A DNA stretch of 64,000 nt. It comes from Desulfarculaceae bacterium. Lineage in GTDB: Bacteria; Desulfobacterota; Desulfarculia; Desulfarculales; Desulfarculaceae. The stretch is taken from assembly GCA_021737645.1 (NCBI GenBank), contig JAIPDO010000007.1, positions 1-64,000 of the forward strand, given 5' to 3'. This document shows positions 1 to 64,000 of the stretch, piece after piece (the first letter of the stretch is position 1; every line of letters begins with the position of its first letter). Position numbers and translations under genes: made by a program. The notes beneath the pieces were generated by a model. The model was not told the DNA's origin, ran no database searches, and saw only the letters and a program-made list of their open reading frames with translations.

Positions 1-161
1 TTCCCCCCCCCTCTCCTTTTTTTATCTCAGTATCTACCTGGCACAGCCAGGTGGTCGTGGGCAAGGCGTCGGGCGAGGGAAAGGAGCAGCTGTAGCCAAG
101 CCTACAGCGAGCCTTGAGCGATGCCGGCAACACAGCCCACGGGCAGTTGGCGAAGCCGGGG

Positions 162-440
162 TTAGGCCTGGTCGAGCTGCATGCTGATGGCCCCCTTGGG
201 GCACACCTCGGCGCAAAGGCCGCAGCCCTTGCAATAGGCCAGGTCGATCACCGCCCGCCCGGTGTCCGGGTCCTTGGTCACCGCCAGGTCCGGGCAGATC
301 AACACGCACAGTTCGCAACCCTGACAGGAGTGTCCCGACAAACAACGGGCCGCTTCCGCCTGGGCCTGTTCCATGGTCATCTCCCCATGCCCGGCGGCAA
401 TCTCGCTCTCGGGCAGGGGGCAAGGCGGACGCAGGCTCAT
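162..440 (-). CDS. 4Fe-4S dicluster ferredoxin
   Basis: 92 aa with CxxCxxCxxxCP-type motifs (CQGCELCVLICP, CKGCGLCAEVCP); overlaps the stop of the next gene. Confidence 0.85.
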   Translation of the reverse strand: MSLRPPCPLPESEIAAGHGEMTMEQAQAEAARCLSGHSCQGCELCVLICPDLAVTKDPDTGRAVIDLAYCKGCGLCAEVCPKGAISMQLDQA

Positions 441-1780
441 GATCGCACCTCTTCCATGATGGCTCGGGCGGCCTTGATTCCTCCGGCCATGGCCTCCACC
501 ACCGTGGCCGGGCCGGTCTGCAAATCCCCGGCCAGGTAAAGCCCTGGAGCCAAGCGCCCCTGGGCATCGCCCTGTAAGTTGTCCAGGCCCAGGCCCGAGG
601 CCCAGGCGTCGGCCTCGCTCTGTTGCCCCAGGGCCAGGATCACGCTGCCCGCCTCCATGCGGCGCTCATCGCCGGGATCGGGCGCAAAGGCCACCCGCCC
701 GTCCGCGGCGGGCTGGCCGGGAGTGGTGCCAAGCACCTTGAGCGCGGCCACAGCGCCGCCCTCCCCTGCCTCCAGGGCCACCGGCTGCACCCGGTAGACC
801 AACTTTAAGCCCTCGGCCTCGGCCGCTTCCAGCTCTTCGGCATAGGCGGGCATCTGCTCGCGGTCGCGGCGATAGGCCAGGGTAACCGCAACGCCCTGGC
901 GCAGGGCCACCCGGGCCGCGTCCAGGGCCACGTTGCCCCCGCCCACCACCACCACCGGCGCGGTGAGTTGGGGCGGGCAATCCAGTGCGGCCTCGCGCAA
1001 GAAGTCCAGGCCCTGCCATACGCCCTTGAGATCCTCGCCAGGTAGCCCGGACCGCTTGGCCTGGGGCGCGCCGCAGGCCAGGATCACCGCATCGTAGTCA
1101 TCGCGCAGCCCGGCCACGTCCTCGGGCGTCAGGGCTTGTCCCAGCTTGAACTCCACCCCGTGGGCCAAGATGTAATCCAGATCCCGTTGCAGGTCAATGC
1201 GCGGCAGGCGGAAGTCGGGGATGGCCCAGGCCAGCATGCCCCCGGCCATGGGCTGTGCGTCGTAGACCACGGCCTGAGCGCCATTGCGGGCCAGCTCCCA
1301 GGCGGCGGCCAGACCGGCCGGTCCGGCGCCCACAACCGCCACCTTGGCCTTGGCCGTTCCCTGGGGCGCGGCGGGCTCGGGGCGCGGGGCCTGGGCAGCG
1401 AAACGCTTCAGGTCGCGGATGGACGGCGGCGCTTGCACCGTTGCCGAGAAGCAAGCTTGTTGACAGGGATGGTGGCAAACTTGGCCCAGCACCGAAGGCA
1501 GAGGGTTGTCCCGGAGGATAACCTCCAAAGCGCCTTGCTGGTCGCCCTTTGCCAAACAGGCCAAGTAGCCGTTGATGTCCTGGCCCAGGGGACAGGCATC
1601 CTGGCAAGGGGCCAAGTCTTCATTGCCCTGGGTTGCTTGGGGGGCCAGGGCGGCCCGCATGGTTCCGGTTTCGCCTTCAGCCAAATCCGGGCTGGCCAGG
1701 GCCGGGCAGGCGCCCCGGCAGATGCCGCATACTCCGCAAAGTGCCTCGTTCACCAAAGGCACGTGAGTTCTGCCTTCCAT
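437..1780 (-). CDS. FAD/NAD(P)-dependent oxidoreductase, glutamate synthase small subunit/NfnB-like, with N-terminal Cys-rich FeS region
   Basis: GAGPAGLAAAWELARNG and GGGNVALDAARVALR dinucleotide-binding motifs; N-terminal CGVCGICRGACP and CQDACPLGQDINGYL. Confidence 0.85.
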   Translation of the reverse strand: MEGRTHVPLVNEALCGVCGICRGACPALASPDLAEGETGTMRAALAPQATQGNEDLAPCQDACPLGQDINGYLACLAKGDQQGALEVILRDNPLPSVLGQVCHHPCQQACFSATVQAPPSIRDLKRFAAQAPRPEPAAPQGTAKAKVAVVGAGPAGLAAAWELARNGAQAVVYDAQPMAGGMLAWAIPDFRLPRIDLQRDLDYILAHGVEFKLGQALTPEDVAGLRDDYDAVILACGAPQAKRSGLPGEDLKGVWQGLDFLREAALDCPPQLTAPVVVVGGGNVALDAARVALRQGVAVTLAYRRDREQMPAYAEELEAAEAEGLKLVYRVQPVALEAGEGGAVAALKVLGTTPGQPAADGRVAFAPDPGDERRMEAGSVILALGQQSEADAWASGLGLDNLQGDAQGRLAPGLYLAGDLQTGPATVVEAMAGGIKAARAIMEEVRS

Positions 1781-1781
1781 G

Positions 1782-2333
1782 TCAGGCCACCTCCCAGGCG
1801 CGGCCCATATCCAGGCCCTTGGCCAGTGCCGCCTTGTTCAACTCCGCGAATCGCTCGGGCACCAGGCTCACCAGAGTCCGCTCCAGCACCTCGGTCTGGA
1901 ACCAGCCGGTCACCCCGGCCACCAGGCCCACCCAGATCACGTTGGCCACCTGGCGGTTTTTGAACTCGTCCAGGGCCAGGGAGGTCACCTTGGCTCCGTA
2001 GCGGTCATGGGGAGCGTTGGGCTCCACCATGCCGGAGTCAAAGAGCACCCTGCCCTCAGGCGCTACGCCCGAGGCGTAGGTGTCATAGGCCCCTTGGCTC
2101 ATGGCCACCAACAGGTCGGGCTGCTGAACGTGGGGGTAGTCAATCTCTTGGCCATCCAGCACCAAATCGGCTCGGGCGCCCCCACCCCGGGCCTGGGCTC
2201 CGTAAGAGTTGGAGCCCGCCGCGTACAGGCCCTGATCCACCGCGGCCTGCCCCAGCAGCACCCCGGCCAAGACCACGCCCTGGCCTCCCAGTCCGGCCAA
2301 ACGAATTTCCTTGCGCTCAGTCATTGAACTCAC
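1782..2333 (-). CDS. 2-oxoacid:acceptor oxidoreductase gamma subunit
   Basis: GLGGQGVVLAGVLLGQAA motif; adjacent to beta and alpha subunits. Confidence 0.88.
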   Translation of the reverse strand: MSSMTERKEIRLAGLGGQGVVLAGVLLGQAAVDQGLYAAGSNSYGAQARGGGARADLVLDGQEIDYPHVQQPDLLVAMSQGAYDTYASGVAPEGRVLFDSGMVEPNAPHDRYGAKVTSLALDEFKNRQVANVIWVGLVAGVTGWFQTEVLERTLVSLVPERFAELNKAALAKGLDMGRAWEVA

Positions 2334-3072
2334 CCAACAGTAAGGTGTCCTCCGCGCCGTCCGGCGCGCAGGCCCCTTCTGCCCCGCTTTGGCATAACCC
2401 GCGCAAACGCTCGTACATGGCCCCCGCCGAGTCCAGCTTGTTGCGCCGCCCGTATTGGGTGGGACAGGGGCTCAGCACGTCAACGAAGGCGAAGTCCGGC
2501 GAGGCGATGGCTTTTTTCAGATAGCCGATCAACTCATAGGGCCGGGTAACCGCTCCCCGAGCCACGTAGGGCGCGCCCGCTCCCTTGACCAGCTTGACCA
2601 GGTCAAAGGGCCGGTAGGGGTTGCCCGTCACGCTGGTGGCGGTGAGGTGCCCCTGGGGGGTGGTGGGGGCCATCTGCCCGCCGGTCATGCCGTAGATCAT
2701 GTTGTTGGCGCAGATGACCGTAAGCTCCAGGTTGCGCCGGGCCGCGTGGATCAGGTGATTGCCTCCGATGGAAGCCAGGTCGCCGTCCCCGGAAATGACG
2801 ATCACCTTAAGCTCCGGGTTGGCCGCCTTGGCTCCGGTGGCAAACGCCACCGCGCGGCCATGCAGGGTGTGCAGGGTGTCGGCGGCGAAGTTGGGGCTGG
2901 GAATCCAGGCCGCGCAGCCGATGCCCGAAACGAACAGGGTGTTGGTCATGTCCAGCTCGAGCTGGTCTATGGCCCTGAGCAGGGAGCCCATGAGCACCCC
3001 GTGGCCGCAGCCCGGGCAAAAAGGCGTGGTCTTTACCTCGGGCCGCAGGTATTTCTCCATGGAGCGGGCCAT
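2317..3072 (-). CDS. 2-oxoacid:ferredoxin oxidoreductase beta subunit (TPP-binding)
   Basis: FCPGCGHG and GDGDLASIGGNHLIHAARRN TPP motif. Confidence 0.9.
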   Translation of the reverse strand: MARSMEKYLRPEVKTTPFCPGCGHGVLMGSLLRAIDQLELDMTNTLFVSGIGCAAWIPSPNFAADTLHTLHGRAVAFATGAKAANPELKVIVISGDGDLASIGGNHLIHAARRNLELTVICANNMIYGMTGGQMAPTTPQGHLTATSVTGNPYRPFDLVKLVKGAGAPYVARGAVTRPYELIGYLKKAIASPDFAFVDVLSPCPTQYGRRNKLDSAGAMYERLRGLCQSGAEGACAPDGAEDTLLLGEFND

Positions 3073-4217
3073 CAGCGCATCTCCCCCAGCGCGGCGAGAA
3101 TGCTCGCCGGGCTGATGGTGCTGCCGTTGACCTGAGTCAGCGACTTCACCGGCGTGTCTCCGGCGGCGGAGCGCACCAGGCCGTCCACTTGGCCCAGGTT
3201 CATCTCCGGCACCAAAAAGCCCTTGGCCCCCTGGGCTACCCGAGTGATCAACCCGTCGTCAAAGGGCCAGATGGTTATCAGGCGCAGCAGGCCCACGGCC
3301 AGGCCGTCCTGGCGGGCCTGGCGCACCGCGCGTAGCGCCGCCCGGGCTGTAAAGCCGTAGGCCACCACCACCAACTCGGCGTCATCCAGATAGTAGCCCT
3401 CGTGACGGCAGATCTCGGCCTTGCGGCTGAGCACCTTTTGGCTCAGGCGGCGCACCAGGCTGTCGTGGAAGGCCGGGCCCTCGGTCTTGCGATAGCCCCA
3501 CTGGTCGTGGGTGGAGCCGGTGACCAAGAGGTTCTCCCCCATCCCAAAACCGGGCATGGAGGGAATGCCGTCCGCAGCATCGCAGCCAAAGGGTGGCTGT
3601 TTGGGAACATAGTCACGGTCGTATATTTCCAGGGTCTCGGGCAGATCCACCCGCTCGCGCAGATGGCCGGTGGCCTCTTCGGCCAGCAGGAAGGCCGGCA
3701 CCCTCAGACGCTCGGCCAAGTTGAAGGCCTCAACGGTGAGGCTGAACATCTCCTGCACCGACCAGGGCGACAGGGCCACCACCTGATAGTCGCCGTGGGA
3801 GCCCCATTTCACGGCCATGATATCCCCAGCCCCCACCTTGGTGGCCTGTCCGGTGCAGGGCCCGGCCCGCTGCACGTCCACCAAGACCACCGGGGTCTCG
3901 GTGAAGGCGGCGTAGCCCAGGCACTCCTGCATGAGGCTAAGCCCCGGCCCGCTGGTGGCGGTCATGGCCTTGGCCCCGGACCAGGAAGCGCCCACCACCG
4001 ATGAGATGGAGGCAATCTCGTCCTCCATCTGCATGAAGGCGCCGCCCCTGGGAACCAGCTCCCGGCTCATGTACTCCATGATTTCCGAGGAGGGGGTGAT
4101 GGGGTAGCCGCCGTAGTAGCGGCAGCCGGCGGCAATGGCGCCCTCGGCGGCGGCATCGTTGCCTGATAAATAGCGTGAGCCCGCTTTCACGGGATTGGTC
4201 ACCGTAGTCAATGGCAT
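3072..4217 (-). CDS. 2-oxoacid:acceptor oxidoreductase alpha subunit
   Basis: GYPITPSSEIMEYM, TSGPGLSLMQE; ORF 3072..4286 trimmed to MPLTTVTNPV. Confidence 0.9.
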   Translation of the reverse strand: MPLTTVTNPVKAGSRYLSGNDAAAEGAIAAGCRYYGGYPITPSSEIMEYMSRELVPRGGAFMQMEDEIASISSVVGASWSGAKAMTATSGPGLSLMQECLGYAAFTETPVVLVDVQRAGPCTGQATKVGAGDIMAVKWGSHGDYQVVALSPWSVQEMFSLTVEAFNLAERLRVPAFLLAEEATGHLRERVDLPETLEIYDRDYVPKQPPFGCDAADGIPSMPGFGMGENLLVTGSTHDQWGYRKTEGPAFHDSLVRRLSQKVLSRKAEICRHEGYYLDDAELVVVAYGFTARAALRAVRQARQDGLAVGLLRLITIWPFDDGLITRVAQGAKGFLVPEMNLGQVDGLVRSAAGDTPVKSLTQVNGSTISPASILAALGEMR

Positions 4218-4521
4218 GACCGGACCCTTTCCCAAAAATAAGAGCTGCCAGGCCCGGTTGGGCCTTGGCCCGGGCCGCTTCCGCACGGCAGCGCCCGGCT
4301 GTTATACGCGTTATTTCAGCGTGTTACACACTACATTCAAAACAATATATCATATTTTATATCATTTCTCATAAACAGTTGCAAACCATGAAGTTACAAG
4401 ATAACTACCCGGCGGCCCTGAAAAAGACCCCGCCAAATCAAGGGGCCGGCCTTTAAGACCGGCCCCTCGCCCAGCTTGACTAAACCTGGCGCGCAGAACA
4501 AACCTAGTTTCGGTCCCCGGC

Positions 4522-6042
4522 CTAGAACGTAATGTCTCGCAATTGCCTCTTGAGCACCTTGCCCGAGGCGTTGCGGGGCAGCTCATCCACGAAATCCACC
4601 CGCTTGGGCTTTTTGTAGCTGGCCAGGTTTTGTTTGCAAAACTCGATCACCTCCTGGCTGCTCAACTTTTTGCCAGGCATGGTGACCACGAAAACCCGGG
4701 CGCTCTCGCCCCAGGTGGGATCGGGCATGGCCACCATGGCCGCTTCCAAAATATCCGGATGGGTGGCCAGGACCTCCTCCACCTCCCGGGGGTAGATGTT
4801 TTCGCCGCCACTGACAATCATGTCCTTTTTGCGGTCCACGAAGAAAAAGAAGCCTTCTTCGTCCATGTAGGCCAGATCGCCGGTGTGCAGCCAGCCCTTG
4901 CGAAGGGCCTTGGCGGTGGCCTCGGGGTCGTCGTGGTATCTGGGCATCACGTTGGGACCACGGCACACGATCTCGCCCACCTGGCCCACCGGCGCTTCCC
5001 GGTCGTTTTCGTCGAATACGCGCACCTCCGAAAAAACCACGGCCCGGCCAATCGAACCGTCCTTGCGCAGGCAGTCACGACCCTTGAGGATGGTAGCTAC
5101 CGGCGATACCTCGGTGCAGCCGTAGATGTCGTAGAGGCCATCGATGTTGGGGAAAAACGCCATAATCTCTTTTTTGGTGGCCACGGAAAGCCGGTCCGCG
5201 CCCACGGTGCACTTGGTAACCGAGGTGGTATCGTACTTGTCCGCCCCCGGATGCCGCAGCAACAGGTTGTACATGGCCGGGGAACCGGAGATAGTGGTGA
5301 CCCGCTCGCGCTCGATGCACTCCAAGACCATTTGCGGCTCGAACTTGACCGCCAAGATGCAGGTGCCGCCCAGAGCCAGTTGCACGGTTAGGTGGTGGTT
5401 GAGCGGCGCGCTGTGGTGCAAGGGGCCCACGATGATGGCCACCTGCCCGGCATCGTCGTCGCGGCCATGGATGATGTTGACCGCGTTCCAGAGAATATTG
5501 CGGTGGGTGAGCACTGCGCCCTTGGGCTTGCCGGTGGTGCCGGAGGTGTAGATGATCTGGCAGGTATCGTCCTCACCGATTTGGCTGGAGGTTGGCGTAT
5601 AGGCGCCGCCCTGCAAAAAGTCCTCGTAGTCCAGAGCCGCGCCCCCGACAGGCGAGCCGGGGCACAAAAACAGCCGCACCGTTTGCAGGTGCTCCCTGAT
5701 GCCGTCCAGCACCCCGGTGAACTCGGGACCGTGAATCAGGGCCTTGGCCTGGGAGTTTTCCAGGATAAAAACGATCTCGGGACCAACCAGGCGGAAGTTG
5801 ACCGGCACCGCCACCATCCCCACCCTGGTCAGGGCCAAGTAAGATTCCACGAAGTAGTCGGTGTTGTGGGACAGCAGGGCCACCCGGTCGCCCGGCTTGA
5901 GGCCTTGGTTCAGCAAGGCCCCGGCCAGCCGACCCGCCCTGTCGTCCAACTCGGCGTAGGTGCGCCTGGTCTCACCGCTGACCAGTGCCGTCCGCCCGCC
6001 GTATTTGGCCACCGTGTTGTCTAAGATACCGCCTAAGTTCAC
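4522..6042 (-). CDS. AMP-dependent acyl-CoA synthetase (long/medium-chain type)
   Basis: YTSGTTGKPKGAVLTH, YGCTEVSPV, HTGDLAYMDEEG, PRNASGKVLKR motifs. Confidence 0.92.
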   Translation of the reverse strand: MNLGGILDNTVAKYGGRTALVSGETRRTYAELDDRAGRLAGALLNQGLKPGDRVALLSHNTDYFVESYLALTRVGMVAVPVNFRLVGPEIVFILENSQAKALIHGPEFTGVLDGIREHLQTVRLFLCPGSPVGGAALDYEDFLQGGAYTPTSSQIGEDDTCQIIYTSGTTGKPKGAVLTHRNILWNAVNIIHGRDDDAGQVAIIVGPLHHSAPLNHHLTVQLALGGTCILAVKFEPQMVLECIERERVTTISGSPAMYNLLLRHPGADKYDTTSVTKCTVGADRLSVATKKEIMAFFPNIDGLYDIYGCTEVSPVATILKGRDCLRKDGSIGRAVVFSEVRVFDENDREAPVGQVGEIVCRGPNVMPRYHDDPEATAKALRKGWLHTGDLAYMDEEGFFFFVDRKKDMIVSGGENIYPREVEEVLATHPDILEAAMVAMPDPTWGESARVFVVTMPGKKLSSQEVIEFCKQNLASYKKPKRVDFVDELPRNASGKVLKRQLRDITF

Positions 6043-6162
6043 ACCGCACCACCCGCTGGAGAGGCCTCTGCTTGGGCCAAAAGCCGATCATGGGAACCGA
6101 CGATTTCACAAATATCGAACGGCCGTCCCCCGGCAATATCATGAGGACGGCCGCTTTTTTGC

Positions 6163-7311
6163 CTAGCGCTTTTTCAAAAGGTTGCGGGCTATGACCAGGC
6201 GCATGATCTCGTTGGTGCCTTCGTATATCTGGGTGATCTTGGCGTCGCGCATGTGGCGCTCCATGGGGTATTCCTTGCAATACCCGTAACCACCCAGTAT
6301 CTGCACACCCTCCACCGCGGCGGACATGGCTGCATCGCTGGCGAACATCTTGGCCATGGCCGAGTTTTTCTCGAAGTGCCCGTGCTGGTCTTCCATCCAG
6401 GCCGCCTTGAGCAGCAGCAACTCAGCCGCCTCCAGCGATGTGGCCATGTCGGCCAGCTTCCATTGGATGGCCTGGAAGGCGGATATGGGACGCCCGAACT
6501 GCTCGCGCTCCCCGGCGTACTGCACCGCCTCTTCCAGCACCGCCTTGCCGATGCCCAGGGCCTGGGAACCGATGCCGATGCGCCCGCTGTCCAGGGTGGT
6601 GAGCATCTGCCTGAGGCCCGCGCCCGGCTCACCCAGGATGTTGTCCTTGGGAATGCGCGCGTCTTCGAACACCAACTCCGATGTGCCCGAGGCGCAGATG
6701 CCCATCTTGTCTTCCACCCGACCCACGGAAAAACCGGGGGTGTTCTCCAAGTCCACGATGAACGAACTGATGCCCTTGGCCCCGGCGTCTTTGTCGGTCA
6801 CCGCCGCGATCACCGCGTAGGAGGCCACGTTGCCGTTGGTGATGAACTTCTTTTCGCCGTTGAGCACCCACTGATCGCCGTCCAAGACCGCGGTGGTGCG
6901 CAGGGATGCGGGGTCGCTGCCCGCTCCGGCCTCGGTAAGGCCGTAGCAGCCGATCTTGGCTCCGCTGGCCACGGGGCTGAGGAAGGCTTTTTTCTGCTCC
7001 TCAGTGCCAAAGGTCATCACCGGGAAGCAGTACAGGGAATTGTTTACGCTCATGATCACGCCCACGCTGGCGTCGCCCCGGGAAATCTCGCTCAGAGCCA
7101 GCACGTAGGACACATAATCCATGCCCGCGCCGCCATACTCCTCAGGCACCGCGATACCCATGAAGCCCAGCTCACCCAGGGCGGCACAGGCCTCGGCCGG
7201 GTGCTCGTGGTTCTCGTCGAAATGTGCCGCCTTGGGCTTGAGGTCATCGTCGGCGATGCGAGCCGCCGTCTCCTTGACCATCTGTTGTTCTTCCGTAAAT
7301 GCGAAATTCAT
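6163..7311 (-). CDS. acyl-CoA dehydrogenase (short/medium-chain type)
   Basis: 382 aa; GLTEAGAGSDPASLRT, QILGGYGYCKEYPMERHMRDAKITQIYEGTNEIMR with catalytic Glu in YEGT. Confidence 0.93.
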   Translation of the reverse strand: MNFAFTEEQQMVKETAARIADDDLKPKAAHFDENHEHPAEACAALGELGFMGIAVPEEYGGAGMDYVSYVLALSEISRGDASVGVIMSVNNSLYCFPVMTFGTEEQKKAFLSPVASGAKIGCYGLTEAGAGSDPASLRTTAVLDGDQWVLNGEKKFITNGNVASYAVIAAVTDKDAGAKGISSFIVDLENTPGFSVGRVEDKMGICASGTSELVFEDARIPKDNILGEPGAGLRQMLTTLDSGRIGIGSQALGIGKAVLEEAVQYAGEREQFGRPISAFQAIQWKLADMATSLEAAELLLLKAAWMEDQHGHFEKNSAMAKMFASDAAMSAAVEGVQILGGYGYCKEYPMERHMRDAKITQIYEGTNEIMRLVIARNLLKKR

Positions 7312-7464
7312 TTTTCCAGCCTTTTATCTTTACAAGCGATGACGGCCTATTTCCGCCCCACCATGTGCGTAACAAACCCTCGAGGCCCAAGGGCAGCTGC
7401 GATAGGCCTCAAGGGTTCGTTCGCTGACAAGAGCGGCAAAAGCCCAGAACAGCGGGAGTCTGTC

Positions 7465-8337
7465 CTAATCTATGCGCTTGCCGTCCTTGTCGTAGTCGTA
7501 CCAGCCCTTGCCGGTCTTGCGGCCCAGGTGCCCGGCCTCCACTTTGCGCCGGAGAATGGACGGCGGATAGAAGCGCGGGTCTTTTTCCTCGTCATACACG
7601 TTAGTGTAGGCCATGAGCTGCACATCCAGGCCCACCAGGTCCGAGGTCTCCAAGGGGCCCATCTTGCGGCCGAAAGCCAGGCGGAAGCCGGTGTCGATGT
7701 CCTTGGGGGTGGAGACTTTCTGCTCCACCAGGCGGTAGGCCTCCATGTTGAGCAGCATATTGCAGCGGTTCAAGATGAAACCGGCGATGTCGCTGTCCAC
7801 CCGGATGGGCTCCTTGCCCAAAAAGCGGACGAACTCCACCCCGGCGGCCATGGTCTCTTCGCTGGTGGAGATACCCTTGATCACTTCCACCGCGTTCAGC
7901 ATGGGCACCGGGTTGAAGAAGTGCAGGCCCAGCACCCGCTCGGGATGCTCCAGCCCACCGCCGATGGCGCTGATGGGAATGGCCGAGGTGTTGGAAGCCA
8001 ATAGGCACTGGGCGCTCACGGCCTTCTCCAATTTGCCGAAGACGTCCCTCTTCACCTCGATGCTCTCGAACACCGCCTCCACCACCAGGTCGGCGTCGGC
8101 GCCGGCGGCGTAGTCTTGGCTGGCGGTGATGCGCCCCATCACCGTGTCCTTGTCATCGGCTATCTTGCCTTTGTCGGCCAGCTTGCCCACCGACCAGGCG
8201 ATGGTCTTTAGGGCCTTGTCCAGCATCTCCTGAGAAACGTCGGTCATCACCACCTGCAAGCCGGACTGGGCGCAAACCTGCACGATTCCCGAGCCCATGG
8301 TCCCGCAGCCCACCACCATTACTTTCTTGATATTCAT
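7465..8337 (-). CDS. 3-hydroxyacyl/3-hydroxybutyryl-CoA dehydrogenase
   Basis: VGCGTMGSGIVQVCAQSG Rossmann motif; GLHFFNPVPMLNAVEVI. Confidence 0.92.
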   Translation of the reverse strand: MNIKKVMVVGCGTMGSGIVQVCAQSGLQVVMTDVSQEMLDKALKTIAWSVGKLADKGKIADDKDTVMGRITASQDYAAGADADLVVEAVFESIEVKRDVFGKLEKAVSAQCLLASNTSAIPISAIGGGLEHPERVLGLHFFNPVPMLNAVEVIKGISTSEETMAAGVEFVRFLGKEPIRVDSDIAGFILNRCNMLLNMEAYRLVEQKVSTPKDIDTGFRLAFGRKMGPLETSDLVGLDVQLMAYTNVYDEEKDPRFYPPSILRRKVEAGHLGRKTGKGWYDYDKDGKRID

Positions 8338-8376
8338 TTCAGACCCTCCGACGGTCTAGGTACGATTTAAAAAGCC

Positions 8377-9564
8377 CTACCCCTTTTCGTTGCCCAAGAT
8401 GGCCACCGCGCTGATCTGGGGCGGGCCGCCAAAGGTGTGGGACAGCCCCAGGCGCGGGTTCTTCACCTGGCGTTCAGGGTTGTCCACCTTTTGTTGCAAC
8501 TGCTTGTATATCTCATAGGTCATGCGCAGGCCGCTGGCCCCAATGGGGTGGCCGAAGCACTTGAGCCCGCCGTCGATGTTCACCGGCAGGCCGCCACCGA
8601 TCTCGAAAAAGCCGGAACGGATGTCCTCTATGGCCCCGCCGGGCTTGCTGAACCCGAAGTTCTCGTAGATGGCCAATTCGGTGATGGTGAAGCAGTCGTG
8701 CACCTCGGCCAGGTCGAGTTCCTCGCGGGGGTTGGTGATGCCGGCCATCTCGTAGGCCTTCTTGGATGAGTTCATCAGGGCCCCGAAGTGAATCCAGTCG
8801 AAGTTGGGGCGCAAATGGGGCATGGTGGAATCCATGGCCACGCCCACGCCCTTTAGGTATATGGGGTCGTCCCGGAAGTTCTTGGCCATGTCGGCCCGGG
8901 TGACGATGGCGCAGGCCGCGCCGTCGCTGTTGCCGCAGCAATCGAAAAGGCCCAAAGGCCAGGCGATCACCGGGGCGGCCAGCACTTTTTCCAAAGGCAC
9001 CTTGTTGTGGAAATGGGCCTTGGGGGCGCGGCTGCCGTTATCGTGGTTCTTCACCGCGATGCGGCCGATAAGCTCCTTGCCTTCCTCGTTGCTAAGGCCG
9101 TACTCCTGGAAATAGCGCTTGGCGATGAGCGCGAAGGAGCCGGGCGCGGTGCGCCGGGCCTCCAGCACCGGGTTCATGCCCCGGCCCATGCCCAGACCGG
9201 CGTATCCGGTGTCCTTGAGCTTTTCCACGCCCAAAGCCATGACCACGTCGTACATGCCGCTGGCCACGGCCATGCAAGCCTCGAACAGGGCGATGTGCCC
9301 GCTGGTGCACCAGTTCTCGTTGCGGATGATGGGAATGTCGCGCAGTTTGAGGGCGTCGGCCGCCGCCGAGGAGCCGGTGCCGCCCATGGGGGCGTACACC
9401 GTGCTGAAGAAGCAGGCCTCGATATCCTCGGGCCCTACCCCCGCGTCCTTGAAAGCTTCGCTGGAAGCCTCGATGGCCAGGTCGCTCATGCCGGTGTCCC
9501 AGCGCTCGCCAAACTGGCTGCACCCCATGCCGATGATCGCTACTTTGTCCTTTATGCTACCCAT
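8377..9564 (-). CDS. thiolase family protein (SCP2/lipid-transfer type)
   Basis: NWCTSGHIALFEA active-site Cys region, VHDCFTITELAIYE, CFGHPIGASG. Confidence 0.9.
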   Translation of the reverse strand: MGSIKDKVAIIGMGCSQFGERWDTGMSDLAIEASSEAFKDAGVGPEDIEACFFSTVYAPMGGTGSSAAADALKLRDIPIIRNENWCTSGHIALFEACMAVASGMYDVVMALGVEKLKDTGYAGLGMGRGMNPVLEARRTAPGSFALIAKRYFQEYGLSNEEGKELIGRIAVKNHDNGSRAPKAHFHNKVPLEKVLAAPVIAWPLGLFDCCGNSDGAACAIVTRADMAKNFRDDPIYLKGVGVAMDSTMPHLRPNFDWIHFGALMNSSKKAYEMAGITNPREELDLAEVHDCFTITELAIYENFGFSKPGGAIEDIRSGFFEIGGGLPVNIDGGLKCFGHPIGASGLRMTYEIYKQLQQKVDNPERQVKNPRLGLSHTFGGPPQISAVAILGNEKG

Positions 9565-9577
9565 GATATTCTCCCCG

Positions 9578-10981
9578 CTACCTCACCGGCCGGCATTTCC
9601 AGAAGTAGTTGTGGAACCCACCCAGATCGTGCATGCGGCGCAGGGTGAGCTTAACCGGCGTGCCCAGTTCCACACTGGTGGGATCGGCGTCGGTCATCAG
9701 GCCGTAGAAACGGGCCCCGTTTTCCATCTGCACCACGGTCTGCACTATCACCGGGTCGTCGGGCCTTCCGGCCAGATTGTCCCGGCTGAAGGTGAAGACC
9801 TCTCCGGCCATGCCGCTCAGACGCACCGTGTCAAACTGGTCCACGCTGCGGCAGTTGTCGCAGATGCGCTGGATGGGGAAGGCCGCAGTGCCGCACTCCC
9901 GGCACTTGCTGCCCCGGCAGCGCAACAGGGAGTCGCGTTCCCGCCAGGTCACAGTGGCCGAGGGCACCAGGCGAAAAGGTTCGCCCGGCTGCGGCTCCAC
10001 CAGCCCGTTGAAGCTGAGGAAGCGTGCATAGGAGTTGATGGCGCGGCGGCTCTCCAGCTGCTGGAGCACACTCACCGCGGGCAGGACCGGCTGGGCCTTC
10101 ACCTCGAACAACAGGGCCTGAGCACCGTCGCCGTAGGCGGCCACCAGAATCTTTTCGCCGGGCTGGGCTTGCTCCAAGACGGCGGCCATCATCACCAGCG
10201 GATGGGCCGTCCCGCAGAACCCGACCGTCTCCAAAAGGGAGTCCACGGCCTGGCCCGCATCGTTAAGCCCGGTTTTCTTCAATATTCCCATGGCCGAACG
10301 GGGGTCCGGCGCGGGGATGATGGCCTTGGCGATGTCCTCGGACTTCAGGCCCATCTTGCTCATCAGGCCCTTTACCGCCTGGGCAGTGACCCGGAGGTAG
10401 CCCTCGCCGGTGACGAAGCGGCCTTCCCAGGACTGCACGTAGGTGTCCTCCTGAGTGCGCCACACATCATTGATCTCGTCGGTTACCGCGTAGCCACCCA
10501 GGTAGGCCACCGGCGCATCGCCGCCGCCCACCAAGACCGCCGCCCCGGCGTCGCCGAAGAGCTGCTCCTGGTCGGAGCGGGGATAGCCCAGGCGCTTCTC
10601 GCCGGAGGCCACCAGCACCTTGCCATCGCCAGCGGTGTCCAGGGCCAGTTTCAATGCGCCCAGCCCGGAACGCAGGGAGTTACCCAGGTCCAGGGTCTCC
10701 ATATTGCCTCCAAGGTCCAGGACCGTGGCCAACATGGCAGCGGTGGCCTTTTCCTTGTAAGGGGCGGTGGTGGAAGCGAAATATAGCGCCTGCACCCCGT
10801 CGCGCCCTCCGGCCTCCAGGGCAGCCCCGGCGGCCTCGGCGGCCATGGTCAGGGAGTCCTCGTCGCTGCCCGCCACGCTGCGGCAGCCTTTTTGGGCGCC
10901 CCGCTCCCAAGCCCCCCCGATGGTTTTTCGCTCAATCTTGAGATAGGGAATATGAGCAGCGGCTGTAAAAATGCCCGCCAT
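9578..10981 (-). CDS. HMG-CoA synthase-like domain fused to C-terminal Zn-ribbon/OB-fold (DUF35)
   Basis: 467 aa; thiolase-fold N-terminal half, then CRGSKCRECGTAAFPIQRICDNC Zn-ribbon and OB-fold; adjacent to thiolase. Confidence 0.82.
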   Translation of the reverse strand: MAGIFTAAAHIPYLKIERKTIGGAWERGAQKGCRSVAGSDEDSLTMAAEAAGAALEAGGRDGVQALYFASTTAPYKEKATAAMLATVLDLGGNMETLDLGNSLRSGLGALKLALDTAGDGKVLVASGEKRLGYPRSDQEQLFGDAGAAVLVGGGDAPVAYLGGYAVTDEINDVWRTQEDTYVQSWEGRFVTGEGYLRVTAQAVKGLMSKMGLKSEDIAKAIIPAPDPRSAMGILKKTGLNDAGQAVDSLLETVGFCGTAHPLVMMAAVLEQAQPGEKILVAAYGDGAQALLFEVKAQPVLPAVSVLQQLESRRAINSYARFLSFNGLVEPQPGEPFRLVPSATVTWRERDSLLRCRGSKCRECGTAAFPIQRICDNCRSVDQFDTVRLSGMAGEVFTFSRDNLAGRPDDPVIVQTVVQMENGARFYGLMTDADPTSVELGTPVKLTLRRMHDLGGFHNYFWKCRPVR

Positions 10982-11027
10982 TATCTGATCCTCCTGCTTA
11001 ATTAAAATCCATCAGGCCCCTTCAGGC

Positions 11028-12683
11028 TTAGATGGTTCGAACCGGCTGATACTCGCCAAATACCTCGCGCAGCACGCCGCAGATCTCGCCCAAGCTGGCG
11101 TAGGCCTCCACCGCCGCGATAATCACCGGCATCAGGGCTCCGTCGCCCTGGGCGTTTTGTTTGAGAGCGGCCAAGGCGCCGTCCACCTTGTCCTGGCTGC
11201 GCCGACTCTTCAGGGCTTGCAGCCGCTGAATCTGGTCCTGCTCCGCCTGGGGGTTGGACTCGACCAAAACCTCTTGCTCGTCTTCCTCGATGGCGTACTT
11301 GTTCACGCCCACCACCACCTGTTCGCCGAGCTCGACCTCTTTCTGAATATCGTAGGCCCGGCGCTCGATCTCTTTTTGCACGAAGCCCTTTTCGATGGCT
11401 TCCACCGCGCCGCCCATTTCCTGGACCTCGGCCATCAGCTCCTTGATGCGCGCGTAGAGCTGGTTGGTCAGGGCTTCCAGGTAATAGGAGCCGCCCATGG
11501 GGTCTATGGTGTCGGTGACCCCGGTCTCCTCGCGCAGTATCTGCTGAGTGCGCAGGCTGGTGCGCACCGATTCCTCGGTAGGCAGGCTGAGCGCCTCGTC
11601 GTAGGAGCAGGCGGCGATGGACTGAGCCCCGGCCAGCACCGCGGCCAGAGTCTGGTAAGCCACCCGCACCACGTTGTTCAGGGGCTGTTGGGCGGTCAGG
11701 CTGGCTCCGCTGGTCTGGGTGTGGAAGCGCAGCATGCACGAACGCGGGTCCTTGGCGCCAAAGCGGTCCCTGAGCATCTCGGCCCAGATGCGCCGGGCAG
11801 CCCGGTATTTGGCCACCTCTTCGAAAATCTTGTTGTTGGTGTTGAAAATCCAGCTGATGCGCGGAGCGAACTTGTCGATATCCAAACCAGCCTCAAGACC
11901 GGCCTCGATGTAGGCGATGGCGTTGCTGAAAGCAAAGGCTATTTCCTGTACCGCCGAACAGCCCGCCTCTCGCATATGGTAGCCGGCCACGTTGATGGTG
12001 TTGAAGCGCGGCGCGTTATTGCTGCAATAGGCGAAGATATCGGTGACCAGCCGGATGGACGGCTTGGGCGGGAAGATGTAGGTGCCCCGCACCGTGTACT
12101 CCTTGAGCACGTCGTTTTGCAGGGTGCCCCGCAGCACCTTGGGCTCCAGGCCCTGCTTCTTGCCGATGCTCACGTACATGGCCAACATGATGGCCGAGGG
12201 CGCGTTGATGGTCATGGAGGTGGAAAGCTTGTCCAGGGGCAGGCCCTCGAAGATAACCTCCATGTCCTCCAGGGTGTCAACCGGCACCCCCACCTTGCCC
12301 ACCTCTCCGGCGGACATGGGATGGTCCGAGTCGTAGCCGATCTGGGTGGGCAAATCGAAAGCCACGCTCAGGCCGGTCTGACCCTGCTCCAGCAGATAGC
12401 GGAAGCGGGCGTTGGTGTCTTTGGGCGAGTCATAGCCCGAATACTGGCGCACCGTCCAGGGGCGGCCCAGGTACATGCTGGGGTACACCCCGCGCGCAAA
12501 GGGATGCTCGCCGGGGAAGCCCAACTGCTCAAGGTAGTCCTGTTCCTGCACGTCGGCGGGAGTGTAGAGGCTCTCCACCGGGTCTCCCCAGTCGGTGTGG
12601 CGGGGAGACAACTTTGCCAGACCGGGGTCGCTTTGGGCCCACCTGGCTTTTTCTACTTTTATCTTGTTCTGGTCCATGGACAC
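11028..12683 (-). CDS. B12-dependent acyl-CoA mutase large subunit (methylmalonyl-CoA mutase family)
   Basis: 551 aa; YPSMYLGRPWTVRQYSGY, SVAFDLPTQIGYDSDHP, GYHMREAG, DPMGGSYYLE. Confidence 0.92.
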   Translation of the reverse strand: MSMDQNKIKVEKARWAQSDPGLAKLSPRHTDWGDPVESLYTPADVQEQDYLEQLGFPGEHPFARGVYPSMYLGRPWTVRQYSGYDSPKDTNARFRYLLEQGQTGLSVAFDLPTQIGYDSDHPMSAGEVGKVGVPVDTLEDMEVIFEGLPLDKLSTSMTINAPSAIMLAMYVSIGKKQGLEPKVLRGTLQNDVLKEYTVRGTYIFPPKPSIRLVTDIFAYCSNNAPRFNTINVAGYHMREAGCSAVQEIAFAFSNAIAYIEAGLEAGLDIDKFAPRISWIFNTNNKIFEEVAKYRAARRIWAEMLRDRFGAKDPRSCMLRFHTQTSGASLTAQQPLNNVVRVAYQTLAAVLAGAQSIAACSYDEALSLPTEESVRTSLRTQQILREETGVTDTIDPMGGSYYLEALTNQLYARIKELMAEVQEMGGAVEAIEKGFVQKEIERRAYDIQKEVELGEQVVVGVNKYAIEEDEQEVLVESNPQAEQDQIQRLQALKSRRSQDKVDGALAALKQNAQGDGALMPVIIAAVEAYASLGEICGVLREVFGEYQPVRTI

Positions 12684-12702
12684 AGCTCCGCTCTCCCGGC
12701 TT

Positions 12703-13110
12703 TCAGCTCAGGGACACGTTGTTCCTGATGAACTCGGCAATTTCGGTCATGGTGGTGCCGGGCCCGAAGATTTCCTTGACGCCTTTTTCCCTGAGGGCCA
12801 CGCGGTCCTTGGGTGGCACGATGCCCCCGGCCACCAACAGAATGTGGGCCGCGTCCTTTTCGCGCAATAGCTGGGCCACCCGGGGCAGGTGTTGGTTGTG
12901 GGCTCCGGACAAGGTGCTCAGGGCGATGACGTCCACATCCTCCTGCATGGCGGCGGCCACGATGGCTTCGGGAGTCTGGCGCAGGCCGGTGTAGATTACC
13001 TCCATGCCCGCGTCCTTGAGACCGGCGCAAACCACCTTTATGCCGCGGTCGTGCCCGTCCAGGCCGGGCTTGGCCGCCAGAACTCGAATACGTTTACTCA
13101 TGACTATCAA
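12703..13110 (-). CDS. cobalamin-binding small subunit of acyl-CoA mutase
   Basis: [13 protein letters not shown] (DxHxxG), [21 protein letters not shown]. Confidence 0.92.
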
Positions 13111-13134
13111 GCTCCTTTTACCTACAGGCCCGGC

Positions 13135-14676
13135 CTACAGGGGGACGTTGCCGTGCTTGCGCCACGGTTTGGGTTCCTGCTTGTCCTCCAGGGACTGGAG
13201 GGCCTGCACCAGATAGCGCCGGGTGTCGCCGGGCAGGATCACCGCATCCACATGCAGCTTTCTGGCCACGTTGTAGGGGTTGGCGAACTTCTCCCGGTAC
13301 TCCTCGATCTTGGCCTGGCGGGTGGCCTCGGGGTCGTCGGACTTGGCGATGTCCTTGGCGTAGACGATATCCACCGCGCCCTCGGCCCCCATCACCGCCA
13401 CCTCGGCCGAAGGCCAGGCCCACACCTGATCCGCACCCAACTGCTTGGAACACATGGCCTGATAGGCTCCGCCGTAGGCCTTGCGCAAAATGATGGTGAT
13501 CTTGGGGACCGTGGCCTCGGAGTAGGCGTAGATCATTTTGGCCCCGTGGCGGATGATGCCGCTGTACTCGTGCTTGACCCCGGGCAGATAGCCCGGCACG
13601 TCCACCAGGCTCACCAGGGGGACGTTGAAGGCGTCGCAGGTGCGAACGAAGCGGGCGGCTTTGTCCGAGGCGTCGCTGTCCAGGGCCCCTCCCAAATGGC
13701 GCGACTGGTTGGCGATGATGCCCACCGAGCGCCCGGCCACCCGGCCGAAGCCGACCACGATGTTGGGCGCGTACAGGGCCTTGATTTCCATGAAGTCGCC
13801 GCCGTCGACCAGGCGGGAGATGACCTCGCGCACATCGAAGAACTTTTTGCGGTCCTCGGGGATGAGCTTATGGATATCCTCGTCAAAGGGCGCCTCGTCC
13901 GAGGCGTCCAAGAGCGGAGGGGCGTTACGAGCGTTGCTGGGCAAGAAGGATAGCAGTCGCTTTGTCTGCTCCAGGCAGTCATGGTCGTCCTTGGCGGCCA
14001 GGTCGCAGTTGCCCGATATCTTGGTGTGGATGCGTGGCCCGCCCAGTTTTTCCATGGTCACGTCTTCGCCGGTGACCGACATGATGACCTTGGGGCCGGT
14101 GATGAACATGTATGAGGTCTTTTTGACCATGAACACGAAGTCGGTCATGGCCGGCGAATAGACCGCGCCACCGGCGCAGTTGCCCATGATCAGAGAGATC
14201 TGGGGCACCACCCCGCTGGCATTGACGTTGCGCTTGAAGATGAGGCCGTACCCGGCCAGGCCCTCTGCGCCTTCCTGCACCCTGGCCCCGGCCGAATCGT
14301 TTATGCCCACGATGGGGGCCCCGGCCTTGACCGCCAAGTCCATGATGGTGCAGATCTTCTGGGAGTGCATGTCCCCCAAGCTGCCGCCCATTACCGTGGC
14401 GTCCTGGGCAAAAGCGAAGACCGTGCGGCCGTCCACCTTGCCGTAGCCGGTCACCACGCCGTCGCCGGGCATATGTTTTTCTTCCAGGCCAAAATCGCGG
14501 CAGGTGTGGTCGGTCAACAAGCCCACCTCGATGAAGGTGTCCTTGTCGAACAGGAAGTCCAAGCGCTCCCGGGCGGTGAGCTTGCCTTTGGCGTGCTCCC
14601 GCTCGATGCGCTTGATCCCGCCTCCCAGACGATGCTCTTGGTTCTTCTGCTCGAGCTGCTCGATGAAATGATCCAT
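13135..14676 (-). CDS. acyl-CoA carboxylase/decarboxylase carboxyltransferase (propionyl-CoA carboxylase beta-like)
   Basis: 513 aa; INDSAGARVQEG, GNCAGGAVYSPA, DVPGYLPGVKHEYSGIIRHGAK, RKAYGGAYQAM. Confidence 0.9.
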   Translation of the reverse strand: MDHFIEQLEQKNQEHRLGGGIKRIEREHAKGKLTARERLDFLFDKDTFIEVGLLTDHTCRDFGLEEKHMPGDGVVTGYGKVDGRTVFAFAQDATVMGGSLGDMHSQKICTIMDLAVKAGAPIVGINDSAGARVQEGAEGLAGYGLIFKRNVNASGVVPQISLIMGNCAGGAVYSPAMTDFVFMVKKTSYMFITGPKVIMSVTGEDVTMEKLGGPRIHTKISGNCDLAAKDDHDCLEQTKRLLSFLPSNARNAPPLLDASDEAPFDEDIHKLIPEDRKKFFDVREVISRLVDGGDFMEIKALYAPNIVVGFGRVAGRSVGIIANQSRHLGGALDSDASDKAARFVRTCDAFNVPLVSLVDVPGYLPGVKHEYSGIIRHGAKMIYAYSEATVPKITIILRKAYGGAYQAMCSKQLGADQVWAWPSAEVAVMGAEGAVDIVYAKDIAKSDDPEATRQAKIEEYREKFANPYNVARKLHVDAVILPGDTRRYLVQALQSLEDKQEPKPWRKHGNVPL

Positions 14677-14685
14677 GACCCCGCC

Positions 14686-15840
14686 CTAGAATCCACACTC
14701 TTTGGAGATGACGATGCGTTGCACCTCAGAGGTGCCCTCTGTCACGGTGTACAGGCGGCCGTCGCGCCAGTGACGCTGGATGGGGTACTCCATCATGTAG
14801 CCGTAGCCGCCATGGATCTGCATGCCGGTGTTGGTGATATTCTGCAGAAGCTCGGCGCAGAACAGCTTGACCATGGAGGATTCCTTCTTCACGTTGGCCC
14901 CGGCCTCGTACAAACGAGCCACCCGCCACACGTAGGTGCGCATCACGTCGATGTAGGTGGCCATCTCGGCCAGTTTGAAGGAGGTGTTCTGGAACTTGAT
15001 GATGGGCTTGCCGAACTGAACCCGTTGCTTGGCGTACTCCACGCTGAGGTCGTAGGCCGCTTGCGCGGTGCCCAGGCAGCGGGCTCCGTAGGTGATGCGC
15101 CCGGAGATCAGGATGTCCTCCAGTTGCTGGAAGCCACCGCACTCCTTGCCGCCGATGAGGTTTTCGGCCGGTACCCGGCAGTCCTCGAACACCAGTTCGC
15201 CGGTCTCGGCGGCGTGGTTGCCCACCTTGTCCAGCTTCTTGCTCACCGTGAAGCCCGGGGTGCCCTTGTCCACCAGGAACAGGTTGATGCCCAGGCCCCG
15301 TTTGTCGGGCTGGGTGTAGGCGGCCACGATCACGTAATCGCAGATGGGCGCGTTGGTGATGAACATCTTGGTGCCGTTGATCACGTATTCGTCGCCATCG
15401 CGCACCGCGCGGGTCTGAATGGAGGCGGCGTCGGAGCCCACGTTGGGCTCGGTAAGCCCGAAGGCTGCGATTTTTTTGCCCTGGATGGCCGGAATCAGGT
15501 ACTTCTCTTTTTGTTCCTGGGAGCCGTGCAGAAAGATGGGCATGGTGCCAAGGCCGCTGTGGGCCACGATGGCCCCGCAGAAACCGGCGTTTATCCGGCA
15601 AACCTGCTCGATCATGATGCACTCGCTGAGCTTGTCCGCGCCGCCGCCGCCCAACTCTTCGGGGTAGCGGGGGCACAAAAAGCCCATCTCGGCCATCTTG
15701 GTGAACAGAGCCAGGGGAGTGTGCCCCGTCTCTTCAGCCTCGTCTACCATGGGGGCCAAGACCTCGTCGGCGAAGTCGGCCATCATATCCTGGAATATTC
15801 TCTGCTCTTCGGTGAGCTCGGAGGTGTTGTATTGCATCAC
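14686..15840 (-). CDS. acyl-CoA dehydrogenase
   Basis: FGLTEPNVGSDAAS, QIHGGYGYMMEYPIQRHWRDGRLYTVTEGTSEVQR. Confidence 0.92.
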   Translation of the reverse strand: MMQYNTSELTEEQRIFQDMMADFADEVLAPMVDEAEETGHTPLALFTKMAEMGFLCPRYPEELGGGGADKLSECIMIEQVCRINAGFCGAIVAHSGLGTMPIFLHGSQEQKEKYLIPAIQGKKIAAFGLTEPNVGSDAASIQTRAVRDGDEYVINGTKMFITNAPICDYVIVAAYTQPDKRGLGINLFLVDKGTPGFTVSKKLDKVGNHAAETGELVFEDCRVPAENLIGGKECGGFQQLEDILISGRITYGARCLGTAQAAYDLSVEYAKQRVQFGKPIIKFQNTSFKLAEMATYIDVMRTYVWRVARLYEAGANVKKESSMVKLFCAELLQNITNTGMQIHGGYGYMMEYPIQRHWRDGRLYTVTEGTSEVQRIVISKECGF

Positions 15841-15889
15841 TGCCTCACTTGGTTTTTTTTAAATAGTCGTATGTCTAGGGCAAGGTGCT

Positions 15890-16675
15890 TTACTTGCCCT
15901 GGAATTTCGGCTCACGTTTTTCAAACAGCGCCTTGATGCCCTCTTGGCGGTCCTCGCTGGTGAACAGCAGGCACTCCACCATGGCCTCGTAATCCAGCCC
16001 GGCCCTGAGCCCGGTTTCCTGGGAGGCGTTGATGGCCTTTTTGGCCCATTTGAGGGCCAGGCTGCTCTTGGCCGCGATTTTTTTGGCCACGGCCATGACC
16101 TGCTCCTCAAGCTCATCCGCCGGGTAGACCTGGTTGACGATACCCAAGCGCAGGGCCTCGTCGGCCTTGATGAACTCGCCGGTGAAGATAAGCTCCTTGG
16201 TCTTGGCCACCCCCACCAAGCGGGGCAGGCGCTGGGTGCCCCCGCCTCCGGGCATGATGCCCAGGCGTATCTCGGGCAGGCCCATCAGGGAGCGATCCGA
16301 GGCAAAGCGCAGGTCGCAGGCCAGGGCGAACTCAAGCCCGCCGCCCAGGCACAGGCCGTCGATCATGGCGATCACCGGGCGGTCCAGGCGCTCGAACTGG
16401 GAGTAGAAACCCTGTGCAAGGGTGTCCATGAAGTTTTCCATGTCCAAGGGGCTGTACTTGGCCAGTTCCTTGACGTCCGAGCCGGCCACGAAGGCCTTGT
16501 CACCGGCCCCGGACACCACCAGAACCCTTATAGACGGGTCACCCTGCACCTTGGCCAACACGTCGGCCATTTCCAGGCGGGCGGCCCGGTTGAGGGCGTT
16601 GCGCACCTCGGGCCGGTTGATGACGAGTTGGCCGATGCCCTCCCGGACCTCAAAAATGATGTTTTGATACTCCAT
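15890..16675 (-). CDS. enoyl-CoA hydratase/isomerase
   Basis: FVAGSDVKEL, GGGLEFALACDLRFAS, GIMPGGGGTQRLPRLVG; ORF trimmed to MEYQNIIFEV start. Confidence 0.9.
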   Translation of the reverse strand: MEYQNIIFEVREGIGQLVINRPEVRNALNRAARLEMADVLAKVQGDPSIRVLVVSGAGDKAFVAGSDVKELAKYSPLDMENFMDTLAQGFYSQFERLDRPVIAMIDGLCLGGGLEFALACDLRFASDRSLMGLPEIRLGIMPGGGGTQRLPRLVGVAKTKELIFTGEFIKADEALRLGIVNQVYPADELEEQVMAVAKKIAAKSSLALKWAKKAINASQETGLRAGLDYEAMVECLLFTSEDRQEGIKALFEKREPKFQGK

Positions 16676-16902
16676 ATTGTCTGTTTCCCCGCTCAAGATC
16701 TGTTTTGGTGTCGAGCTTTGCCGGTGCTTGCGGCAGCCACATCCCGTGTCGGCTGCGTCACTGCCGTTTATCATAAATATGATTTTATATTAAATTACAT
16801 TATTCGGCTGCGATGACAAGAAAAAAGTTGATTAGGTTATTTTAAATTTAATTTTTTGGGTGGTTACCGTAATGGCCGCCAGGCAGTCCCCCGGGCTTGC
16901 CG

Positions 16903-17616
16903 CTATTGGTAAAATCCGGTTTCTTGACGATATTCCAGGGCGCGGGTTATTCGTTGCTTGCTGGCCGCGATGTGCTTGCTGGTGGTTTCGATCGCGGTTT
17001 GGGCGTCTCTCCTGCCCAGGGCATCCAATATTTTCCGGTGCTCGGCGGATACTTCCCGCACTTGGGGCGCTTCCAAATATTCAGGGGGGTATTTCAGGTA
17101 CAGTTTTTCATAAATATCGCCGAGCATGGTGTTAATGACATCGTTGCCCGAGTATTCGGCCAGCTTAAGATGGAAGCGTGCATCCACCAAAATGATCTTC
17201 CGGTTGGGGCCACCCGCGGCTTCACGGTTGTATTTGCGAAAAAGAACCTTGATTTCCTCGATGTCCGACATGGTGATGTTCTCGATGATCTGGGGGATTA
17301 TGTAGCGTTCAAGAGCCTCGCGGGCCTCGTAGAGTTCCATGGCTTCTTCTTGGGTGATCTCACCCACGAAATACCCTTTATTGGGTATGTAGTTGACAAA
17401 GCCGTTGGCCTCCAGGCGATTGAGGGCCTGAATCACCGGAGTGACGCTGGTATCGATTCGTTTGCTTAGGTCGCTGTAAATAATTTTTTGGCCGGGCGCC
17501 AGCTGGTTCAGGTAGATCATGTTTTTGATACGCCTGTGGGCCTCCTCGATGGCCATGCCCCTTTTGCCCGTTGTTATCCCTTGGCCTTTGCTTTTTACAG
17601 CCATTTTGTTTATCAC
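16903..17616 (-). CDS. GntR-family (FadR/FCD) transcriptional regulator, paralog 1
   Basis: winged-HTH with TSVTPVIQALNRLEANGFVNYIPNKGYFVGEI plus C-terminal FCD-like helical domain; start could be internal (MAVKSKG). Confidence 0.88.
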   Translation of the reverse strand: MINKMAVKSKGQGITTGKRGMAIEEAHRRIKNMIYLNQLAPGQKIIYSDLSKRIDTSVTPVIQALNRLEANGFVNYIPNKGYFVGEITQEEAMELYEAREALERYIIPQIIENITMSDIEEIKVLFRKYNREAAGGPNRKIILVDARFHLKLAEYSGNDVINTMLGDIYEKLYLKYPPEYLEAPQVREVSAEHRKILDALGRRDAQTAIETTSKHIAASKQRITRALEYRQETGFYQ

Positions 17617-17841
17617 CTTTTCGCACCGTCATTATTATCGTATATTTGATTTTTATTTTAATTATATTATACTCGACCGGCAAGTAATTAATTGAGGCAA
17701 CGCCACGACGATATATACTGAGTCATTTCTACTAATTATATGATGCACCCACGCAAGAGTTCGTGCGGTGCTGTTGGTCATCCCACACATTAAGGAATAA
17801 AAAATGATTGACATGCTGCTAAAGTTAAATGAAATATTACG

Positions 17842-17856
17842 TAACGCATTGCAGAT
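17842..17856. promoter_or_regulatory. candidate operator (left site of tandem pair): TAACGCATTGCAGAT
   Basis: matches consensus TAACGCAWTGCGTTA in the left half; starts 20 bp before the perfect site. Confidence 0.5.
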
Positions 17857-17857
17857 C

Positions 17858-17880
17858 ATGATAACGCATTGCGTTATCAT
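17858..17880. promoter_or_regulatory. perfect 23-bp palindromic operator ATGATAACGCA-T-TGCGTTATCAT
   Basis: 11-bp arms perfectly complementary around position 17869; between GntR 1 (-) and the PaaK-like gene (+). Confidence 0.7.
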
Positions 17881-18000
17881 TCGTCAGGTGCCGGCAGGCC
17901 GAACCCGCCGAAGAGCCGGTAGCCGGCCCACGGCGAAGCACCTGGACCCGGCGGACCGGTATAAACTTGTATTCTGCCGACATTTGGAAAGGAGCTAACT

Positions 18001-19203
18001 GTGGCGGTTATAAACCAGTTGCAGGCTCAACTTAAGTACTTGGACACGCTAGATTTCTATCGCCGCAAGTTCCAGCAGGCCTCTGTGGATACTGGGAAAG
18101 TCAAATCCCTGGAGGATTTTCAAAAGCTCCCCTTCACCACATCCAAGGAATTCCAGGCGGAAATACAAAAGCCCCCGTCCGGGTGTTCCCTGTACAGCCC
18201 CGAGGTAACCAGGGTGAACCTCTCCCCTTCCGGTCAGGAGCTATACCCGGTCTACCAAACCAATAAAGACCTGGAATTCATGCACCAGGTCTGCGCCCGA
18301 TCCTTGAAGGCGGCCGGAGTGACCCCTCAGGACATGGTGGCGGTCACCTTCGGATATCATTTGTTTATTGCCGGTCTTTTCTATCAGGGTCAGTTTGAAT
18401 ACTACGGCTCCAAGGTCATCCCTCTGGGGCCCGGCGAGTCTACCCGCGCGGTGCAGCTGATCAACGACTACCAAATCGGGGTGCTGATATCCAACCCAAC
18501 ATTTGCCATGAAGCTGGCCGAGGCGGGCATCCCCTCGGTGCACACCATCTTCGTGGGTGGCGAGCCCTTCACCTCGGTGCAGGGCTATCCCGAAAAGGTG
18601 CGCGCCGCCTTTGAACGGGACATCACCATCATCGACTCCTACAGCATGGCCCTGTGCATGCCCATCGCCCGTTCCTGCCGCCACGACAACGGCCTGCACA
18701 TCATGGACGAGTTCGTCTACACCGAGGTCATAGACCCGGCCACCGGCGAGCCCGTGCCCTTGGGCGAAAAGGGCGAATTGGTGCTCACCCACCTGCACAA
18801 ACAAGCCGCTCCCCTGCTTCGCTACCGCACCGGCGACCTGACCATGCTGGAGAACAAAACCTGCGCCTGCGGACGCGAACTGACCATGCCCCAAAGCGTA
18901 ATTGGACGCACCGACGACATGCTCAAAATCAAGGGCGTCAAGTTCTGGCCCAGCCAACTCGCCACCATTTTGCGCAGCTACCCCCAGTTCTCGCCCCAGT
19001 ATCGGCTGGTGGTGGACTCCCTGAAGGGAGTGGACACCTTGTCCCTGGTGGTGGAGGGCAAAACCGATGACGCGCCGGTGTTGGACAAGCTGGCCACCCA
19101 TCTCAAATCCGAAACCCTGCTCAAGTTCAATGAGATCAGGATCACCGAGAAGCTCGAAGATGGCCCCAGCGTGGTGGACAAGCGCAAGGGGCGATCCTTT
19201 TAG
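18001..19203 (+). CDS. phenylacetate-CoA ligase (PaaK)-like AMP-binding protein with atypical P-loop
   Basis: LLRYRTGDLTMLENKTCACGR, VIGRTDDMLKIKGVKFWPSQL; GTG start preceded by ggaaaggagc RBS. Confidence 0.8.
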   Translation: MAVINQLQAQLKYLDTLDFYRRKFQQASVDTGKVKSLEDFQKLPFTTSKEFQAEIQKPPSGCSLYSPEVTRVNLSPSGQELYPVYQTNKDLEFMHQVCARSLKAAGVTPQDMVAVTFGYHLFIAGLFYQGQFEYYGSKVIPLGPGESTRAVQLINDYQIGVLISNPTFAMKLAEAGIPSVHTIFVGGEPFTSVQGYPEKVRAAFERDITIIDSYSMALCMPIARSCRHDNGLHIMDEFVYTEVIDPATGEPVPLGEKGELVLTHLHKQAAPLLRYRTGDLTMLENKTCACGRELTMPQSVIGRTDDMLKIKGVKFWPSQLATILRSYPQFSPQYRLVVDSLKGVDTLSLVVEGKTDDAPVLDKLATHLKSETLLKFNEIRITEKLEDGPSVVDKRKGRSF

Positions 19204-19517
19204 CCGTAGCGATAAAAACCGGAAAGTTAGGCCTTGGATAAGCCACTCGACAACTCAATTTCCCTAGCCCTGGCCCATGGCGCCGGGCTCCGGTGGCGGG
19301 ATGCATTTCCATATATTTTTTGATATTTTTAGTTTAATTATATATATGACTATATATAACATTCACTTTCGCGGGCAGGGGCCCCTGGCCAACCAATAAA
19401 TATTTTCGGCTGGAGGCCTCTTGCCCGCACTTAAACAACTTCTGCCGCGACTGGCATAACCAGCAAATGTGACCAGACGCCACTTACCCGAAACCATGCC
19501 GTAAGGAGCAGAACAAT

Positions 19518-20318
19518 ATGTCCAGGACAGTAGACAACCGCGGCTACAGCAAGCTTCTGTTTGAGCAAGAAGACTCCGTGCTCAAGGTAATGATCAACAT
19601 TCCGGAAAAACGCAATGCCCTGGATATGGAGATAAGGCCACAGCTACTGGAGGTGCTCCAGGGACTGCAAAACGACTCCTCGGTGCGGGCGGTCATTCTG
19701 GCAGGCGCGGGCGCGCACTTTTGCGCCGGCGGCGACCTGCGCTCCATGCAGGAAGTAAACGGCCCGGTGGCCGCCTACGACCGCCTGAAAAACGGCCACC
19801 GCCTGGTGCGGGCCATGGTCGAGTTGCCCAAGCCAATCATCACCTCTGTGGACGGCGTGGCCGCCGGCGCCGGGGTGAGCCTGCTCTTGGCTTCGGACCT
19901 GAGCATCGTCTCCGATCGAGCCAAGTTCTTCTTCTCATTTGTCAAGGTGGGCCTGGCCCCGGACTGGGGGCAGTACTTCTTCCTACCCCAAAGAGTGGGC
20001 ATGGCCCGCACCAAGCAGTTGATGATGGAAGGCGGCTCTCTCACCGCCCAGGAGGCCCTGGACGCGGGCATGATCAACCGTATCGCCCCTCATGAAGAGC
20101 TTGAGGAGCAGACCTGGGCCTGGGCCCATAGCCTGTCTCAAGGCGCCACCAAGGCCCAGGTCCTTATAAAGGCCGCCCTCAACTGCTGGCCCATGAACCT
20201 GTCCAGCTATCTGGAACTGGAGGCCAACATCCAGGCCGTGGCCCTGTCCAGCGAGGACCACCAGGAGGGGCGTGACGCCTTCTTGGAAAAGCGTAAACCC
20301 AATTTCCAGGGAAAGTAA
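19518..20318 (+). CDS. enoyl-CoA hydratase/isomerase
   Basis: FCAGGDLRSM, GAGVSLLLASDLSIVS; C-terminal EGRDAFLEKRKPNFQGK. Confidence 0.9.
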   Translation: MSRTVDNRGYSKLLFEQEDSVLKVMINIPEKRNALDMEIRPQLLEVLQGLQNDSSVRAVILAGAGAHFCAGGDLRSMQEVNGPVAAYDRLKNGHRLVRAMVELPKPIITSVDGVAAGAGVSLLLASDLSIVSDRAKFFFSFVKVGLAPDWGQYFFLPQRVGMARTKQLMMEGGSLTAQEALDAGMINRIAPHEELEEQTWAWAHSLSQGATKAQVLIKAALNCWPMNLSSYLELEANIQAVALSSEDHQEGRDAFLEKRKPNFQGK

Positions 20319-20406
20319 GTCTTGGACCGAGGGGCGTAGCCGCCTCACAAAGCAAAATTGCCGACCGTATCTCCAAGGCCCTTTCAACTTTTTTGCGGAG
20401 TTTGTA

Positions 20407-21513
20407 ATGAAGCAGTTGCGATTTATCAAATGTGATTATTCTTACGCCGATTTTTCCACCAGCATTTCTCCGGCGGTTGAAAAGGGCTTGGACAGCGGAG
20501 TCGCACCCAACACGGTGTTGCTCAACGTGTTCAGCACCGACAGCATTACCTCGGGCTATCTCGACGACCCGGAAAAGGCCATCGATCTGGAATATTGCGC
20601 TCAGGCGGGCATCGTGGTGCGCCGCCGCCAAAACACCGGCGGCGCGGTGTTCGGACCCAAGGGCGGCGCCTTCCTGTGCCTGTACCTGAACCCCAAGGAG
20701 ATGGGCGTCCCACTCACCAACATCAAGGACGCTTTCCGCGTTTCGCTGACTGCCATAGCCGAGGCCCTCAAGGAACTTTGGGGGCTTGAGGCGCTCTACC
20801 GCCCGCTAAACGACGTGGAGGTGGAGGGCCGCAAGGTGGTGCCCAGTTCGGCCCGTTTGGAAAAAGGCATCCTGAGCCTGCGCCTGTTGATCAATGTGGT
20901 CAACACCGACCGGGACGTGCTGCGCAAGGCCATCATCACCAACCCGGTGAAGGTGCAGGACAAGGCCATCAAGGATATCGGCCAGCGGTTTACCAGCCTG
21001 GAAAACGAGTTGGGCCGTGAAATCACCGCGGACGACCTGGAAGACCTTTCCCGCCTGACCATCCACAAGATGTTCGGGGGCGAAATATCCCTGGCCCCTG
21101 GCGAGTTGACCGCTCAGGAAGAAGGCTTTCTCAAGGACTACCAGGCCACCTACAACTCGGAAGACTGGTTCTACGGCAACTCCGAACGACTGCGCTTCAG
21201 CCAGGCCCCGGCCGATGCGCTCAAAAGCGAAGGATGTCAAAAGGCCGTGGCCGGACTTTTGCGGGTCACCCTGTTGAGCAAAAACAACCTCATTGAAGAC
21301 CTGATCGTGACCGGCGACTTCCACCCCTCCCCCTACCGCGTGACCCTGGATATAGAAGACGCCCTGCGTGGCAAGCCCTGTGACTTGAATGTGGTGCGCA
21401 AGGAGTTGGAGCAGATTTACGCCCTCCCGGATGTTGAGATGACCGGCATTGAAATAGACGACTTTCTGGCCGCCTTTGCCAAGGCTTTCGGTCGGGAGGC
21501 CGCTGGTTGCTGA
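20407..21513 (+). CDS. lipoate-protein ligase A-like protein (BPL/LPL catalytic domain), paralog 1
   Basis: GIVVRRRQNTGGAVFGPKGG, RPLNDVEVEGRKVVPSSARLEKG; ATG 20407 preceded by ggag. Confidence 0.82.
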   Translation: MKQLRFIKCDYSYADFSTSISPAVEKGLDSGVAPNTVLLNVFSTDSITSGYLDDPEKAIDLEYCAQAGIVVRRRQNTGGAVFGPKGGAFLCLYLNPKEMGVPLTNIKDAFRVSLTAIAEALKELWGLEALYRPLNDVEVEGRKVVPSSARLEKGILSLRLLINVVNTDRDVLRKAIITNPVKVQDKAIKDIGQRFTSLENELGREITADDLEDLSRLTIHKMFGGEISLAPGELTAQEEGFLKDYQATYNSEDWFYGNSERLRFSQAPADALKSEGCQKAVAGLLRVTLLSKNNLIEDLIVTGDFHPSPYRVTLDIEDALRGKPCDLNVVRKELEQIYALPDVEMTGIEIDDFLAAFAKAFGREAAGC

Positions 21514-21606
21514 GCCGCTTCAGCTGGCGGAAAAATTGGACCGCCAGGGTGGCGGGCATTAACTCAGGCCCAGTTAAGAATTCAAGACCATTGGAGGTTG
21601 CATCCC

Positions 21607-22002
21607 ATGAGTGAAAAATATGCCAAGTACATCGTCTCCGAGCCCAAGATCATCGACGAATTCGCGGCGCATGCCAAGGGCAAATACCAGATATTGATGG
21701 ACGGTGAGATGGTGCCCGGGGCCAACTTCTTCATCGCCGGCGGCATTCACACCAAGATTCACCAGGCAGAGCCCATCACCATCAAGCATCACCACGAGCA
21801 GAGTGAAGCATATCTGTTCATCAGCAAAAAGGGTGACGCGGAGATCGAGATGGAGATAGAGGACGAGACCTACACCGTGACCACGCCCGCCTCGGTATTT
21901 ATTCCGGCGGGCCTGAAACACACCTATCGTTACAAAAGAATCGACGGACCTCTTACTGTGGTAGCTATCGTGCAGAGTGGGGAATACGTACCAATCGGTT
22001 AA
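21607..22002 (+). CDS. small cupin-domain protein
   Basis: HHHEQSEAYLFISKKG...FIPAGLKHTYRY cupin motifs; RBS ggagg 9 nt upstream of ATG. Confidence 0.85.
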   Translation: MSEKYAKYIVSEPKIIDEFAAHAKGKYQILMDGEMVPGANFFIAGGIHTKIHQAEPITIKHHHEQSEAYLFISKKGDAEIEMEIEDETYTVTTPASVFIPAGLKHTYRYKRIDGPLTVVAIVQSGEYVPIG

Positions 22003-22021
22003 TCGCTCGACAACCGTCAAG

Positions 22022-22057
22022 GCCCCCGCCACTCCCCGCTGGCGGGGGCTGTTTTTT
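22022..22057 (+). terminator. Rho-independent terminator after cupin gene
   Basis: perfect 10-bp stem gcccccgcca/tggcgggggc followed by tgtttttt. Confidence 0.8.
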
Positions 22058-22091
22058 ACCCGGCGCGGCTCACCCGGCCCCCCTGCCCTGC

Positions 22092-22463
22092 CTAGCCGCT
22101 TTGCCGGCGCTGGCAGTCACGCACCGCCCGGTGCAGGGCCAGGGACACCAGGCGGGCGCAAGGCCACTTATCTTCCGGAAGCCCAGCCTGTTCCCGTGCC
22201 AGGGCCTCACCATCCACCGCCAAAGCCTCGGCGGGAGTGCTCCCCATAACCATCTCGGTGATCCAGGAGGCCATGGCCACTGCGGCCCAGCAGCCGTGGG
22301 TGGTGAAGGAAGCCCGGTTGATGCACCCGTCCTTCATCTGAATATACAGCACCACCTGGTCGCCGCAGGTGGGCCCCACCACTTCGCCCACCCCGTCGGC
22401 AGAGGGGATCACCCCTTGGTTGCGGGGCGAAACGATATGCTCTTTTATCAAATCCGAAAGCAT
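22092..22463 (-). CDS. NifU/IscU-like Fe-S cluster assembly scaffold protein
   Basis: PTCGDQVVLYI, THGCWAAVAMASWITEMVMG, KWPCARLVSLAL: three cysteines in NifU_N/IscU positions. Confidence 0.82.
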   Translation of the reverse strand: MLSDLIKEHIVSPRNQGVIPSADGVGEVVGPTCGDQVVLYIQMKDGCINRASFTTHGCWAAVAMASWITEMVMGSTPAEALAVDGEALAREQAGLPEDKWPCARLVSLALHRAVRDCQRRQSG

Positions 22464-22490
22464 GTCATTGCCCCGTCTCCTTTGGCCGCC

Positions 22491-23585
22491 CTAGAGCTGC
22501 TTCAGGCCCTTGCCCAGCAAGGTGGCGAAGTCGCTCAACTCGGCGCCGGGGATCTCCACCCCCGGTGCGTTGTACACCTCATCTACCCTGGCCATCAGGG
22601 TGTCCAGGTCCAGGGGCTGCCCGCGCAAGGCCTCCTCCAAAGTTCCCATAACCGAGTAGGGGCTGGGGTGGAAGTCGGCCAAAAGGATTATGTCGTGGAC
22701 CTTGCCGTCCAGGGCCAACAGAGCCAGGCCCATGAGTCCGGCGGGGGCCTTGTGATAGGCCTCCGCCCGGAGAGCGGCCGGGTCGGCACCCGCGAAACGC
22801 ACCCGCTCGCTGTTGCCGTAATACCATTCTTCAGAGCCGAATCGCTCCAGGTAGTCCTCCAGGTATTGTTGCTCCGTGGGCGTCAGCTCGCCTTCTGCGA
22901 TCTCCAGGTCCTGGCCAAAAGCCCTTTGCATGGTGCCGGTGGCCAGGGCGTATATTTCCTCGCGCTCTATGGGACGGCCCACCTCGTCCTGAAAGCAGGT
23001 AAACCGGGCGCCGCCATCTTTTTGTACTTTGTCCTGGAATTTCTCCGGCCGGGCGATGATGGCCCCGGACATGAGGGAGCGGTCCACGGGGACGACGTTG
23101 ATCACGCTGCGCAAGGTGAGGATGCCTTTTTCCAGGCGGGCCGAGGTGGCCACCAATTTGCGACTGCCCACCTCGATGTCGTTTACCGGACGATAGCGGG
23201 CGTCTATACCGAACAACTCGCTGGTTACTTGGGCCATGCGATCTAAAAAGTAGGGAAAGGCCTCGCGGATGGTCTTGAAAGGCATCCAGGGCTGGCTCAG
23301 GTCCAGATATAGACAATTCATAACCGAACCCTGGTTGGCGAATATCGCGCCCCCGGCGTTTAGCCGCCGCCGCACCACGATGCCCTTTTCCCGGCAAAAA
23401 TCCAGGTGCAGGGACTTTTCCGGATCTTCCAGAACGCCGGTGGTTATGCTGTCGGCGGAGAAAAAGTTGACCACCAGTGTGCTGGGAGCCTTTTTCTCCT
23501 CCAGGCTTTTTTCCACGGCCGGCGAAAGGCTGGTGGACAAATCCGCATAGCTGTAGTCGGTCTTTAGCAGGCGTAGGTACCCCAT
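22491..23585 (-). CDS. lipoate-protein ligase A-like protein, paralog 2
   Basis: GIVVRRRLNAGGAIFANQGS, RPVNDIEVGSRKLVATSARLEKG; strong full-length similarity to 20407..21513. Confidence 0.82.
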   Translation of the reverse strand: MGYLRLLKTDYSYADLSTSLSPAVEKSLEEKKAPSTLVVNFFSADSITTGVLEDPEKSLHLDFCREKGIVVRRRLNAGGAIFANQGSVMNCLYLDLSQPWMPFKTIREAFPYFLDRMAQVTSELFGIDARYRPVNDIEVGSRKLVATSARLEKGILTLRSVINVVPVDRSLMSGAIIARPEKFQDKVQKDGGARFTCFQDEVGRPIEREEIYALATGTMQRAFGQDLEIAEGELTPTEQQYLEDYLERFGSEEWYYGNSERVRFAGADPAALRAEAYHKAPAGLMGLALLALDGKVHDIILLADFHPSPYSVMGTLEEALRGQPLDLDTLMARVDEVYNAPGVEIPGAELSDFATLLGKGLKQL

Positions 23586-23601
23586 TTTAATCTCCCGGTG
23601 A

Positions 23602-24777
23602 TTAACTGGCGGACTCTTGCTCTTTGGCGAATTCTTGGTAGTGCTCTCTCTGCACCACCAACTTCATTATCTCGTTGGTACCCACAGCGACCATCCCTCC
23701 GCGGATGTCGCGGAAGTGCCGCTCCATGTCGTGCTTGGTAGTGTAGCCGATGCCTCCCATTACCTGAAGGGCCTCGTTGGCCACCCAATAGGAGTTTTCC
23801 GCGGCAAAGCCCTTGGCCATGGCCGCCACCTTGGTCACGTCCTGGCCCATGTCCAGCATGCGCGCTGCCTTGAAGCGAAGCAGGTTGGCCGCCTCCAAAC
23901 GGGTGGCCATCTCCGCCACCTTGAAGCTCACGCCTTCGAAGTTGCGGATGGGCCGGTGGAAGGCCTCGCGCTCCATGGTGTAGGCGGTGGCGATCTCCAG
24001 GCAGGTGCGGGCGGTGCCCAGCAGGCCGCTGGCCACCAAAATGCGCTCGCTGTTGAGCATATCCATTAGGATGGGGAAACCTTGGCCCCGTTGTCCGATG
24101 AGGTTATCCTGGGGTATCTCGGTGCCGTCGAAGATCAGTTCCGAAACGATGCGCAGCCCCCGCCAGCCCATGGTATCGAACTCTTCCATGGCCACGATGC
24201 CCGGCGCGTCCTTTTCCACCGCAAACACGCTCATGCCCTTACTAGGGTGCACGTCCGGCTCGGTCATGGCAAACACCACGAACAGATCGGCCACCGCACC
24301 GGAGGCCTGGAATCGCTTCTCGCCGTTGATGACCCACTTGTCGCCCTTGAGTTCCGCCTTGGTCTTCATGCGGACCGCATCCGAACCACCGGTGGGCTCG
24401 GTGATGCATTCAGCGGTAAGCAGGTCGGCGGTGAAAATGCCGGGCAGGTATTTTTGCTTCTGCTCTTCGCTGCCATAATTGGCGATGATGAAAGCGCAGT
24501 GGTGGGGCACGCTACGGGCGCAAGCCAGGGCGTAGGACTGGGCGGCGGTTTCTTCGTTGACCAGGGCCTCGTGCATCATGTCCAATCCCCCTCCGCCATA
24601 GCGGGCGGGAAAACGGACGCCGATGTAACCCTGCTTACCCATTTTCTTTAGCAGTTCAAAGGGATACTCATTTTCTCGGTCCATGGCCAAAATGTGAGGA
24701 CGAGCCTCCCGCTTGAAAAACTCCCTCGCCTCAAGGGCATAGGCCTGTTCCTGCTCGCTCAAAAAAATGGATTCCAT
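23602..24777 (-). CDS. acyl-CoA dehydrogenase (catalytic Glu apparently at helix-G position)
   Basis: CITEPTGGSDAVRMKT, MGGIGYTTKHDMERHFRDIRGGMVAVGTNEIMK; NSERILVASG. Confidence 0.9.
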   Translation of the reverse strand: MESIFLSEQEQAYALEAREFFKREARPHILAMDRENEYPFELLKKMGKQGYIGVRFPARYGGGGLDMMHEALVNEETAAQSYALACARSVPHHCAFIIANYGSEEQKQKYLPGIFTADLLTAECITEPTGGSDAVRMKTKAELKGDKWVINGEKRFQASGAVADLFVVFAMTEPDVHPSKGMSVFAVEKDAPGIVAMEEFDTMGWRGLRIVSELIFDGTEIPQDNLIGQRGQGFPILMDMLNSERILVASGLLGTARTCLEIATAYTMEREAFHRPIRNFEGVSFKVAEMATRLEAANLLRFKAARMLDMGQDVTKVAAMAKGFAAENSYWVANEALQVMGGIGYTTKHDMERHFRDIRGGMVAVGTNEIMKLVVQREHYQEFAKEQESAS

Positions 24778-24932
24778 TCAATTTCCTCCTAGTCCTTTTT
24801 CCGATATGCAACCCACGGCCGACCAGGGCGGCCTACAACTTTGGCCACTGTAGAGACATTGTTTTCTCTAGGCCAAATTGAACTTGACTTTAAATTAAAT
24901 TAAATTTTAGAATAACGCAAGACAATACGAGG

Positions 24933-24947
24933 TAACGCATTGCGCGA
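24933..24947. promoter_or_regulatory. candidate operator TAACGCATTGCGCGA overlapping the IclR start codon
   Basis: same core as 17862..17876; additional half-site TAACGCA at 24913..24919, exactly 20 bp upstream. Confidence 0.6.
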
Positions 24948-25728
24948 CAGAAAGTTTATCCAATCCGTAGGCAAAGCCATTGCCATAATGGAACTATTTG
25001 GCAGTTCCCCCGAACCTCTGTCCCTCACCCAGATAGCCGAACGTCTGGAAACCAACAAGACCACGGTGCAGCGTTTCCTCTATACCCTGATGGAACTGGG
25101 CTATGTGCGCATCCTCACCGGAAAGCGCTACATGCTGGGCAACAAGGTGCTCAGTTTGGCTTTTCAGTTTTTGCACAGCGAGGGCGTGTTCAGCATCGCA
25201 CGCCCTTACCTTGAAGATCTGTCCAACAGCCTGGAACGCAGCGTAAGCATGGGTGTGTTGGACGGCGCCGAGGTGTTGGTGATTTTCCGCAAGGAACGCA
25301 CCCGCTACTATCCATTCGCGGTGTATGTCGGTTCTCGGGTGCCCGCCCACTGCACCACCATGGGGAAAGTACTTTTGGCCTCCCTGCCCACGGACAAAGC
25401 CAAGGAACTCCTGGACCAGATGAACTTATTCAAGGTAACCCCCAACACCGTGGTTAATAAGAACGGAATCATAAAGGACCTCAAAGCCACCAGAGACCGG
25501 GGTTATGCCATTTCCGACGGAGAGTTTTCTCTGGATCTTTATTCCATTGGGGTCCCTCTGCTCAATCACGAAGGTCAAGTAGTGGCCTCGGTGGCGCTTT
25601 CTCTAAACACCAGCGACAAGCCGGTGCAAAAGACCGTTGATAAAGCATTGGACAAACTGTTTCAAACCGGAAAAGTGATATCCCAGGGTCTAGGTTACGA
25701 AGGCTCGTACCCGGTAATTCCATCTTAG
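24940..25728 (+). CDS. IclR-family transcriptional regulator
   Basis: AIMELFGSSPEPLSLTQIAERLETNKTTVQRFLYTLMELGYV HTH; TTG start with gagg 7 nt upstream. Confidence 0.88.
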   Translation: MRDRKFIQSVGKAIAIMELFGSSPEPLSLTQIAERLETNKTTVQRFLYTLMELGYVRILTGKRYMLGNKVLSLAFQFLHSEGVFSIARPYLEDLSNSLERSVSMGVLDGAEVLVIFRKERTRYYPFAVYVGSRVPAHCTTMGKVLLASLPTDKAKELLDQMNLFKVTPNTVVNKNGIIKDLKATRDRGYAISDGEFSLDLYSIGVPLLNHEGQVVASVALSLNTSDKPVQKTVDKALDKLFQTGKVISQGLGYEGSYPVIPS

Positions 25729-26065
25729 AAATACAACTTTGAGCGCCCGGATAGCCTTTACTCCCCTATTTGCTTGATGTAACCAAGGGGTAATAATTTT
25801 GAGGGCTGTTTTTTCCAATTTTTGCCGCTTGATTATCAACACTCCGCCCAGTGCCGCTCAATTCACCCACACCTGTGTCGGGTGGAGCACCCTTGTGCCT
25901 CCGTTGTGCGCCGCGGCAAACATCGCATCTCAACCACATAGAGTTTCCAACTCAATAACCAACCGTTGGATTAAACCTTCGTTGCGGGTCCCACTCAAAA
26001 ACTAAGTCGAACCCGGAACGGGGGGAGTGCATAGGATTGTTTTCATGAACCAGGAGGGAAAGATC

Positions 26066-27220
26066 ATGAGAAACTTAGTCAAAAAGAAAATTATCTTTAT
26101 TCTGGGTGCGATCTTGGCACTGGCCTTGGCCTCCGCGCCGGGCGCCTGGGCAGGCGACAAGGTGGCGATGCCCAAAACCATGGTGTGGAGCTGCTACGAC
26201 GTAGGCTCGTCAGGCTACATGCAGGCCTCGGCCATCGCCGATGCCTTTGGCAAGAAGTTCGGCATGCGCATCCGCCTGCTGCCTTCGGGCACCTCCATCG
26301 GCCGTTTGATGCCCCTGACCGCCAACCGGGTGGCCTGCGGCTTCCTGGCCAACGAGGTGTACTTTGCGGCGGAAGGCCTTTATGACTTCGCCACCGTGCA
26401 GTGGGGTCCCCAGGACCTCCGGGTGATCCTGGCCCACCCGGCCACCATCGCCTTGGCCACCACCAAAGAATCGGGCATAAAGAGCTTCAAGGACCTCAAG
26501 GGCAAGCGGGTGTCCTATATCCCCGGCGCTCCCACCCTCAACGTCAAAATGGACGCCTTCTTGGCCTTCGCCGGCCTGACCTGGAAGGACGTGCAAAAGG
26601 TGGAGTTCCCCAGCTATGCCTCTTCCCTTAAGGCTCTCATCGAGGGCAAGACCGACGCTTCGGTAACCGTCACCTCGGCCTCCATCATGTACGAGCTGGA
26701 GACTTCCTCCCGCGGCCTCTACTGGATTCCGTTCGACCCCAAGGACAAGGCCGCCTGGAAGCGCATGACCAAGGTTGCCCCCTTCCTGGCCCCTGCCCAG
26801 GAAACCATCGGCGCGGGCATCTCCCCGGAAAAGCCCGTGTGGCTGGCTGAGTACCGCTACCCCATGATCACCGTGTACGCCAACAAGGACGCCAACTGGG
26901 TTTACAACATGGCCAAGGCCATGGACGAAACCTTTGACCTGTACAAGAGCGCCCATAAGGTCATGCCCCTGTGGAACATCAAGAAGTCCGGTAACCCTCC
27001 GGCAGACGCCCCCTTCCATGAGGGCGCCATCCGCTACCTGAAAGAAAAGGGTGTGTGGACCGCCGAGGCCCAGGCATGGAACGACGGGCGCGTGGCTCAC
27101 ATGAAGAAGCTCCAGGCTGCCTGGGAAAAGGCCCTGGATGAAAAGACGGCCAAGAAAATCAAGGAAAAGAAGTTCGGGGAGTTCTGGCTCAAGATTCGGG
27201 CCGAGGCCTTGGCCAAATAA
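26066..27220 (+). CDS. TAXI-family TRAP transporter solute-binding protein
   Basis: signal peptide MRNLVKKKIIFILGAILALALASAPGAWA; SSGYMQASAIADAFGKKFGMRIRLLPSGTSIGR. Confidence 0.88.
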   Translation: MRNLVKKKIIFILGAILALALASAPGAWAGDKVAMPKTMVWSCYDVGSSGYMQASAIADAFGKKFGMRIRLLPSGTSIGRLMPLTANRVACGFLANEVYFAAEGLYDFATVQWGPQDLRVILAHPATIALATTKESGIKSFKDLKGKRVSYIPGAPTLNVKMDAFLAFAGLTWKDVQKVEFPSYASSLKALIEGKTDASVTVTSASIMYELETSSRGLYWIPFDPKDKAAWKRMTKVAPFLAPAQETIGAGISPEKPVWLAEYRYPMITVYANKDANWVYNMAKAMDETFDLYKSAHKVMPLWNIKKSGNPPADAPFHEGAIRYLKEKGVWTAEAQAWNDGRVAHMKKLQAAWEKALDEKTAKKIKEKKFGEFWLKIRAEALAK

Positions 27221-27231
27221 GCATAAACCAA

Positions 27232-27273
27232 GTTTGGCCGGCGCCCATGACGGCGCCGGCCAAACCATTTTTT
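27232..27273 (+). terminator. intercistronic hairpin/terminator between TAXI binding protein and TRAP permease
   Basis: 14-bp perfect stem gtttggccggcgcc/ggcgccggccaaac followed by catttttt. Confidence 0.75.
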
Positions 27274-27328
27274 GTGTCTTCCCAGGTGAACATGGGCAAA
27301 TCAAATATAAGTAGCTAGGGTAAAAATC

Positions 27329-29272
27329 ATGTCCGACATGCCGCGTGAAAGCATTAAACCGATGCGGGTCAGGTCCTCTAAGGTGGTGTACATATTGGCC
27401 GCCGTCCTGTCCGTGCTGGGCACCCTGTTGTGCATCAACCAGATCTTCCACCTGAAGATCGGCGGATTCATGCCCATAGGCAACGCCTACTACTACTACA
27501 TCTTGGCCACTTACCTTTCCCTGGTCTTTTTGCTCTTCCCAGGCAGCAAGGCAGGCAACGTCAAGGTCATGTGGTACGACTGGGCCCTGTTCTTCCTGAG
27601 CGTGAGCATCAACTTGTACCTGGGAGCCAACGCATACAACATCCTCACCAAGGGATGGGAATTTGCCGCCCCCAGCCTGCCCACCTTGGCCAGCGGCATG
27701 CTTTGTCTCCTGGCCCTGGAAGGAGTGCGGCGAGCCGGCGGTGGCTCCCTGTTCTGGATATGCCTGGGTTTTTCCGTTTACCCATTGTTTGCCGGATACA
27801 TGCCCGGCTTCCTCTGGGGCAACGAACTGAGCCTCATGGAAACCGTGCGCTACCACGCCATGGGCGTGGAAAGCATAATCGGCATACCCACTCGGGTGGT
27901 GGGCAACCTGCTGATCGGCTTCATCATCTTCGGAGTGGCCCTGGTCTCCACCGGCGGGGGCAAGTTCTTCATGGACTTTGCCATGTCCCTAATGGGGCAC
28001 AGCCGGGGCGGGGCGGCCAAGGTCTCGGTCATCTCCAGCGCCTTCATGGCCAGCCTCAGCGGCAGCGTGATTTCCAATGTGGTCACCACCGGCGCAATGA
28101 CCATTCCGGCCATGAAAAAAACCGGCTACAGCCCCGTATGGGCCGCATCGGTTGAGGCCTGCTCATCCACCGGCGGCTCCATCATGCCTCCGGTCATGGG
28201 CGCGGCGGGTTTTTTGATCGCCTCTTTTTTGAATGTGCCCTACGCCGTGGTGATGCTGGCCGCTTTCTTCCCGGCCTTTTTGTATTACTTCACCCTGCTG
28301 TTGCAGGTGGACCTGCATGCCGTGTCCCACAACATGGGAGGCATGCCCAAGGACCAGCTCCCGCGCTTCGGAGAAACCATGCGCAAAGGCTGGTTTTTCC
28401 TGGGCACCATCTTCCTGCTGGTATTCATACTTTTTTACATGCGCACCGAGGCCTGGGCGCCTTTCTTTGTAATGATATTCCTGTTCACCTGCTCCATGCT
28501 ACGCCGTGAGACCCGCCTCAATCTGCGCAGCTTCATCGGCTTTTTGGTGGATTCGGGCCGTTTGCTGGCCCAGATCGCGGGCATCCTGGCCGGCGTCGGG
28601 CTTATCATCGGAGCCCTGTCCTGCACCGGCGTGGCCAACTCCTTCAGCCGAGAGCTGGTGCTCTACGCCGGAGGCAACGTGGCTCTGCTGTTGATCTTCG
28701 GCGCGCTCACCAGCTTCGTGTTGGGTATCGGCATGACCGTGACCGCATGCTACGTATTTTTGGCCATCGTGCTGGTCCCGGCCCTGGTGGGCGTGGGGCT
28801 CAACGAAATGGGAGCCCACCTTTTCGTGCTCTATTGGGGCTGCCTGTCCTACATAACCCCGCCGGTGGCCCTGGGCGCCATCACCGCCGCGGCCATTGCC
28901 GGCTCCGACCCCATGAAGACGGGCTTCTTGTCCATGCGCCTGGGCTCGGCCAAATACATCGTGCCCTTCTTGTTCGTACTCAATCCCGCCATGATCATGG
29001 ACGGCACACCGGGCGAAGTAATTCCCACGATCATCTCATCCTTGATCGGGTGCGTCCTCTTGGCCGGCAGCTTGGAAGGGCATCTCTACGGCTTCGGCAA
29101 ACTGCCCTGGGTGTACAGAGGCCTGCTTTTCTGCACGGCCTTCTTGTTCCTATTCCCCCATCTGCCTACCGACCTGGCGGGCGTAGCGCTGTTGATTGCG
29201 CTTTACATCTTGGCCAAAATCGGGCCTTTTAAACTGGATCGGAGTTTGCAAACTCCGCAAAACGCCGGTTAA
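27329..29272 (+). CDS. TRAP transporter fused permease (DctQM-type)
   Basis: 647 aa hydrophobic protein; GGSIMPPVMGAAGFLIA, GIGMTVTACYVFLAIVLVPALV, YITPPVALGAITAAAIAGSDPMKTG. Confidence 0.9.
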   Translation: MSDMPRESIKPMRVRSSKVVYILAAVLSVLGTLLCINQIFHLKIGGFMPIGNAYYYYILATYLSLVFLLFPGSKAGNVKVMWYDWALFFLSVSINLYLGANAYNILTKGWEFAAPSLPTLASGMLCLLALEGVRRAGGGSLFWICLGFSVYPLFAGYMPGFLWGNELSLMETVRYHAMGVESIIGIPTRVVGNLLIGFIIFGVALVSTGGGKFFMDFAMSLMGHSRGGAAKVSVISSAFMASLSGSVISNVVTTGAMTIPAMKKTGYSPVWAASVEACSSTGGSIMPPVMGAAGFLIASFLNVPYAVVMLAAFFPAFLYYFTLLLQVDLHAVSHNMGGMPKDQLPRFGETMRKGWFFLGTIFLLVFILFYMRTEAWAPFFVMIFLFTCSMLRRETRLNLRSFIGFLVDSGRLLAQIAGILAGVGLIIGALSCTGVANSFSRELVLYAGGNVALLLIFGALTSFVLGIGMTVTACYVFLAIVLVPALVGVGLNEMGAHLFVLYWGCLSYITPPVALGAITAAAIAGSDPMKTGFLSMRLGSAKYIVPFLFVLNPAMIMDGTPGEVIPTIISSLIGCVLLAGSLEGHLYGFGKLPWVYRGLLFCTAFLFLFPHLPTDLAGVALLIALYILAKIGPFKLDRSLQTPQNAG

Positions 29273-29316
29273 GTTTTTTAGTTCTGCCCCTCAATAAAGC
29301 GTTGCGAGATATTTTT

Positions 29317-30279
29317 ATGTTATCGACTGAACTGACCAAGCGCCTCGGCATAGAGCATCCTATCCAGTGCGGCACCATGCAGTGGTTATCTCGGGCGGAG
29401 TTGGTGGGGCCGGTGGCCGAGGCCGGGGCCCTGGCCTGCATCGCCTCAGCCATAAACCCCGACCCGGCGGCCCTGCGCGAAGAGATAGACAAGACTCGCG
29501 CTTACACCAGCCGCCCTTTCGGGGTCAACGTCTCTCTTTTCCCCAGCCTGTCGGCCAGCGACATCGGCAAGCTAATCAGCGTCGTGGCGGAAAGCGGGGT
29601 GGGCATTTTGGAGACAGCGGGCCGCAGCCCGGAGCCCTACCGCGCCCAGATCAAGGAGGCGGGCCTGTTCCACATTCACAAGTGCGCCCGCATCCGCGAC
29701 GCCCTCAAGGCCCAAAGCTTGGGAGTGGACGCCATTTCAGTAGTGGGCGTGGAGTGCGGCGGCCATCCCGGCGAGGCGGGCCTGGGCTCCATCGTGTTGA
29801 TCCCTCAGGTGGTCAGCGCGGTGGACCGCCCGGTGATCGGCGGCGGCGGTTTCTGCGACGGCCGCACCCTGGCCGCGGGATTGGCCATGGGCGCCCAGTG
29901 CATCAACATGGGCACCCGTTTCATAATGACCAAGGAATGCCCCGGCCACGCCGATTTAAAAGAGTTCTACTTGAAGTCGGCCGCCGCCGACACCATGCTC
30001 ATAATGGGTTCGCTCAAAAACACCGGGCGGGTGCTGCGCACCGCTTGGAGCGAAGAAGTGGACCGCCTGGAAAAAGATGGCGCGGGCATTGAAACGTTGG
30101 CCCCGTATATCTCCGGGCAATTGGCGCGCCAAGGATGGGCCGACGGCGGCAAGGACAAGGGGCTGTATTACGCAGGGCAGGTGGTGGAGCGCTGCGGCGA
30201 TCTGCCCAGTGTAGATGAGTTGGTAAGCAAGATCGTGGCCGAAGCGCAAGAGGTCATCAAAGGCTTGGCCGGGGCCTGA
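29317..30279 (+). CDS. nitronate monooxygenase/2-nitropropane dioxygenase-like flavoprotein
   Basis: GIEHPIQCGTMQWLSRAELVGPVAEAGALACIAS, VGVECGGHPGE, IGGGGFCDGRTLAAGLAMGAQCINMGTRFI. Confidence 0.88.
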   Translation: MLSTELTKRLGIEHPIQCGTMQWLSRAELVGPVAEAGALACIASAINPDPAALREEIDKTRAYTSRPFGVNVSLFPSLSASDIGKLISVVAESGVGILETAGRSPEPYRAQIKEAGLFHIHKCARIRDALKAQSLGVDAISVVGVECGGHPGEAGLGSIVLIPQVVSAVDRPVIGGGGFCDGRTLAAGLAMGAQCINMGTRFIMTKECPGHADLKEFYLKSAAADTMLIMGSLKNTGRVLRTAWSEEVDRLEKDGAGIETLAPYISGQLARQGWADGGKDKGLYYAGQVVERCGDLPSVDELVSKIVAEAQEVIKGLAGA

Positions 30280-30306
30280 GGGCCTATTGAACCGATGCCG
30301 AGGGCG

Positions 30307-31023
30307 TTACAGGTCCACACCCAGCATCGATTCGCTTTCAGACTGGGCGCGCAAGCTTTCGACAATCCTTTTGGCTCCAGACGCCAGATGGACGCGGGTG
30401 GTCTCCTGGGCCAGTTCCACGTCCCTCTGGCGTAGCGCGTCCAGAAGCTCTTTATGCTCCCGGTAAATTCCTTTGAAGGTGTCGCTGTGTAAATATTCGG
30501 GGCGATACTTGAGGAAGATTTTTTCAAAGATATCCTTGAGCAACCGGCAGATCACCTCGTTGCCCGAAATTTTGGCGATGCGCAGGTGGAACTCGGCGTC
30601 CACCAAAATAAACTGCCGCCTGGCCCGGTCGCTTTGGCCCACCCGCTGGCGGGCAAAAGTCTTGCGCACCTGATCAAGCTTCTTGTTGGTTATCTTCTCC
30701 ACCACTTTGGGAATCAGGTAAAGCTCCAGGGCTTCGCGCGCCTCGTAAAGCTCCTGGGCCTCCTGCTCGTTTATCTCTCCCAGGAAATAACCCTTGTTGG
30801 GCACATACTCCACCAGGCCCGAGGCCTCCAGCCGGTTGAGCGCCTGAATCACCGGGGTTACCGAGATGTTCAACCGCTGCGACATGTCGTTGTAGTGAAT
30901 CTTCTGCCCGGGAGCGAGCTGGTTGAGATAGAGCATCTCCTTGATGCGCCGGTAGGCCTCTTCGATGGCCACACCCTTGCGGGAGGCTCCTTTAGCGTTT
31001 TTGACTTCGCCGTCTGTGGGCAT
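30307..31023 (-). CDS. GntR-family (FadR/FCD) transcriptional regulator, paralog 2
   Basis: ISVTPVIQALNRLEASGLVEYVPNKGYFLGEI, same architecture as 16903..17616. Confidence 0.88.
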   Translation of the reverse strand: MPTDGEVKNAKGASRKGVAIEEAYRRIKEMLYLNQLAPGQKIHYNDMSQRLNISVTPVIQALNRLEASGLVEYVPNKGYFLGEINEQEAQELYEAREALELYLIPKVVEKITNKKLDQVRKTFARQRVGQSDRARRQFILVDAEFHLRIAKISGNEVICRLLKDIFEKIFLKYRPEYLHSDTFKGIYREHKELLDALRQRDVELAQETTRVHLASGAKRIVESLRAQSESESMLGVDL

Positions 31024-31224
31024 GGTCTAGCCGTTTCACCCCGCCGGTGACTTGAAAGAGCAATTGGGCCGGAACCAACCGGAGCTAAAGTGTTCAGCCC
31101 AAAAATGGGTTTGTGGTGACAATTGGAAACATTTCCTAACCTTGCAGATTTATAACCCACAAGGTGTTTCCTGTCCAGCCTGGCCCATAACCCCTTCCCC
31201 CATGGGCACGGCCATGGCCAAGTT

Positions 31225-31262
31225 GAACCCCAGCCCTCAAAAGAAGGCTGGGGTTCATTTTA
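31225..31262. terminator. hairpin, probable terminator
   Basis: 11-bp perfect stem gaaccccagcc/ggctggggttc followed by attttaatt. Confidence 0.5.
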
Positions 31263-31413
31263 ATTGCGCCCCCGCATTATCGGCCCGAAGTGTTAAATCC
31301 TCCAACCAGCTTGAGGATTCGGACCAGCGCGGGGAAACGCGCCCCCCCTATATTTTCAACTCGCCACGATTCATTAGCCACTTGGGGCTGGATGTCCTAA
31401 GGCAAACCCGTGC

Positions 31414-32517
31414 TCACATATTCACCACGCCGCGCAGGTTCTTGCCGGCCACAAGGTCGGCGAATCCCTGGTTGATATCTTCCAGGCTATAGCGGGCGCT
31501 GATCAAGGCATCCAGGTCCAGGCGGCCTATCTTGTAAAGGTCCAGCAGCATAGCCAGGTCAGTACACATGTCGCTGGAGCCGTAGTAGCAGGACAGCAGC
31601 GACTTTTCCATGACCAACAGAGGGGTCAAGGGGAGGTCCAACTTTTGATCCGCCGGGCCCATGCCCACCATGATCACCTTGCCGCCGCGCCGGATGACTT
31701 CAACGCCAAGCGCCACCAACTGAGGGCTGCCCACCACGTCAAAGGCAAAGTCCGCACCCCTGCCGCTGGTGAATTCCATCACCTTTTCCACCACGTTTTC
31801 ATTGCTCGAATTGATGGTGTGGGTGGCCCCGAATTTTTTGGCCAACTCCAGCTTGTTGTCCAGCAGATCCACAGCGATGATCTTGGTGGCTCCGGCCAAC
31901 ACGGATCCTTGGATGACGTTGATGCCCACGCCGCCGCTACCGATGATCACCACGCTGCTGCCGGGTTTGACCTTGGCGGTGTTGAGCACCGCGCCGACCC
32001 CGGTGATAACGCCGCAGCCGGTGAGAGCGGCTATCTCAAAGGGAATTTCTTTATCTATGGGTAACACGCAGTTCTGAGTCATCACGTTGAAGCGGTTGAA
32101 GGTGCCCACCCCGGTCATGTTGAAAATGTTGGTGTCGCCTTTGTGCAGGCGATGGGTGCCGTCGGGCATCATGCCTCCGCGGGTGAATTCGCGGAAGTCG
32201 CACATATACGGTTGGCCGTGCTGGCAATAGAAACAATGCCCGCAGGAGGGAGCCCATAAAATCATTACATGGTCACCTGGCTTGACCTTTTCCACCCCGG
32301 GGCCCACTTCGCGCACGATGCCCGCGCCCTCATGGCCGGGTATGCAAGGCAAGGGAGGCATCTGAAACACGCCGGTAAGCACCGACAGGTCGCTGTGGCA
32401 AATGCCCGCGGCCTTCATCTCCACCAAAACCTCGCCTTTTTTGGGCGGGTCCAGTTCCAGTTCCTCAATTACCAGTGGGGTATTTCGTTCGTATAAAACC
32501 GCGCCGGTAGTTTTCAT
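31414..32517 (-). CDS. zinc-dependent (class III-like) alcohol dehydrogenase
   Basis: [20 protein letters not shown], Cys-rich [27 protein letters not shown]; trimmed to [10 protein letters not shown]. Confidence 0.9.
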
Positions 32518-32614
32518 GATAGCTGGCTCCCCTCTCCCGGGGCATCTGTTCGCCCCGGCAAAATCAATCTCCATTCACAACACATCTCAGTTGCAACACA
32601 TCTCACACTCGCAC

Positions 32615-33316
32615 TCACACCCCCAGGTAGCGGTCCAAGATCATGGGATCGTCCCGCAATTGTTGAGAGTTCCCATGCCAGCAAACTTGGCCCTTTTCCA
32701 AAATGTAGGAGCGGCTGGATACGTCCAGCACAAAGGACGAATCTTGCTCGGAGATAAGGATGGTAACACCCTCATTTTGGATGAGCAATATTTGCTCTTT
32801 GATCGCCCGGACCACCAAGGGCGCCAGGCCTTCGGACAACTCGTCGAGCAAAAGAAGGCTGGGGTTGCCCATGAGGGTCCTGGCTATGGTGAGCATCTGC
32901 TGCTCCCCGCCGGAAAGGGTGCCCCCCTGCTGGTTGCGCCGCTCCTTGAGTATGGGAAACAGGACGTAGATCTTTTCCAAATCCCAGCCGCTGCGCCCGC
33001 TGTTTTTTTGCATCCCCATCTCCAGGTTTTCCTTTACCGAGAGGTTGGGGAAAATGTCGCGGTCCTCGGGAACGAAGCCCACGCCCTGGCGGGCGATCTG
33101 AAACGGCTGGCGGCCGTTTATCTTGCGGTCCTGGAAATAGATCCGGCCCTTGCGCGGAGGAGTCAGGCCGATGATGCTCCTGAGCAAGGTGGTCTTGCCC
33201 ACCCCGTTGCGGCCCAGCACGCTTACCGTCTCGCCCTCGGCCACCTCCAGGCTGACCCCGAACAGGATGTGGGTGGCGTCGTAGTAGGTGTCTATGTTGT
33301 CTACTTTGAGAAACAC
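32615..33316 (-). CDS. branched-chain amino acid-type ABC transporter ATPase (LivF-like)
   Basis: GRNGVGKTTLL Walker A, LSGGEQQML signature, LLLDELSEGLAP Walker B. Confidence 0.92.
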   Translation of the reverse strand: MFLKVDNIDTYYDATHILFGVSLEVAEGETVSVLGRNGVGKTTLLRSIIGLTPPRKGRIYFQDRKINGRQPFQIARQGVGFVPEDRDIFPNLSVKENLEMGMQKNSGRSGWDLEKIYVLFPILKERRNQQGGTLSGGEQQMLTIARTLMGNPSLLLLDELSEGLAPLVVRAIKEQILLIQNEGVTILISEQDSSFVLDVSSRSYILEKGQVCWHGNSQQLRDDPMILDRYLGV

Positions 33317-34059
33317 TACTTCTCACCCTTACCCAAGTAGATCCGCTGCACCTCATCGTTGGCCCTGACCTCCTCGGGCTTGCCGCTGAAGATCAACATG
33401 CCCTGGTGCAATACGTTGATTCGGTCGGATATGCCGAATACCACGCTCATGTCGTGCTCCACAAAGGCCAGGCTTATGTGCCGGGCCCGCACCAGGCCTC
33501 GGATCAACTCCGTGGTTTCCACGGTTTCTCCGGGGCTCATGCCCTGGGTCGGCTCGTCCAAGAGCAACAGCTCCGGGTTCAGCGCCAGGGCAATGCCGAT
33601 CTCAAGCCTCTTCTGGTCGCCGTGAGCCAGCAAGCCGCCCAGGGTGTCCGACCGGCCTCCCAAGCCCACGCTTTCCAGTATCTCCTCGGCTTCGTCACCC
33701 AACATGCGGCTGGCGTCGGCAAAGAGCTTGCGGTTGATTTTCTGGGCCGAGAACAAGGCCGCCTGAACGTTTTGAAAGGCGGTCAGGCGGGGGAAGATGT
33801 TGAGTTTCTGAAAAGAGCGCCCTATGCCCAGGCGGGATATGTCATATGGCTTGCGGCCGGTGATATCCTCGCCCTTGTAGGTCACCGTTCCCTTGTCCGG
33901 GCGGATGTGGCCTGTGATCAGGTTGAACAAAGTAGACTTACCGGCTCCGTTAGGCCCTATGATAGAGACCAACTCTTCCTGGCCGATGGTCAGGTCAACC
34001 TCGGAAACCGCGCTGAGCCCGCCGAAGGACTTGCTGATCCCTTTTGCCTCTAGCAGCAT
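33316..34059 (-). CDS. branched-chain amino acid-type ABC transporter ATPase (LivG-like)
   Basis: GPNGAGKSTLFNLITG, LLLDEPTQGMSP, FVEHDMSVVF. Confidence 0.93.
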   Translation of the reverse strand: MLLEAKGISKSFGGLSAVSEVDLTIGQEELVSIIGPNGAGKSTLFNLITGHIRPDKGTVTYKGEDITGRKPYDISRLGIGRSFQKLNIFPRLTAFQNVQAALFSAQKINRKLFADASRMLGDEAEEILESVGLGGRSDTLGGLLAHGDQKRLEIGIALALNPELLLLDEPTQGMSPGETVETTELIRGLVRARHISLAFVEHDMSVVFGISDRINVLHQGMLIFSGKPEEVRANDEVQRIYLGKGEK

Positions 34060-34074
34060 GATTATCGTCCCTCC

Positions 34075-35046
34075 CTACGCGGCCGCGCTTTTGCGGTCGG
34101 CCCAATACGCAGACAAGGTACCCACCACGCCCTTGCGCATGGCCAGGATGATGACCACGATGATGCCGCCCAGGATCAGGTGCCAGTGCATGGTGTACTC
34201 GGAGATGATCTTGGTGAGCATGGTGTAGACAACAGTACCCACCAGGGGGCCAAAGAAATTGTAGATGCCGCCCAGCAGGCAGATTACCAGCATGTCGGCC
34301 GACTTGGCCCAATAGGCGTAGTCCGGAAACACGCTGCCGCTGAACACACAGAACATGCTTCCCGCGATACCCAGAAACATGCTGGAAATGATGAAGGAGG
34401 CCAGTTGGTAATGCTTGACGTTTACCCCTATGAACTCAACCCGGTTGGGGTTTTCCCGGATAGCCTGCAGAGTCATCCCGAAGGGGGAGTTGACGATCTT
34501 CCAGATGACGAACAGGCACACGCTCACCACGGCCAGCATGAAGTAGTAGCAGTTGGTGATCTCGAAGAAAAAATCGGGGATGGGCACCGAGACAAGGCCG
34601 TCATCGCCTCCGGTTACCGAATACCACTGGAAAACCACGGTCCAGATGACCTGGGAAAAGGCCAGGGTCAACAGGGCAAAGTACACCGCCGAGCGTCGCA
34701 CGCAGAACCAGCCGACCAACGCGCCGACCAAGCCGGCCATAACCGGGGCGGCCAAGGTGGCCGGCAGCATGCCCCAGCCCAGCTTCTCCATTAGTACGCC
34801 GGTGGTGTAGGCTCCCACCGCATACAGGCCCGCCGGGCCGAAGGAAACCAGGCCGGTGTAGCCCAGCATGATGTTCAGGGCGCTGGCAGCCAAGGCCAGA
34901 ATAAGCATCTCGGTGGTGATGCTCAACCAGCTCTGACCCAAAAAATAGGGAAGCGCCACCATCACGATCATCGCGCCAGCCAGCATTACGGCGTTGCGGG
35001 GGCTGGTGCCCAGCAAGGAAATTCGATTCATGCTTACCGCCGTCAT
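34075..35046 (-). CDS. branched-chain amino acid-type ABC permease (LivM-like)
   Basis: hydrophobic; GYTGLVSFGPAGLYAVGAYTTGVL, LLGGIYNFFGPLVGTVVY. Confidence 0.92.
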   Translation of the reverse strand: MTAVSMNRISLLGTSPRNAVMLAGAMIVMVALPYFLGQSWLSITTEMLILALAASALNIMLGYTGLVSFGPAGLYAVGAYTTGVLMEKLGWGMLPATLAAPVMAGLVGALVGWFCVRRSAVYFALLTLAFSQVIWTVVFQWYSVTGGDDGLVSVPIPDFFFEITNCYYFMLAVVSVCLFVIWKIVNSPFGMTLQAIRENPNRVEFIGVNVKHYQLASFIISSMFLGIAGSMFCVFSGSVFPDYAYWAKSADMLVICLLGGIYNFFGPLVGTVVYTMLTKIISEYTMHWHLILGGIIVVIILAMRKGVVGTLSAYWADRKSAAA

Positions 35047-35921
35047 TCGGGTTCACCCATCAGGCCATAGGGGCGAATTATCAAGATAATGATCATCAGG
35101 ATGAAGCCAAAGGCCACGGCCAACTTGGGTATCAAATAGAGCCCGAAGGCGGTTGTCAGCCCCAGGATAAGAGCTCCCACGAAGGCCCCGGCCAAGCTGC
35201 CCAGCCCGCCGATGACCACGATAATAAAACAATCGATCACCACGGCCATGTCCGAGCCCAGCATCACCACCGAAACCGGCGGCCACAACGAACCTGCCAA
35301 TCCGGCCAGCCAGGCCCCTAACATGAACACCCCGGTGTATACCCGGGGCACGTTGGTGCCCAAGGCGTTGGCCATTTCCCGGTTCTCGGTTACCGCCCGT
35401 ATGTTGCGCCCTAAGTCGGTTTTATTGATCAGGGTTCTAAGGCCGATAAAAACAACAGGGCCCATGGCGATGAGGAACAGGTTGTAGATGGGGAAGGAAA
35501 GCCCGAACATACCCACCGATCCCTTGAAGGGCCAGGGGACTGCGACGCTATGGTAGCCGGTACCCCAGATCATCTTGCAGGCCTCGGCGATAATCAGCAC
35601 CAGGGCGAAAGTCAGGATGTACTGATATATCATCTCGGCCTTGTAGATCGGCCGCAGTAAAAATATCTCGATGATTCCGCCCACCAAGGCCACCACCAAA
35701 GGGGCGACCAGCACCGCAAGCCAGAAGTTTCCCGGCACGCCCGCCAAGCTCACCGTCACCTGATAGCAGCAGAAGCTGCCCAGCATGTACAGACTGCCGT
35801 GAGCCAGGTTGAGAACCTTGAGGGTGCCGAAGATAATGGACAAGCCCGCTGCGATGAGGAACCAGACCATGCCCAGGCTGACTCCTGCCAAGGCTTGACC
35901 GGCGAATGATTCGAACGTCAC
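35043..35921 (-). CDS. branched-chain amino acid-type ABC permease (LivH-like)
   Basis: GLSIIFGTLKVLNLAHGSLYMLG, VIGGLGSLAGAFVGALILG. Confidence 0.92.
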   Translation of the reverse strand: MTFESFAGQALAGVSLGMVWFLIAAGLSIIFGTLKVLNLAHGSLYMLGSFCCYQVTVSLAGVPGNFWLAVLVAPLVVALVGGIIEIFLLRPIYKAEMIYQYILTFALVLIIAEACKMIWGTGYHSVAVPWPFKGSVGMFGLSFPIYNLFLIAMGPVVFIGLRTLINKTDLGRNIRAVTENREMANALGTNVPRVYTGVFMLGAWLAGLAGSLWPPVSVVMLGSDMAVVIDCFIIVVIGGLGSLAGAFVGALILGLTTAFGLYLIPKLAVAFGFILMIIILIIRPYGLMGEPE

Positions 35922-35964
35922 GTTGGCACCTATATTCTAATGGGGAGGGCAGTTTTCTTATGGG

Positions 35965-35994
35965 GGGCAGGCGGAGCTTAAGCCCCGCCTGCCC
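35965..35994 (-). other. intercistronic hairpin between Liv substrate-binding gene and LivH
   Basis: 10-bp perfect stem gggcaggcgg/ccgcctgccc; no T-run on the transcribed minus strand. Confidence 0.5.
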
Positions 35995-36010
35995 AGCATT
36001 TTTATACCGG

Positions 36011-37255
36011 TTATTTTCCTCGGACCTTCTTGATCTGCTCGACGGTGTGGTAACTTTCCGCGCCGAGTTTGCCCACGTCGGTGATATGGGGGAAGGGCAG
36101 ATCCGGGGTGAAGCGCATAATGCCGTACCAAGTGGGCATCATGGCTTGGTGGTCATAGGCTCGCATTTCAACCGGGCCTACGAAGGTATCCATCTTTAGG
36201 GTTTCCAGGGCCTTTATGACTTTCTGGGTTTCGGTGGTGCCGGCCTTGGTCACCGCATCCTTGATGGCGTACATGATCACGTAGGCGTCCATGGAGCCGT
36301 AGGAGGGCCACAGGCCGGTCATCTCGCGAATTTGCTTCACGAAGTTGGCGTTTTGGTCACCCTTGATGGCCCAGAAGGGGTAACGGCAGGTGGCCAGAGC
36401 GTTTTTGGGGTAGGGATCGCCTTGCTTGACCTTGCCCCAAGTCTCCACGTCGCCGGCGCAGGGCTGCACCGCTTTCATCTTGTCGTAAAGGCCGAAGGAC
36501 CAGGCCTGCTTGGTGAAGGCCAGTTCGCCGCCACCATATATTCCCGCGAGATAGAAGCAATCCGCGCCCGAGTTAGCCATTTTGGCAATGTGAGCGGTGA
36601 AGTCGGTGGAGCCCAGAGGGACCCAAAGCTCATCGATGATCTTGGCATCCGGAACCATTTTGAGGTAAGTGGCCTTGAACTCCTTAAGGGAGTTCTTGCC
36701 CATCTCATAGTCATAACCCAATGAGATAATCTTTTTGGCCTTGTAGGTCTTGGCCAAGGCCAGCGCCGGGCCCTTGCCAAAGTAAGGCGTGGCGTTGGTG
36801 GTGAAACGGAAGGTGTACTTGTTGAATTTCTCTTCGGTGATCCGGGTGCTCTGGGCGATGTTGATCATGTAGATCTTCTTGGCCCGGCGCGCATACCCGG
36901 AGATGGCCAAGGCCACGCCCGAGCTGATGGTTCCGGCCAAAAAGTCCACCTTTTCCTTGAGCACCAAGTCCTTGGCCTCGCGCAGACCGGCCTCGGGGCT
37001 GATCTTGTCATCGCGGACGATCAACTGCAGCTTGCGGCCCATCACGCCGCCGGCCGCGTTGATCTCCTCCACCGCGATCTTGGCGCCGGCGGCCGAGGTG
37101 ATGCCGTACATGGAGATCGGGCCGCTCATGGTGTGGATGAAGCCGATTTTGATGGGTGGTTTTTCTGCCAAAACCGTGGTAGGCGCCAACCCCATAACCG
37201 CCACCAAGGCGGCCGTGGCCAGCATGATTCCAAAGGCCTTTAACGTATTAGTCAT
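36011..37255 (-). CDS. branched-chain amino acid-type ABC substrate-binding protein
   Basis: signal peptide MTNTLKAFGIMLATAALVAVMGLAPTTVLA; IKIGFIHTMSGPISMYGI. Confidence 0.92.
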   Translation of the reverse strand: MTNTLKAFGIMLATAALVAVMGLAPTTVLAEKPPIKIGFIHTMSGPISMYGITSAAGAKIAVEEINAAGGVMGRKLQLIVRDDKISPEAGLREAKDLVLKEKVDFLAGTISSGVALAISGYARRAKKIYMINIAQSTRITEEKFNKYTFRFTTNATPYFGKGPALALAKTYKAKKIISLGYDYEMGKNSLKEFKATYLKMVPDAKIIDELWVPLGSTDFTAHIAKMANSGADCFYLAGIYGGGELAFTKQAWSFGLYDKMKAVQPCAGDVETWGKVKQGDPYPKNALATCRYPFWAIKGDQNANFVKQIREMTGLWPSYGSMDAYVIMYAIKDAVTKAGTTETQKVIKALETLKMDTFVGPVEMRAYDHQAMMPTWYGIMRFTPDLPFPHITDVGKLGAESYHTVEQIKKVRGK

Positions 37256-37450
37256 AAATACTCCTCCCTTAGAGTACAAAACGTTACGGCAATTGGTGCG
37301 GGCGGTTCAACTATGCTGGTCACTCATTTTGTGTGCGCCCTATTTCAGAAAATCTTGCGCGGATGATGGACCGCGTATTCGATTACTCAACCCCTCCCAC
37401 CTTGGTTCCTGCTGCCCCCACCTGCGGATATCTACCTGAACTTTCAAAGC

Positions 37451-37465
37451 TAACGCATTGCGTTA
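37451..37465. promoter_or_regulatory. operator TAACGCATTGCGTTA
   Basis: identical 15-mer to 17862..17876; in the intergenic region between the Liv substrate-binding gene (-) and GntR 3 (+). Confidence 0.68.
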
Positions 37466-37554
37466 CCACTTAATTTTATTTATATATTTTATAATTAATT
37501 ATGTTTAAGCCGGTCAAGTGTTATCTGCCAAAAGTTACAAAAAATGTTACTAAG

Positions 37555-37569
37555 TCGCGCAATGCGTTA
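37555..37569. promoter_or_regulatory. operator TCGCGCAATGCGTTA (reverse complement of TAACGCATTGCGCGA)
   Basis: reverse strand identical to the 24933..24947 site. Confidence 0.6.
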
Positions 37570-38041
37570 CAATTCAAGATGCTACCCGCAAAAAAACGAC
37601 CCCAAAATATTTTTTTCGTCGAAAACTGATTCGCGATATTTTCAGGAGTGAATCTCGCACCAAGAACGGCGCAGGTTTTTATGCGGAGCCGCCAGGTTCA
37701 AAGCGAGTACCTCGCCAAAGTCGGCCACCGCAACTCGGTTTTCGCGCGGTTTGATATTAGTTGACCGGTGGAGAGCAATATCCACTAAGGATTTGGCTTT
37801 ATTGCTAAACCGTGCTATCCCAGATATTGTTGTAGGAGAACAATAGCCTTCCGGCATCAAGGCCCATGTTTTTTTGGCTAAAGCCTTTATTAACTGGCTG
37901 CTCCGGCTTGCCTTGGCGAGCCACCTTAGCCACCGCGCCGCATGCCGGTTTTGAGCCCGCACCCGGGCAGAGGCAGTTTCAGCGTCAAGTCGAGCCTCTG
38001 CCCACATAGACGGTCATTCGCACTTAGGGGGAGATACGCAC

Positions 38042-38749
38042 GTGGTGAAAACACCCAAAAAGGCCAGTCCCAAAAACGGCAACAGAAGAGGCCTGGCCAT
38101 TGAGGAAGCCTATCAAAAAGTAAAAAAGATGATCTACCTCAATCAGTTCGCGCCAGGCCAAAAAATCATCAGCAACGACCTGGCCAAGCGCCTGGACATC
38201 AGCATCACCCCGGTGATCCAAGCCCTGAACCGCCTGGAAGCATCCAACTTCGTCACCTACGTGCCCAACAAGGGCTACTTCGTCAGCGAGATCACCGAGG
38301 AGGACGCCAAGCAGCTCTACAAGGCCCGTGAGGCCCTTGAGTTGTACATTCTGCCCTCGGTCATCGAAAACATGACCGCCAAAAACTTCGACGAGATCAA
38401 GGAGGCTTTCAGCCTCCAACGCAGCGAGGCCAAGAATCTGGTGGGCCGCCGCCTTATCCTGCTGGACGCGCAGTTCCACTTGAAGATCGCCAGCTTTTGC
38501 GGCAACGACATAATCTGCCACATGCTGCTCGAAATTTTCGAGAAGCTGTATCTGCGCTACCGGCCGGAATATTTGGGCAGCAACCGCATCAAAGAGGTGG
38601 CCGAGGAGCACCGCGCCCTGATCGAGGCGATTCGCCAAAGAGACGTTGACAAGGCCCTGGCCGCCATCCGCCATCACATCGCCCAGGGAATGGATCGAGT
38701 GGTCAGCAGCCTACAGGCGGAACAGCAGACCGACCTGAGCCTGGACTAG
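38042..38749 (+). CDS. GntR-family (FadR/FCD) transcriptional regulator, paralog 3
   Basis: ISITPVIQALNRLEASNFVTYVPNKGYFVSEI; GTG start after aggggga RBS. Confidence 0.88.
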   Translation: MVKTPKKASPKNGNRRGLAIEEAYQKVKKMIYLNQFAPGQKIISNDLAKRLDISITPVIQALNRLEASNFVTYVPNKGYFVSEITEEDAKQLYKAREALELYILPSVIENMTAKNFDEIKEAFSLQRSEAKNLVGRRLILLDAQFHLKIASFCGNDIICHMLLEIFEKLYLRYRPEYLGSNRIKEVAEEHRALIEAIRQRDVDKALAAIRHHIAQGMDRVVSSLQAEQQTDLSLD

Positions 38750-38835
38750 GCCATGGGGCGCTTTGCTCCGGCCGTTACGCCTTGATTTGCGTGGGGATAG
38801 CTTGGTTGGGCGCCGCCCAGGATGCTCCCCCTAAT

Positions 38836-39675
38836 TTAGCGGTTGAATGCAGCCAAAATGCCTTCCAGCACCGATCCCCCCACGGCCCTGGCCTTTTCGC
38901 TGATGGTGTGCAGATACTCTATCTGACCCCTGGGGTCCACATCGCCCGCCTTGGTGCCCTTGCTGACTACGGCGCCGGGGCGCAGCAGGCCCCGCAAAAT
39001 GCCGGCCACCTTGGCCTCGATGGCCTGGCCGTTCACCCGCGCCACCACCTGCCCCGCGCTCACCCGCCCGCCCAGAGCCAAATCCGTCTCGAACACCCCG
39101 TCGGCCGGCGAACGCAGCACCCTCTTGGAGGTGTAGCCCGCTATGTTGCCCGGCACCCCGGTGTTGGGCTCCGGTGAGCCCAGGCTGATCAAACGGCCCA
39201 GGTTATGCCCCCGGTTGGTCTCAATGGCCAAGTCCACCTCATCCGGGGCGTGGAAACCCGGCCCCAGGCCGATGGTCAAGGGAGCCATGCCCTTGTTCAG
39301 CCCGGTGTTGCGCTTGGCCAAAAGGGCGTCCACTATCACCATGGGCCGCAGACCGCCACGGCAGGTCATGTGGGGGTCGATCAGCACCGGCAGTTCGGAT
39401 CTGGCCCACAGCGCCTCGGCCTCGTCCGGGTGTTCAATGAGTCGGGCGGTGCGGCCTTCCACGATCTTGCTGCCATCGTAGACCGCCTCGCAGAAGCATA
39501 CTGCCCGGCGCACCGCCAGGGGGGTGCTGATCTCGGTCATCAACACGCGAAAGCCCGAGTGGGCCAAACGATAGGCCACGCCGCTGGCCATCTCACCCGC
39601 GCCGCGGATGAGGACTTTCATCCCGCTAAGGCTTGAGTTGGGCAGAACGTGACTTATGGCATGCTCGTGATTCAT
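38836..39675 (-). CDS. EF2563/YqeB-type selenium-dependent molybdenum hydroxylase accessory protein
   Basis: KVLIRGAGEMASGVAYRLAHSGFRVLMTEISTPLAVRRAVCFCEAVYDG, GLGPGFHAPDEVDLAIETNRGHNLGR; start may be MKVLIRG at 39621. Confidence 0.8.
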   Translation of the reverse strand: MNHEHAISHVLPNSSLSGMKVLIRGAGEMASGVAYRLAHSGFRVLMTEISTPLAVRRAVCFCEAVYDGSKIVEGRTARLIEHPDEAEALWARSELPVLIDPHMTCRGGLRPMVIVDALLAKRNTGLNKGMAPLTIGLGPGFHAPDEVDLAIETNRGHNLGRLISLGSPEPNTGVPGNIAGYTSKRVLRSPADGVFETDLALGGRVSAGQVVARVNGQAIEAKVAGILRGLLRPGAVVSKGTKAGDVDPRGQIEYLHTISEKARAVGGSVLEGILAAFNR

Positions 39676-39775
39676 GGCGCACCGTTGAGGATGTGTTTAT
39701 ATAGCTGTATTTATCAGGGGTAATTCTACCACCACTTCCACATCCTTGCGCCCACGGCGATCAGCCGCGCAGCCC

Positions 39776-39814
39776 AAAAAAAGGGCAGGGAACGGTTCGT
39801 GCCGTCCCCTGCCC
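39776..39814 (-). terminator. Rho-independent terminator downstream of the 39838..41658 acyl-CoA dehydrogenase
   Basis: 13-bp stem with one mismatch (39783-39795/39802-39814) followed by seven T on the minus strand. Confidence 0.75.
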
Positions 39815-39837
39815 CACTTTGACGTTTTATAAGTGGC

Positions 39838-41658
39838 CTAGAAGGCTTCCTCGGGAATCTCCATGGCTGAGAGATCTTCGGTCTTCAGGGAGGCGTAGCG
39901 GCCAAAAACGTTGGTCAGGATGTTGCGGCAGAAGAACTTGGCCGTGGCCACCTTGCCTTGATAGAAAAATCCGTCCGATGAGCCCGGCTCCACGGTGGAC
40001 AGCTTTTCACGGGCGATGAGCCCCTGCTCCAGCATGAGCTTGGCCAGCACCGCCTCGGCGAAGCACTCCAGGAACCGGGTGGCGAACATGGGCACCAGAG
40101 ATATGCGGCCCTGCTTGAAGTACCCGGCAAAGCGCTGGGCGAAATCCGCCACCATGCCCACCGCCTGACCCAGCAGCTTGAAGTCGGCCTGAAAGTCCTG
40201 GTCCGCCTCGTTCTCCTTGGCAAAGGCCATCAGCTCGGCCACCCACTCCTGGAACACCTTGCCACCCTGGGCGCCGATCTTGCGGCCCACCAGGTCCAGT
40301 GACTGGATGTAGTTGGTGCCCTCCCAGATGGAAAGGATCTTTATGTCCCGGGCGTACTGTTCCACCGGGAAGTCGCTGCAATAGCCCGCCCCGCCCAAGA
40401 CCTGGATGGCGTCGCGGATGAGCACGTAGCCCAGGTCCGGAGGGTAGGCTTTTACCAAGGGAGTGAGGATGTCCACCCTGGCCTGGGCCGTTAGGCGCAC
40501 CTGTTCGTCCGGGTCGTGCTTGGCCACGTCGGAGTGCAGCATGAGATAGGCAATGAACACCCGCATGGCTTCGGAGCCCGCCTTGAGGTTCATCAGCATG
40601 CGGCGCACGTCCTCGTGCTGAATGATGGGCACCGCCGGGCCGTGGCGGTCGGTGAGCGGTGCGCCTTGCACCCGCTCCTTGGCGTAGATGCGGGCGGTGT
40701 CATAGGCGCTGGCCGTGGCCCCGGCCGCCTGTATGCCGCAACCGATGCGGGCGTGGTTCATCATTTGGAACATCTTGGCCATGCCGCTGTGGGGCTCGCC
40801 CAAGAGTATGCCCCGGCACTTGCCCTGCTCCCCGAAGTTCAGGGTGCAGGTGCTGGAGCCGTGGATGCCCATCTTGTGCTCAATGCCGGCGCAGAACACA
40901 TCGTTGGGCTCGCCCATGGAGCCGTCGGGGTTCACCCATATTTTGGGCACGATGAACAGACTCACCCCCTTTGTGCCGGCCGGGCCGCCCTCTATGCGGG
41001 CCAGAACCAGGTGGACGATGTTTTCGGTAAGGTCGTGCTCCCCGCAGGTGATGAAGCGTTTGACCCCGTCTATCTTATAGATGCGCTGGTCATCCGCGTC
41101 CGTATCCGGCACCGCCTTGGTGCGCAACGCCCCCACGTCCGAACCGGCGTCCGGCTCGGTGAGGCACATGGTGCCCCCCCACACCCCGGTGTACATCTTC
41201 TCCAAAAACATGGCCCGGTCCTGGTCGGTGCCGAAGTCCTCGATGAGGTGGCCGTTGCCCACCATGAGCCCGGAGTAGGTCATCATTGCCATGTTGGCCC
41301 CGTTGAAAATCTCGCCCACCAGGCCGCCCACTATCTCGGGCAGGCCCTGGCCCCCGAACTCGGGGTTGTAGGTGGCCGAAGGCCAGCCATTCTCGTTGAG
41401 CACCCGCCAACATTCCTTGATTGCGTCTGGGGTGGTTACCTTGCCGCCCTCATAGGTGCAGCCGATGCGATCGCCGTCCTGCAAGGCCGGGCCCATCACT
41501 TCCCTACCCACCTTGAGGGCCTCGTCGATGATCATGGCGAAGTCATCGGCCGAGAAATCCTGGTAAGCCGGGTAGCTCAGAAGCCGTTCCACACCCAGGT
41601 GCTCCAGAAGCACGAACTTGCTGTCCCGACCATCGCGGCGGAAGTAGTTGACGCCCAT
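39838..41658 (-). CDS. large acyl-CoA dehydrogenase with C-terminal extension (about 600 aa class)
   Basis: CLTEPDAGSDVGALRT, VLGGAGYCSDFPVEQYARDIKILSIWEGTNYIQ; trimmed to MGVNYFRRDG. Confidence 0.92.
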   Translation of the reverse strand: MGVNYFRRDGRDSKFVLLEHLGVERLLSYPAYQDFSADDFAMIIDEALKVGREVMGPALQDGDRIGCTYEGGKVTTPDAIKECWRVLNENGWPSATYNPEFGGQGLPEIVGGLVGEIFNGANMAMMTYSGLMVGNGHLIEDFGTDQDRAMFLEKMYTGVWGGTMCLTEPDAGSDVGALRTKAVPDTDADDQRIYKIDGVKRFITCGEHDLTENIVHLVLARIEGGPAGTKGVSLFIVPKIWVNPDGSMGEPNDVFCAGIEHKMGIHGSSTCTLNFGEQGKCRGILLGEPHSGMAKMFQMMNHARIGCGIQAAGATASAYDTARIYAKERVQGAPLTDRHGPAVPIIQHEDVRRMLMNLKAGSEAMRVFIAYLMLHSDVAKHDPDEQVRLTAQARVDILTPLVKAYPPDLGYVLIRDAIQVLGGAGYCSDFPVEQYARDIKILSIWEGTNYIQSLDLVGRKIGAQGGKVFQEWVAELMAFAKENEADQDFQADFKLLGQAVGMVADFAQRFAGYFKQGRISLVPMFATRFLECFAEAVLAKLMLEQGLIAREKLSTVEPGSSDGFFYQGKVATAKFFCRNILTNVFGRYASLKTEDLSAMEIPEEAF

Positions 41659-41812
41659 CTTTGTCTCCCCAGCCCGCCATCGGGCCGCCATATTACATTT
41701 ATCGTTTATCTACGCTATACGTTATGCCATGATATAGGCATCAGATGGATAGCGCAATCAATCTTTGCGTTTCGTGGTAATCGGCCGCTTGGGCTCGCGC
41801 CCTGGCCTCCCC

Positions 41813-42562
41813 CTAAAGCCCCAGGTAGGTCTTTCGGATCATCTCGTCTTCAAGCAGGTCCTCGCCCTTGCCCTGAGCGATTATTTTGCCTGAGGAAAGT
41901 ACGTAGTTGCGGGTGGCCATCTTGAACACCGTGCCCACCTCCTGCTCCACCAAAAGAATGGTTATGCCCATGCCCTTGATTTGCTCGATCTTGTTGAACA
42001 CCTCCTTGCGCATCAAGGGGGCCAAGCCGGTGGAAGGCTCGTCGATGCAAAGCAGCTTGGGCCGCGACATCAAGGCCCGGCCCACGGCCAGCATCTGCTG
42101 CTCGCCGCCGGACAGAGTGCCCGAGATTTGCCTGGTGCGCTTTTGAAGCACCGGGAAAAGCTTGTAGACCATCTCCAGGTCGGCCTGGGTCTGGGCCTTG
42201 TCCGGGTGCAGGTATGCCCCGGCGAGGAGGTTTTCAAGCACGCTCAGCTCCCGGAAGGGCCGTCGCCGCTCCGGGCAATGCACCAGGCCCATGCGCACGA
42301 TTTCGTGGGCCGGAGTCTTTTCTATGGCCCGGCCCTCGAAGTTGATGCTCCCCTTGAGGGTCACGTCGCCTCCGGCGGTGCCTCTGAGGGTCATCTTTTC
42401 CCAGGCCACCAGGCCGGTGACCGCTCGAAGCAGGGTGGTTTTGCCCGCGCCGTTGGGGCCCACCAGGCTCACCAACTCGCCATCGGCCACATGCATACTC
42501 AGATCGTTGATGAGCATGGCCTTGTCGTAAGAGACCGTCAGGTTGGCAACCTCCAGCAGCAC
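41813..42562 (-). CDS. branched-chain amino acid-type ABC transporter ATPase (LivF-like), second system
   Basis: GPNGAGKTTLLRAVTG, LSGGEQQMLAVGRAL, CIDEPSTGLAP. Confidence 0.92.
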   Translation of the reverse strand: MLLEVANLTVSYDKAMLINDLSMHVADGELVSLVGPNGAGKTTLLRAVTGLVAWEKMTLRGTAGGDVTLKGSINFEGRAIEKTPAHEIVRMGLVHCPERRRPFRELSVLENLLAGAYLHPDKAQTQADLEMVYKLFPVLQKRTRQISGTLSGGEQQMLAVGRALMSRPKLLCIDEPSTGLAPLMRKEVFNKIEQIKGMGITILLVEQEVGTVFKMATRNYVLSSGKIIAQGKGEDLLEDEMIRKTYLGL

Positions 42563-43333
42563 TTAGACCCCTCCCTCTCCCAGATATGCCTCGATCACCT
42601 CGGGATTGGCCACGATTTTCTCCGGCGTGCCGTCGGCGATGATGGTTCCGAAGTCCAAAACTATGATGCGGTCCACGATCTTCATGAGCTGGGCCAGCTT
42701 GTGCTCGATTATGATCATGGCCGGGCCCTCGCTGTGCAGCCGGCCAAAACGGCCTCCCTTGTGCAGCCGGGCGATGGACTTGGCCATCAGGTCGGTCTCC
42801 GCTGGGCTCAGGCCGCCGAAGGGCTCGTCCAACAGCAGCAGCTCCGGCTCAGTGGCCACGGCACGGGCCACCTCCAAACGCTTCAGATCGCCCTGGGACA
42901 GGGTGGAGGCCTTTTCCAGGGCCATGTCCGAGATGCCCGCGAACTCCAGGGCGTCCATGGCCTTGGCCTCCACCTTCTTGACCCACTCGCCGCGCTTCAT
43001 GGCCCGGGGGCTCAGGCAGGAGACCATCACGTTGGCGATGATGGGCAAACGGCGGAAGGGGCGCATGTTCTGGAAGGTGCAGGCGATGCCCATGTTGACG
43101 ATGTCCCAGGTCTTCTTGCCGGTGATGTTCTTGCCCTTGAAGCGGATTTTTCCCCGGTCGGGGTGCAGTATTCCGCTGATCAGGCGCACCAAGGTGGTCT
43201 TGCCCGCCCCGTTGGGGCCGATGAGCCCGATTATTTCGTCGCGGCCCATGCTGAAGCTGACCTCGTTGGTGGCGGTGAGGCCACCGAAGTCCTTGTGCAG
43301 TCCGCTTATCTCCAAAAATGGCTGGGCCGCCAT
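42563..43333 (-). CDS. branched-chain amino acid-type ABC transporter ATPase (LivG-like), second system
   Basis: GPNGAGKTTLVRLISG, LLLDEPFGGLSP, IIIEHKLAQLM; trimmed to MAAQPFLEI. Confidence 0.92.
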   Translation of the reverse strand: MAAQPFLEISGLHKDFGGLTATNEVSFSMGRDEIIGLIGPNGAGKTTLVRLISGILHPDRGKIRFKGKNITGKKTWDIVNMGIACTFQNMRPFRRLPIIANVMVSCLSPRAMKRGEWVKKVEAKAMDALEFAGISDMALEKASTLSQGDLKRLEVARAVATEPELLLLDEPFGGLSPAETDLMAKSIARLHKGGRFGRLHSEGPAMIIIEHKLAQLMKIVDRIIVLDFGTIIADGTPEKIVANPEVIEAYLGEGGV

Positions 43334-43335
43334 AC

Positions 43336-45048
43336 CTAGGCCTCCTCCGCCTCTTCGCGCAGCTCCCGGCGGGACACCTTGCCCACGTCGGTCTTGGGCA
43401 ACTCGCCCCGGAACTCGATGATCTGAGGCACCTTGTAGTGGGCCATTTTTTCCTTGCAATGGGCGATCAGTTCCTCCTCGGAGAGCTTGCCCCTAGCCTC
43501 GGCCTGCAACACCACGTAGGCCTTGATGAGCTGGCCCACTTTGGGATCGGGCACCCCTACCACCCCGGCGGCCTTTACCTGGGGATGGTTGTAGAGCACC
43601 TCCTCCACGTGCTTGGCGAACACCGAGAAGCCCTTGTGCTTGATCAAGTCACGCTTACGATCGAAGAAATGGAAGTAGCCATCCTCGTCCATGCTCACCA
43701 GGTCGCCGGTGCGCATCCAGGTCTTGCCCTCCAGCTCGATCATGGTTTCTTTGTTGTCTTCGGGCCGCTGCCAGTATCCCCGCATGACGTTGGGCCCGCT
43801 GAGCACCATCTCACCGACCTCACCCACCGGTACGAATTCGTCGCGCTCCACCTCCATGATGGCGGCGGATACATTGGGGATGGGTATCCCGAAGGAACCC
43901 CGCTTGGGCCGGTGCAAGGGGTTGGTGTGGCTCACCGCAGCGGTCTCGGTCATTCCGTAACCCTCGGTGATATGGCTTCCGGTGCGCCGCTCCCAGCCCT
44001 CCACGGTGCTCTCGTGCAGGGTGTCCGCCCCGCATACGATTACCTTGATGCGCTTCCAGTCCACCCGGTCTGTCTTGTCGTACTCCTTTAGGTACTCGTA
44101 CAGGGTGGGCACCCCGTAGAAGCCCGAGGCGTCGTAGCGCTCCACCGCGTTTAATATCTCGTCCATGTCCGGGGTGGTGAATAGCACCATGGTGTAGCCG
44201 TTTACCAGGCTGGTGAGCATGATCACCACCTGCCCATAGATGTGGAACATGGGCAGGAACGCGATGATGGTCTCGTTGCCCTCCTCGAACTTGTCGCTCC
44301 AAAAGGACAAGGCCTGAGCCTGGCAGGCGATGATGTTGTAGTGGGTGAGCATGGCCGCCTTGGGCAGGCCGGTGGTGCCCCCGGTGTAGGGCAGCGCGGC
44401 CAAGTCCTTCATGGGGTCCAGGCTCACCTGAGGCGCCTGGGCGGGCGCCTTCTTTATCATGTCCTGAAACTTCAGCAGCCCGTCGCGCTGGATCATGGCC
44501 TCGTCGGGCACGTGCATGCCGCCATAAGCCTTGGACATGATTTTTTTGGCGAACATCTTTTTAAGCTTGGGCAGGTACTCATCCACCCCGGTGATGATCA
44601 CCTGGTCCAGCTCCACCCCTGCCTCGGACACCTTGTCGTAAAGGATGTCTTGGCACACCACCACCTTGGCCCCGCTGTCGCTGAGCTGATGGCGCACCTC
44701 CTGGCTGGTGTAGACCGGGCTCACCGGAGTGACCACCGCGCCCACCTTCAAGGCGCCCATATAGGCTATGACGTACTGGGGGCAGTTGAGCAGGAACAAG
44801 GCCACCCGGTCGCCCTTTTGTATCCCCAGGCCGCTCAGGGCCGCGGCAAAGCGGTCGGCCTGATCCTTGAGCTCCCGATAGCTGATCTTCTTGCCGTAGT
44901 AGATCAGCGAGGTCTTGTTGCCGTACTTCTCCACCACCTGGTCGAACATCGCCGGAATGGAAACCACGGGAATGTCCATTTCGGGGGGCACGCCTTGGGG
45001 GTAATGCTGCAGCCAGGGTTTGGATAGGTAGGCCTCTTTGGCATCCAT
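43336..45048 (-). CDS. long-chain fatty acid-CoA ligase-like AMP-binding protein
   Basis: PYTGGTTGLPKAAMLTH, EGYGMTETAAVSHTNP, MRTGDLVSMDEDGYF, PKTDVGKVSRRELRE. Confidence 0.92.
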   Translation of the reverse strand: MDAKEAYLSKPWLQHYPQGVPPEMDIPVVSIPAMFDQVVEKYGNKTSLIYYGKKISYRELKDQADRFAAALSGLGIQKGDRVALFLLNCPQYVIAYMGALKVGAVVTPVSPVYTSQEVRHQLSDSGAKVVVCQDILYDKVSEAGVELDQVIITGVDEYLPKLKKMFAKKIMSKAYGGMHVPDEAMIQRDGLLKFQDMIKKAPAQAPQVSLDPMKDLAALPYTGGTTGLPKAAMLTHYNIIACQAQALSFWSDKFEEGNETIIAFLPMFHIYGQVVIMLTSLVNGYTMVLFTTPDMDEILNAVERYDASGFYGVPTLYEYLKEYDKTDRVDWKRIKVIVCGADTLHESTVEGWERRTGSHITEGYGMTETAAVSHTNPLHRPKRGSFGIPIPNVSAAIMEVERDEFVPVGEVGEMVLSGPNVMRGYWQRPEDNKETMIELEGKTWMRTGDLVSMDEDGYFHFFDRKRDLIKHKGFSVFAKHVEEVLYNHPQVKAAGVVGVPDPKVGQLIKAYVVLQAEARGKLSEEELIAHCKEKMAHYKVPQIIEFRGELPKTDVGKVSRRELREEAEEA

Positions 45049-45094
45049 GTTTTTTCACCTCACACGTTGCTGGGGAATAAGGACCTGCCAGGGT

Positions 45095-46156
45095 TTAGTC
45101 CAGATCGGCGTCGCATACGCGGCACCTGTGTCTGCTGAAGACGTTGCGCACCTTGCAACGGGGGCATTCGGTCTCTATCTTGTCGCGCACCCAGGGAATA
45201 AGCCCCTCGGGCATGAACAACAGGGTCAGCAGCACCAAGCCCGCGAAAATAAACATGCGTATCTCGGGCAGACTGGGAAAGTTGTCCAGGACTACGCGAA
45301 GAATCTCCATGAGGGGGTAGAGGATGAAGACCCCGGCTATGGGGCCGTAGATGGTGACCATGCCGCCGAACACCGCCCAGATGATCACCTGGAAGGACAG
45401 GCCCACCTCCAGGCCGGAAGGCCCGGCCAGGCGCATGAAGTGGGCGTAGAGCCCGCCGGCCACGCCGGCGAAAAAGCCGCTCATGCAAAAGGCCAGAAGC
45501 TTGTAGCGGGTGGTGTTGACCCCCGCGGTGCGCACCGCCAACTCGTCCTCGCGGATGGCGTGCAGGATGATGCCGGTCTTGGAGTCTGTGATCTTCCACA
45601 TGGTAAAGCCCAGGATCAGCATCAGGCCGCTGGTCAAGTAGTAGTCCATCACCCGGGAGCCGGTGAGGCGAGACAGCCCGGCCAGGCCCAGCTCGCCACC
45701 GGTGATGTCTGGAATGGCAAAGACTACGCCGGTGAGGATGATGGGAAAGGCCAAGGTGGTCAGGGCCAGATAGGAGCCCTTGAGCCTGAGGCAGGGGATG
45801 CCCACTATCAACCCGGTGAGCACTCCTCCCACCGCGCCCAAGGGTATGGAGAAATAAGGCGGCAGGCCCAGCTTGAGGTTCAACAAGGCGGTGACGTAGG
45901 CGGCCACCCCGAAAAACAGGGCGTGGCCGAAGTTCATCTGCCCGGTGAACCCGGAAAGCAGGTCCCAGCTCGCCGCGAAGATGGCAAAGATGGAGGTGAG
46001 TATCAGCACTCTGAGGAAGTAATAGTCCTGGGTGAAAATAGGCAAGGCCATGAGTGCCACGATGAAAACCAGCACCGCCACGCGGCTGGGCAGAACCAGC
46101 ACCTCGGTGCGCAGCACCTTTACGGTCCTACGGAAGTAAACGCCGGGCAGGCCCAT
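45095..46156 (-). CDS. branched-chain amino acid-type ABC permease (LivM-like) with C-terminal zinc-ribbon-like CxxC pair
   Basis: GFTGQMNFGHALFFGVAAYVTALL; C-terminal CPRCKVRNVFSRHRCRVCDADLD. Confidence 0.9.
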   Translation of the reverse strand: MGLPGVYFRRTVKVLRTEVLVLPSRVAVLVFIVALMALPIFTQDYYFLRVLILTSIFAIFAASWDLLSGFTGQMNFGHALFFGVAAYVTALLNLKLGLPPYFSIPLGAVGGVLTGLIVGIPCLRLKGSYLALTTLAFPIILTGVVFAIPDITGGELGLAGLSRLTGSRVMDYYLTSGLMLILGFTMWKITDSKTGIILHAIREDELAVRTAGVNTTRYKLLAFCMSGFFAGVAGGLYAHFMRLAGPSGLEVGLSFQVIIWAVFGGMVTIYGPIAGVFILYPLMEILRVVLDNFPSLPEIRMFIFAGLVLLTLLFMPEGLIPWVRDKIETECPRCKVRNVFSRHRCRVCDADLD

Positions 46157-46157
46157 G

Positions 46158-47027
46158 CTAACGCTCCTCCTCGAAAGACACCCCGAACAGGCCCTCGGGC
46201 CTGATCAAAAGCACCAAAATCATGATGGACAGGGCAACCGAGTCCTTGAGGAACGAGCCCATGGGAAGCAGGAAAACCACCATGGACTCGGCAAATCCCA
46301 GGATGAAGGCCCCCACGAAGCTGCCCTCGATGCTGCCCAGGCCTCCCAAGACCACGATGGCCAGCATCATTATGAGGGGATGCATCCACATGGTGGGCTC
46401 CACCGTGACCAGGGGCACCACGATGGCTCCGGTGATCGCGGCCATGCCCACGGAAACGGCCATGGTGCCCATGGCCACCCGGGTCACGTTCATGCCCATG
46501 AGGTTGGCCACCTCCCGGTCCTGGGCCGTGGAGCGTATGGCCAAGCCCAGGCGGGTCTTCTGCAAGAAGACCCTGGTGGCCAGCAGCACCACCAAAGCCA
46601 GGCCCAAGGCAAGCAGGTGCTGATAGGTGACCTTCACCCCTAAAATGGTGGCGTAGCCGTCTATCAGAGGATTCACTCCCAGATAGTGGCCGCCGAAAAT
46701 CATCAGGAAAACCTCTTGGATCATCATGGCCACGGCGATGGTGGCTATGAGCACCGCCGCCTCATGCTCCTGGATGGGCTTGATGAAAAAGTTGTAGATC
46801 AACAGACCCAGGACCACTGTGAGCAAAATGGAAGCCACCATGGCCACGGGGGCGGGCAGGCCCATCATTTTGGTGCCTATATAGATGAGGTAGGCAGCGG
46901 TCATGTACAGGGCGGTGTGGGCGATATTGATGATGCGCGCCACGCCCAGCACCAGGGAAAAGCCGATGGCCAGCAGGGCGTAAACGCTGCCCTTTATCAA
47001 GCCGTCGATGATGATGTCCAGTATCAT
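46158..47027 (-). CDS. branched-chain amino acid-type ABC permease (LivH-like), second system
   Basis: GFSLVLGVARIINIAHTALYM, VLGGLGSIEGSFVGAFILG. Confidence 0.92.
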   Translation of the reverse strand: MILDIIIDGLIKGSVYALLAIGFSLVLGVARIINIAHTALYMTAAYLIYIGTKMMGLPAPVAMVASILLTVVLGLLIYNFFIKPIQEHEAAVLIATIAVAMMIQEVFLMIFGGHYLGVNPLIDGYATILGVKVTYQHLLALGLALVVLLATRVFLQKTRLGLAIRSTAQDREVANLMGMNVTRVAMGTMAVSVGMAAITGAIVVPLVTVEPTMWMHPLIMMLAIVVLGGLGSIEGSFVGAFILGFAESMVVFLLPMGSFLKDSVALSIMILVLLIRPEGLFGVSFEEER

Positions 47028-47115
47028 GCGTCCATCCTTAGCCCGGCGGTAAGCCCTGATGGTCGGCGCGGCGTTGAGACCCCACGCCTAAGATTGGCCG
47101 GTCATGCCTCCGAGC

Positions 47116-47139
47116 CCCTCCGGGCCGGAGCCCGGAGGG
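47116..47139 (-). other. intercistronic hairpin between second Liv substrate-binding gene and LivH
   Basis: 10-bp perfect stem ccctccgggc/gcccggaggg with 4-nt loop. Confidence 0.55.
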
Positions 47140-47156
47140 ACTGAAGATGCAATCTC

Positions 47157-48440
47157 TTACTTTTTGTTCTTCCAGTAATCCACGACCCAAGGGGGCAGCT
47201 TGAAAGGCACGGTGCCCTCGTAGAACACCTTCTGCCAGTGATAGGGCCAAACGCACTTGATCTCGCCGTCCTGCCACTGGGTGCCTATGGCGGTCACGTA
47301 GCCCGGACCCCAGGTCACGTCGTGGGACTTGTCGAAAACCACGCGCCCGGCGGTGTCTATGTAGTCGGTCTTCTCCAGGAAGGGCAGCACCTTGTCGGAA
47401 TTGACGCTGCCAGCCTTCTCCACCGCTTCTTTGAGGATGTACAAGGCATCATAGGTCCCGGCGGTGTAGTTGGGCGCTTGGTTATAGAGCTTTACGTACT
47501 TGTCGTAGAAGGGAATGGTCTTGGGAGTGATGGCCACCCGAGCGTAGGTATTGATGGTTTCGACGTAGTTACCCTTGCCGCCGGTGGCTTCCCAGAAGCC
47601 GGACTTCTGCGACTCCACGTTGATACCAACCGCCACGGCGGGGACCTTGAGTTCGCCCATCTGCTTGGCGAAGGTCAGGCCCACCGAAGACGAAAATGTG
47701 GTGAATACGATATGGGCCCCGGAGCGCTGGATAGCCGCCAACTCGGCGGTGCAATCCTTGGCCACCGGAGAGGGACGCCACACGCCGACCACTTCCATAC
47801 CCATCTTGGCCGGGAGCACCTTCTGGGAGATGTGGACGATAGGATCGGCCCAGGCCGCCTTTTCGGCCACTACCGCCACCTTGATCTTCTTGATACCCAG
47901 GGTCTTCTTCATGATGGCGGCAGCGGTGCCCAGCAGGATGAAGTCGACCTTGCCCAAGAACTTCGAGTTGATGGGGGTCAGGCGGAACCAATACTTATAG
48001 CGGTCGTAATCCTTGGTAACCCTGGTGCACAGCTCCGGGTGGGCCGCGCCGCAGCCAATGAAAATCTTTTTGGCGTCCATGGCGATGTCTTGCATCACCT
48101 GCACCGCCTCGGTACGGAAGCCACCGACCAAAAAGTCCACGTTGTAGCGGCTGATGGCCATTTCAACCGCATTGGTGGCATCGGGTATGCTCAGGAACTC
48201 GTTGGTGTCCACCTTAATGAGCTTGATGGGGCGCATCACCCCGGCCACCTTTACGCCACCGGCCTTGTTGATTTCGTCGGCCGCCATGGTGGCCCCGTTC
48301 CAGTGGCCCTCGCCCTGGGTGAAGGACATGGGACCCAGCACCCCGATTTTAACGGGCTCTACCGCTCCCACCGGCAGGCACATGGCCATGACCAAAGACA
48401 GCCCCAGCAGCACTGTCCCAACTCTCCCCAAAAATTGCAT
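47157..48440 (-). CDS. branched-chain amino acid-type ABC substrate-binding protein, second system
   Basis: signal peptide MQFLGRVGTVLLGLSLVMAMCLPVGAVEP; VKIGVLGPMSFTQGEGHWNGATMAADEINKAGG; ORF trimmed. Confidence 0.9.
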   Translation of the reverse strand: MQFLGRVGTVLLGLSLVMAMCLPVGAVEPVKIGVLGPMSFTQGEGHWNGATMAADEINKAGGVKVAGVMRPIKLIKVDTNEFLSIPDATNAVEMAISRYNVDFLVGGFRTEAVQVMQDIAMDAKKIFIGCGAAHPELCTRVTKDYDRYKYWFRLTPINSKFLGKVDFILLGTAAAIMKKTLGIKKIKVAVVAEKAAWADPIVHISQKVLPAKMGMEVVGVWRPSPVAKDCTAELAAIQRSGAHIVFTTFSSSVGLTFAKQMGELKVPAVAVGINVESQKSGFWEATGGKGNYVETINTYARVAITPKTIPFYDKYVKLYNQAPNYTAGTYDALYILKEAVEKAGSVNSDKVLPFLEKTDYIDTAGRVVFDKSHDVTWGPGYVTAIGTQWQDGEIKCVWPYHWQKVFYEGTVPFKLPPWVVDYWKNKK

Positions 48441-49464
48441 GATACTTCCCTCCCTTTTGACTGTTGGGCCAGACCGCTTACTTGGGCAGAGATACTGCCG
48501 GAAGCCGGCCGTGGCCGGGTATCCTTGGCCGGGTGGCAGCCACGGGACCACCGCCCTTGCTCGACCAGAGCCTTGCGCTGACGGTAGCGTCGGGCCCCAG
48601 CGGGATCGTCCAATAGGAAGCTGTAAAATCAAGTTGTCTGCGGTTCAAGGTGCAGTTCAGGATGAGGCGCAGATATTCACAGTGTGAGATTCAATATCCG
48701 CTTAGCCGTGGGCGCTTGCTGCCCGGCGCACGAAGCTTAAAGCATTCGATACATTAGCGGCCGGTTCTGCATCGGCCGGTCAATGCCTAGATGATGATTG
48801 GCTGGGTTCGAGCCACGGCCCCAAAAGGGGCGATGGTTGATTGTGTGCTGGTGCAAAGGGTGTAAGGTTGCGGGCTAGTGCTGAGTATGATTCAACCCAT
48901 CTTGGCATAAAACCCGTCCTGTTTTCACCCATGGAAAGCGACCCCGGCATTTTCGCGCCCGCTATGGCCCTGGCAGGTTTTGCGCCGGGCATTCGGCCCT
49001 TCAGCCTTAAAGTAAAATTACTTTCCAAATTTGAGGCACTCCACCGGCCGGGCCAGCTTTATAGGGCTGCCTCTTCGCTTTTTCAGTATCTACTGTATAT
49101 TCGCACTCAACGTTTAGTCAAGCTATTCGTTCAGATTATTTAATTAAGTATTAACTTAAAGATATGTTGCCAACTTAAAGCCTTTATGAGATCATGCACC
49201 AATATGATAGATTGTAAAAAATGGGGAGGCAGAGGCACTTTGGGGGTTTCATGCGGCAGGTCGCGGCTTTCTCTGCCGGACCGAAAACGCTTTAAGAGCA
49301 AACGATGCTGCCGCAGGCGTGGCGGGGGTAATTTTATCCCGGTACATATTCGATGATTTGGGTTTTCTCCGCGAGTGGTGTAAAAAAGTGTCCAGCATGA
49401 ATATTATTCATTTGCTCCCAAATAAAAATAGAGCTTGCAACAAACCGTGGGAGGCAGGGTTGCA

Positions 49465-50154
49465 ATGAAAATAAGTGAACTGGCCAAGCGCACCGATGTG
49501 CCCAAACAGACCATCCATTATTATATTAGGTCCGGCTTGCTGCCCAAGCCCCGCAAGCTGGGCTCCAACTCCGCTGACTACGATGAAAGCTACGTGGAGC
49601 GCATACGGCTCATCAAGGAGTTGCAAAACGACTTCTTCCTGCCCCTGCCCACCATCAAGAAAATCATGTGGGAAAACCGCAGCGCCAGCAAAATGGCCAT
49701 GCTCAAGCTGCGCACTGAATATTTCCGCCCCATGGAGCACTACCTGGGAAACGGGGTGGTAGGGGACGAGGCATTTCTCAAGGCCACCAGCTTGGCCGCG
49801 CGCTGGCTGCCCATCATGAAGGAATGGAACCTCATCAGTTCCAAGGAGGAAAACGGCGAAAACGTCTATTCCCAAGACGACATCATCATAGCCAAGGTCA
49901 TGGTCAACATGGCCAAGCTGGGCATCAACCGGGCGAGCAACTTCCAGCCGGAAGTCACCCTGCCCATGCTGGCCGACACCTTCAAGAAGGTGGCCAAGGA
50001 CCTCATTGAGGACTTCCGCCGGGCCACCGTGGACATGAAACCTGGCGAGCGCGAAGAACTGTCCTTCCGCGGTCACGAGATCATGGGCGTGCTTTTTTAT
50101 CACCTCTACCGCAAATACGCACGGGAATACCTGCAAGAAAAGCCACGCAGCTAG
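49465..50154 (+). CDS. MerR-family transcriptional regulator
   Basis: MKISELAKRTDVPKQTIHYYIRSGLLPKPRK HTH; RBS gggagg upstream. Confidence 0.85.
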   Translation: MKISELAKRTDVPKQTIHYYIRSGLLPKPRKLGSNSADYDESYVERIRLIKELQNDFFLPLPTIKKIMWENRSASKMAMLKLRTEYFRPMEHYLGNGVVGDEAFLKATSLAARWLPIMKEWNLISSKEENGENVYSQDDIIIAKVMVNMAKLGINRASNFQPEVTLPMLADTFKKVAKDLIEDFRRATVDMKPGEREELSFRGHEIMGVLFYHLYRKYAREYLQEKPRS

Positions 50155-50338
50155 CGCCCTCTCCCCACCCAGCCAACCGCCAAAATTAGGCCCGGCCAGG
50201 CCAATCCGGCCATACCTGCCCAAATGAGAGCCATTCACTGCCCTCATAGTCCATTTTTCCGAACCATTGTTCATTTTATGCTTGCATTAGTTCATGTCTT
50301 TGCTTGTATAATCTAGGTGTTGCAGGTTTAGTACAGAG

Positions 50339-50353
50339 CAACGCAATACGTTA
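50339..50353. promoter_or_regulatory. candidate operator CAACGCAATACGTTA
   Basis: 13/15 match to TAACGCAATGCGTTA, upstream of the FadB-like operon. Confidence 0.45.
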
Positions 50354-50522
50354 TTCTTCAACATAATAACGGCCTTAACCACTCGGATGAAGCTTAATTT
50401 AGGGGCAATGCCCAGGTTGCCGCGGCCCGCGGGGCCAAGGCACGGGCAAAAAAAGCTCGCAGCCGCCCGCCGAACGGCGGCAGGCTGGTGGCGGCACCCC
50501 CTTTTGGTCTAGGGAGAGGGAA

Positions 50523-52652
50523 ATGAACACGCAATACCAGACGGTCAAGGTGGAGCTTATTGACGGGGTGGCCATTTTGCAGATGGACAATCCCCCGGTC
50601 AACCAGATGTCCGAGCACTTCATACTGGAGTTGAAGCAGGCCACCCTGGAAACGGTGGAAGACCCCGAGGTAAAGGTGATCATCCTCACCGGCACGGGCA
50701 AAAATTTCGTGGCCGGGGCCGACGTCACCCAACTTCTCACCGTAAATGAGAAGGCCCCTTTCGTTGCCAAGCTCATGGATGTGCACAGCTGGTTGAACGC
50801 CCTGGAAGCCTCGCCCAAGCCCATCATCGCGGCCATCAACGGCAACTGCCTGGGCGGGGGCATGGAAATCGCCCTGGCCTGCCACTACCGCATCGCCGCC
50901 CAGGGAGTGAGCCTGGGCCTGCCCGAGGTAAAGCTGGGCCTGTTGCCCGGCAGCGCGGGCACCCAGCGCATGCCCCGGATCGTCGGCCTGCCCGAAGCCC
51001 TGGACCTGATGCTCACCGGCAAGTTCATCAAGGCCCAAAAGGCTTGGTCCCTGGGCCTGGTGGACGAAGAAGTGCCTTTGGATCAGCTACGCCAGGCGGC
51101 GCTGACTGCCGCGGGCAAATTCCAAAAAGGCCTATTGAGCCACAAAAGCCGCAAAGCCAGCCGCCGCTTCGACCGCCTGCCCAGCGCCAGCGAGAAAACC
51201 AGCCTGATCAATTTCATAAAGGCCCAGACCGCGCCCAAGGCCAAGGGCTATATCGCCCCCTTCAAGATCATCGAGGCGGTGGAAAAGGGCCTGTCCACCG
51301 ATTTCGAGGCGGACATCGCCCGGGAAGCCGACCTGTTCGGCGACTGCCTGGTGTCCGACGTGGCCAAGAACCTCATCGGTATCTTCCTGAATGAGCGCTC
51401 CGCGGGGCGTTTGCCCCGCATCAAGGGCCTCACCCCGGCCAAGCCCAAAAAGGTGGGCATGCTGGGCGGCGGGGTCATGGGGTCGAGCATCGTGCACCTG
51501 CTGCTGTCCAGCGGCCTGGATGCGGTGCTGTGGGAGGTGAACGACCAGGCCCTGGCCAAGGCGGTTGAGGCCATCAAGAAGACCTTCGCCTACAAGATAA
51601 AGATAAAGAAGCTAAAACCGGCGCAGCTCGATGCCCTTATCGCCGAAAAGCTCACCACCACCACCGACCTGGCCGACATGGCCGAGGTGGACCTGGTGAT
51701 CGAGGCGGTTTTGGAAAACATGGAGGTGAAACAGGACATCTGGAAAAAGCTGGAGGGCATCTGCCGCCCAGATGTGATTTTCGCCACCAACACCTCGGCC
51801 CTGCCCATCACCGAGATGGCCACGGTGCTGGCTGACCCCGGCCGCATGATCGGTCTGCACTTCTTCAACCCGGCCGAGCGCATGCCATTGCTGGAGATCA
51901 TCTGCGCCGAGCAGACCTCGGACCAGACCTTGGCCACCAGCGTGGCCTTTGGCCGCACCATCAAGAAGGTGCCGGTGGTGGTAAACGACGGCCCCGGCTT
52001 CTACGTATCACGCCAGTTGGGCGGGCTCATGGGCGGCTCAGTGTTCCTCATGGCCGATGGCGTCAGCCCGGTGGATATCGAGGCGGCCCTCATGGACTAC
52101 GGCATGCCCATGGGGCCGGCCACCCTGTCGGACCTCACCGGCATCGACATCAACTACCACGTGAACCAGACCTTCGCCCGCCGCCTGGGCGACCGCTACA
52201 AGGTCCATCCGCTCACCGAGGCCATCTACGCCCTGGGAGATTACGGCCGCAAGACCGGGCGGGGCTACTTTGACTACAGCGGCCCCAAGCCGGTGCCCAA
52301 CCCCCGGGTGGCCCAGGTGCTGGCCGACTATCTCAAAGAGCATCAGGTGGCCCCCCGCGAGATGAGCAAGCAAGAGATCATCGACGTGATGCTGGCCAAC
52401 GGCATCAACGAGGCGGCCCTGATGATGCAAGAAGGCATCTGCGACCGTCCGGCGGACATGGATTTGGCCATGATCTACGGCACCGGCTTCCCGCCCTACC
52501 GGGGCGGCATCTTCCGCTACGCCGACAAGTGGGGATTGGACAAGGTGCTGGCCAAGCTCACCGAACTGGAAGCACGCTACGGGGCCCGCTTTGCCCCAGC
52601 CGAGCTTATCAAGAGCATGGCCGCCGAAGGCCGCACCTTCTATCAGGACTAA
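50523..52652 (+). CDS. bifunctional enoyl-CoA hydratase/3-hydroxyacyl-CoA dehydrogenase (FadB/FadJ-type)
   Basis: GKNFVAGADVTQL, GGGMEIALACHYRIA, then GGGVMGSSIVHLLLSSG and GLHFFNPAERMPLLEII. Confidence 0.93.
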   Translation: MNTQYQTVKVELIDGVAILQMDNPPVNQMSEHFILELKQATLETVEDPEVKVIILTGTGKNFVAGADVTQLLTVNEKAPFVAKLMDVHSWLNALEASPKPIIAAINGNCLGGGMEIALACHYRIAAQGVSLGLPEVKLGLLPGSAGTQRMPRIVGLPEALDLMLTGKFIKAQKAWSLGLVDEEVPLDQLRQAALTAAGKFQKGLLSHKSRKASRRFDRLPSASEKTSLINFIKAQTAPKAKGYIAPFKIIEAVEKGLSTDFEADIAREADLFGDCLVSDVAKNLIGIFLNERSAGRLPRIKGLTPAKPKKVGMLGGGVMGSSIVHLLLSSGLDAVLWEVNDQALAKAVEAIKKTFAYKIKIKKLKPAQLDALIAEKLTTTTDLADMAEVDLVIEAVLENMEVKQDIWKKLEGICRPDVIFATNTSALPITEMATVLADPGRMIGLHFFNPAERMPLLEIICAEQTSDQTLATSVAFGRTIKKVPVVVNDGPGFYVSRQLGGLMGGSVFLMADGVSPVDIEAALMDYGMPMGPATLSDLTGIDINYHVNQTFARRLGDRYKVHPLTEAIYALGDYGRKTGRGYFDYSGPKPVPNPRVAQVLADYLKEHQVAPREMSKQEIIDVMLANGINEAALMMQEGICDRPADMDLAMIYGTGFPPYRGGIFRYADKWGLDKVLAKLTELEARYGARFAPAELIKSMAAEGRTFYQD

Positions 52653-52664
52653 GGAAGGCGCCCC

Positions 52665-54467
52665 ATGGCCGATAGATTCGTTAGCCTGCGCAACCTGCGC
52701 TTTCTGCTCTACGAGGTCATGCAGGCCGAGCGGCTGGCCGCTTGGCCCCGCTTTGCCGAGTATGATCGCGAGAGCTTTGACATGATGCTGGACACAGCCC
52801 TACGCCTGTCCAGCGAACTGCTCTTTCCGGCCCTGCGGGATCTGGACCAGAACCCGCCCCGCTTCGAGGACGGCAAGGTGCAGGTGCGCCCGCTGGTGCG
52901 CGCCTTCCTGGCCCAGGCCGGGGAAGGCGGCTGGGTGGGCGCTCCCTTTGAGTATGAGCACGGCGGGCTTCAGCTTCCCACCATGATCAACACCTCCTGC
53001 CTGTACATGTTCAACGCGGCCAACTTCTCGGCCGCGGCCTACCTGGGCCTCACCACCGGCGCGGCCCATCTGATCCTGTCCTACGGCAGCGAGGAGCTCC
53101 AGGAAGCCTACGTGCCTCCCATGCTGGAGGGACGCTGGCAGGGCACCATGGCCCTCACCGAACCCCAGGCGGGCAGCTCCCTGACCGACGTGGCGGTGAG
53201 CGCCGAACCCACTGAACAGGGCCACTACCTCATCAGCGGCCAGAAGATATTCATCTCCGCCGGCGACCACGACGGGGCTGACAATGTGGTGCATCTCATG
53301 CTGGCGCGCATCAAGGGCGCGCCCGCCGGAATCAGGGGCATTTCCCTGTTCGTGGTGCCCAAACTGCGCCCCGAGGGTGGCGGCCTGGCCCCCAACGACC
53401 TGGCCACCGCAGGGTTGTTCCACAAGATGGGCTATAGAGGCTGTCCCATTGTGCAGTTGTCCATGGGCGAGGCGGGCGACTGCCGAGGTTGGCTGGTGGG
53501 CGAGCCCCACAAGGGACTGTCCTACATGTTCCAGATGATGAACGAGGCCCGTATCGGGGTGGGCAAGCAGGCCACAGCCGTGGCCTCGGCTGCCTACTAC
53601 GCCTCGCTGCAATACGCCAAGGAACGCCTGCAGGGCCGCCCGGTGGGCGACAAGGACCCCAACCAGCCTCCCGTGCCCCTGATCCGCCACGCGGACGTAA
53701 AACGCATGCTGTTGTTGCAGCGAGCGGTTGTGGAAGGCTCCCTGTCCTTGATCCTGCAAGCGGCTTGGTACGCCGACCTGTACACCCACGGCCCGGAGGA
53801 AAGTCGCGATGACGCGTTCCTCCTGCTAGAGCTCATAACCCCGGTGGTCAAGAGCTACCCCTCGGAGATGGGCATCCTTTCCACCAGCGCGGGCATGCAG
53901 ATTTTGGGCGGCTACGGTTACACCGACGAATTCCCCCTGGAGCAGCTCTACCGCGATATGCGCATCCACCCTATCCACGAGGGCACCACCGGCATCCAGG
54001 GCATGGATTTGCTGGGACGCAAGGCCATGATGAACCAGGGACGCGGCCTTGAGCTTTTCACCCAAGAGGTACGCGAAGACATCGCCGCCGCCGAGGGCTT
54101 GGAGGCCCTGGCGCCCCTAGCCCAGCGGCTGACCGAAGCCCTGGGCCAACTGCGCCAGGCCACCCAAGTCAAGACCGCCCTGGCCGCCAGGGGCGAAATC
54201 GAGAACTTCCTCTCCGACGCCACCCTGTACCTGGAACTGTTCGGGCTGGTGGCCGTTGCCTGGCAGTGGCTCAAGCAGGGCTTGGCCGCGGCCCGGGCCT
54301 TGGAGGGCTCGCCCAGCCAAACGGAGCAGGACTTCTACAACGGCAAACTGGCCACCATGCGCTACTTCTTCGCCTATGAGCTGCCCAAGTCCCACGGCCT
54401 GGCCCAGCGCCTGGGGGAAGACGATGGACTAACCGTCAGCCTGCAAGAGGAGCATTTCGCCGACTGA
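52665..54467 (+). CDS. large acyl-CoA dehydrogenase with C-terminal extension (about 600 aa class)
   Basis: ALTEPQAGSSLTDVAVSA, ILGGYGYTDEFPLEQLYRDMRIHPIHEGTTGIQGMDLLGRK. Confidence 0.92.
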   Translation: MADRFVSLRNLRFLLYEVMQAERLAAWPRFAEYDRESFDMMLDTALRLSSELLFPALRDLDQNPPRFEDGKVQVRPLVRAFLAQAGEGGWVGAPFEYEHGGLQLPTMINTSCLYMFNAANFSAAAYLGLTTGAAHLILSYGSEELQEAYVPPMLEGRWQGTMALTEPQAGSSLTDVAVSAEPTEQGHYLISGQKIFISAGDHDGADNVVHLMLARIKGAPAGIRGISLFVVPKLRPEGGGLAPNDLATAGLFHKMGYRGCPIVQLSMGEAGDCRGWLVGEPHKGLSYMFQMMNEARIGVGKQATAVASAAYYASLQYAKERLQGRPVGDKDPNQPPVPLIRHADVKRMLLLQRAVVEGSLSLILQAAWYADLYTHGPEESRDDAFLLLELITPVVKSYPSEMGILSTSAGMQILGGYGYTDEFPLEQLYRDMRIHPIHEGTTGIQGMDLLGRKAMMNQGRGLELFTQEVREDIAAAEGLEALAPLAQRLTEALGQLRQATQVKTALAARGEIENFLSDATLYLELFGLVAVAWQWLKQGLAAARALEGSPSQTEQDFYNGKLATMRYFFAYELPKSHGLAQRLGEDDGLTVSLQEEHFAD

Positions 54468-54535
54468 GCAGGCGGAGCGGTCATAACTTGAAACCAAAGG
54501 GTGATCTCACCCCTGTCATGGCAAGGAGAATCCAA

Positions 54536-55738
54536 ATGCAAGAAGTAGTTATCGCCGGGTACCTACGCACGGCCCAATCCCGCTGCCGGCCCAACGACCC
54601 CGGCCGCGACTGGTTCCACGCCCTGAGGGCCGACGAACTTTTGGCCCTGGTGCTGCCCGAGCTTATCAAGCGCTCCGGGGTGGAGCCGGAAGAGGTTGAC
54701 GACTTTATCGTGGGCTCGGCCACCGGGGTGGGCGAACAGTGGACCTACGGCGGGCGCACTCCCATTTTCCTGGCCAATTTGCCCGAAACCATCGCCGCCA
54801 AATTCGTGGACCAGCAGTGCGGCTCGGCCATGGCTGGGGCGCACATCGGCTTCATGGAGATCGCCCAGGGATTCGCCGACGTGGTCATGGTGGGCGGCAT
54901 GGAGCACATGACCAGGGTGCCCATGGGCGGCACCACCACGGACAGGGGCCTGGCCGCGCCCAACCTTAACCTTTTCCTGGCCCCCGAGTACCGCCACTGG
55001 GACATGATGAGCGCCATGAACATGGGGCTCACGGCGGAAAAGCTCTTCGCCCAGTCCGGCTGCACCAAGCAAGAGATGGACGAGTGGGCGGTGCGCTCCC
55101 ATCATCGGGCGGCCCAGGCCCAGACCGACGGCTTCTTTGACGGCGAGATACTGCCCGTGGACGCGCCCCAGGCCGATGGCTCGGTGATGAGCGTGACAAC
55201 GGACCAGGCGGTGCGCGGCGATACCACCCTGGAAGGCCTGGCCTCCCTGAGGCCCGTTTTCAAAAAGGACGGCGTCATCACCGCCGGGGTCAGCTCACCG
55301 CTCAACGCCGCGGGCACGGGCATGATCCTCATGTCCAAGCAAAAGGCCCAAGCCAAGGGCATAAAACCCCTGGCCACCATCCGCTCCATCGGCTTCGCCG
55401 GGGTGGACCCCACCATCATGGGCCAAGGCCCGGTTCCCGCCAGCCTCAAGGCCCTGGAAAACCTGGGGATGAAGCCCAGCGACATAGACTATTGGGAGAT
55501 CAACGAAGCCTTTGCCATCGTGGCCCTAAACTGCATAAAGGAGTTGGGCCTTGACCCCGAGCGGGTCAACGTGATGGGCGGCGGTTTGGCCATCGGCCAC
55601 CCCCTGGGGGCCACCGGCAACCGGCTCATCGGCACCCTGGCCCGCATTTTGGAGAGCAAGGACGCCCGCTGGGGCTGCGCCAACGCCTGCGTGGGCGGCG
55701 GCCAGGGCGTGGCCACCATCATCGAGCGCGAAGCCTAG
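54536..55738 (+). CDS. acetyl-CoA C-acyltransferase (thiolase)
   Basis: VDQQCGSAMAGAHIGFMEI, NEAFAIVALNCIKE, GGGLAIGHPLGATGNRL, CVGGGQGVATI. Confidence 0.93.
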   Translation: MQEVVIAGYLRTAQSRCRPNDPGRDWFHALRADELLALVLPELIKRSGVEPEEVDDFIVGSATGVGEQWTYGGRTPIFLANLPETIAAKFVDQQCGSAMAGAHIGFMEIAQGFADVVMVGGMEHMTRVPMGGTTTDRGLAAPNLNLFLAPEYRHWDMMSAMNMGLTAEKLFAQSGCTKQEMDEWAVRSHHRAAQAQTDGFFDGEILPVDAPQADGSVMSVTTDQAVRGDTTLEGLASLRPVFKKDGVITAGVSSPLNAAGTGMILMSKQKAQAKGIKPLATIRSIGFAGVDPTIMGQGPVPASLKALENLGMKPSDIDYWEINEAFAIVALNCIKELGLDPERVNVMGGGLAIGHPLGATGNRLIGTLARILESKDARWGCANACVGGGQGVATIIEREA

Positions 55739-55758
55739 ACTCAAACCACCAGCTAAAG

Positions 55759-55798
55759 GGCCCGCTCCGATTTTTTTTGCATCGGGGCGGGCCTTTTT
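55759..55798 (+). terminator. Rho-independent terminator after thiolase operon
   Basis: 12-bp stem (one wobble) ggcccgctccga/tcggggcgggcc followed by ttttt. Confidence 0.8.
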
Positions 55799-55949
55799 CC
55801 GTTTTAGCTATTTGCCTCTCACGAAAACGGCATAATAATATGACTAGTGAGGCGCGATTCAGTTGGGGGGATGAGATGGGTGTAAAAAACGGCCCGACCG
55901 TTACGCTGGAACGGCAAAGTTTTTATCTGCGGGGACAAGGCATCGCATC

Positions 55950-56804
55950 ATGTTTGAACACAACTCATATAAAGGTGTGATCTTCGCGGGCGGCGGGTCG
56001 CGCTGTTTTTGGCAGGCTGGCTTTTGGCAAGCCACGGCCCCGGCCCTGAACCTGACTCCCGATGCGGTGGCGGCGGTGAGCGCCGGAGCCAGCACCGCCT
56101 GCCATCTCTTGTCTGGCGAAATCCAAGCGGCCATGGACTACTACCAGGCCGCCCATGCCCGCCGAGCCCAACACGACCCTCCCGGCCGCAATCCTTTTTG
56201 GCCCGACCCCACCGGCCTGGCCGTTTACCGGGGAGCCTTGGAGTCGGTGCTGGAGGGCGAGCCCTTCCGCCGCCTCAAGCAGGGCCCGGATCTGCGCATC
56301 TTCATGAGCCGCCCGCCGGACTGGGCCAAGTCGGGCCTGGGGGTGTGCTTGGGTTACCTGGGCTATGGCCTGGACAAGGGTATGGGAGATCCGGTGCACC
56401 ACCGCTTTGCCCGGCGCCTGGGCTTCCAGCCGGTGGTGGGCCATGCCTCCCAGTGCGCCACGGTAAAGGAGCTTACGGATTTGGTGGTGGCCTCTTCCTG
56501 CCTGCCGCCCATGGTGCCCTGGTGCCGTTGGAACGGCGGCAGAGTGGTCGACGGCGGTATTTTCGACAACGCCCCGCTGGATTTGCTGGGGCCCCGGGAA
56601 ATGCCGGCCCTGGTGCTGCTCACGAGGCGCTATGCGGCCCATGAGTTGCGAGGCCGCCCTGGAGTCACCTATGCCCAGCCCTCCAAGGACTTGGCCATAT
56701 CCAAATGGGAAAAGGCCAACCCGGATTTGGTGCGGGAAAGCTATGAGCAGGGCCTGCGCGACGGCGAGCTTTTCGCCCGGCGCGGCCCGGAGGCCCTTTA
56801 CTAA
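55950..56804 (+). CDS. patatin-like phospholipase family protein
   Basis: VIFAGGGSRCFWQAGFWQA oxyanion loop, AVSAGAS nucleophile region (A-x-S-x-G), VDGGIFDNAP. Confidence 0.78.
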   Translation: MFEHNSYKGVIFAGGGSRCFWQAGFWQATAPALNLTPDAVAAVSAGASTACHLLSGEIQAAMDYYQAAHARRAQHDPPGRNPFWPDPTGLAVYRGALESVLEGEPFRRLKQGPDLRIFMSRPPDWAKSGLGVCLGYLGYGLDKGMGDPVHHRFARRLGFQPVVGHASQCATVKELTDLVVASSCLPPMVPWCRWNGGRVVDGGIFDNAPLDLLGPREMPALVLLTRRYAAHELRGRPGVTYAQPSKDLAISKWEKANPDLVRESYEQGLRDGELFARRGPEALY

Positions 56805-56815
56805 AGGCGCACCGC

Positions 56816-57577
56816 TCAGACTATGGTAGTACCGCCGTCGACCACGATGGTTTGGCCGGTAATATAATCCGCCGCCGTTGAGGCAAGGAAAAGCACCGGC
56901 CCGGCCACATCTCCGGCCTCGGCCAGGCGGCCCAAAGGAATGCGCTCGGTGATCAGGTCGTGTTTTTCGGGGTTGGACCAAAATGGCTTGGAAAAGCCGG
57001 TTTTGACCATGCTCGGAGCCACGGCGTTTACCTGCACGTTGTTCTTGGCCAACTCCGCTGCCAAAACCCTGGTCATCATCTCCACGCCCGCCTTGGCAAT
57101 GCCGTAAATACCCATGGGCGGGGCCGCCCTCCGCCCCGCGGTGGAAGAAACGTTGATAATCTTGCCGCAGTTTTGTCCACGCATGATGCCTGCCGCCGCC
57201 CGGGAGCAGAGAAAAGTTCCGGTGAGGTTGCTGTCCACGATCTTTTGCCACAAGCCCAGTTCCACGTCGGCCAGGCCAGGGGTCCGCAAATTCATCCCAA
57301 CGTTGTTTACCAGAATGTCCAGGCGGCCGTGGGCTTCCATGAGCGCCTGAAACAAGGCGGTCACCTCATTTTCCTTGGCGATATGGCAGGGTATGGCCAG
57401 GACCCCCTCTTGGCCCAGTTCCTCCACCGCCGCCTTTAGGCCTTCCGCTTTGCGGGCGCAGATGACCACCTTGGCCTTTTCCTCTTTAAGTTGCCGGGCC
57501 AGCTCCAAGCCGATACCCCGGCTAGCCCCGGTAATCAGGGCTACCTTGCCTTCCAACCCATAAGAAACCTTATCCAT
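56816..57577 (-). CDS. SDR-family oxidoreductase
   Basis: VALITGASRGIGLELARQL, NNVGMN, YGIAKAGVEMM; trimmed to MDKVSYGLEG. Confidence 0.92.
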   Translation of the reverse strand: MDKVSYGLEGKVALITGASRGIGLELARQLKEEKAKVVICARKAEGLKAAVEELGQEGVLAIPCHIAKENEVTALFQALMEAHGRLDILVNNVGMNLRTPGLADVELGLWQKIVDSNLTGTFLCSRAAAGIMRGQNCGKIINVSSTAGRRAAPPMGIYGIAKAGVEMMTRVLAAELAKNNVQVNAVAPSMVKTGFSKPFWSNPEKHDLITERIPLGRLAEAGDVAGPVLFLASTAADYITGQTIVVDGGTTIV

Positions 57578-57629
57578 GCCGGTCCTCCCCGCGCCGCCCC
57601 CAGGACGGCGCCTCGGCTCCAAAAGGCCG

Positions 57630-58508
57630 CTAATCCTCTTTCCGAGGCACCCGCTTGCCCTCGGGGGTGTAGTCGTAGAATCCCTTGCCCACCTTGCGGC
57701 CCAGGCGGCCCTGCTCCGCCATCTTTTCCACCAGATCGCAGCGGGCCACCAGGTCGGTCTCGCCCATGGACTGCAGGAAGCGGTCGATGAGCACGAAGGT
57801 GTCCAGGCCCGCGTTGTCCACCACCTCAAAGGGCCCGGCGGCCCAGCCATAGCCCAGGCGCATGCCTGCGTCCAGGTCTTCGGGGGTGGTTACCCCGGTG
57901 GCCACCAAATCCACCGCCTCGCGGAAAGCGGCGGCGAACACCCGGTTCATGACAAAGCCGGGGATGTCGCGCCCCACCCGTACCGGGTGCTTGCCCAGGG
58001 CGCGGATAAAGTCCATGCTCAGCTCGAAGACCTCGTCCGAGGTCTTATCCCCCTTGACCACCTCCACCAGGCCCATTAGGGGCACCGGCCCGAAAAAGTG
58101 CAAGCCCAGCACTCGCTGCGGGTGGCTGGTGGCCGCGGCCAAGCGGCTGATGGGTATGGAGGAGGTGTTGCTGGCCAGGGGGGTGCCGGGCTTGGCCAGG
58201 CGGTCCAGCTCGGCGAACAGCTCCAGCTTCAGGGACTCGATCTCCAAGGCGGCCTCGAGCACCCAATCGGCGCTCGTCGCGCTCTCCAGGCTGTCCACGG
58301 GAGTCACCCTAGCCAGCACCGCGCCGGGGTCGTCGCTGAGCAGGCCCTTGGAGGCCAGCTTGCCCACCGAGGTCTTCATGCCTTCCATGGCCCTGTCCAG
58401 GGCCTGGGGTTTCACGTCCATCAAGCTGACTTGGTGGCCCGCCTGGGCGCACACCTGAGCGATGCCCGCCCCCATGAACCCGGCTCCCACAACCAATACG
58501 CGTTGCAT
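57630..58508 (-). CDS. 3-hydroxyacyl-CoA dehydrogenase
   Basis: VLVVGAGFMGAGIAQVCAQAGHQV, GLHFFGPVPLMGLVEVV. Confidence 0.92.
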   Translation of the reverse strand: MQRVLVVGAGFMGAGIAQVCAQAGHQVSLMDVKPQALDRAMEGMKTSVGKLASKGLLSDDPGAVLARVTPVDSLESATSADWVLEAALEIESLKLELFAELDRLAKPGTPLASNTSSIPISRLAAATSHPQRVLGLHFFGPVPLMGLVEVVKGDKTSDEVFELSMDFIRALGKHPVRVGRDIPGFVMNRVFAAAFREAVDLVATGVTTPEDLDAGMRLGYGWAAGPFEVVDNAGLDTFVLIDRFLQSMGETDLVARCDLVEKMAEQGRLGRKVGKGFYDYTPEGKRVPRKED

Positions 58509-58534
58509 GTTCTCAACTCCCGCGATAGATGAAC

Positions 58535-59857
58535 TCACTCGATGGTGAACAGGCCCTGGTCGTATTCCGGCTTGTCCTTATAGCGTTTCATGAACATGCC
58601 GGGCATACGGTCCAGGCTGGCGAAAAACTGATCATCGGCCATTATGCCCGCCTGGTGCAAGGCTTTGATGATCTGCTCGGGCTTGGGCGGGCACCCCTTG
58701 ACCGCGATCATCTCCTTGATGTCCGGGTTGTCCTTGTGGGCCTGATACATGCACTTGCCCAGGAGGATGGTCTTGTTGGCTCCGGGCCGGGGCTGCATTT
58801 TCTTGCCGGTCAAGACCTCCACCTCGTCCCATGGCTCGCCGTTCCAGGTCATGGCAATGGCCGAGAGCACCGCGCCGTTGATGCCCGAGCAATAGGTGCA
58901 CAGGCTGGTGTCGTACTTGTAGTAGGAGATTCCAGAGATGCCACGCTTGGCCATGGGTGCGGGCAGGCAACCGTCTTCGGTGTAGGGAAAAGCCCAAGCG
59001 TGAAACTTGGCATGGTCCTTTACCGCCTCGCCGACCACTTCCACCGAATCCAGCTCCAGGGAGCGCCCCCGGTTGCGGGCGGCGTGGGCCAGGTGGGGCA
59101 CGCTCTGGGGTGGGTGGCCCAAAAGGTTGCATCCCACTATGTCCGCGGCCAGCACATCCCAGGAAGCGGCCAGCAGGTCGCGGCGGTGGATCACCCCGTC
59201 AAAGGCCGGGCCGTACTCCGAGGTGAAGGTGCCGTCGATGATGGTGAGTAGAGGGGGCATGGGGTCGGCCAGGCGGGAGACGTAGAAGTTGAGGTCCTTG
59301 TCCGGGTCCGCGTTGTGGCAGCGCTTGCGCGAGTTCACGTCAATCATGCCCTTGAGGTTCTTGATGCCCAGGCTGACCATGGTCTGGGCGTGGGTCTTCA
59401 TCACCGGCAGGTCGATGACGAAATCACTGGCCAATATGTCCTGGTTGAAATTGAGAACCACCCCGTCGCCCAGGTCCACTTCCTTAAAGGGACGCTGGAA
59501 GGTGTCCACCAGCTTGACCCCGTAACGGTCCCTTAGCTTGGTGTAGCCCAGGCTCTCATAGGCGTGAGCCGAGGTCTCGGTGTCGTTGGCGCGGCCCAGA
59601 ACCATGCCCTCGCCGATGGTGATGTCGCTGACTCCGTGCTCACGCAACAGGGTCACCACGTCGTTCATCAGGCGGCTGGTGGTTATCACCCCCCATTTGG
59701 GGAAATTCACCGCCTTGGTCCAAAAGACGATGTTGGGTTTTATGAAAACCTTGGCGCTTGCCGGGATGCGCTCCAGGCCGCCGCACAGCTCCACCGCCCG
59801 GCGCACCGGCTCCAAGGGCTTATCGTAACGCACCAGGGATACCAGAGGCTTGTCCAT
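58535..59857 (-). CDS. DUF362 domain protein with C-terminal Cys cluster resembling NuoB-type
   Basis: VFIKPNIVFW, LPVMKTHAQTMVSLGIKNLKG, C-terminal CTYCSG...LGKCMY...VKGCPPKPEQII. Confidence 0.82.
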   Translation of the reverse strand: MDKPLVSLVRYDKPLEPVRRAVELCGGLERIPASAKVFIKPNIVFWTKAVNFPKWGVITTSRLMNDVVTLLREHGVSDITIGEGMVLGRANDTETSAHAYESLGYTKLRDRYGVKLVDTFQRPFKEVDLGDGVVLNFNQDILASDFVIDLPVMKTHAQTMVSLGIKNLKGMIDVNSRKRCHNADPDKDLNFYVSRLADPMPPLLTIIDGTFTSEYGPAFDGVIHRRDLLAASWDVLAADIVGCNLLGHPPQSVPHLAHAARNRGRSLELDSVEVVGEAVKDHAKFHAWAFPYTEDGCLPAPMAKRGISGISYYKYDTSLCTYCSGINGAVLSAIAMTWNGEPWDEVEVLTGKKMQPRPGANKTILLGKCMYQAHKDNPDIKEMIAVKGCPPKPEQIIKALHQAGIMADDQFFASLDRMPGMFMKRYKDKPEYDQGLFTIE

Positions 59858-59953
59858 GCTTTTCTCCTTGCCGGCATGCGCCCGCCTTCTGCGCGGGCCT
59901 TATTTCATTGGATCAGCGATCGGCCTTAATCAAAACCCACATGAGGCGCCATT

Positions 59954-61024
59954 CTAGGCGTACTCTCCACTCGCTACCGCTTGGGCCTTGGCCAACAGAA
60001 TGTTCACCATGCCCCCCAGGCGGGCGAAACGGCTGTCGGCGGTTTGGCCGTGGAAGTATCGATAGTAAATCTGCTGGGCGATGACCACCAAGCGAAATAG
60101 GCCAAAGCAGTAGTAAAAGTCCATGCGATCCATCACCCGCCCGGTCAGTTGCCCATAATACTCCACCGCTTCCCAGCGGGTCAGGCAGCCAGGCAAATGG
60201 GTGATCATGGAGGCCCCTTCCACCATTTCCGGAGGGTCGTCAGCCTGCACCCAATAGGCCAGGGTGCAGGCCAGGTCCATGAGCGGGTCGCCCAGGGTAG
60301 CCATCTCCCAGTCCAGCACCCCCACGATCTTCAAAGGGTCGCCAGAATCCAGCACTACGTTGTCCAATTTCAAATCGTTGTGGATCACCGTGGAGGTGGG
60401 GCTTTCCGGCGGCATCTCGGCGGCCAGCCACTGCATCACCGCCTCGCCGTCGGGCACGTCCGGGGTGCGGGCCGCGCGGTAGCGTTTGCTCCAACCCTCA
60501 ACCTGGCGGCGCACGTAGCCCTGGGGCTTGCCGAACTCGCCCAGCCCGGCGGCCTGGTAATCCACCGCGTGCAACTCGGCCATCACCTCCACCAAACGCT
60601 GGGTTAGTCGCCTGAGTTCCGACTCGCCGAAGCCCAACTCCGGCGGAAGGCTGCGGCGCAAGATGATGCCCTCGATGCGCTCCATCACGTAAAAATGGCA
60701 GCCCATGACGGCCGGGTCCTCGCTGTAGACCAGGGGCTTGGGGCAATAGGGAAACACCGGATGCAGGGCGCTTAGCACCTTGTGCTCGCGGCTCATGTCG
60801 TGGGCGGTCTTGGCCTTGGTGCCGTGGGGAGGCCTGCGCAAGACCATCTCCCGCCCGCCCATGCGCAAAAAATAGGTGAGGTTGGAGTACCCCGACGGGA
60901 ACTGGCTGATCTCCAACTTGCCGTCCAGGCCGGGAATGCTCAGGCGCAGGAATTCTTCCAGCCGCCCGGCGTCCAACTCCTCGCCCGGCCTGACCTGGGC
61001 GGCCCGGTCCAGAAGCTCATTCAT
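59954..61024 (-). CDS. phosphotransferase (APH/ACAD10-11 kinase-domain-like)
   Basis: FPSGYSNLTYFLRMGGREMVLRRPPHGTKAKTAHDMSREHKVL, VIHNDLKLDNVVLD, VLDWEMATLGDPLMDLA; trimmed to MNELLDRAAQ. Confidence 0.9.
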   Translation of the reverse strand: MNELLDRAAQVRPGEELDAGRLEEFLRLSIPGLDGKLEISQFPSGYSNLTYFLRMGGREMVLRRPPHGTKAKTAHDMSREHKVLSALHPVFPYCPKPLVYSEDPAVMGCHFYVMERIEGIILRRSLPPELGFGESELRRLTQRLVEVMAELHAVDYQAAGLGEFGKPQGYVRRQVEGWSKRYRAARTPDVPDGEAVMQWLAAEMPPESPTSTVIHNDLKLDNVVLDSGDPLKIVGVLDWEMATLGDPLMDLACTLAYWVQADDPPEMVEGASMITHLPGCLTRWEAVEYYGQLTGRVMDRMDFYYCFGLFRLVVIAQQIYYRYFHGQTADSRFARLGGMVNILLAKAQAVASGEYA

Positions 61025-61736
61025 CCCGCGCCTCCCCTGCCCCGCTTGAGCCGAGGCCGTTCCGGCAATATCCCTGGGCCAGACCCACCACAAAATCGGC
61101 GTAGCGCTCCACGCTCACCCGGCGCTTGGCGTACTTCCAGCGTTTGAGATACCAGTCTTGCAGCATGCCTTTTATCACCGCGGCGGTGAGCTGGTGGTCC
61201 ACATCGGCGAAGACGCCTTGCCGTTTGCCCTGTTTTATGACCTCGGCGATGTGACGCTCAGTGGCCATTTCGCCCTCTTTGGCGCGCTGTTTTTCCACCT
61301 TGCCCAAATGGCGCGCCTCCATATAAGAGAAAAAGAACCAGGGCTGCATGGCCTCGCTAAGGTACAAGTGGGCGCGGATGACGGCAGCCAACTTTTCCGG
61401 CGGAGCCTCGCTGCCGGAAACCGCCTGGCCCATCACCCGCCGGGTTATGCGGCGGCCCGCCTCCTGGATCATCTCCAGCAGGGCCTCCTTACCGCCGAAG
61501 TAGTCGTAGAGCGCCCCGATGGACAGGCCGCTGGCCCTGCTCAGGTCGCGCATGGTCATGGCCTGGAAGCCCTTTTGGTTGCTCACCTTGAGGGTGGCCT
61601 GGAAGATCAGCTCCAGGTTCTTGAGCGCGGTCTGCTCCTTTTTTGCCTTGATCTCCTCGCGGTGGGCGGCCAGCATTTCCAGGCAAAAATCCCTCTGGGT
61701 CAGCTTGGCCTGGCGTTGGAACTGGCGATAGGTCAT
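61017..61736 (-). CDS. TetR-family transcriptional regulator
   Basis: GFQAMTMRDLSRASGLSIGALYDYFGGKEALLEMI HTH; ORF track 5' extension (to 62459) overlaps the ACAD gene and was rejected. Confidence 0.9.
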   Translation of the reverse strand: MTYRQFQRQAKLTQRDFCLEMLAAHREEIKAKKEQTALKNLELIFQATLKVSNQKGFQAMTMRDLSRASGLSIGALYDYFGGKEALLEMIQEAGRRITRRVMGQAVSGSEAPPEKLAAVIRAHLYLSEAMQPWFFFSYMEARHLGKVEKQRAKEGEMATERHIAEVIKQGKRQGVFADVDHQLTAAVIKGMLQDWYLKRWKYAKRRVSVERYADFVVGLAQGYCRNGLGSSGAGEARDE

Positions 61737-62941
61737 GAGAGGCCGTGCTCCGCCGCGTATTCCTTGAGTATGCGCCGGGCCACCGACACCTTGTGCACCT
61801 CGTCCACCCCATCGTAGATGCGCGCCGAGCGCTCGCCCCGGTAGAAGGCGGCCAGCACCGTGTCGTCGGTGACCCCCAGGCCGCCGTGTACCTGCACCGC
61901 CCGGTCCAGCACCCGCTGCATCACCCCGGCGGTGTAGAACTTGATCAGGGAGATGTCCTGGCGGGCCTCCTTCTGGCCGTAGTGCTCGATGCGCCAGGCG
62001 CAGTTTAGCACCATGAGCCGGGCGGCCCGCATCTCCGCGGCGCTCTCGGCTATCCATGCCTGGATGATTTGCTTGTCGGCCAAGTGCTTGCCCGGAGATA
62101 TCTCCCTGGTCAGGGCCTGGTGGCACATCATCTCCAAGGCCCGGTTGCAGATGCCGATCCAGCGCATGCAGTGGTGGATGCGGCCTGGACCCAGGCGCTC
62201 CTGGGCGATGACGAAGCCATGACCCTCTGGGCCCAACAGGTTGGCCCGGGGCACATGGCAGGATTGGTAGAGTATCTCGCCGTGGCTGTGCCAGCCCGAG
62301 CCCGCGTGGCCCATCACCGGGATGTTGCGCACCAGATTGAAGCCGGGAGTGTCGGTGGGCACGATGATCATGGAGGCCCGCAGATGACGGGGGGCATCGG
62401 GGTTGGTCACTGCCATGACGATGGCGAAGGATGCGCCGTCGGCCGAGGAGGTGAACCATTTGTGCCCGTTGATCACATAGTCATCGCCGTCGGCGACCGC
62501 CGTGGTGTCCATGAGCACCGGGTTGGAGCCGGGCTGCTCCGGCTCGGTCATGGAGAAGCAGGAGCGGATGTCTCCGGCGATAAGTGGGGCCAGGTATTTT
62601 TCCTTTTGCTCCGGGGTGCCGTATTTTATGAGAATCTCGATGTTGCCCGCGTCCGGGGCCTGGCAGCCGAACACGTACACCCCCAGGGGGTTGCGAGCCA
62701 GGGCCTCGCACACCAGCCCGTAGTCTACCAGGCCCAGGCCCACGCCCCCGTACTCCTGGGGGTGCAGAGGGGCCCAAAGTTCCATTTGCTTGACCATCTC
62801 CCGCTTGGCGGCCAGCACCGGCTCCAGCTCTTCCCAGGAGCGGTGCAGAAAATCCTGCTCCAGGGGAATGAGTTCCTTGTCCACGAACTCATTGATGAGT
62901 TCCAGGATGGTCTGGGTTTCCTCGGATATTTGAAAATCCAT
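61733..62941 (-). CDS. acyl-CoA dehydrogenase of ACAD10/11 type
   Basis: FSMTEPEQPGSNPVLMDT, LGPGRIHHCMRWIGICNRALEMM, QVHGGLGVTDDTVLAAFYRGERSARIYDGVDEVHKVSVARR. Confidence 0.92.
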   Translation of the reverse strand: MDFQISEETQTILELINEFVDKELIPLEQDFLHRSWEELEPVLAAKREMVKQMELWAPLHPQEYGGVGLGLVDYGLVCEALARNPLGVYVFGCQAPDAGNIEILIKYGTPEQKEKYLAPLIAGDIRSCFSMTEPEQPGSNPVLMDTTAVADGDDYVINGHKWFTSSADGASFAIVMAVTNPDAPRHLRASMIIVPTDTPGFNLVRNIPVMGHAGSGWHSHGEILYQSCHVPRANLLGPEGHGFVIAQERLGPGRIHHCMRWIGICNRALEMMCHQALTREISPGKHLADKQIIQAWIAESAAEMRAARLMVLNCAWRIEHYGQKEARQDISLIKFYTAGVMQRVLDRAVQVHGGLGVTDDTVLAAFYRGERSARIYDGVDEVHKVSVARRILKEYAAEHGLS

Positions 62942-62957
62942 GGCAAATCCTTCCGGC

Positions 62958-63656
62958 CTAGCGGTAGGTGATCAACTCCGGTTTCCGGTGCAATTCCAGA
63001 TGGGCGGTGGAGTTGAACAGGGAAAGGGAAAAGTCGCGGTCATTGTAAAAAAAGCTGCTAAGGGAGGCGTTCTTGATGACCCAGGTCAGGCGCAGGGCGG
63101 TTTCATCGTCCAGCCCCAGGGCCAAGCGCAGGGCTGCGGAGATAGACCCACCCGAGCTGAACACCAATACTGTCTTGCCCCGGCCGTTGTCCGCCCACAC
63201 CTGCTCCAGGGCCGTGCGGCTGCGGGCCAAAAACGCCTGCCACGCCTCTCCCTGGTCCAAGGTATAGCGCCCGGATATCCAGCGGCGCATGGCCCCTTCG
63301 TAAACGGTCTGAAAGGCCTTGCGGTCGTCGAACATATGGGGCGCGGCCTGGACCACGGCCGGGTCTTCCTTTTGCATGGCCGGTAGCAGGGCCTTGATGA
63401 TGGGGCCGGAGTCATATTCGTTGAACTCGGGCAGCACCCTGAGCGGCGGCGGTGCGGGCAGCGCGGCCAACGCGGCCCGGGCGGTGTCCTGTTGCCGGGA
63501 CATGGTGCCGCAATAGGCGGCGTCAAAGGTAAGGCCCAGGTTGGCCAGGTGCTCGCCGGTCAGGGCCGATTGGCGCAGGCCCAGGTCCGAGAGCCGGTCG
63601 TAGTTGTCCTGGCCGAAAGACGCCTGACCGTGGCGCATCATGTATAAAACGCTCAT
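62958..63656 (-). CDS. histidine phosphatase (phosphoglycerate mutase-like) family protein
   Basis: LYMMRHGQASFGQDNYDRLSDLG (RHG motif), VFSSGGSISAAL; trimmed to MSVLYMMRHG. Confidence 0.88.
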   Translation of the reverse strand: MSVLYMMRHGQASFGQDNYDRLSDLGLRQSALTGEHLANLGLTFDAAYCGTMSRQQDTARAALAALPAPPPLRVLPEFNEYDSGPIIKALLPAMQKEDPAVVQAAPHMFDDRKAFQTVYEGAMRRWISGRYTLDQGEAWQAFLARSRTALEQVWADNGRGKTVLVFSSGGSISAALRLALGLDDETALRLTWVIKNASLSSFFYNDRDFSLSLFNSTAHLELHRKPELITYR

Positions 63657-63740
63657 GCCGAATGGGTTCTCCCCGGCCCTGAGGCCGTTTGGCTTGTAGC
63701 TGAATTTAGCCACGTCTGAGCTGGGATTGCAACTATTTTC

Positions 63741-63754
63741 CGAGCGATCGTTCG
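63741..63754. promoter_or_regulatory. candidate TetR operator CGAGCGATCGTTCG
   Basis: near-palindrome (6/7 pairs) in the divergent promoter between the histidine phosphatase/ACAD/TetR operon (-) and etfB-like gene (+). Confidence 0.4.
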
Positions 63755-63830
63755 TTTTTTATTGGCAGAGGCCGAGCCATGCCCTACACTAGTTGTGAGA
63801 GATTCATCCCGGGCACAGGCGAGGGGAGCC

Positions 63831-64000
63831 ATGCGCATTCTGGCGTGTATCAAACAGGTGTGGGAGCCGGAGAGTCTGTTCAGCCTCCAGGGAGCCGAGT
63901 TGCGCCCCCGCCCTCCCCTGCGCCGCAAGATAAGCTCCTATGACGAGCTGGCCCTGGAGGAGGCCCTGCGCCTGAAGGACCGTCTGCCGCAGGTGCGGGT
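63831..64000 (+). CDS. electron transfer flavoprotein beta subunit, 3'-truncated by window end
   Basis: my translation from ATG 63831: MRILACIKQVWEPESLFSLQGAELRPRPPLRRKISSYDELALEEALRLKD; aggggag RBS. Confidence 0.75.
   Translation, partial: MRILACIKQVWEPESLFSLQGAELRPRPPLRRKISSYDELALEEALRLKDRLPQVR

Follow-up and report, generated by a model that had tools for sequence, protein, structure and literature searches.

The window analysed here, a 64,000-nucleotide stretch of a Desulfarculaceae contig, contains two genes whose products resemble lipoate-protein ligase (LplA), here called A and B, among genes for acyl-CoA catabolism (Table 1). The original prediction described the two as paralogs; the open reading frames match exactly, and a pairwise alignment gives 172 of 361 residues identical (48%), 68% similarity and no gaps (E=2e-121). 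The motifs by which they had been paired are found in both proteins, although one of them, WxYGNSER, is not specific to the pair: alignments identify it as the W-x-Y/F-G-x-S stretch common to LplA. The cupin and the three-Cys NifU_N protein reported between A and B are present at the expected positions, with all three cysteines. On the plus strand the PaaK-like, ECH2, A and cupin genes converge on a tightly packed minus-strand unit, in which ACAD2 lies 16 bp upstream of B and nifU 27 bp after it.

Table 1 Features of the window, with the evidence for each assignment.
Feature	Coordinates	Strand	Evidence and remarks
Ordinary FadD	4522..6012		within window
Thiolase	8377..9564	-	paired with HMGCS-like gene also in L052, L053, G053
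HMG-CoA-synthase-like protein (HMGCS/OB), C-terminal OB fold	9578..10981	-	pair with thiolase also in L052, L053, G053
B12-dependent mutase, methylmalonyl-CoA mutase type	11028..13101	-	large subunit 11028-12677, small subunit 12703-13101
MmdA-type carboxyltransferase	13135..14676	-	domain match
Acyl-CoA dehydrogenase ACAD1	14686..15837	-	conserved in L052/L053 and G053
Enoyl-CoA hydratase ECH1	15890..16675	-	domain matches
GntR/FCD regulator	16903..17556	-	domain match
PaaK-like AMP-ligase homologue	18001..19203	+	PaaK fold; altered nucleotide-site motifs (see text)
Enoyl-CoA hydratase/isomerase family protein ECH2	19518..20318	+	domain match
LplA-like paralog A	20407..21513	+	368 aa; ORF, Pfam, AF2, Foldseek
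Small cupin	21607..22002	+	weak Pfam cupin/MannoseP_isomer matches; orthologues 70-94% identical
Terminator-like hairpin	22021..22050	+	between convergent cupin and nifU; 11-bp stem and T run, consensus match only
NifU_N/IscU-like protein, three Cys	22092..22463	-	PF01592, E=2.7e-25
LplA-like paralog B	22491..23585	-	364 aa; ORF, Pfam
Acyl-CoA dehydrogenase ACAD2	23602..24777	-	domain match
IclR (PcaR-like) regulator	24940..25728	+	domain matches
TAXI TRAP solute-binding protein	26045..27220	+	TIGR02122 above cut-off
TRAP permease	27329..29272	+	position beside TAXI protein; kept with cluster in relatives

The catabolic genes look like a beta-oxidation pathway that would convert a substituted acid to succinyl- or propionyl-CoA, based on the mutase residues together with the MmdA-type carboxyltransferase, the thiolase, the HMGCS-like/OB protein and the acyl-CoA dehydrogenases. 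The mutase large subunit retains QY and RGTY, which we take to be methylmalonyl-CoA mutase residues, and a 2-hydroxyisobutyryl-CoA-type mutase is therefore not favoured. BbsAB/benzylsuccinate-type beta-oxidation employs a thiolase with an OB-fold partner, acyl-CoA dehydrogenases, hydratases and methylmalonyl-CoA mutase, and NCBIfam matches place a comparable set in the cluster. Unlike in BbsAB, the OB-containing partner is HMG-CoA-synthase-like, and LplA-like, NifU and cupin genes are added. The three cysteines of the NifU_N protein are conserved in the aligned orthologues, and the protein scores below the NCBIfam IscU/NifU equivalog cut-offs. Among the called genes neighbouring nifU no cysteine desulfurase was recognised, and no candidate Fe-S client could be named.

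Both A and B match the catalytic domain LplA-B_cat (Pfam PF21948; E=5e-22 and 3.9e-17, respectively), while for the C-terminal domain (PF10437, cut-off 24 bits) A barely qualifies with 24.6 bits and B, with 13.2 bits, falls short. The AlphaFold2 model of A (pLDDT 91.8, pTM 0.85) has a complete two-domain LplA fold, and the solved structures that Foldseek ranks highest, sharing 18-20% identity with it, are without exception lipoate-protein ligases. The C-terminal domain of A, seen in both sequence and model, distinguishes it from the single-domain octanoyltransferases LipB and LipM. The NCBIfam cut-off for TIGR00545 (280 bits) is not reached by A (79 bits) or B (58 bits), nor by the genome's own LipS-linked ligase (125 bits). 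Databases would label these LplA-fold proteins as lipoate-protein ligases, and that label is probably wrong.

The original prediction had noted that the window holds neither a lipoyl-domain protein nor a lipoate synthase. A search of the genome bears this out: its two LipA and its eight GcvH-like proteins are encoded on other contigs, and a contig-wide search detected no GcvH or biotin/lipoyl domain anywhere on the contig of the window (C66). Four LplA-like genes are present in the genome, namely A, B and one each on contigs C28 and C27. The C28 gene encodes an LplA-DUF116 fusion and adjoins LipT-like, LipS1 and LipS2 genes (at this locus the NCBIfam scores of 211 and 223 bits fall short of their cut-offs, 230 and 270); the gene order is that of the LipS1/LipS2/sLpl(AB) pathway (PMC10332631). 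Next to the C27 gene is an Fe-S gene of a type that is also seen alongside GcvH-like genes. Because the LipS1/LipS2/LipT/LplA-DUF116 locus, LipA and the GcvH-like proteins all lie on other contigs, A and B are not the housekeeping ligase, an identity ruled out by the separate loci on C28 and C27 together with the phylogeny.

Searching 395 genomes of the phylum with a profile provided the sequences for a tree of 65 LplA-like proteins, which separates 30 lipoate-type proteins from a 35-member branch that includes A and B (split support 100/97). On the lipoate-type side are all 27 proteins with LipS/LipT/GcvH neighbours plus three unlabelled ones; the other side holds six unlabelled proteins and every one of the 29 that neighbour transport or acyl-CoA genes. 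A and B are members of a distinct, undescribed LplA-like branch found in sulfate-reducer-type bacteria. In a uniform count of five genes on either side (28 lipoate-type proteins, 33 branch members), LipS1/S2, LipT or GcvH accompanied 26/28 lipoate-type genes and 0/33 branch members (Fisher 3e-15), and TRAP/ABC transport or acyl-CoA genes accompanied 4/28 and 27/33, respectively (Fisher 1e-7), figures to be read as a descriptive contrast rather than as strict p-values, since the two sets were retrieved by design and the kinship of the genomes makes them non-independent. Elsewhere in the branch, same-strand arrays of LplA-like genes occur with a complete DctPQM (L152-L156) or with TAXI-TRAP (L099); no catabolic gene was recognised adjoining the LplA-DctPQM array in L154-L156. 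Like the sLpl(AB) that acts with LipS1/LipS2/LipT (PMC10332631, PMC6067878), A and B are dedicated LplA homologues inside a pathway cluster, but they lie across the 100/97 split from that type and have no LipS1/S2, LipT or LbpA/GcvH neighbours; in this genome the LipS1/LipS2/LipT type of locus is at C28. The separation of the branch and its position beside organic-acid uptake and breakdown genes suggest that A and B probably activate an acid other than lipoate.

The gene neighbourhood is conserved among relatives, many of which are MAGs whose genes were called with a simple custom script. A is present in six of the eight genomes of the genus, this one included, and in G011; B is present in the same six. 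The PaaK-like, ECH, ACAD, cupin, NifU and TAXI-TRAP genes recur in the five other genus genomes and in two Desulfobacteraceae-type genomes, which rules out a chance or scattered arrangement. The genus relatives carry the gene set of the window with rearrangements, and in the two Desulfobacteraceae-type MAGs (L052 and L053) it forms one contiguous run, in the order mutase, HMGCS/OB, thiolase, ECH, ACAD1, cupin, A', PaaK-like, ACAD2, B, NifU, TAXI and TRAP permease. Here A is replaced by A', a protein about 31-34% identical to it; G053, which belongs to a different family of the class, carries an A'-type gene next to ACAD1, with mutase, HMGCS/OB and thiolase genes close by. At each of the eight B loci examined NifU adjoins B, and wherever the position of the cupin was checked it lies next to A or A'. 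A scan of all phyla for A/B-like motifs, using two short motifs only, returned matches from the same phylum alone. With its separate branch, its conserved neighbourhood and the housekeeping LplA encoded elsewhere, the pair is, as proposed, an uncharacterised one. The further suggestion of a heteromeric enzyme fares less well, at least as an obligate A:B complex, since A occurs without B in G105 (98% complete) and B is paired with A' in L052 and L053.

The active site was mapped by alignment onto the published substrate pocket of Mycoplasma hyopneumoniae Lpl, which supplied the reference positions (PMC7186572). Like E. coli LplA, the M. hyopneumoniae Lpl (6jom) and Listeria LplA1 (8cri), A and B have the RR, GGA and N-D motifs, the catalytic lysine and the adenylate loop as well as the two-domain fold. 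The predicted departures from consensus were also recovered: the lipoate-binding loop RRxSGGGAV reads RRQNTGGAV in A and RRLNAGGAI in B, and at the KISG site the lysine is retained and ISG is lost (K-V-V-P-S-S in A, K-L-V-A-T-S in B). Judged by the alignments, the features that distinguish the pair are NTGGA/NAGGA for SGGGA, these replacements of K-I-S-G, and Arg159, which stands in place of His149 of LplA. The arginine follows the catalytic lysine at a spacing of 16 residues in both proteins, the same as between Lys133 and His149 in E. coli LplA. Across the branch the AMP-binding and catalytic positions (R73, N135, D136, K143, K182 and K186) are conserved, with N135 replaced by Gly in one subclade, while tunnel positions 76, 148, 157 and 159 differ from the lipoate types and vary by subclade. 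A, B and the two nearest subclades (f24 and g97) have Asn/Thr at 76, Ser at 148 and, in 19/19 proteins, Arg at 159, a position occupied by Gln in 18/18 LplA-DUF116 proteins and by His (six) or Val (five) in the GcvH-linked type. Some subclades diverge further, with A' lacking one loop arginine and the L100/L104 type lacking the GG motif. An arginine buried in a formerly greasy tunnel suggests that the substrate of A and B is an acid with a polar tail, possibly a second carboxylate.

The PaaK-like protein encoded on the same strand as A retains RTGD and GRTDDM and is predicted to have the PaaK fold, in common with phenylacetate-CoA ligase (RTGD, GRxDxM). Unlike that enzyme, it has no P-loop, with SPSGQELYP at the SSGTTGKP site, and no YGxxE glutamate, with SYSMAL at the YGLxE site; pLDDT in its AF2 model is below 50 at both changed loops, so the model of the nucleotide site is weak there. 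All 15 full-length variants (nine of the operon type and six of family f24) lack the SSGTTG loop and the YGxxE Glu and keep RTGD. A sixteenth (L178/L096), a fragment joined to TRAP-permease sequence, has also lost the P-loop, and both motifs are intact in the roughly 20 ordinary PaaK homologues that the same searches recovered. The PaaK homologue beside A can probably no longer bind ATP. The loss of a P-loop need not abolish adenylation. A and the PaaK variant occur in the same 7 of 60 relatives (hypergeometric 2.6e-9, kinship ignored), and among the 395 genomes there are 14 carriers of an A/B/f24-type LplA and 12 of the variant, with 10 shared (2.9e-15, kinship ignored). In family f24 the A-type and PaaK-like genes are found in the same genomes and are non-adjacent; the variant adjoins genes for a histone-deacetylase-family protein, a 163-aa protein and, in some loci, ECH. 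A universal rule that the neighbours of LplA-like genes are dead AMP-ligases is rejected, as FadD-type neighbours have normal P-loops; the AMP-ligases beside other branch members (L097, L098, L041 and L086 4189) are of this ordinary kind.

We favour, tentatively and at somewhat less than an even chance, the explanation that A and B are LplA-fold carboxylate ligases serving a pathway that takes up an organic acid and degrades it by a CoA-dependent route. The TAXI-TRAP transporter would import a carboxylic, possibly dicarboxylic, acid, which A (and B) would convert with ATP to the acyl-adenylate; the acyl group would then pass to CoA, helped in the A clade by the neighbouring PaaK homologue, and the acyl-CoA would be degraded by ACAD, ECH, thiolase, mutase and MmdA. 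Among the functions originally offered for the pair, attachment of another acyl group is the best supported. We know of no LplA-fold enzyme for which CoA is the acceptor. The motif losses in the PaaK homologue and its co-occurrence with A raise a narrower version, unlikely as it stands, in which the two form a split acyl-CoA synthetase: the LplA-fold protein would make the acyl-AMP of a TRAP-imported acid and the P-loop-less PaaK its CoA thioester, in one branch of a wider LplA-fold family diversified by transported acid. The ordinary P-loops near other branch members speak against it, as do the non-adjacent f24 genes, the FadD of the window and an ordinary PaaK-like gene downstream at L085, on the same contig as L053. 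In mammals lipoate activation and transfer are split between ACSM1, of the ANL family, and the LplA-fold LIPT1; the roles here would be reversed, since the ANL partner looks ATP-blind.

The main rival to CoA ligation, which we consider doubtful, is that A and B adenylate the acid being catabolised and couple it to a lysine on a partner protein, either a carrier or, as feedback control, pathway enzymes, from which deacylases could remove it. Lysine is the native acceptor for the LplA fold, and LplA-like proteins have small neighbours of their own (the cupin for A, NifU for B and a 98-aa protein for the L101/L104/L151 type). This explanation is kept alive by the f24 PaaK variant, which adjoins a histone-deacetylase-family gene and not LplA; no LplA-like gene adjoins that deacetylase gene, and in L092 a histone-deacetylase-family gene lies about 4 kb from an LplA-like one. 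Acyl-lysine marks are known in acyl-CoA-degrading syntrophs, according to PMC9676460. The cluster, however, contains no carrier domain, and lysine acylation would leave the P-loop-less PaaK unexplained. It is improbable that the LplA fold has a non-catalytic role, binding substrate or adenylate as a pathway sensor or scaffold. The losses in A' and the L100/L104 type would fit, as would L050, where kinase-like and regulator-like genes follow an A-type gene at a distance of at most 4 bp, but if no ATP chemistry took place, the conservation of the catalytic lysine, the N/D pair and the adenylate-loop lysines across the branch would be hard to account for.

Very improbable is the view that A and B are diverged lipoate ligases acting on one of the eight GcvH-like proteins encoded elsewhere. 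The fold, catalytic lysine and adenylate site are kept and the genome has two routes to lipoate, but the separate branch, the low TIGR00545 scores and the dedicated ligase genes already linked to lipoyl genes all argue otherwise, and lipoylation of a distant carrier, one of the functions first proposed, is now less likely given the altered tunnel and the count of 0/33 branch members near lipoyl genes. It is equally improbable that A and B differ in specificity, each activating its own acid, or its own intermediate, within a single pathway. A goes with PaaK/ECH2/cupin and B with ACAD2/NifU, and they occur independently, but the tunnel positions examined are nearly identical in the two.

In the open-access literature, no paper was found that connects LplA-like proteins with TRAP transporters or with CoA ligases. 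If the favoured explanation is true, the lipoate-ligase fold has been recruited to carbon catabolism and diversified acid by acid beside TRAP transporters. The pair would then represent a new class of carboxylate-activating enzyme, which would also account for a CoA ligase that has lost its ATP loop, and it offers a testable way into how uncultured Thermodesulfobacteriota degrade acids.

Two lipoate routes are present in the organism's own genome (G000; C-numbers are its contigs), one consisting of LipS1/LipS2/LipT together with an LplA-DUF116 fusion and the other including two copies of LipA. The same genome encodes eight GcvH-like proteins, on contigs C14, C26, C96, C32, C4, C111, C108 and C39 (loci L121-L128). 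Several of their genes are clustered with genes for a CCG-type Fe-S protein and for what looks like an FAD-linked dehydrogenase, an arrangement unlike that of glycine cleavage.

Coordinates of the features described (L-numbers, fetched loci; G011, a relative's genome)
Feature	Location
LipS1/LipS2/LipT, LplA-DUF116	L042:4414-9013
LipA (two)	G000:C64:77702; C39:31124
A-type LplA-like gene, kinase-like and regulator-like genes	L050:220-3880
Histone-deacetylase-family gene	L092:5609-6370
~98 aa protein	L101:5300; L104:5397; L151:5454
PaaK-like/TRAP-permease frame	L096:1266-2483 (L178)
PaaK-like gene with TGA	L199 (G011:C161:4356-5549)
HMG-CoA-synthase-like/OB protein	window 9578-10981

In L050, an A-type LplA-like gene is followed, after a 4 bp gap, by histidine-kinase-like and sigma54-type response-regulator-like genes. 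The LplA-like genes that have lost the GG motif (L100/L104 type) are adjoined by a conserved small protein, the L104 copy of which had no Pfam or NCBIfam match. In L092, a histone-deacetylase-family gene and an LplA-like gene are ~4 kb apart; in family f24 (L203-L207), a histone-deacetylase-family gene adjoins the PaaK gene that lacks the P-loop, or lies close to it.

One PaaK-like reading frame (L178) is continued by TRAP-permease sequence, either an assembly chimera or a genuine fusion, and another PaaK-like gene (L199) contains one in-frame TGA.

The HMG-CoA-synthase-like protein carries a C-terminal OB fold, and has LGNSLRSG at the usual active-site Cys region, a sequence suggesting that it may be a non-catalytic partner to the adjoining thiolase.
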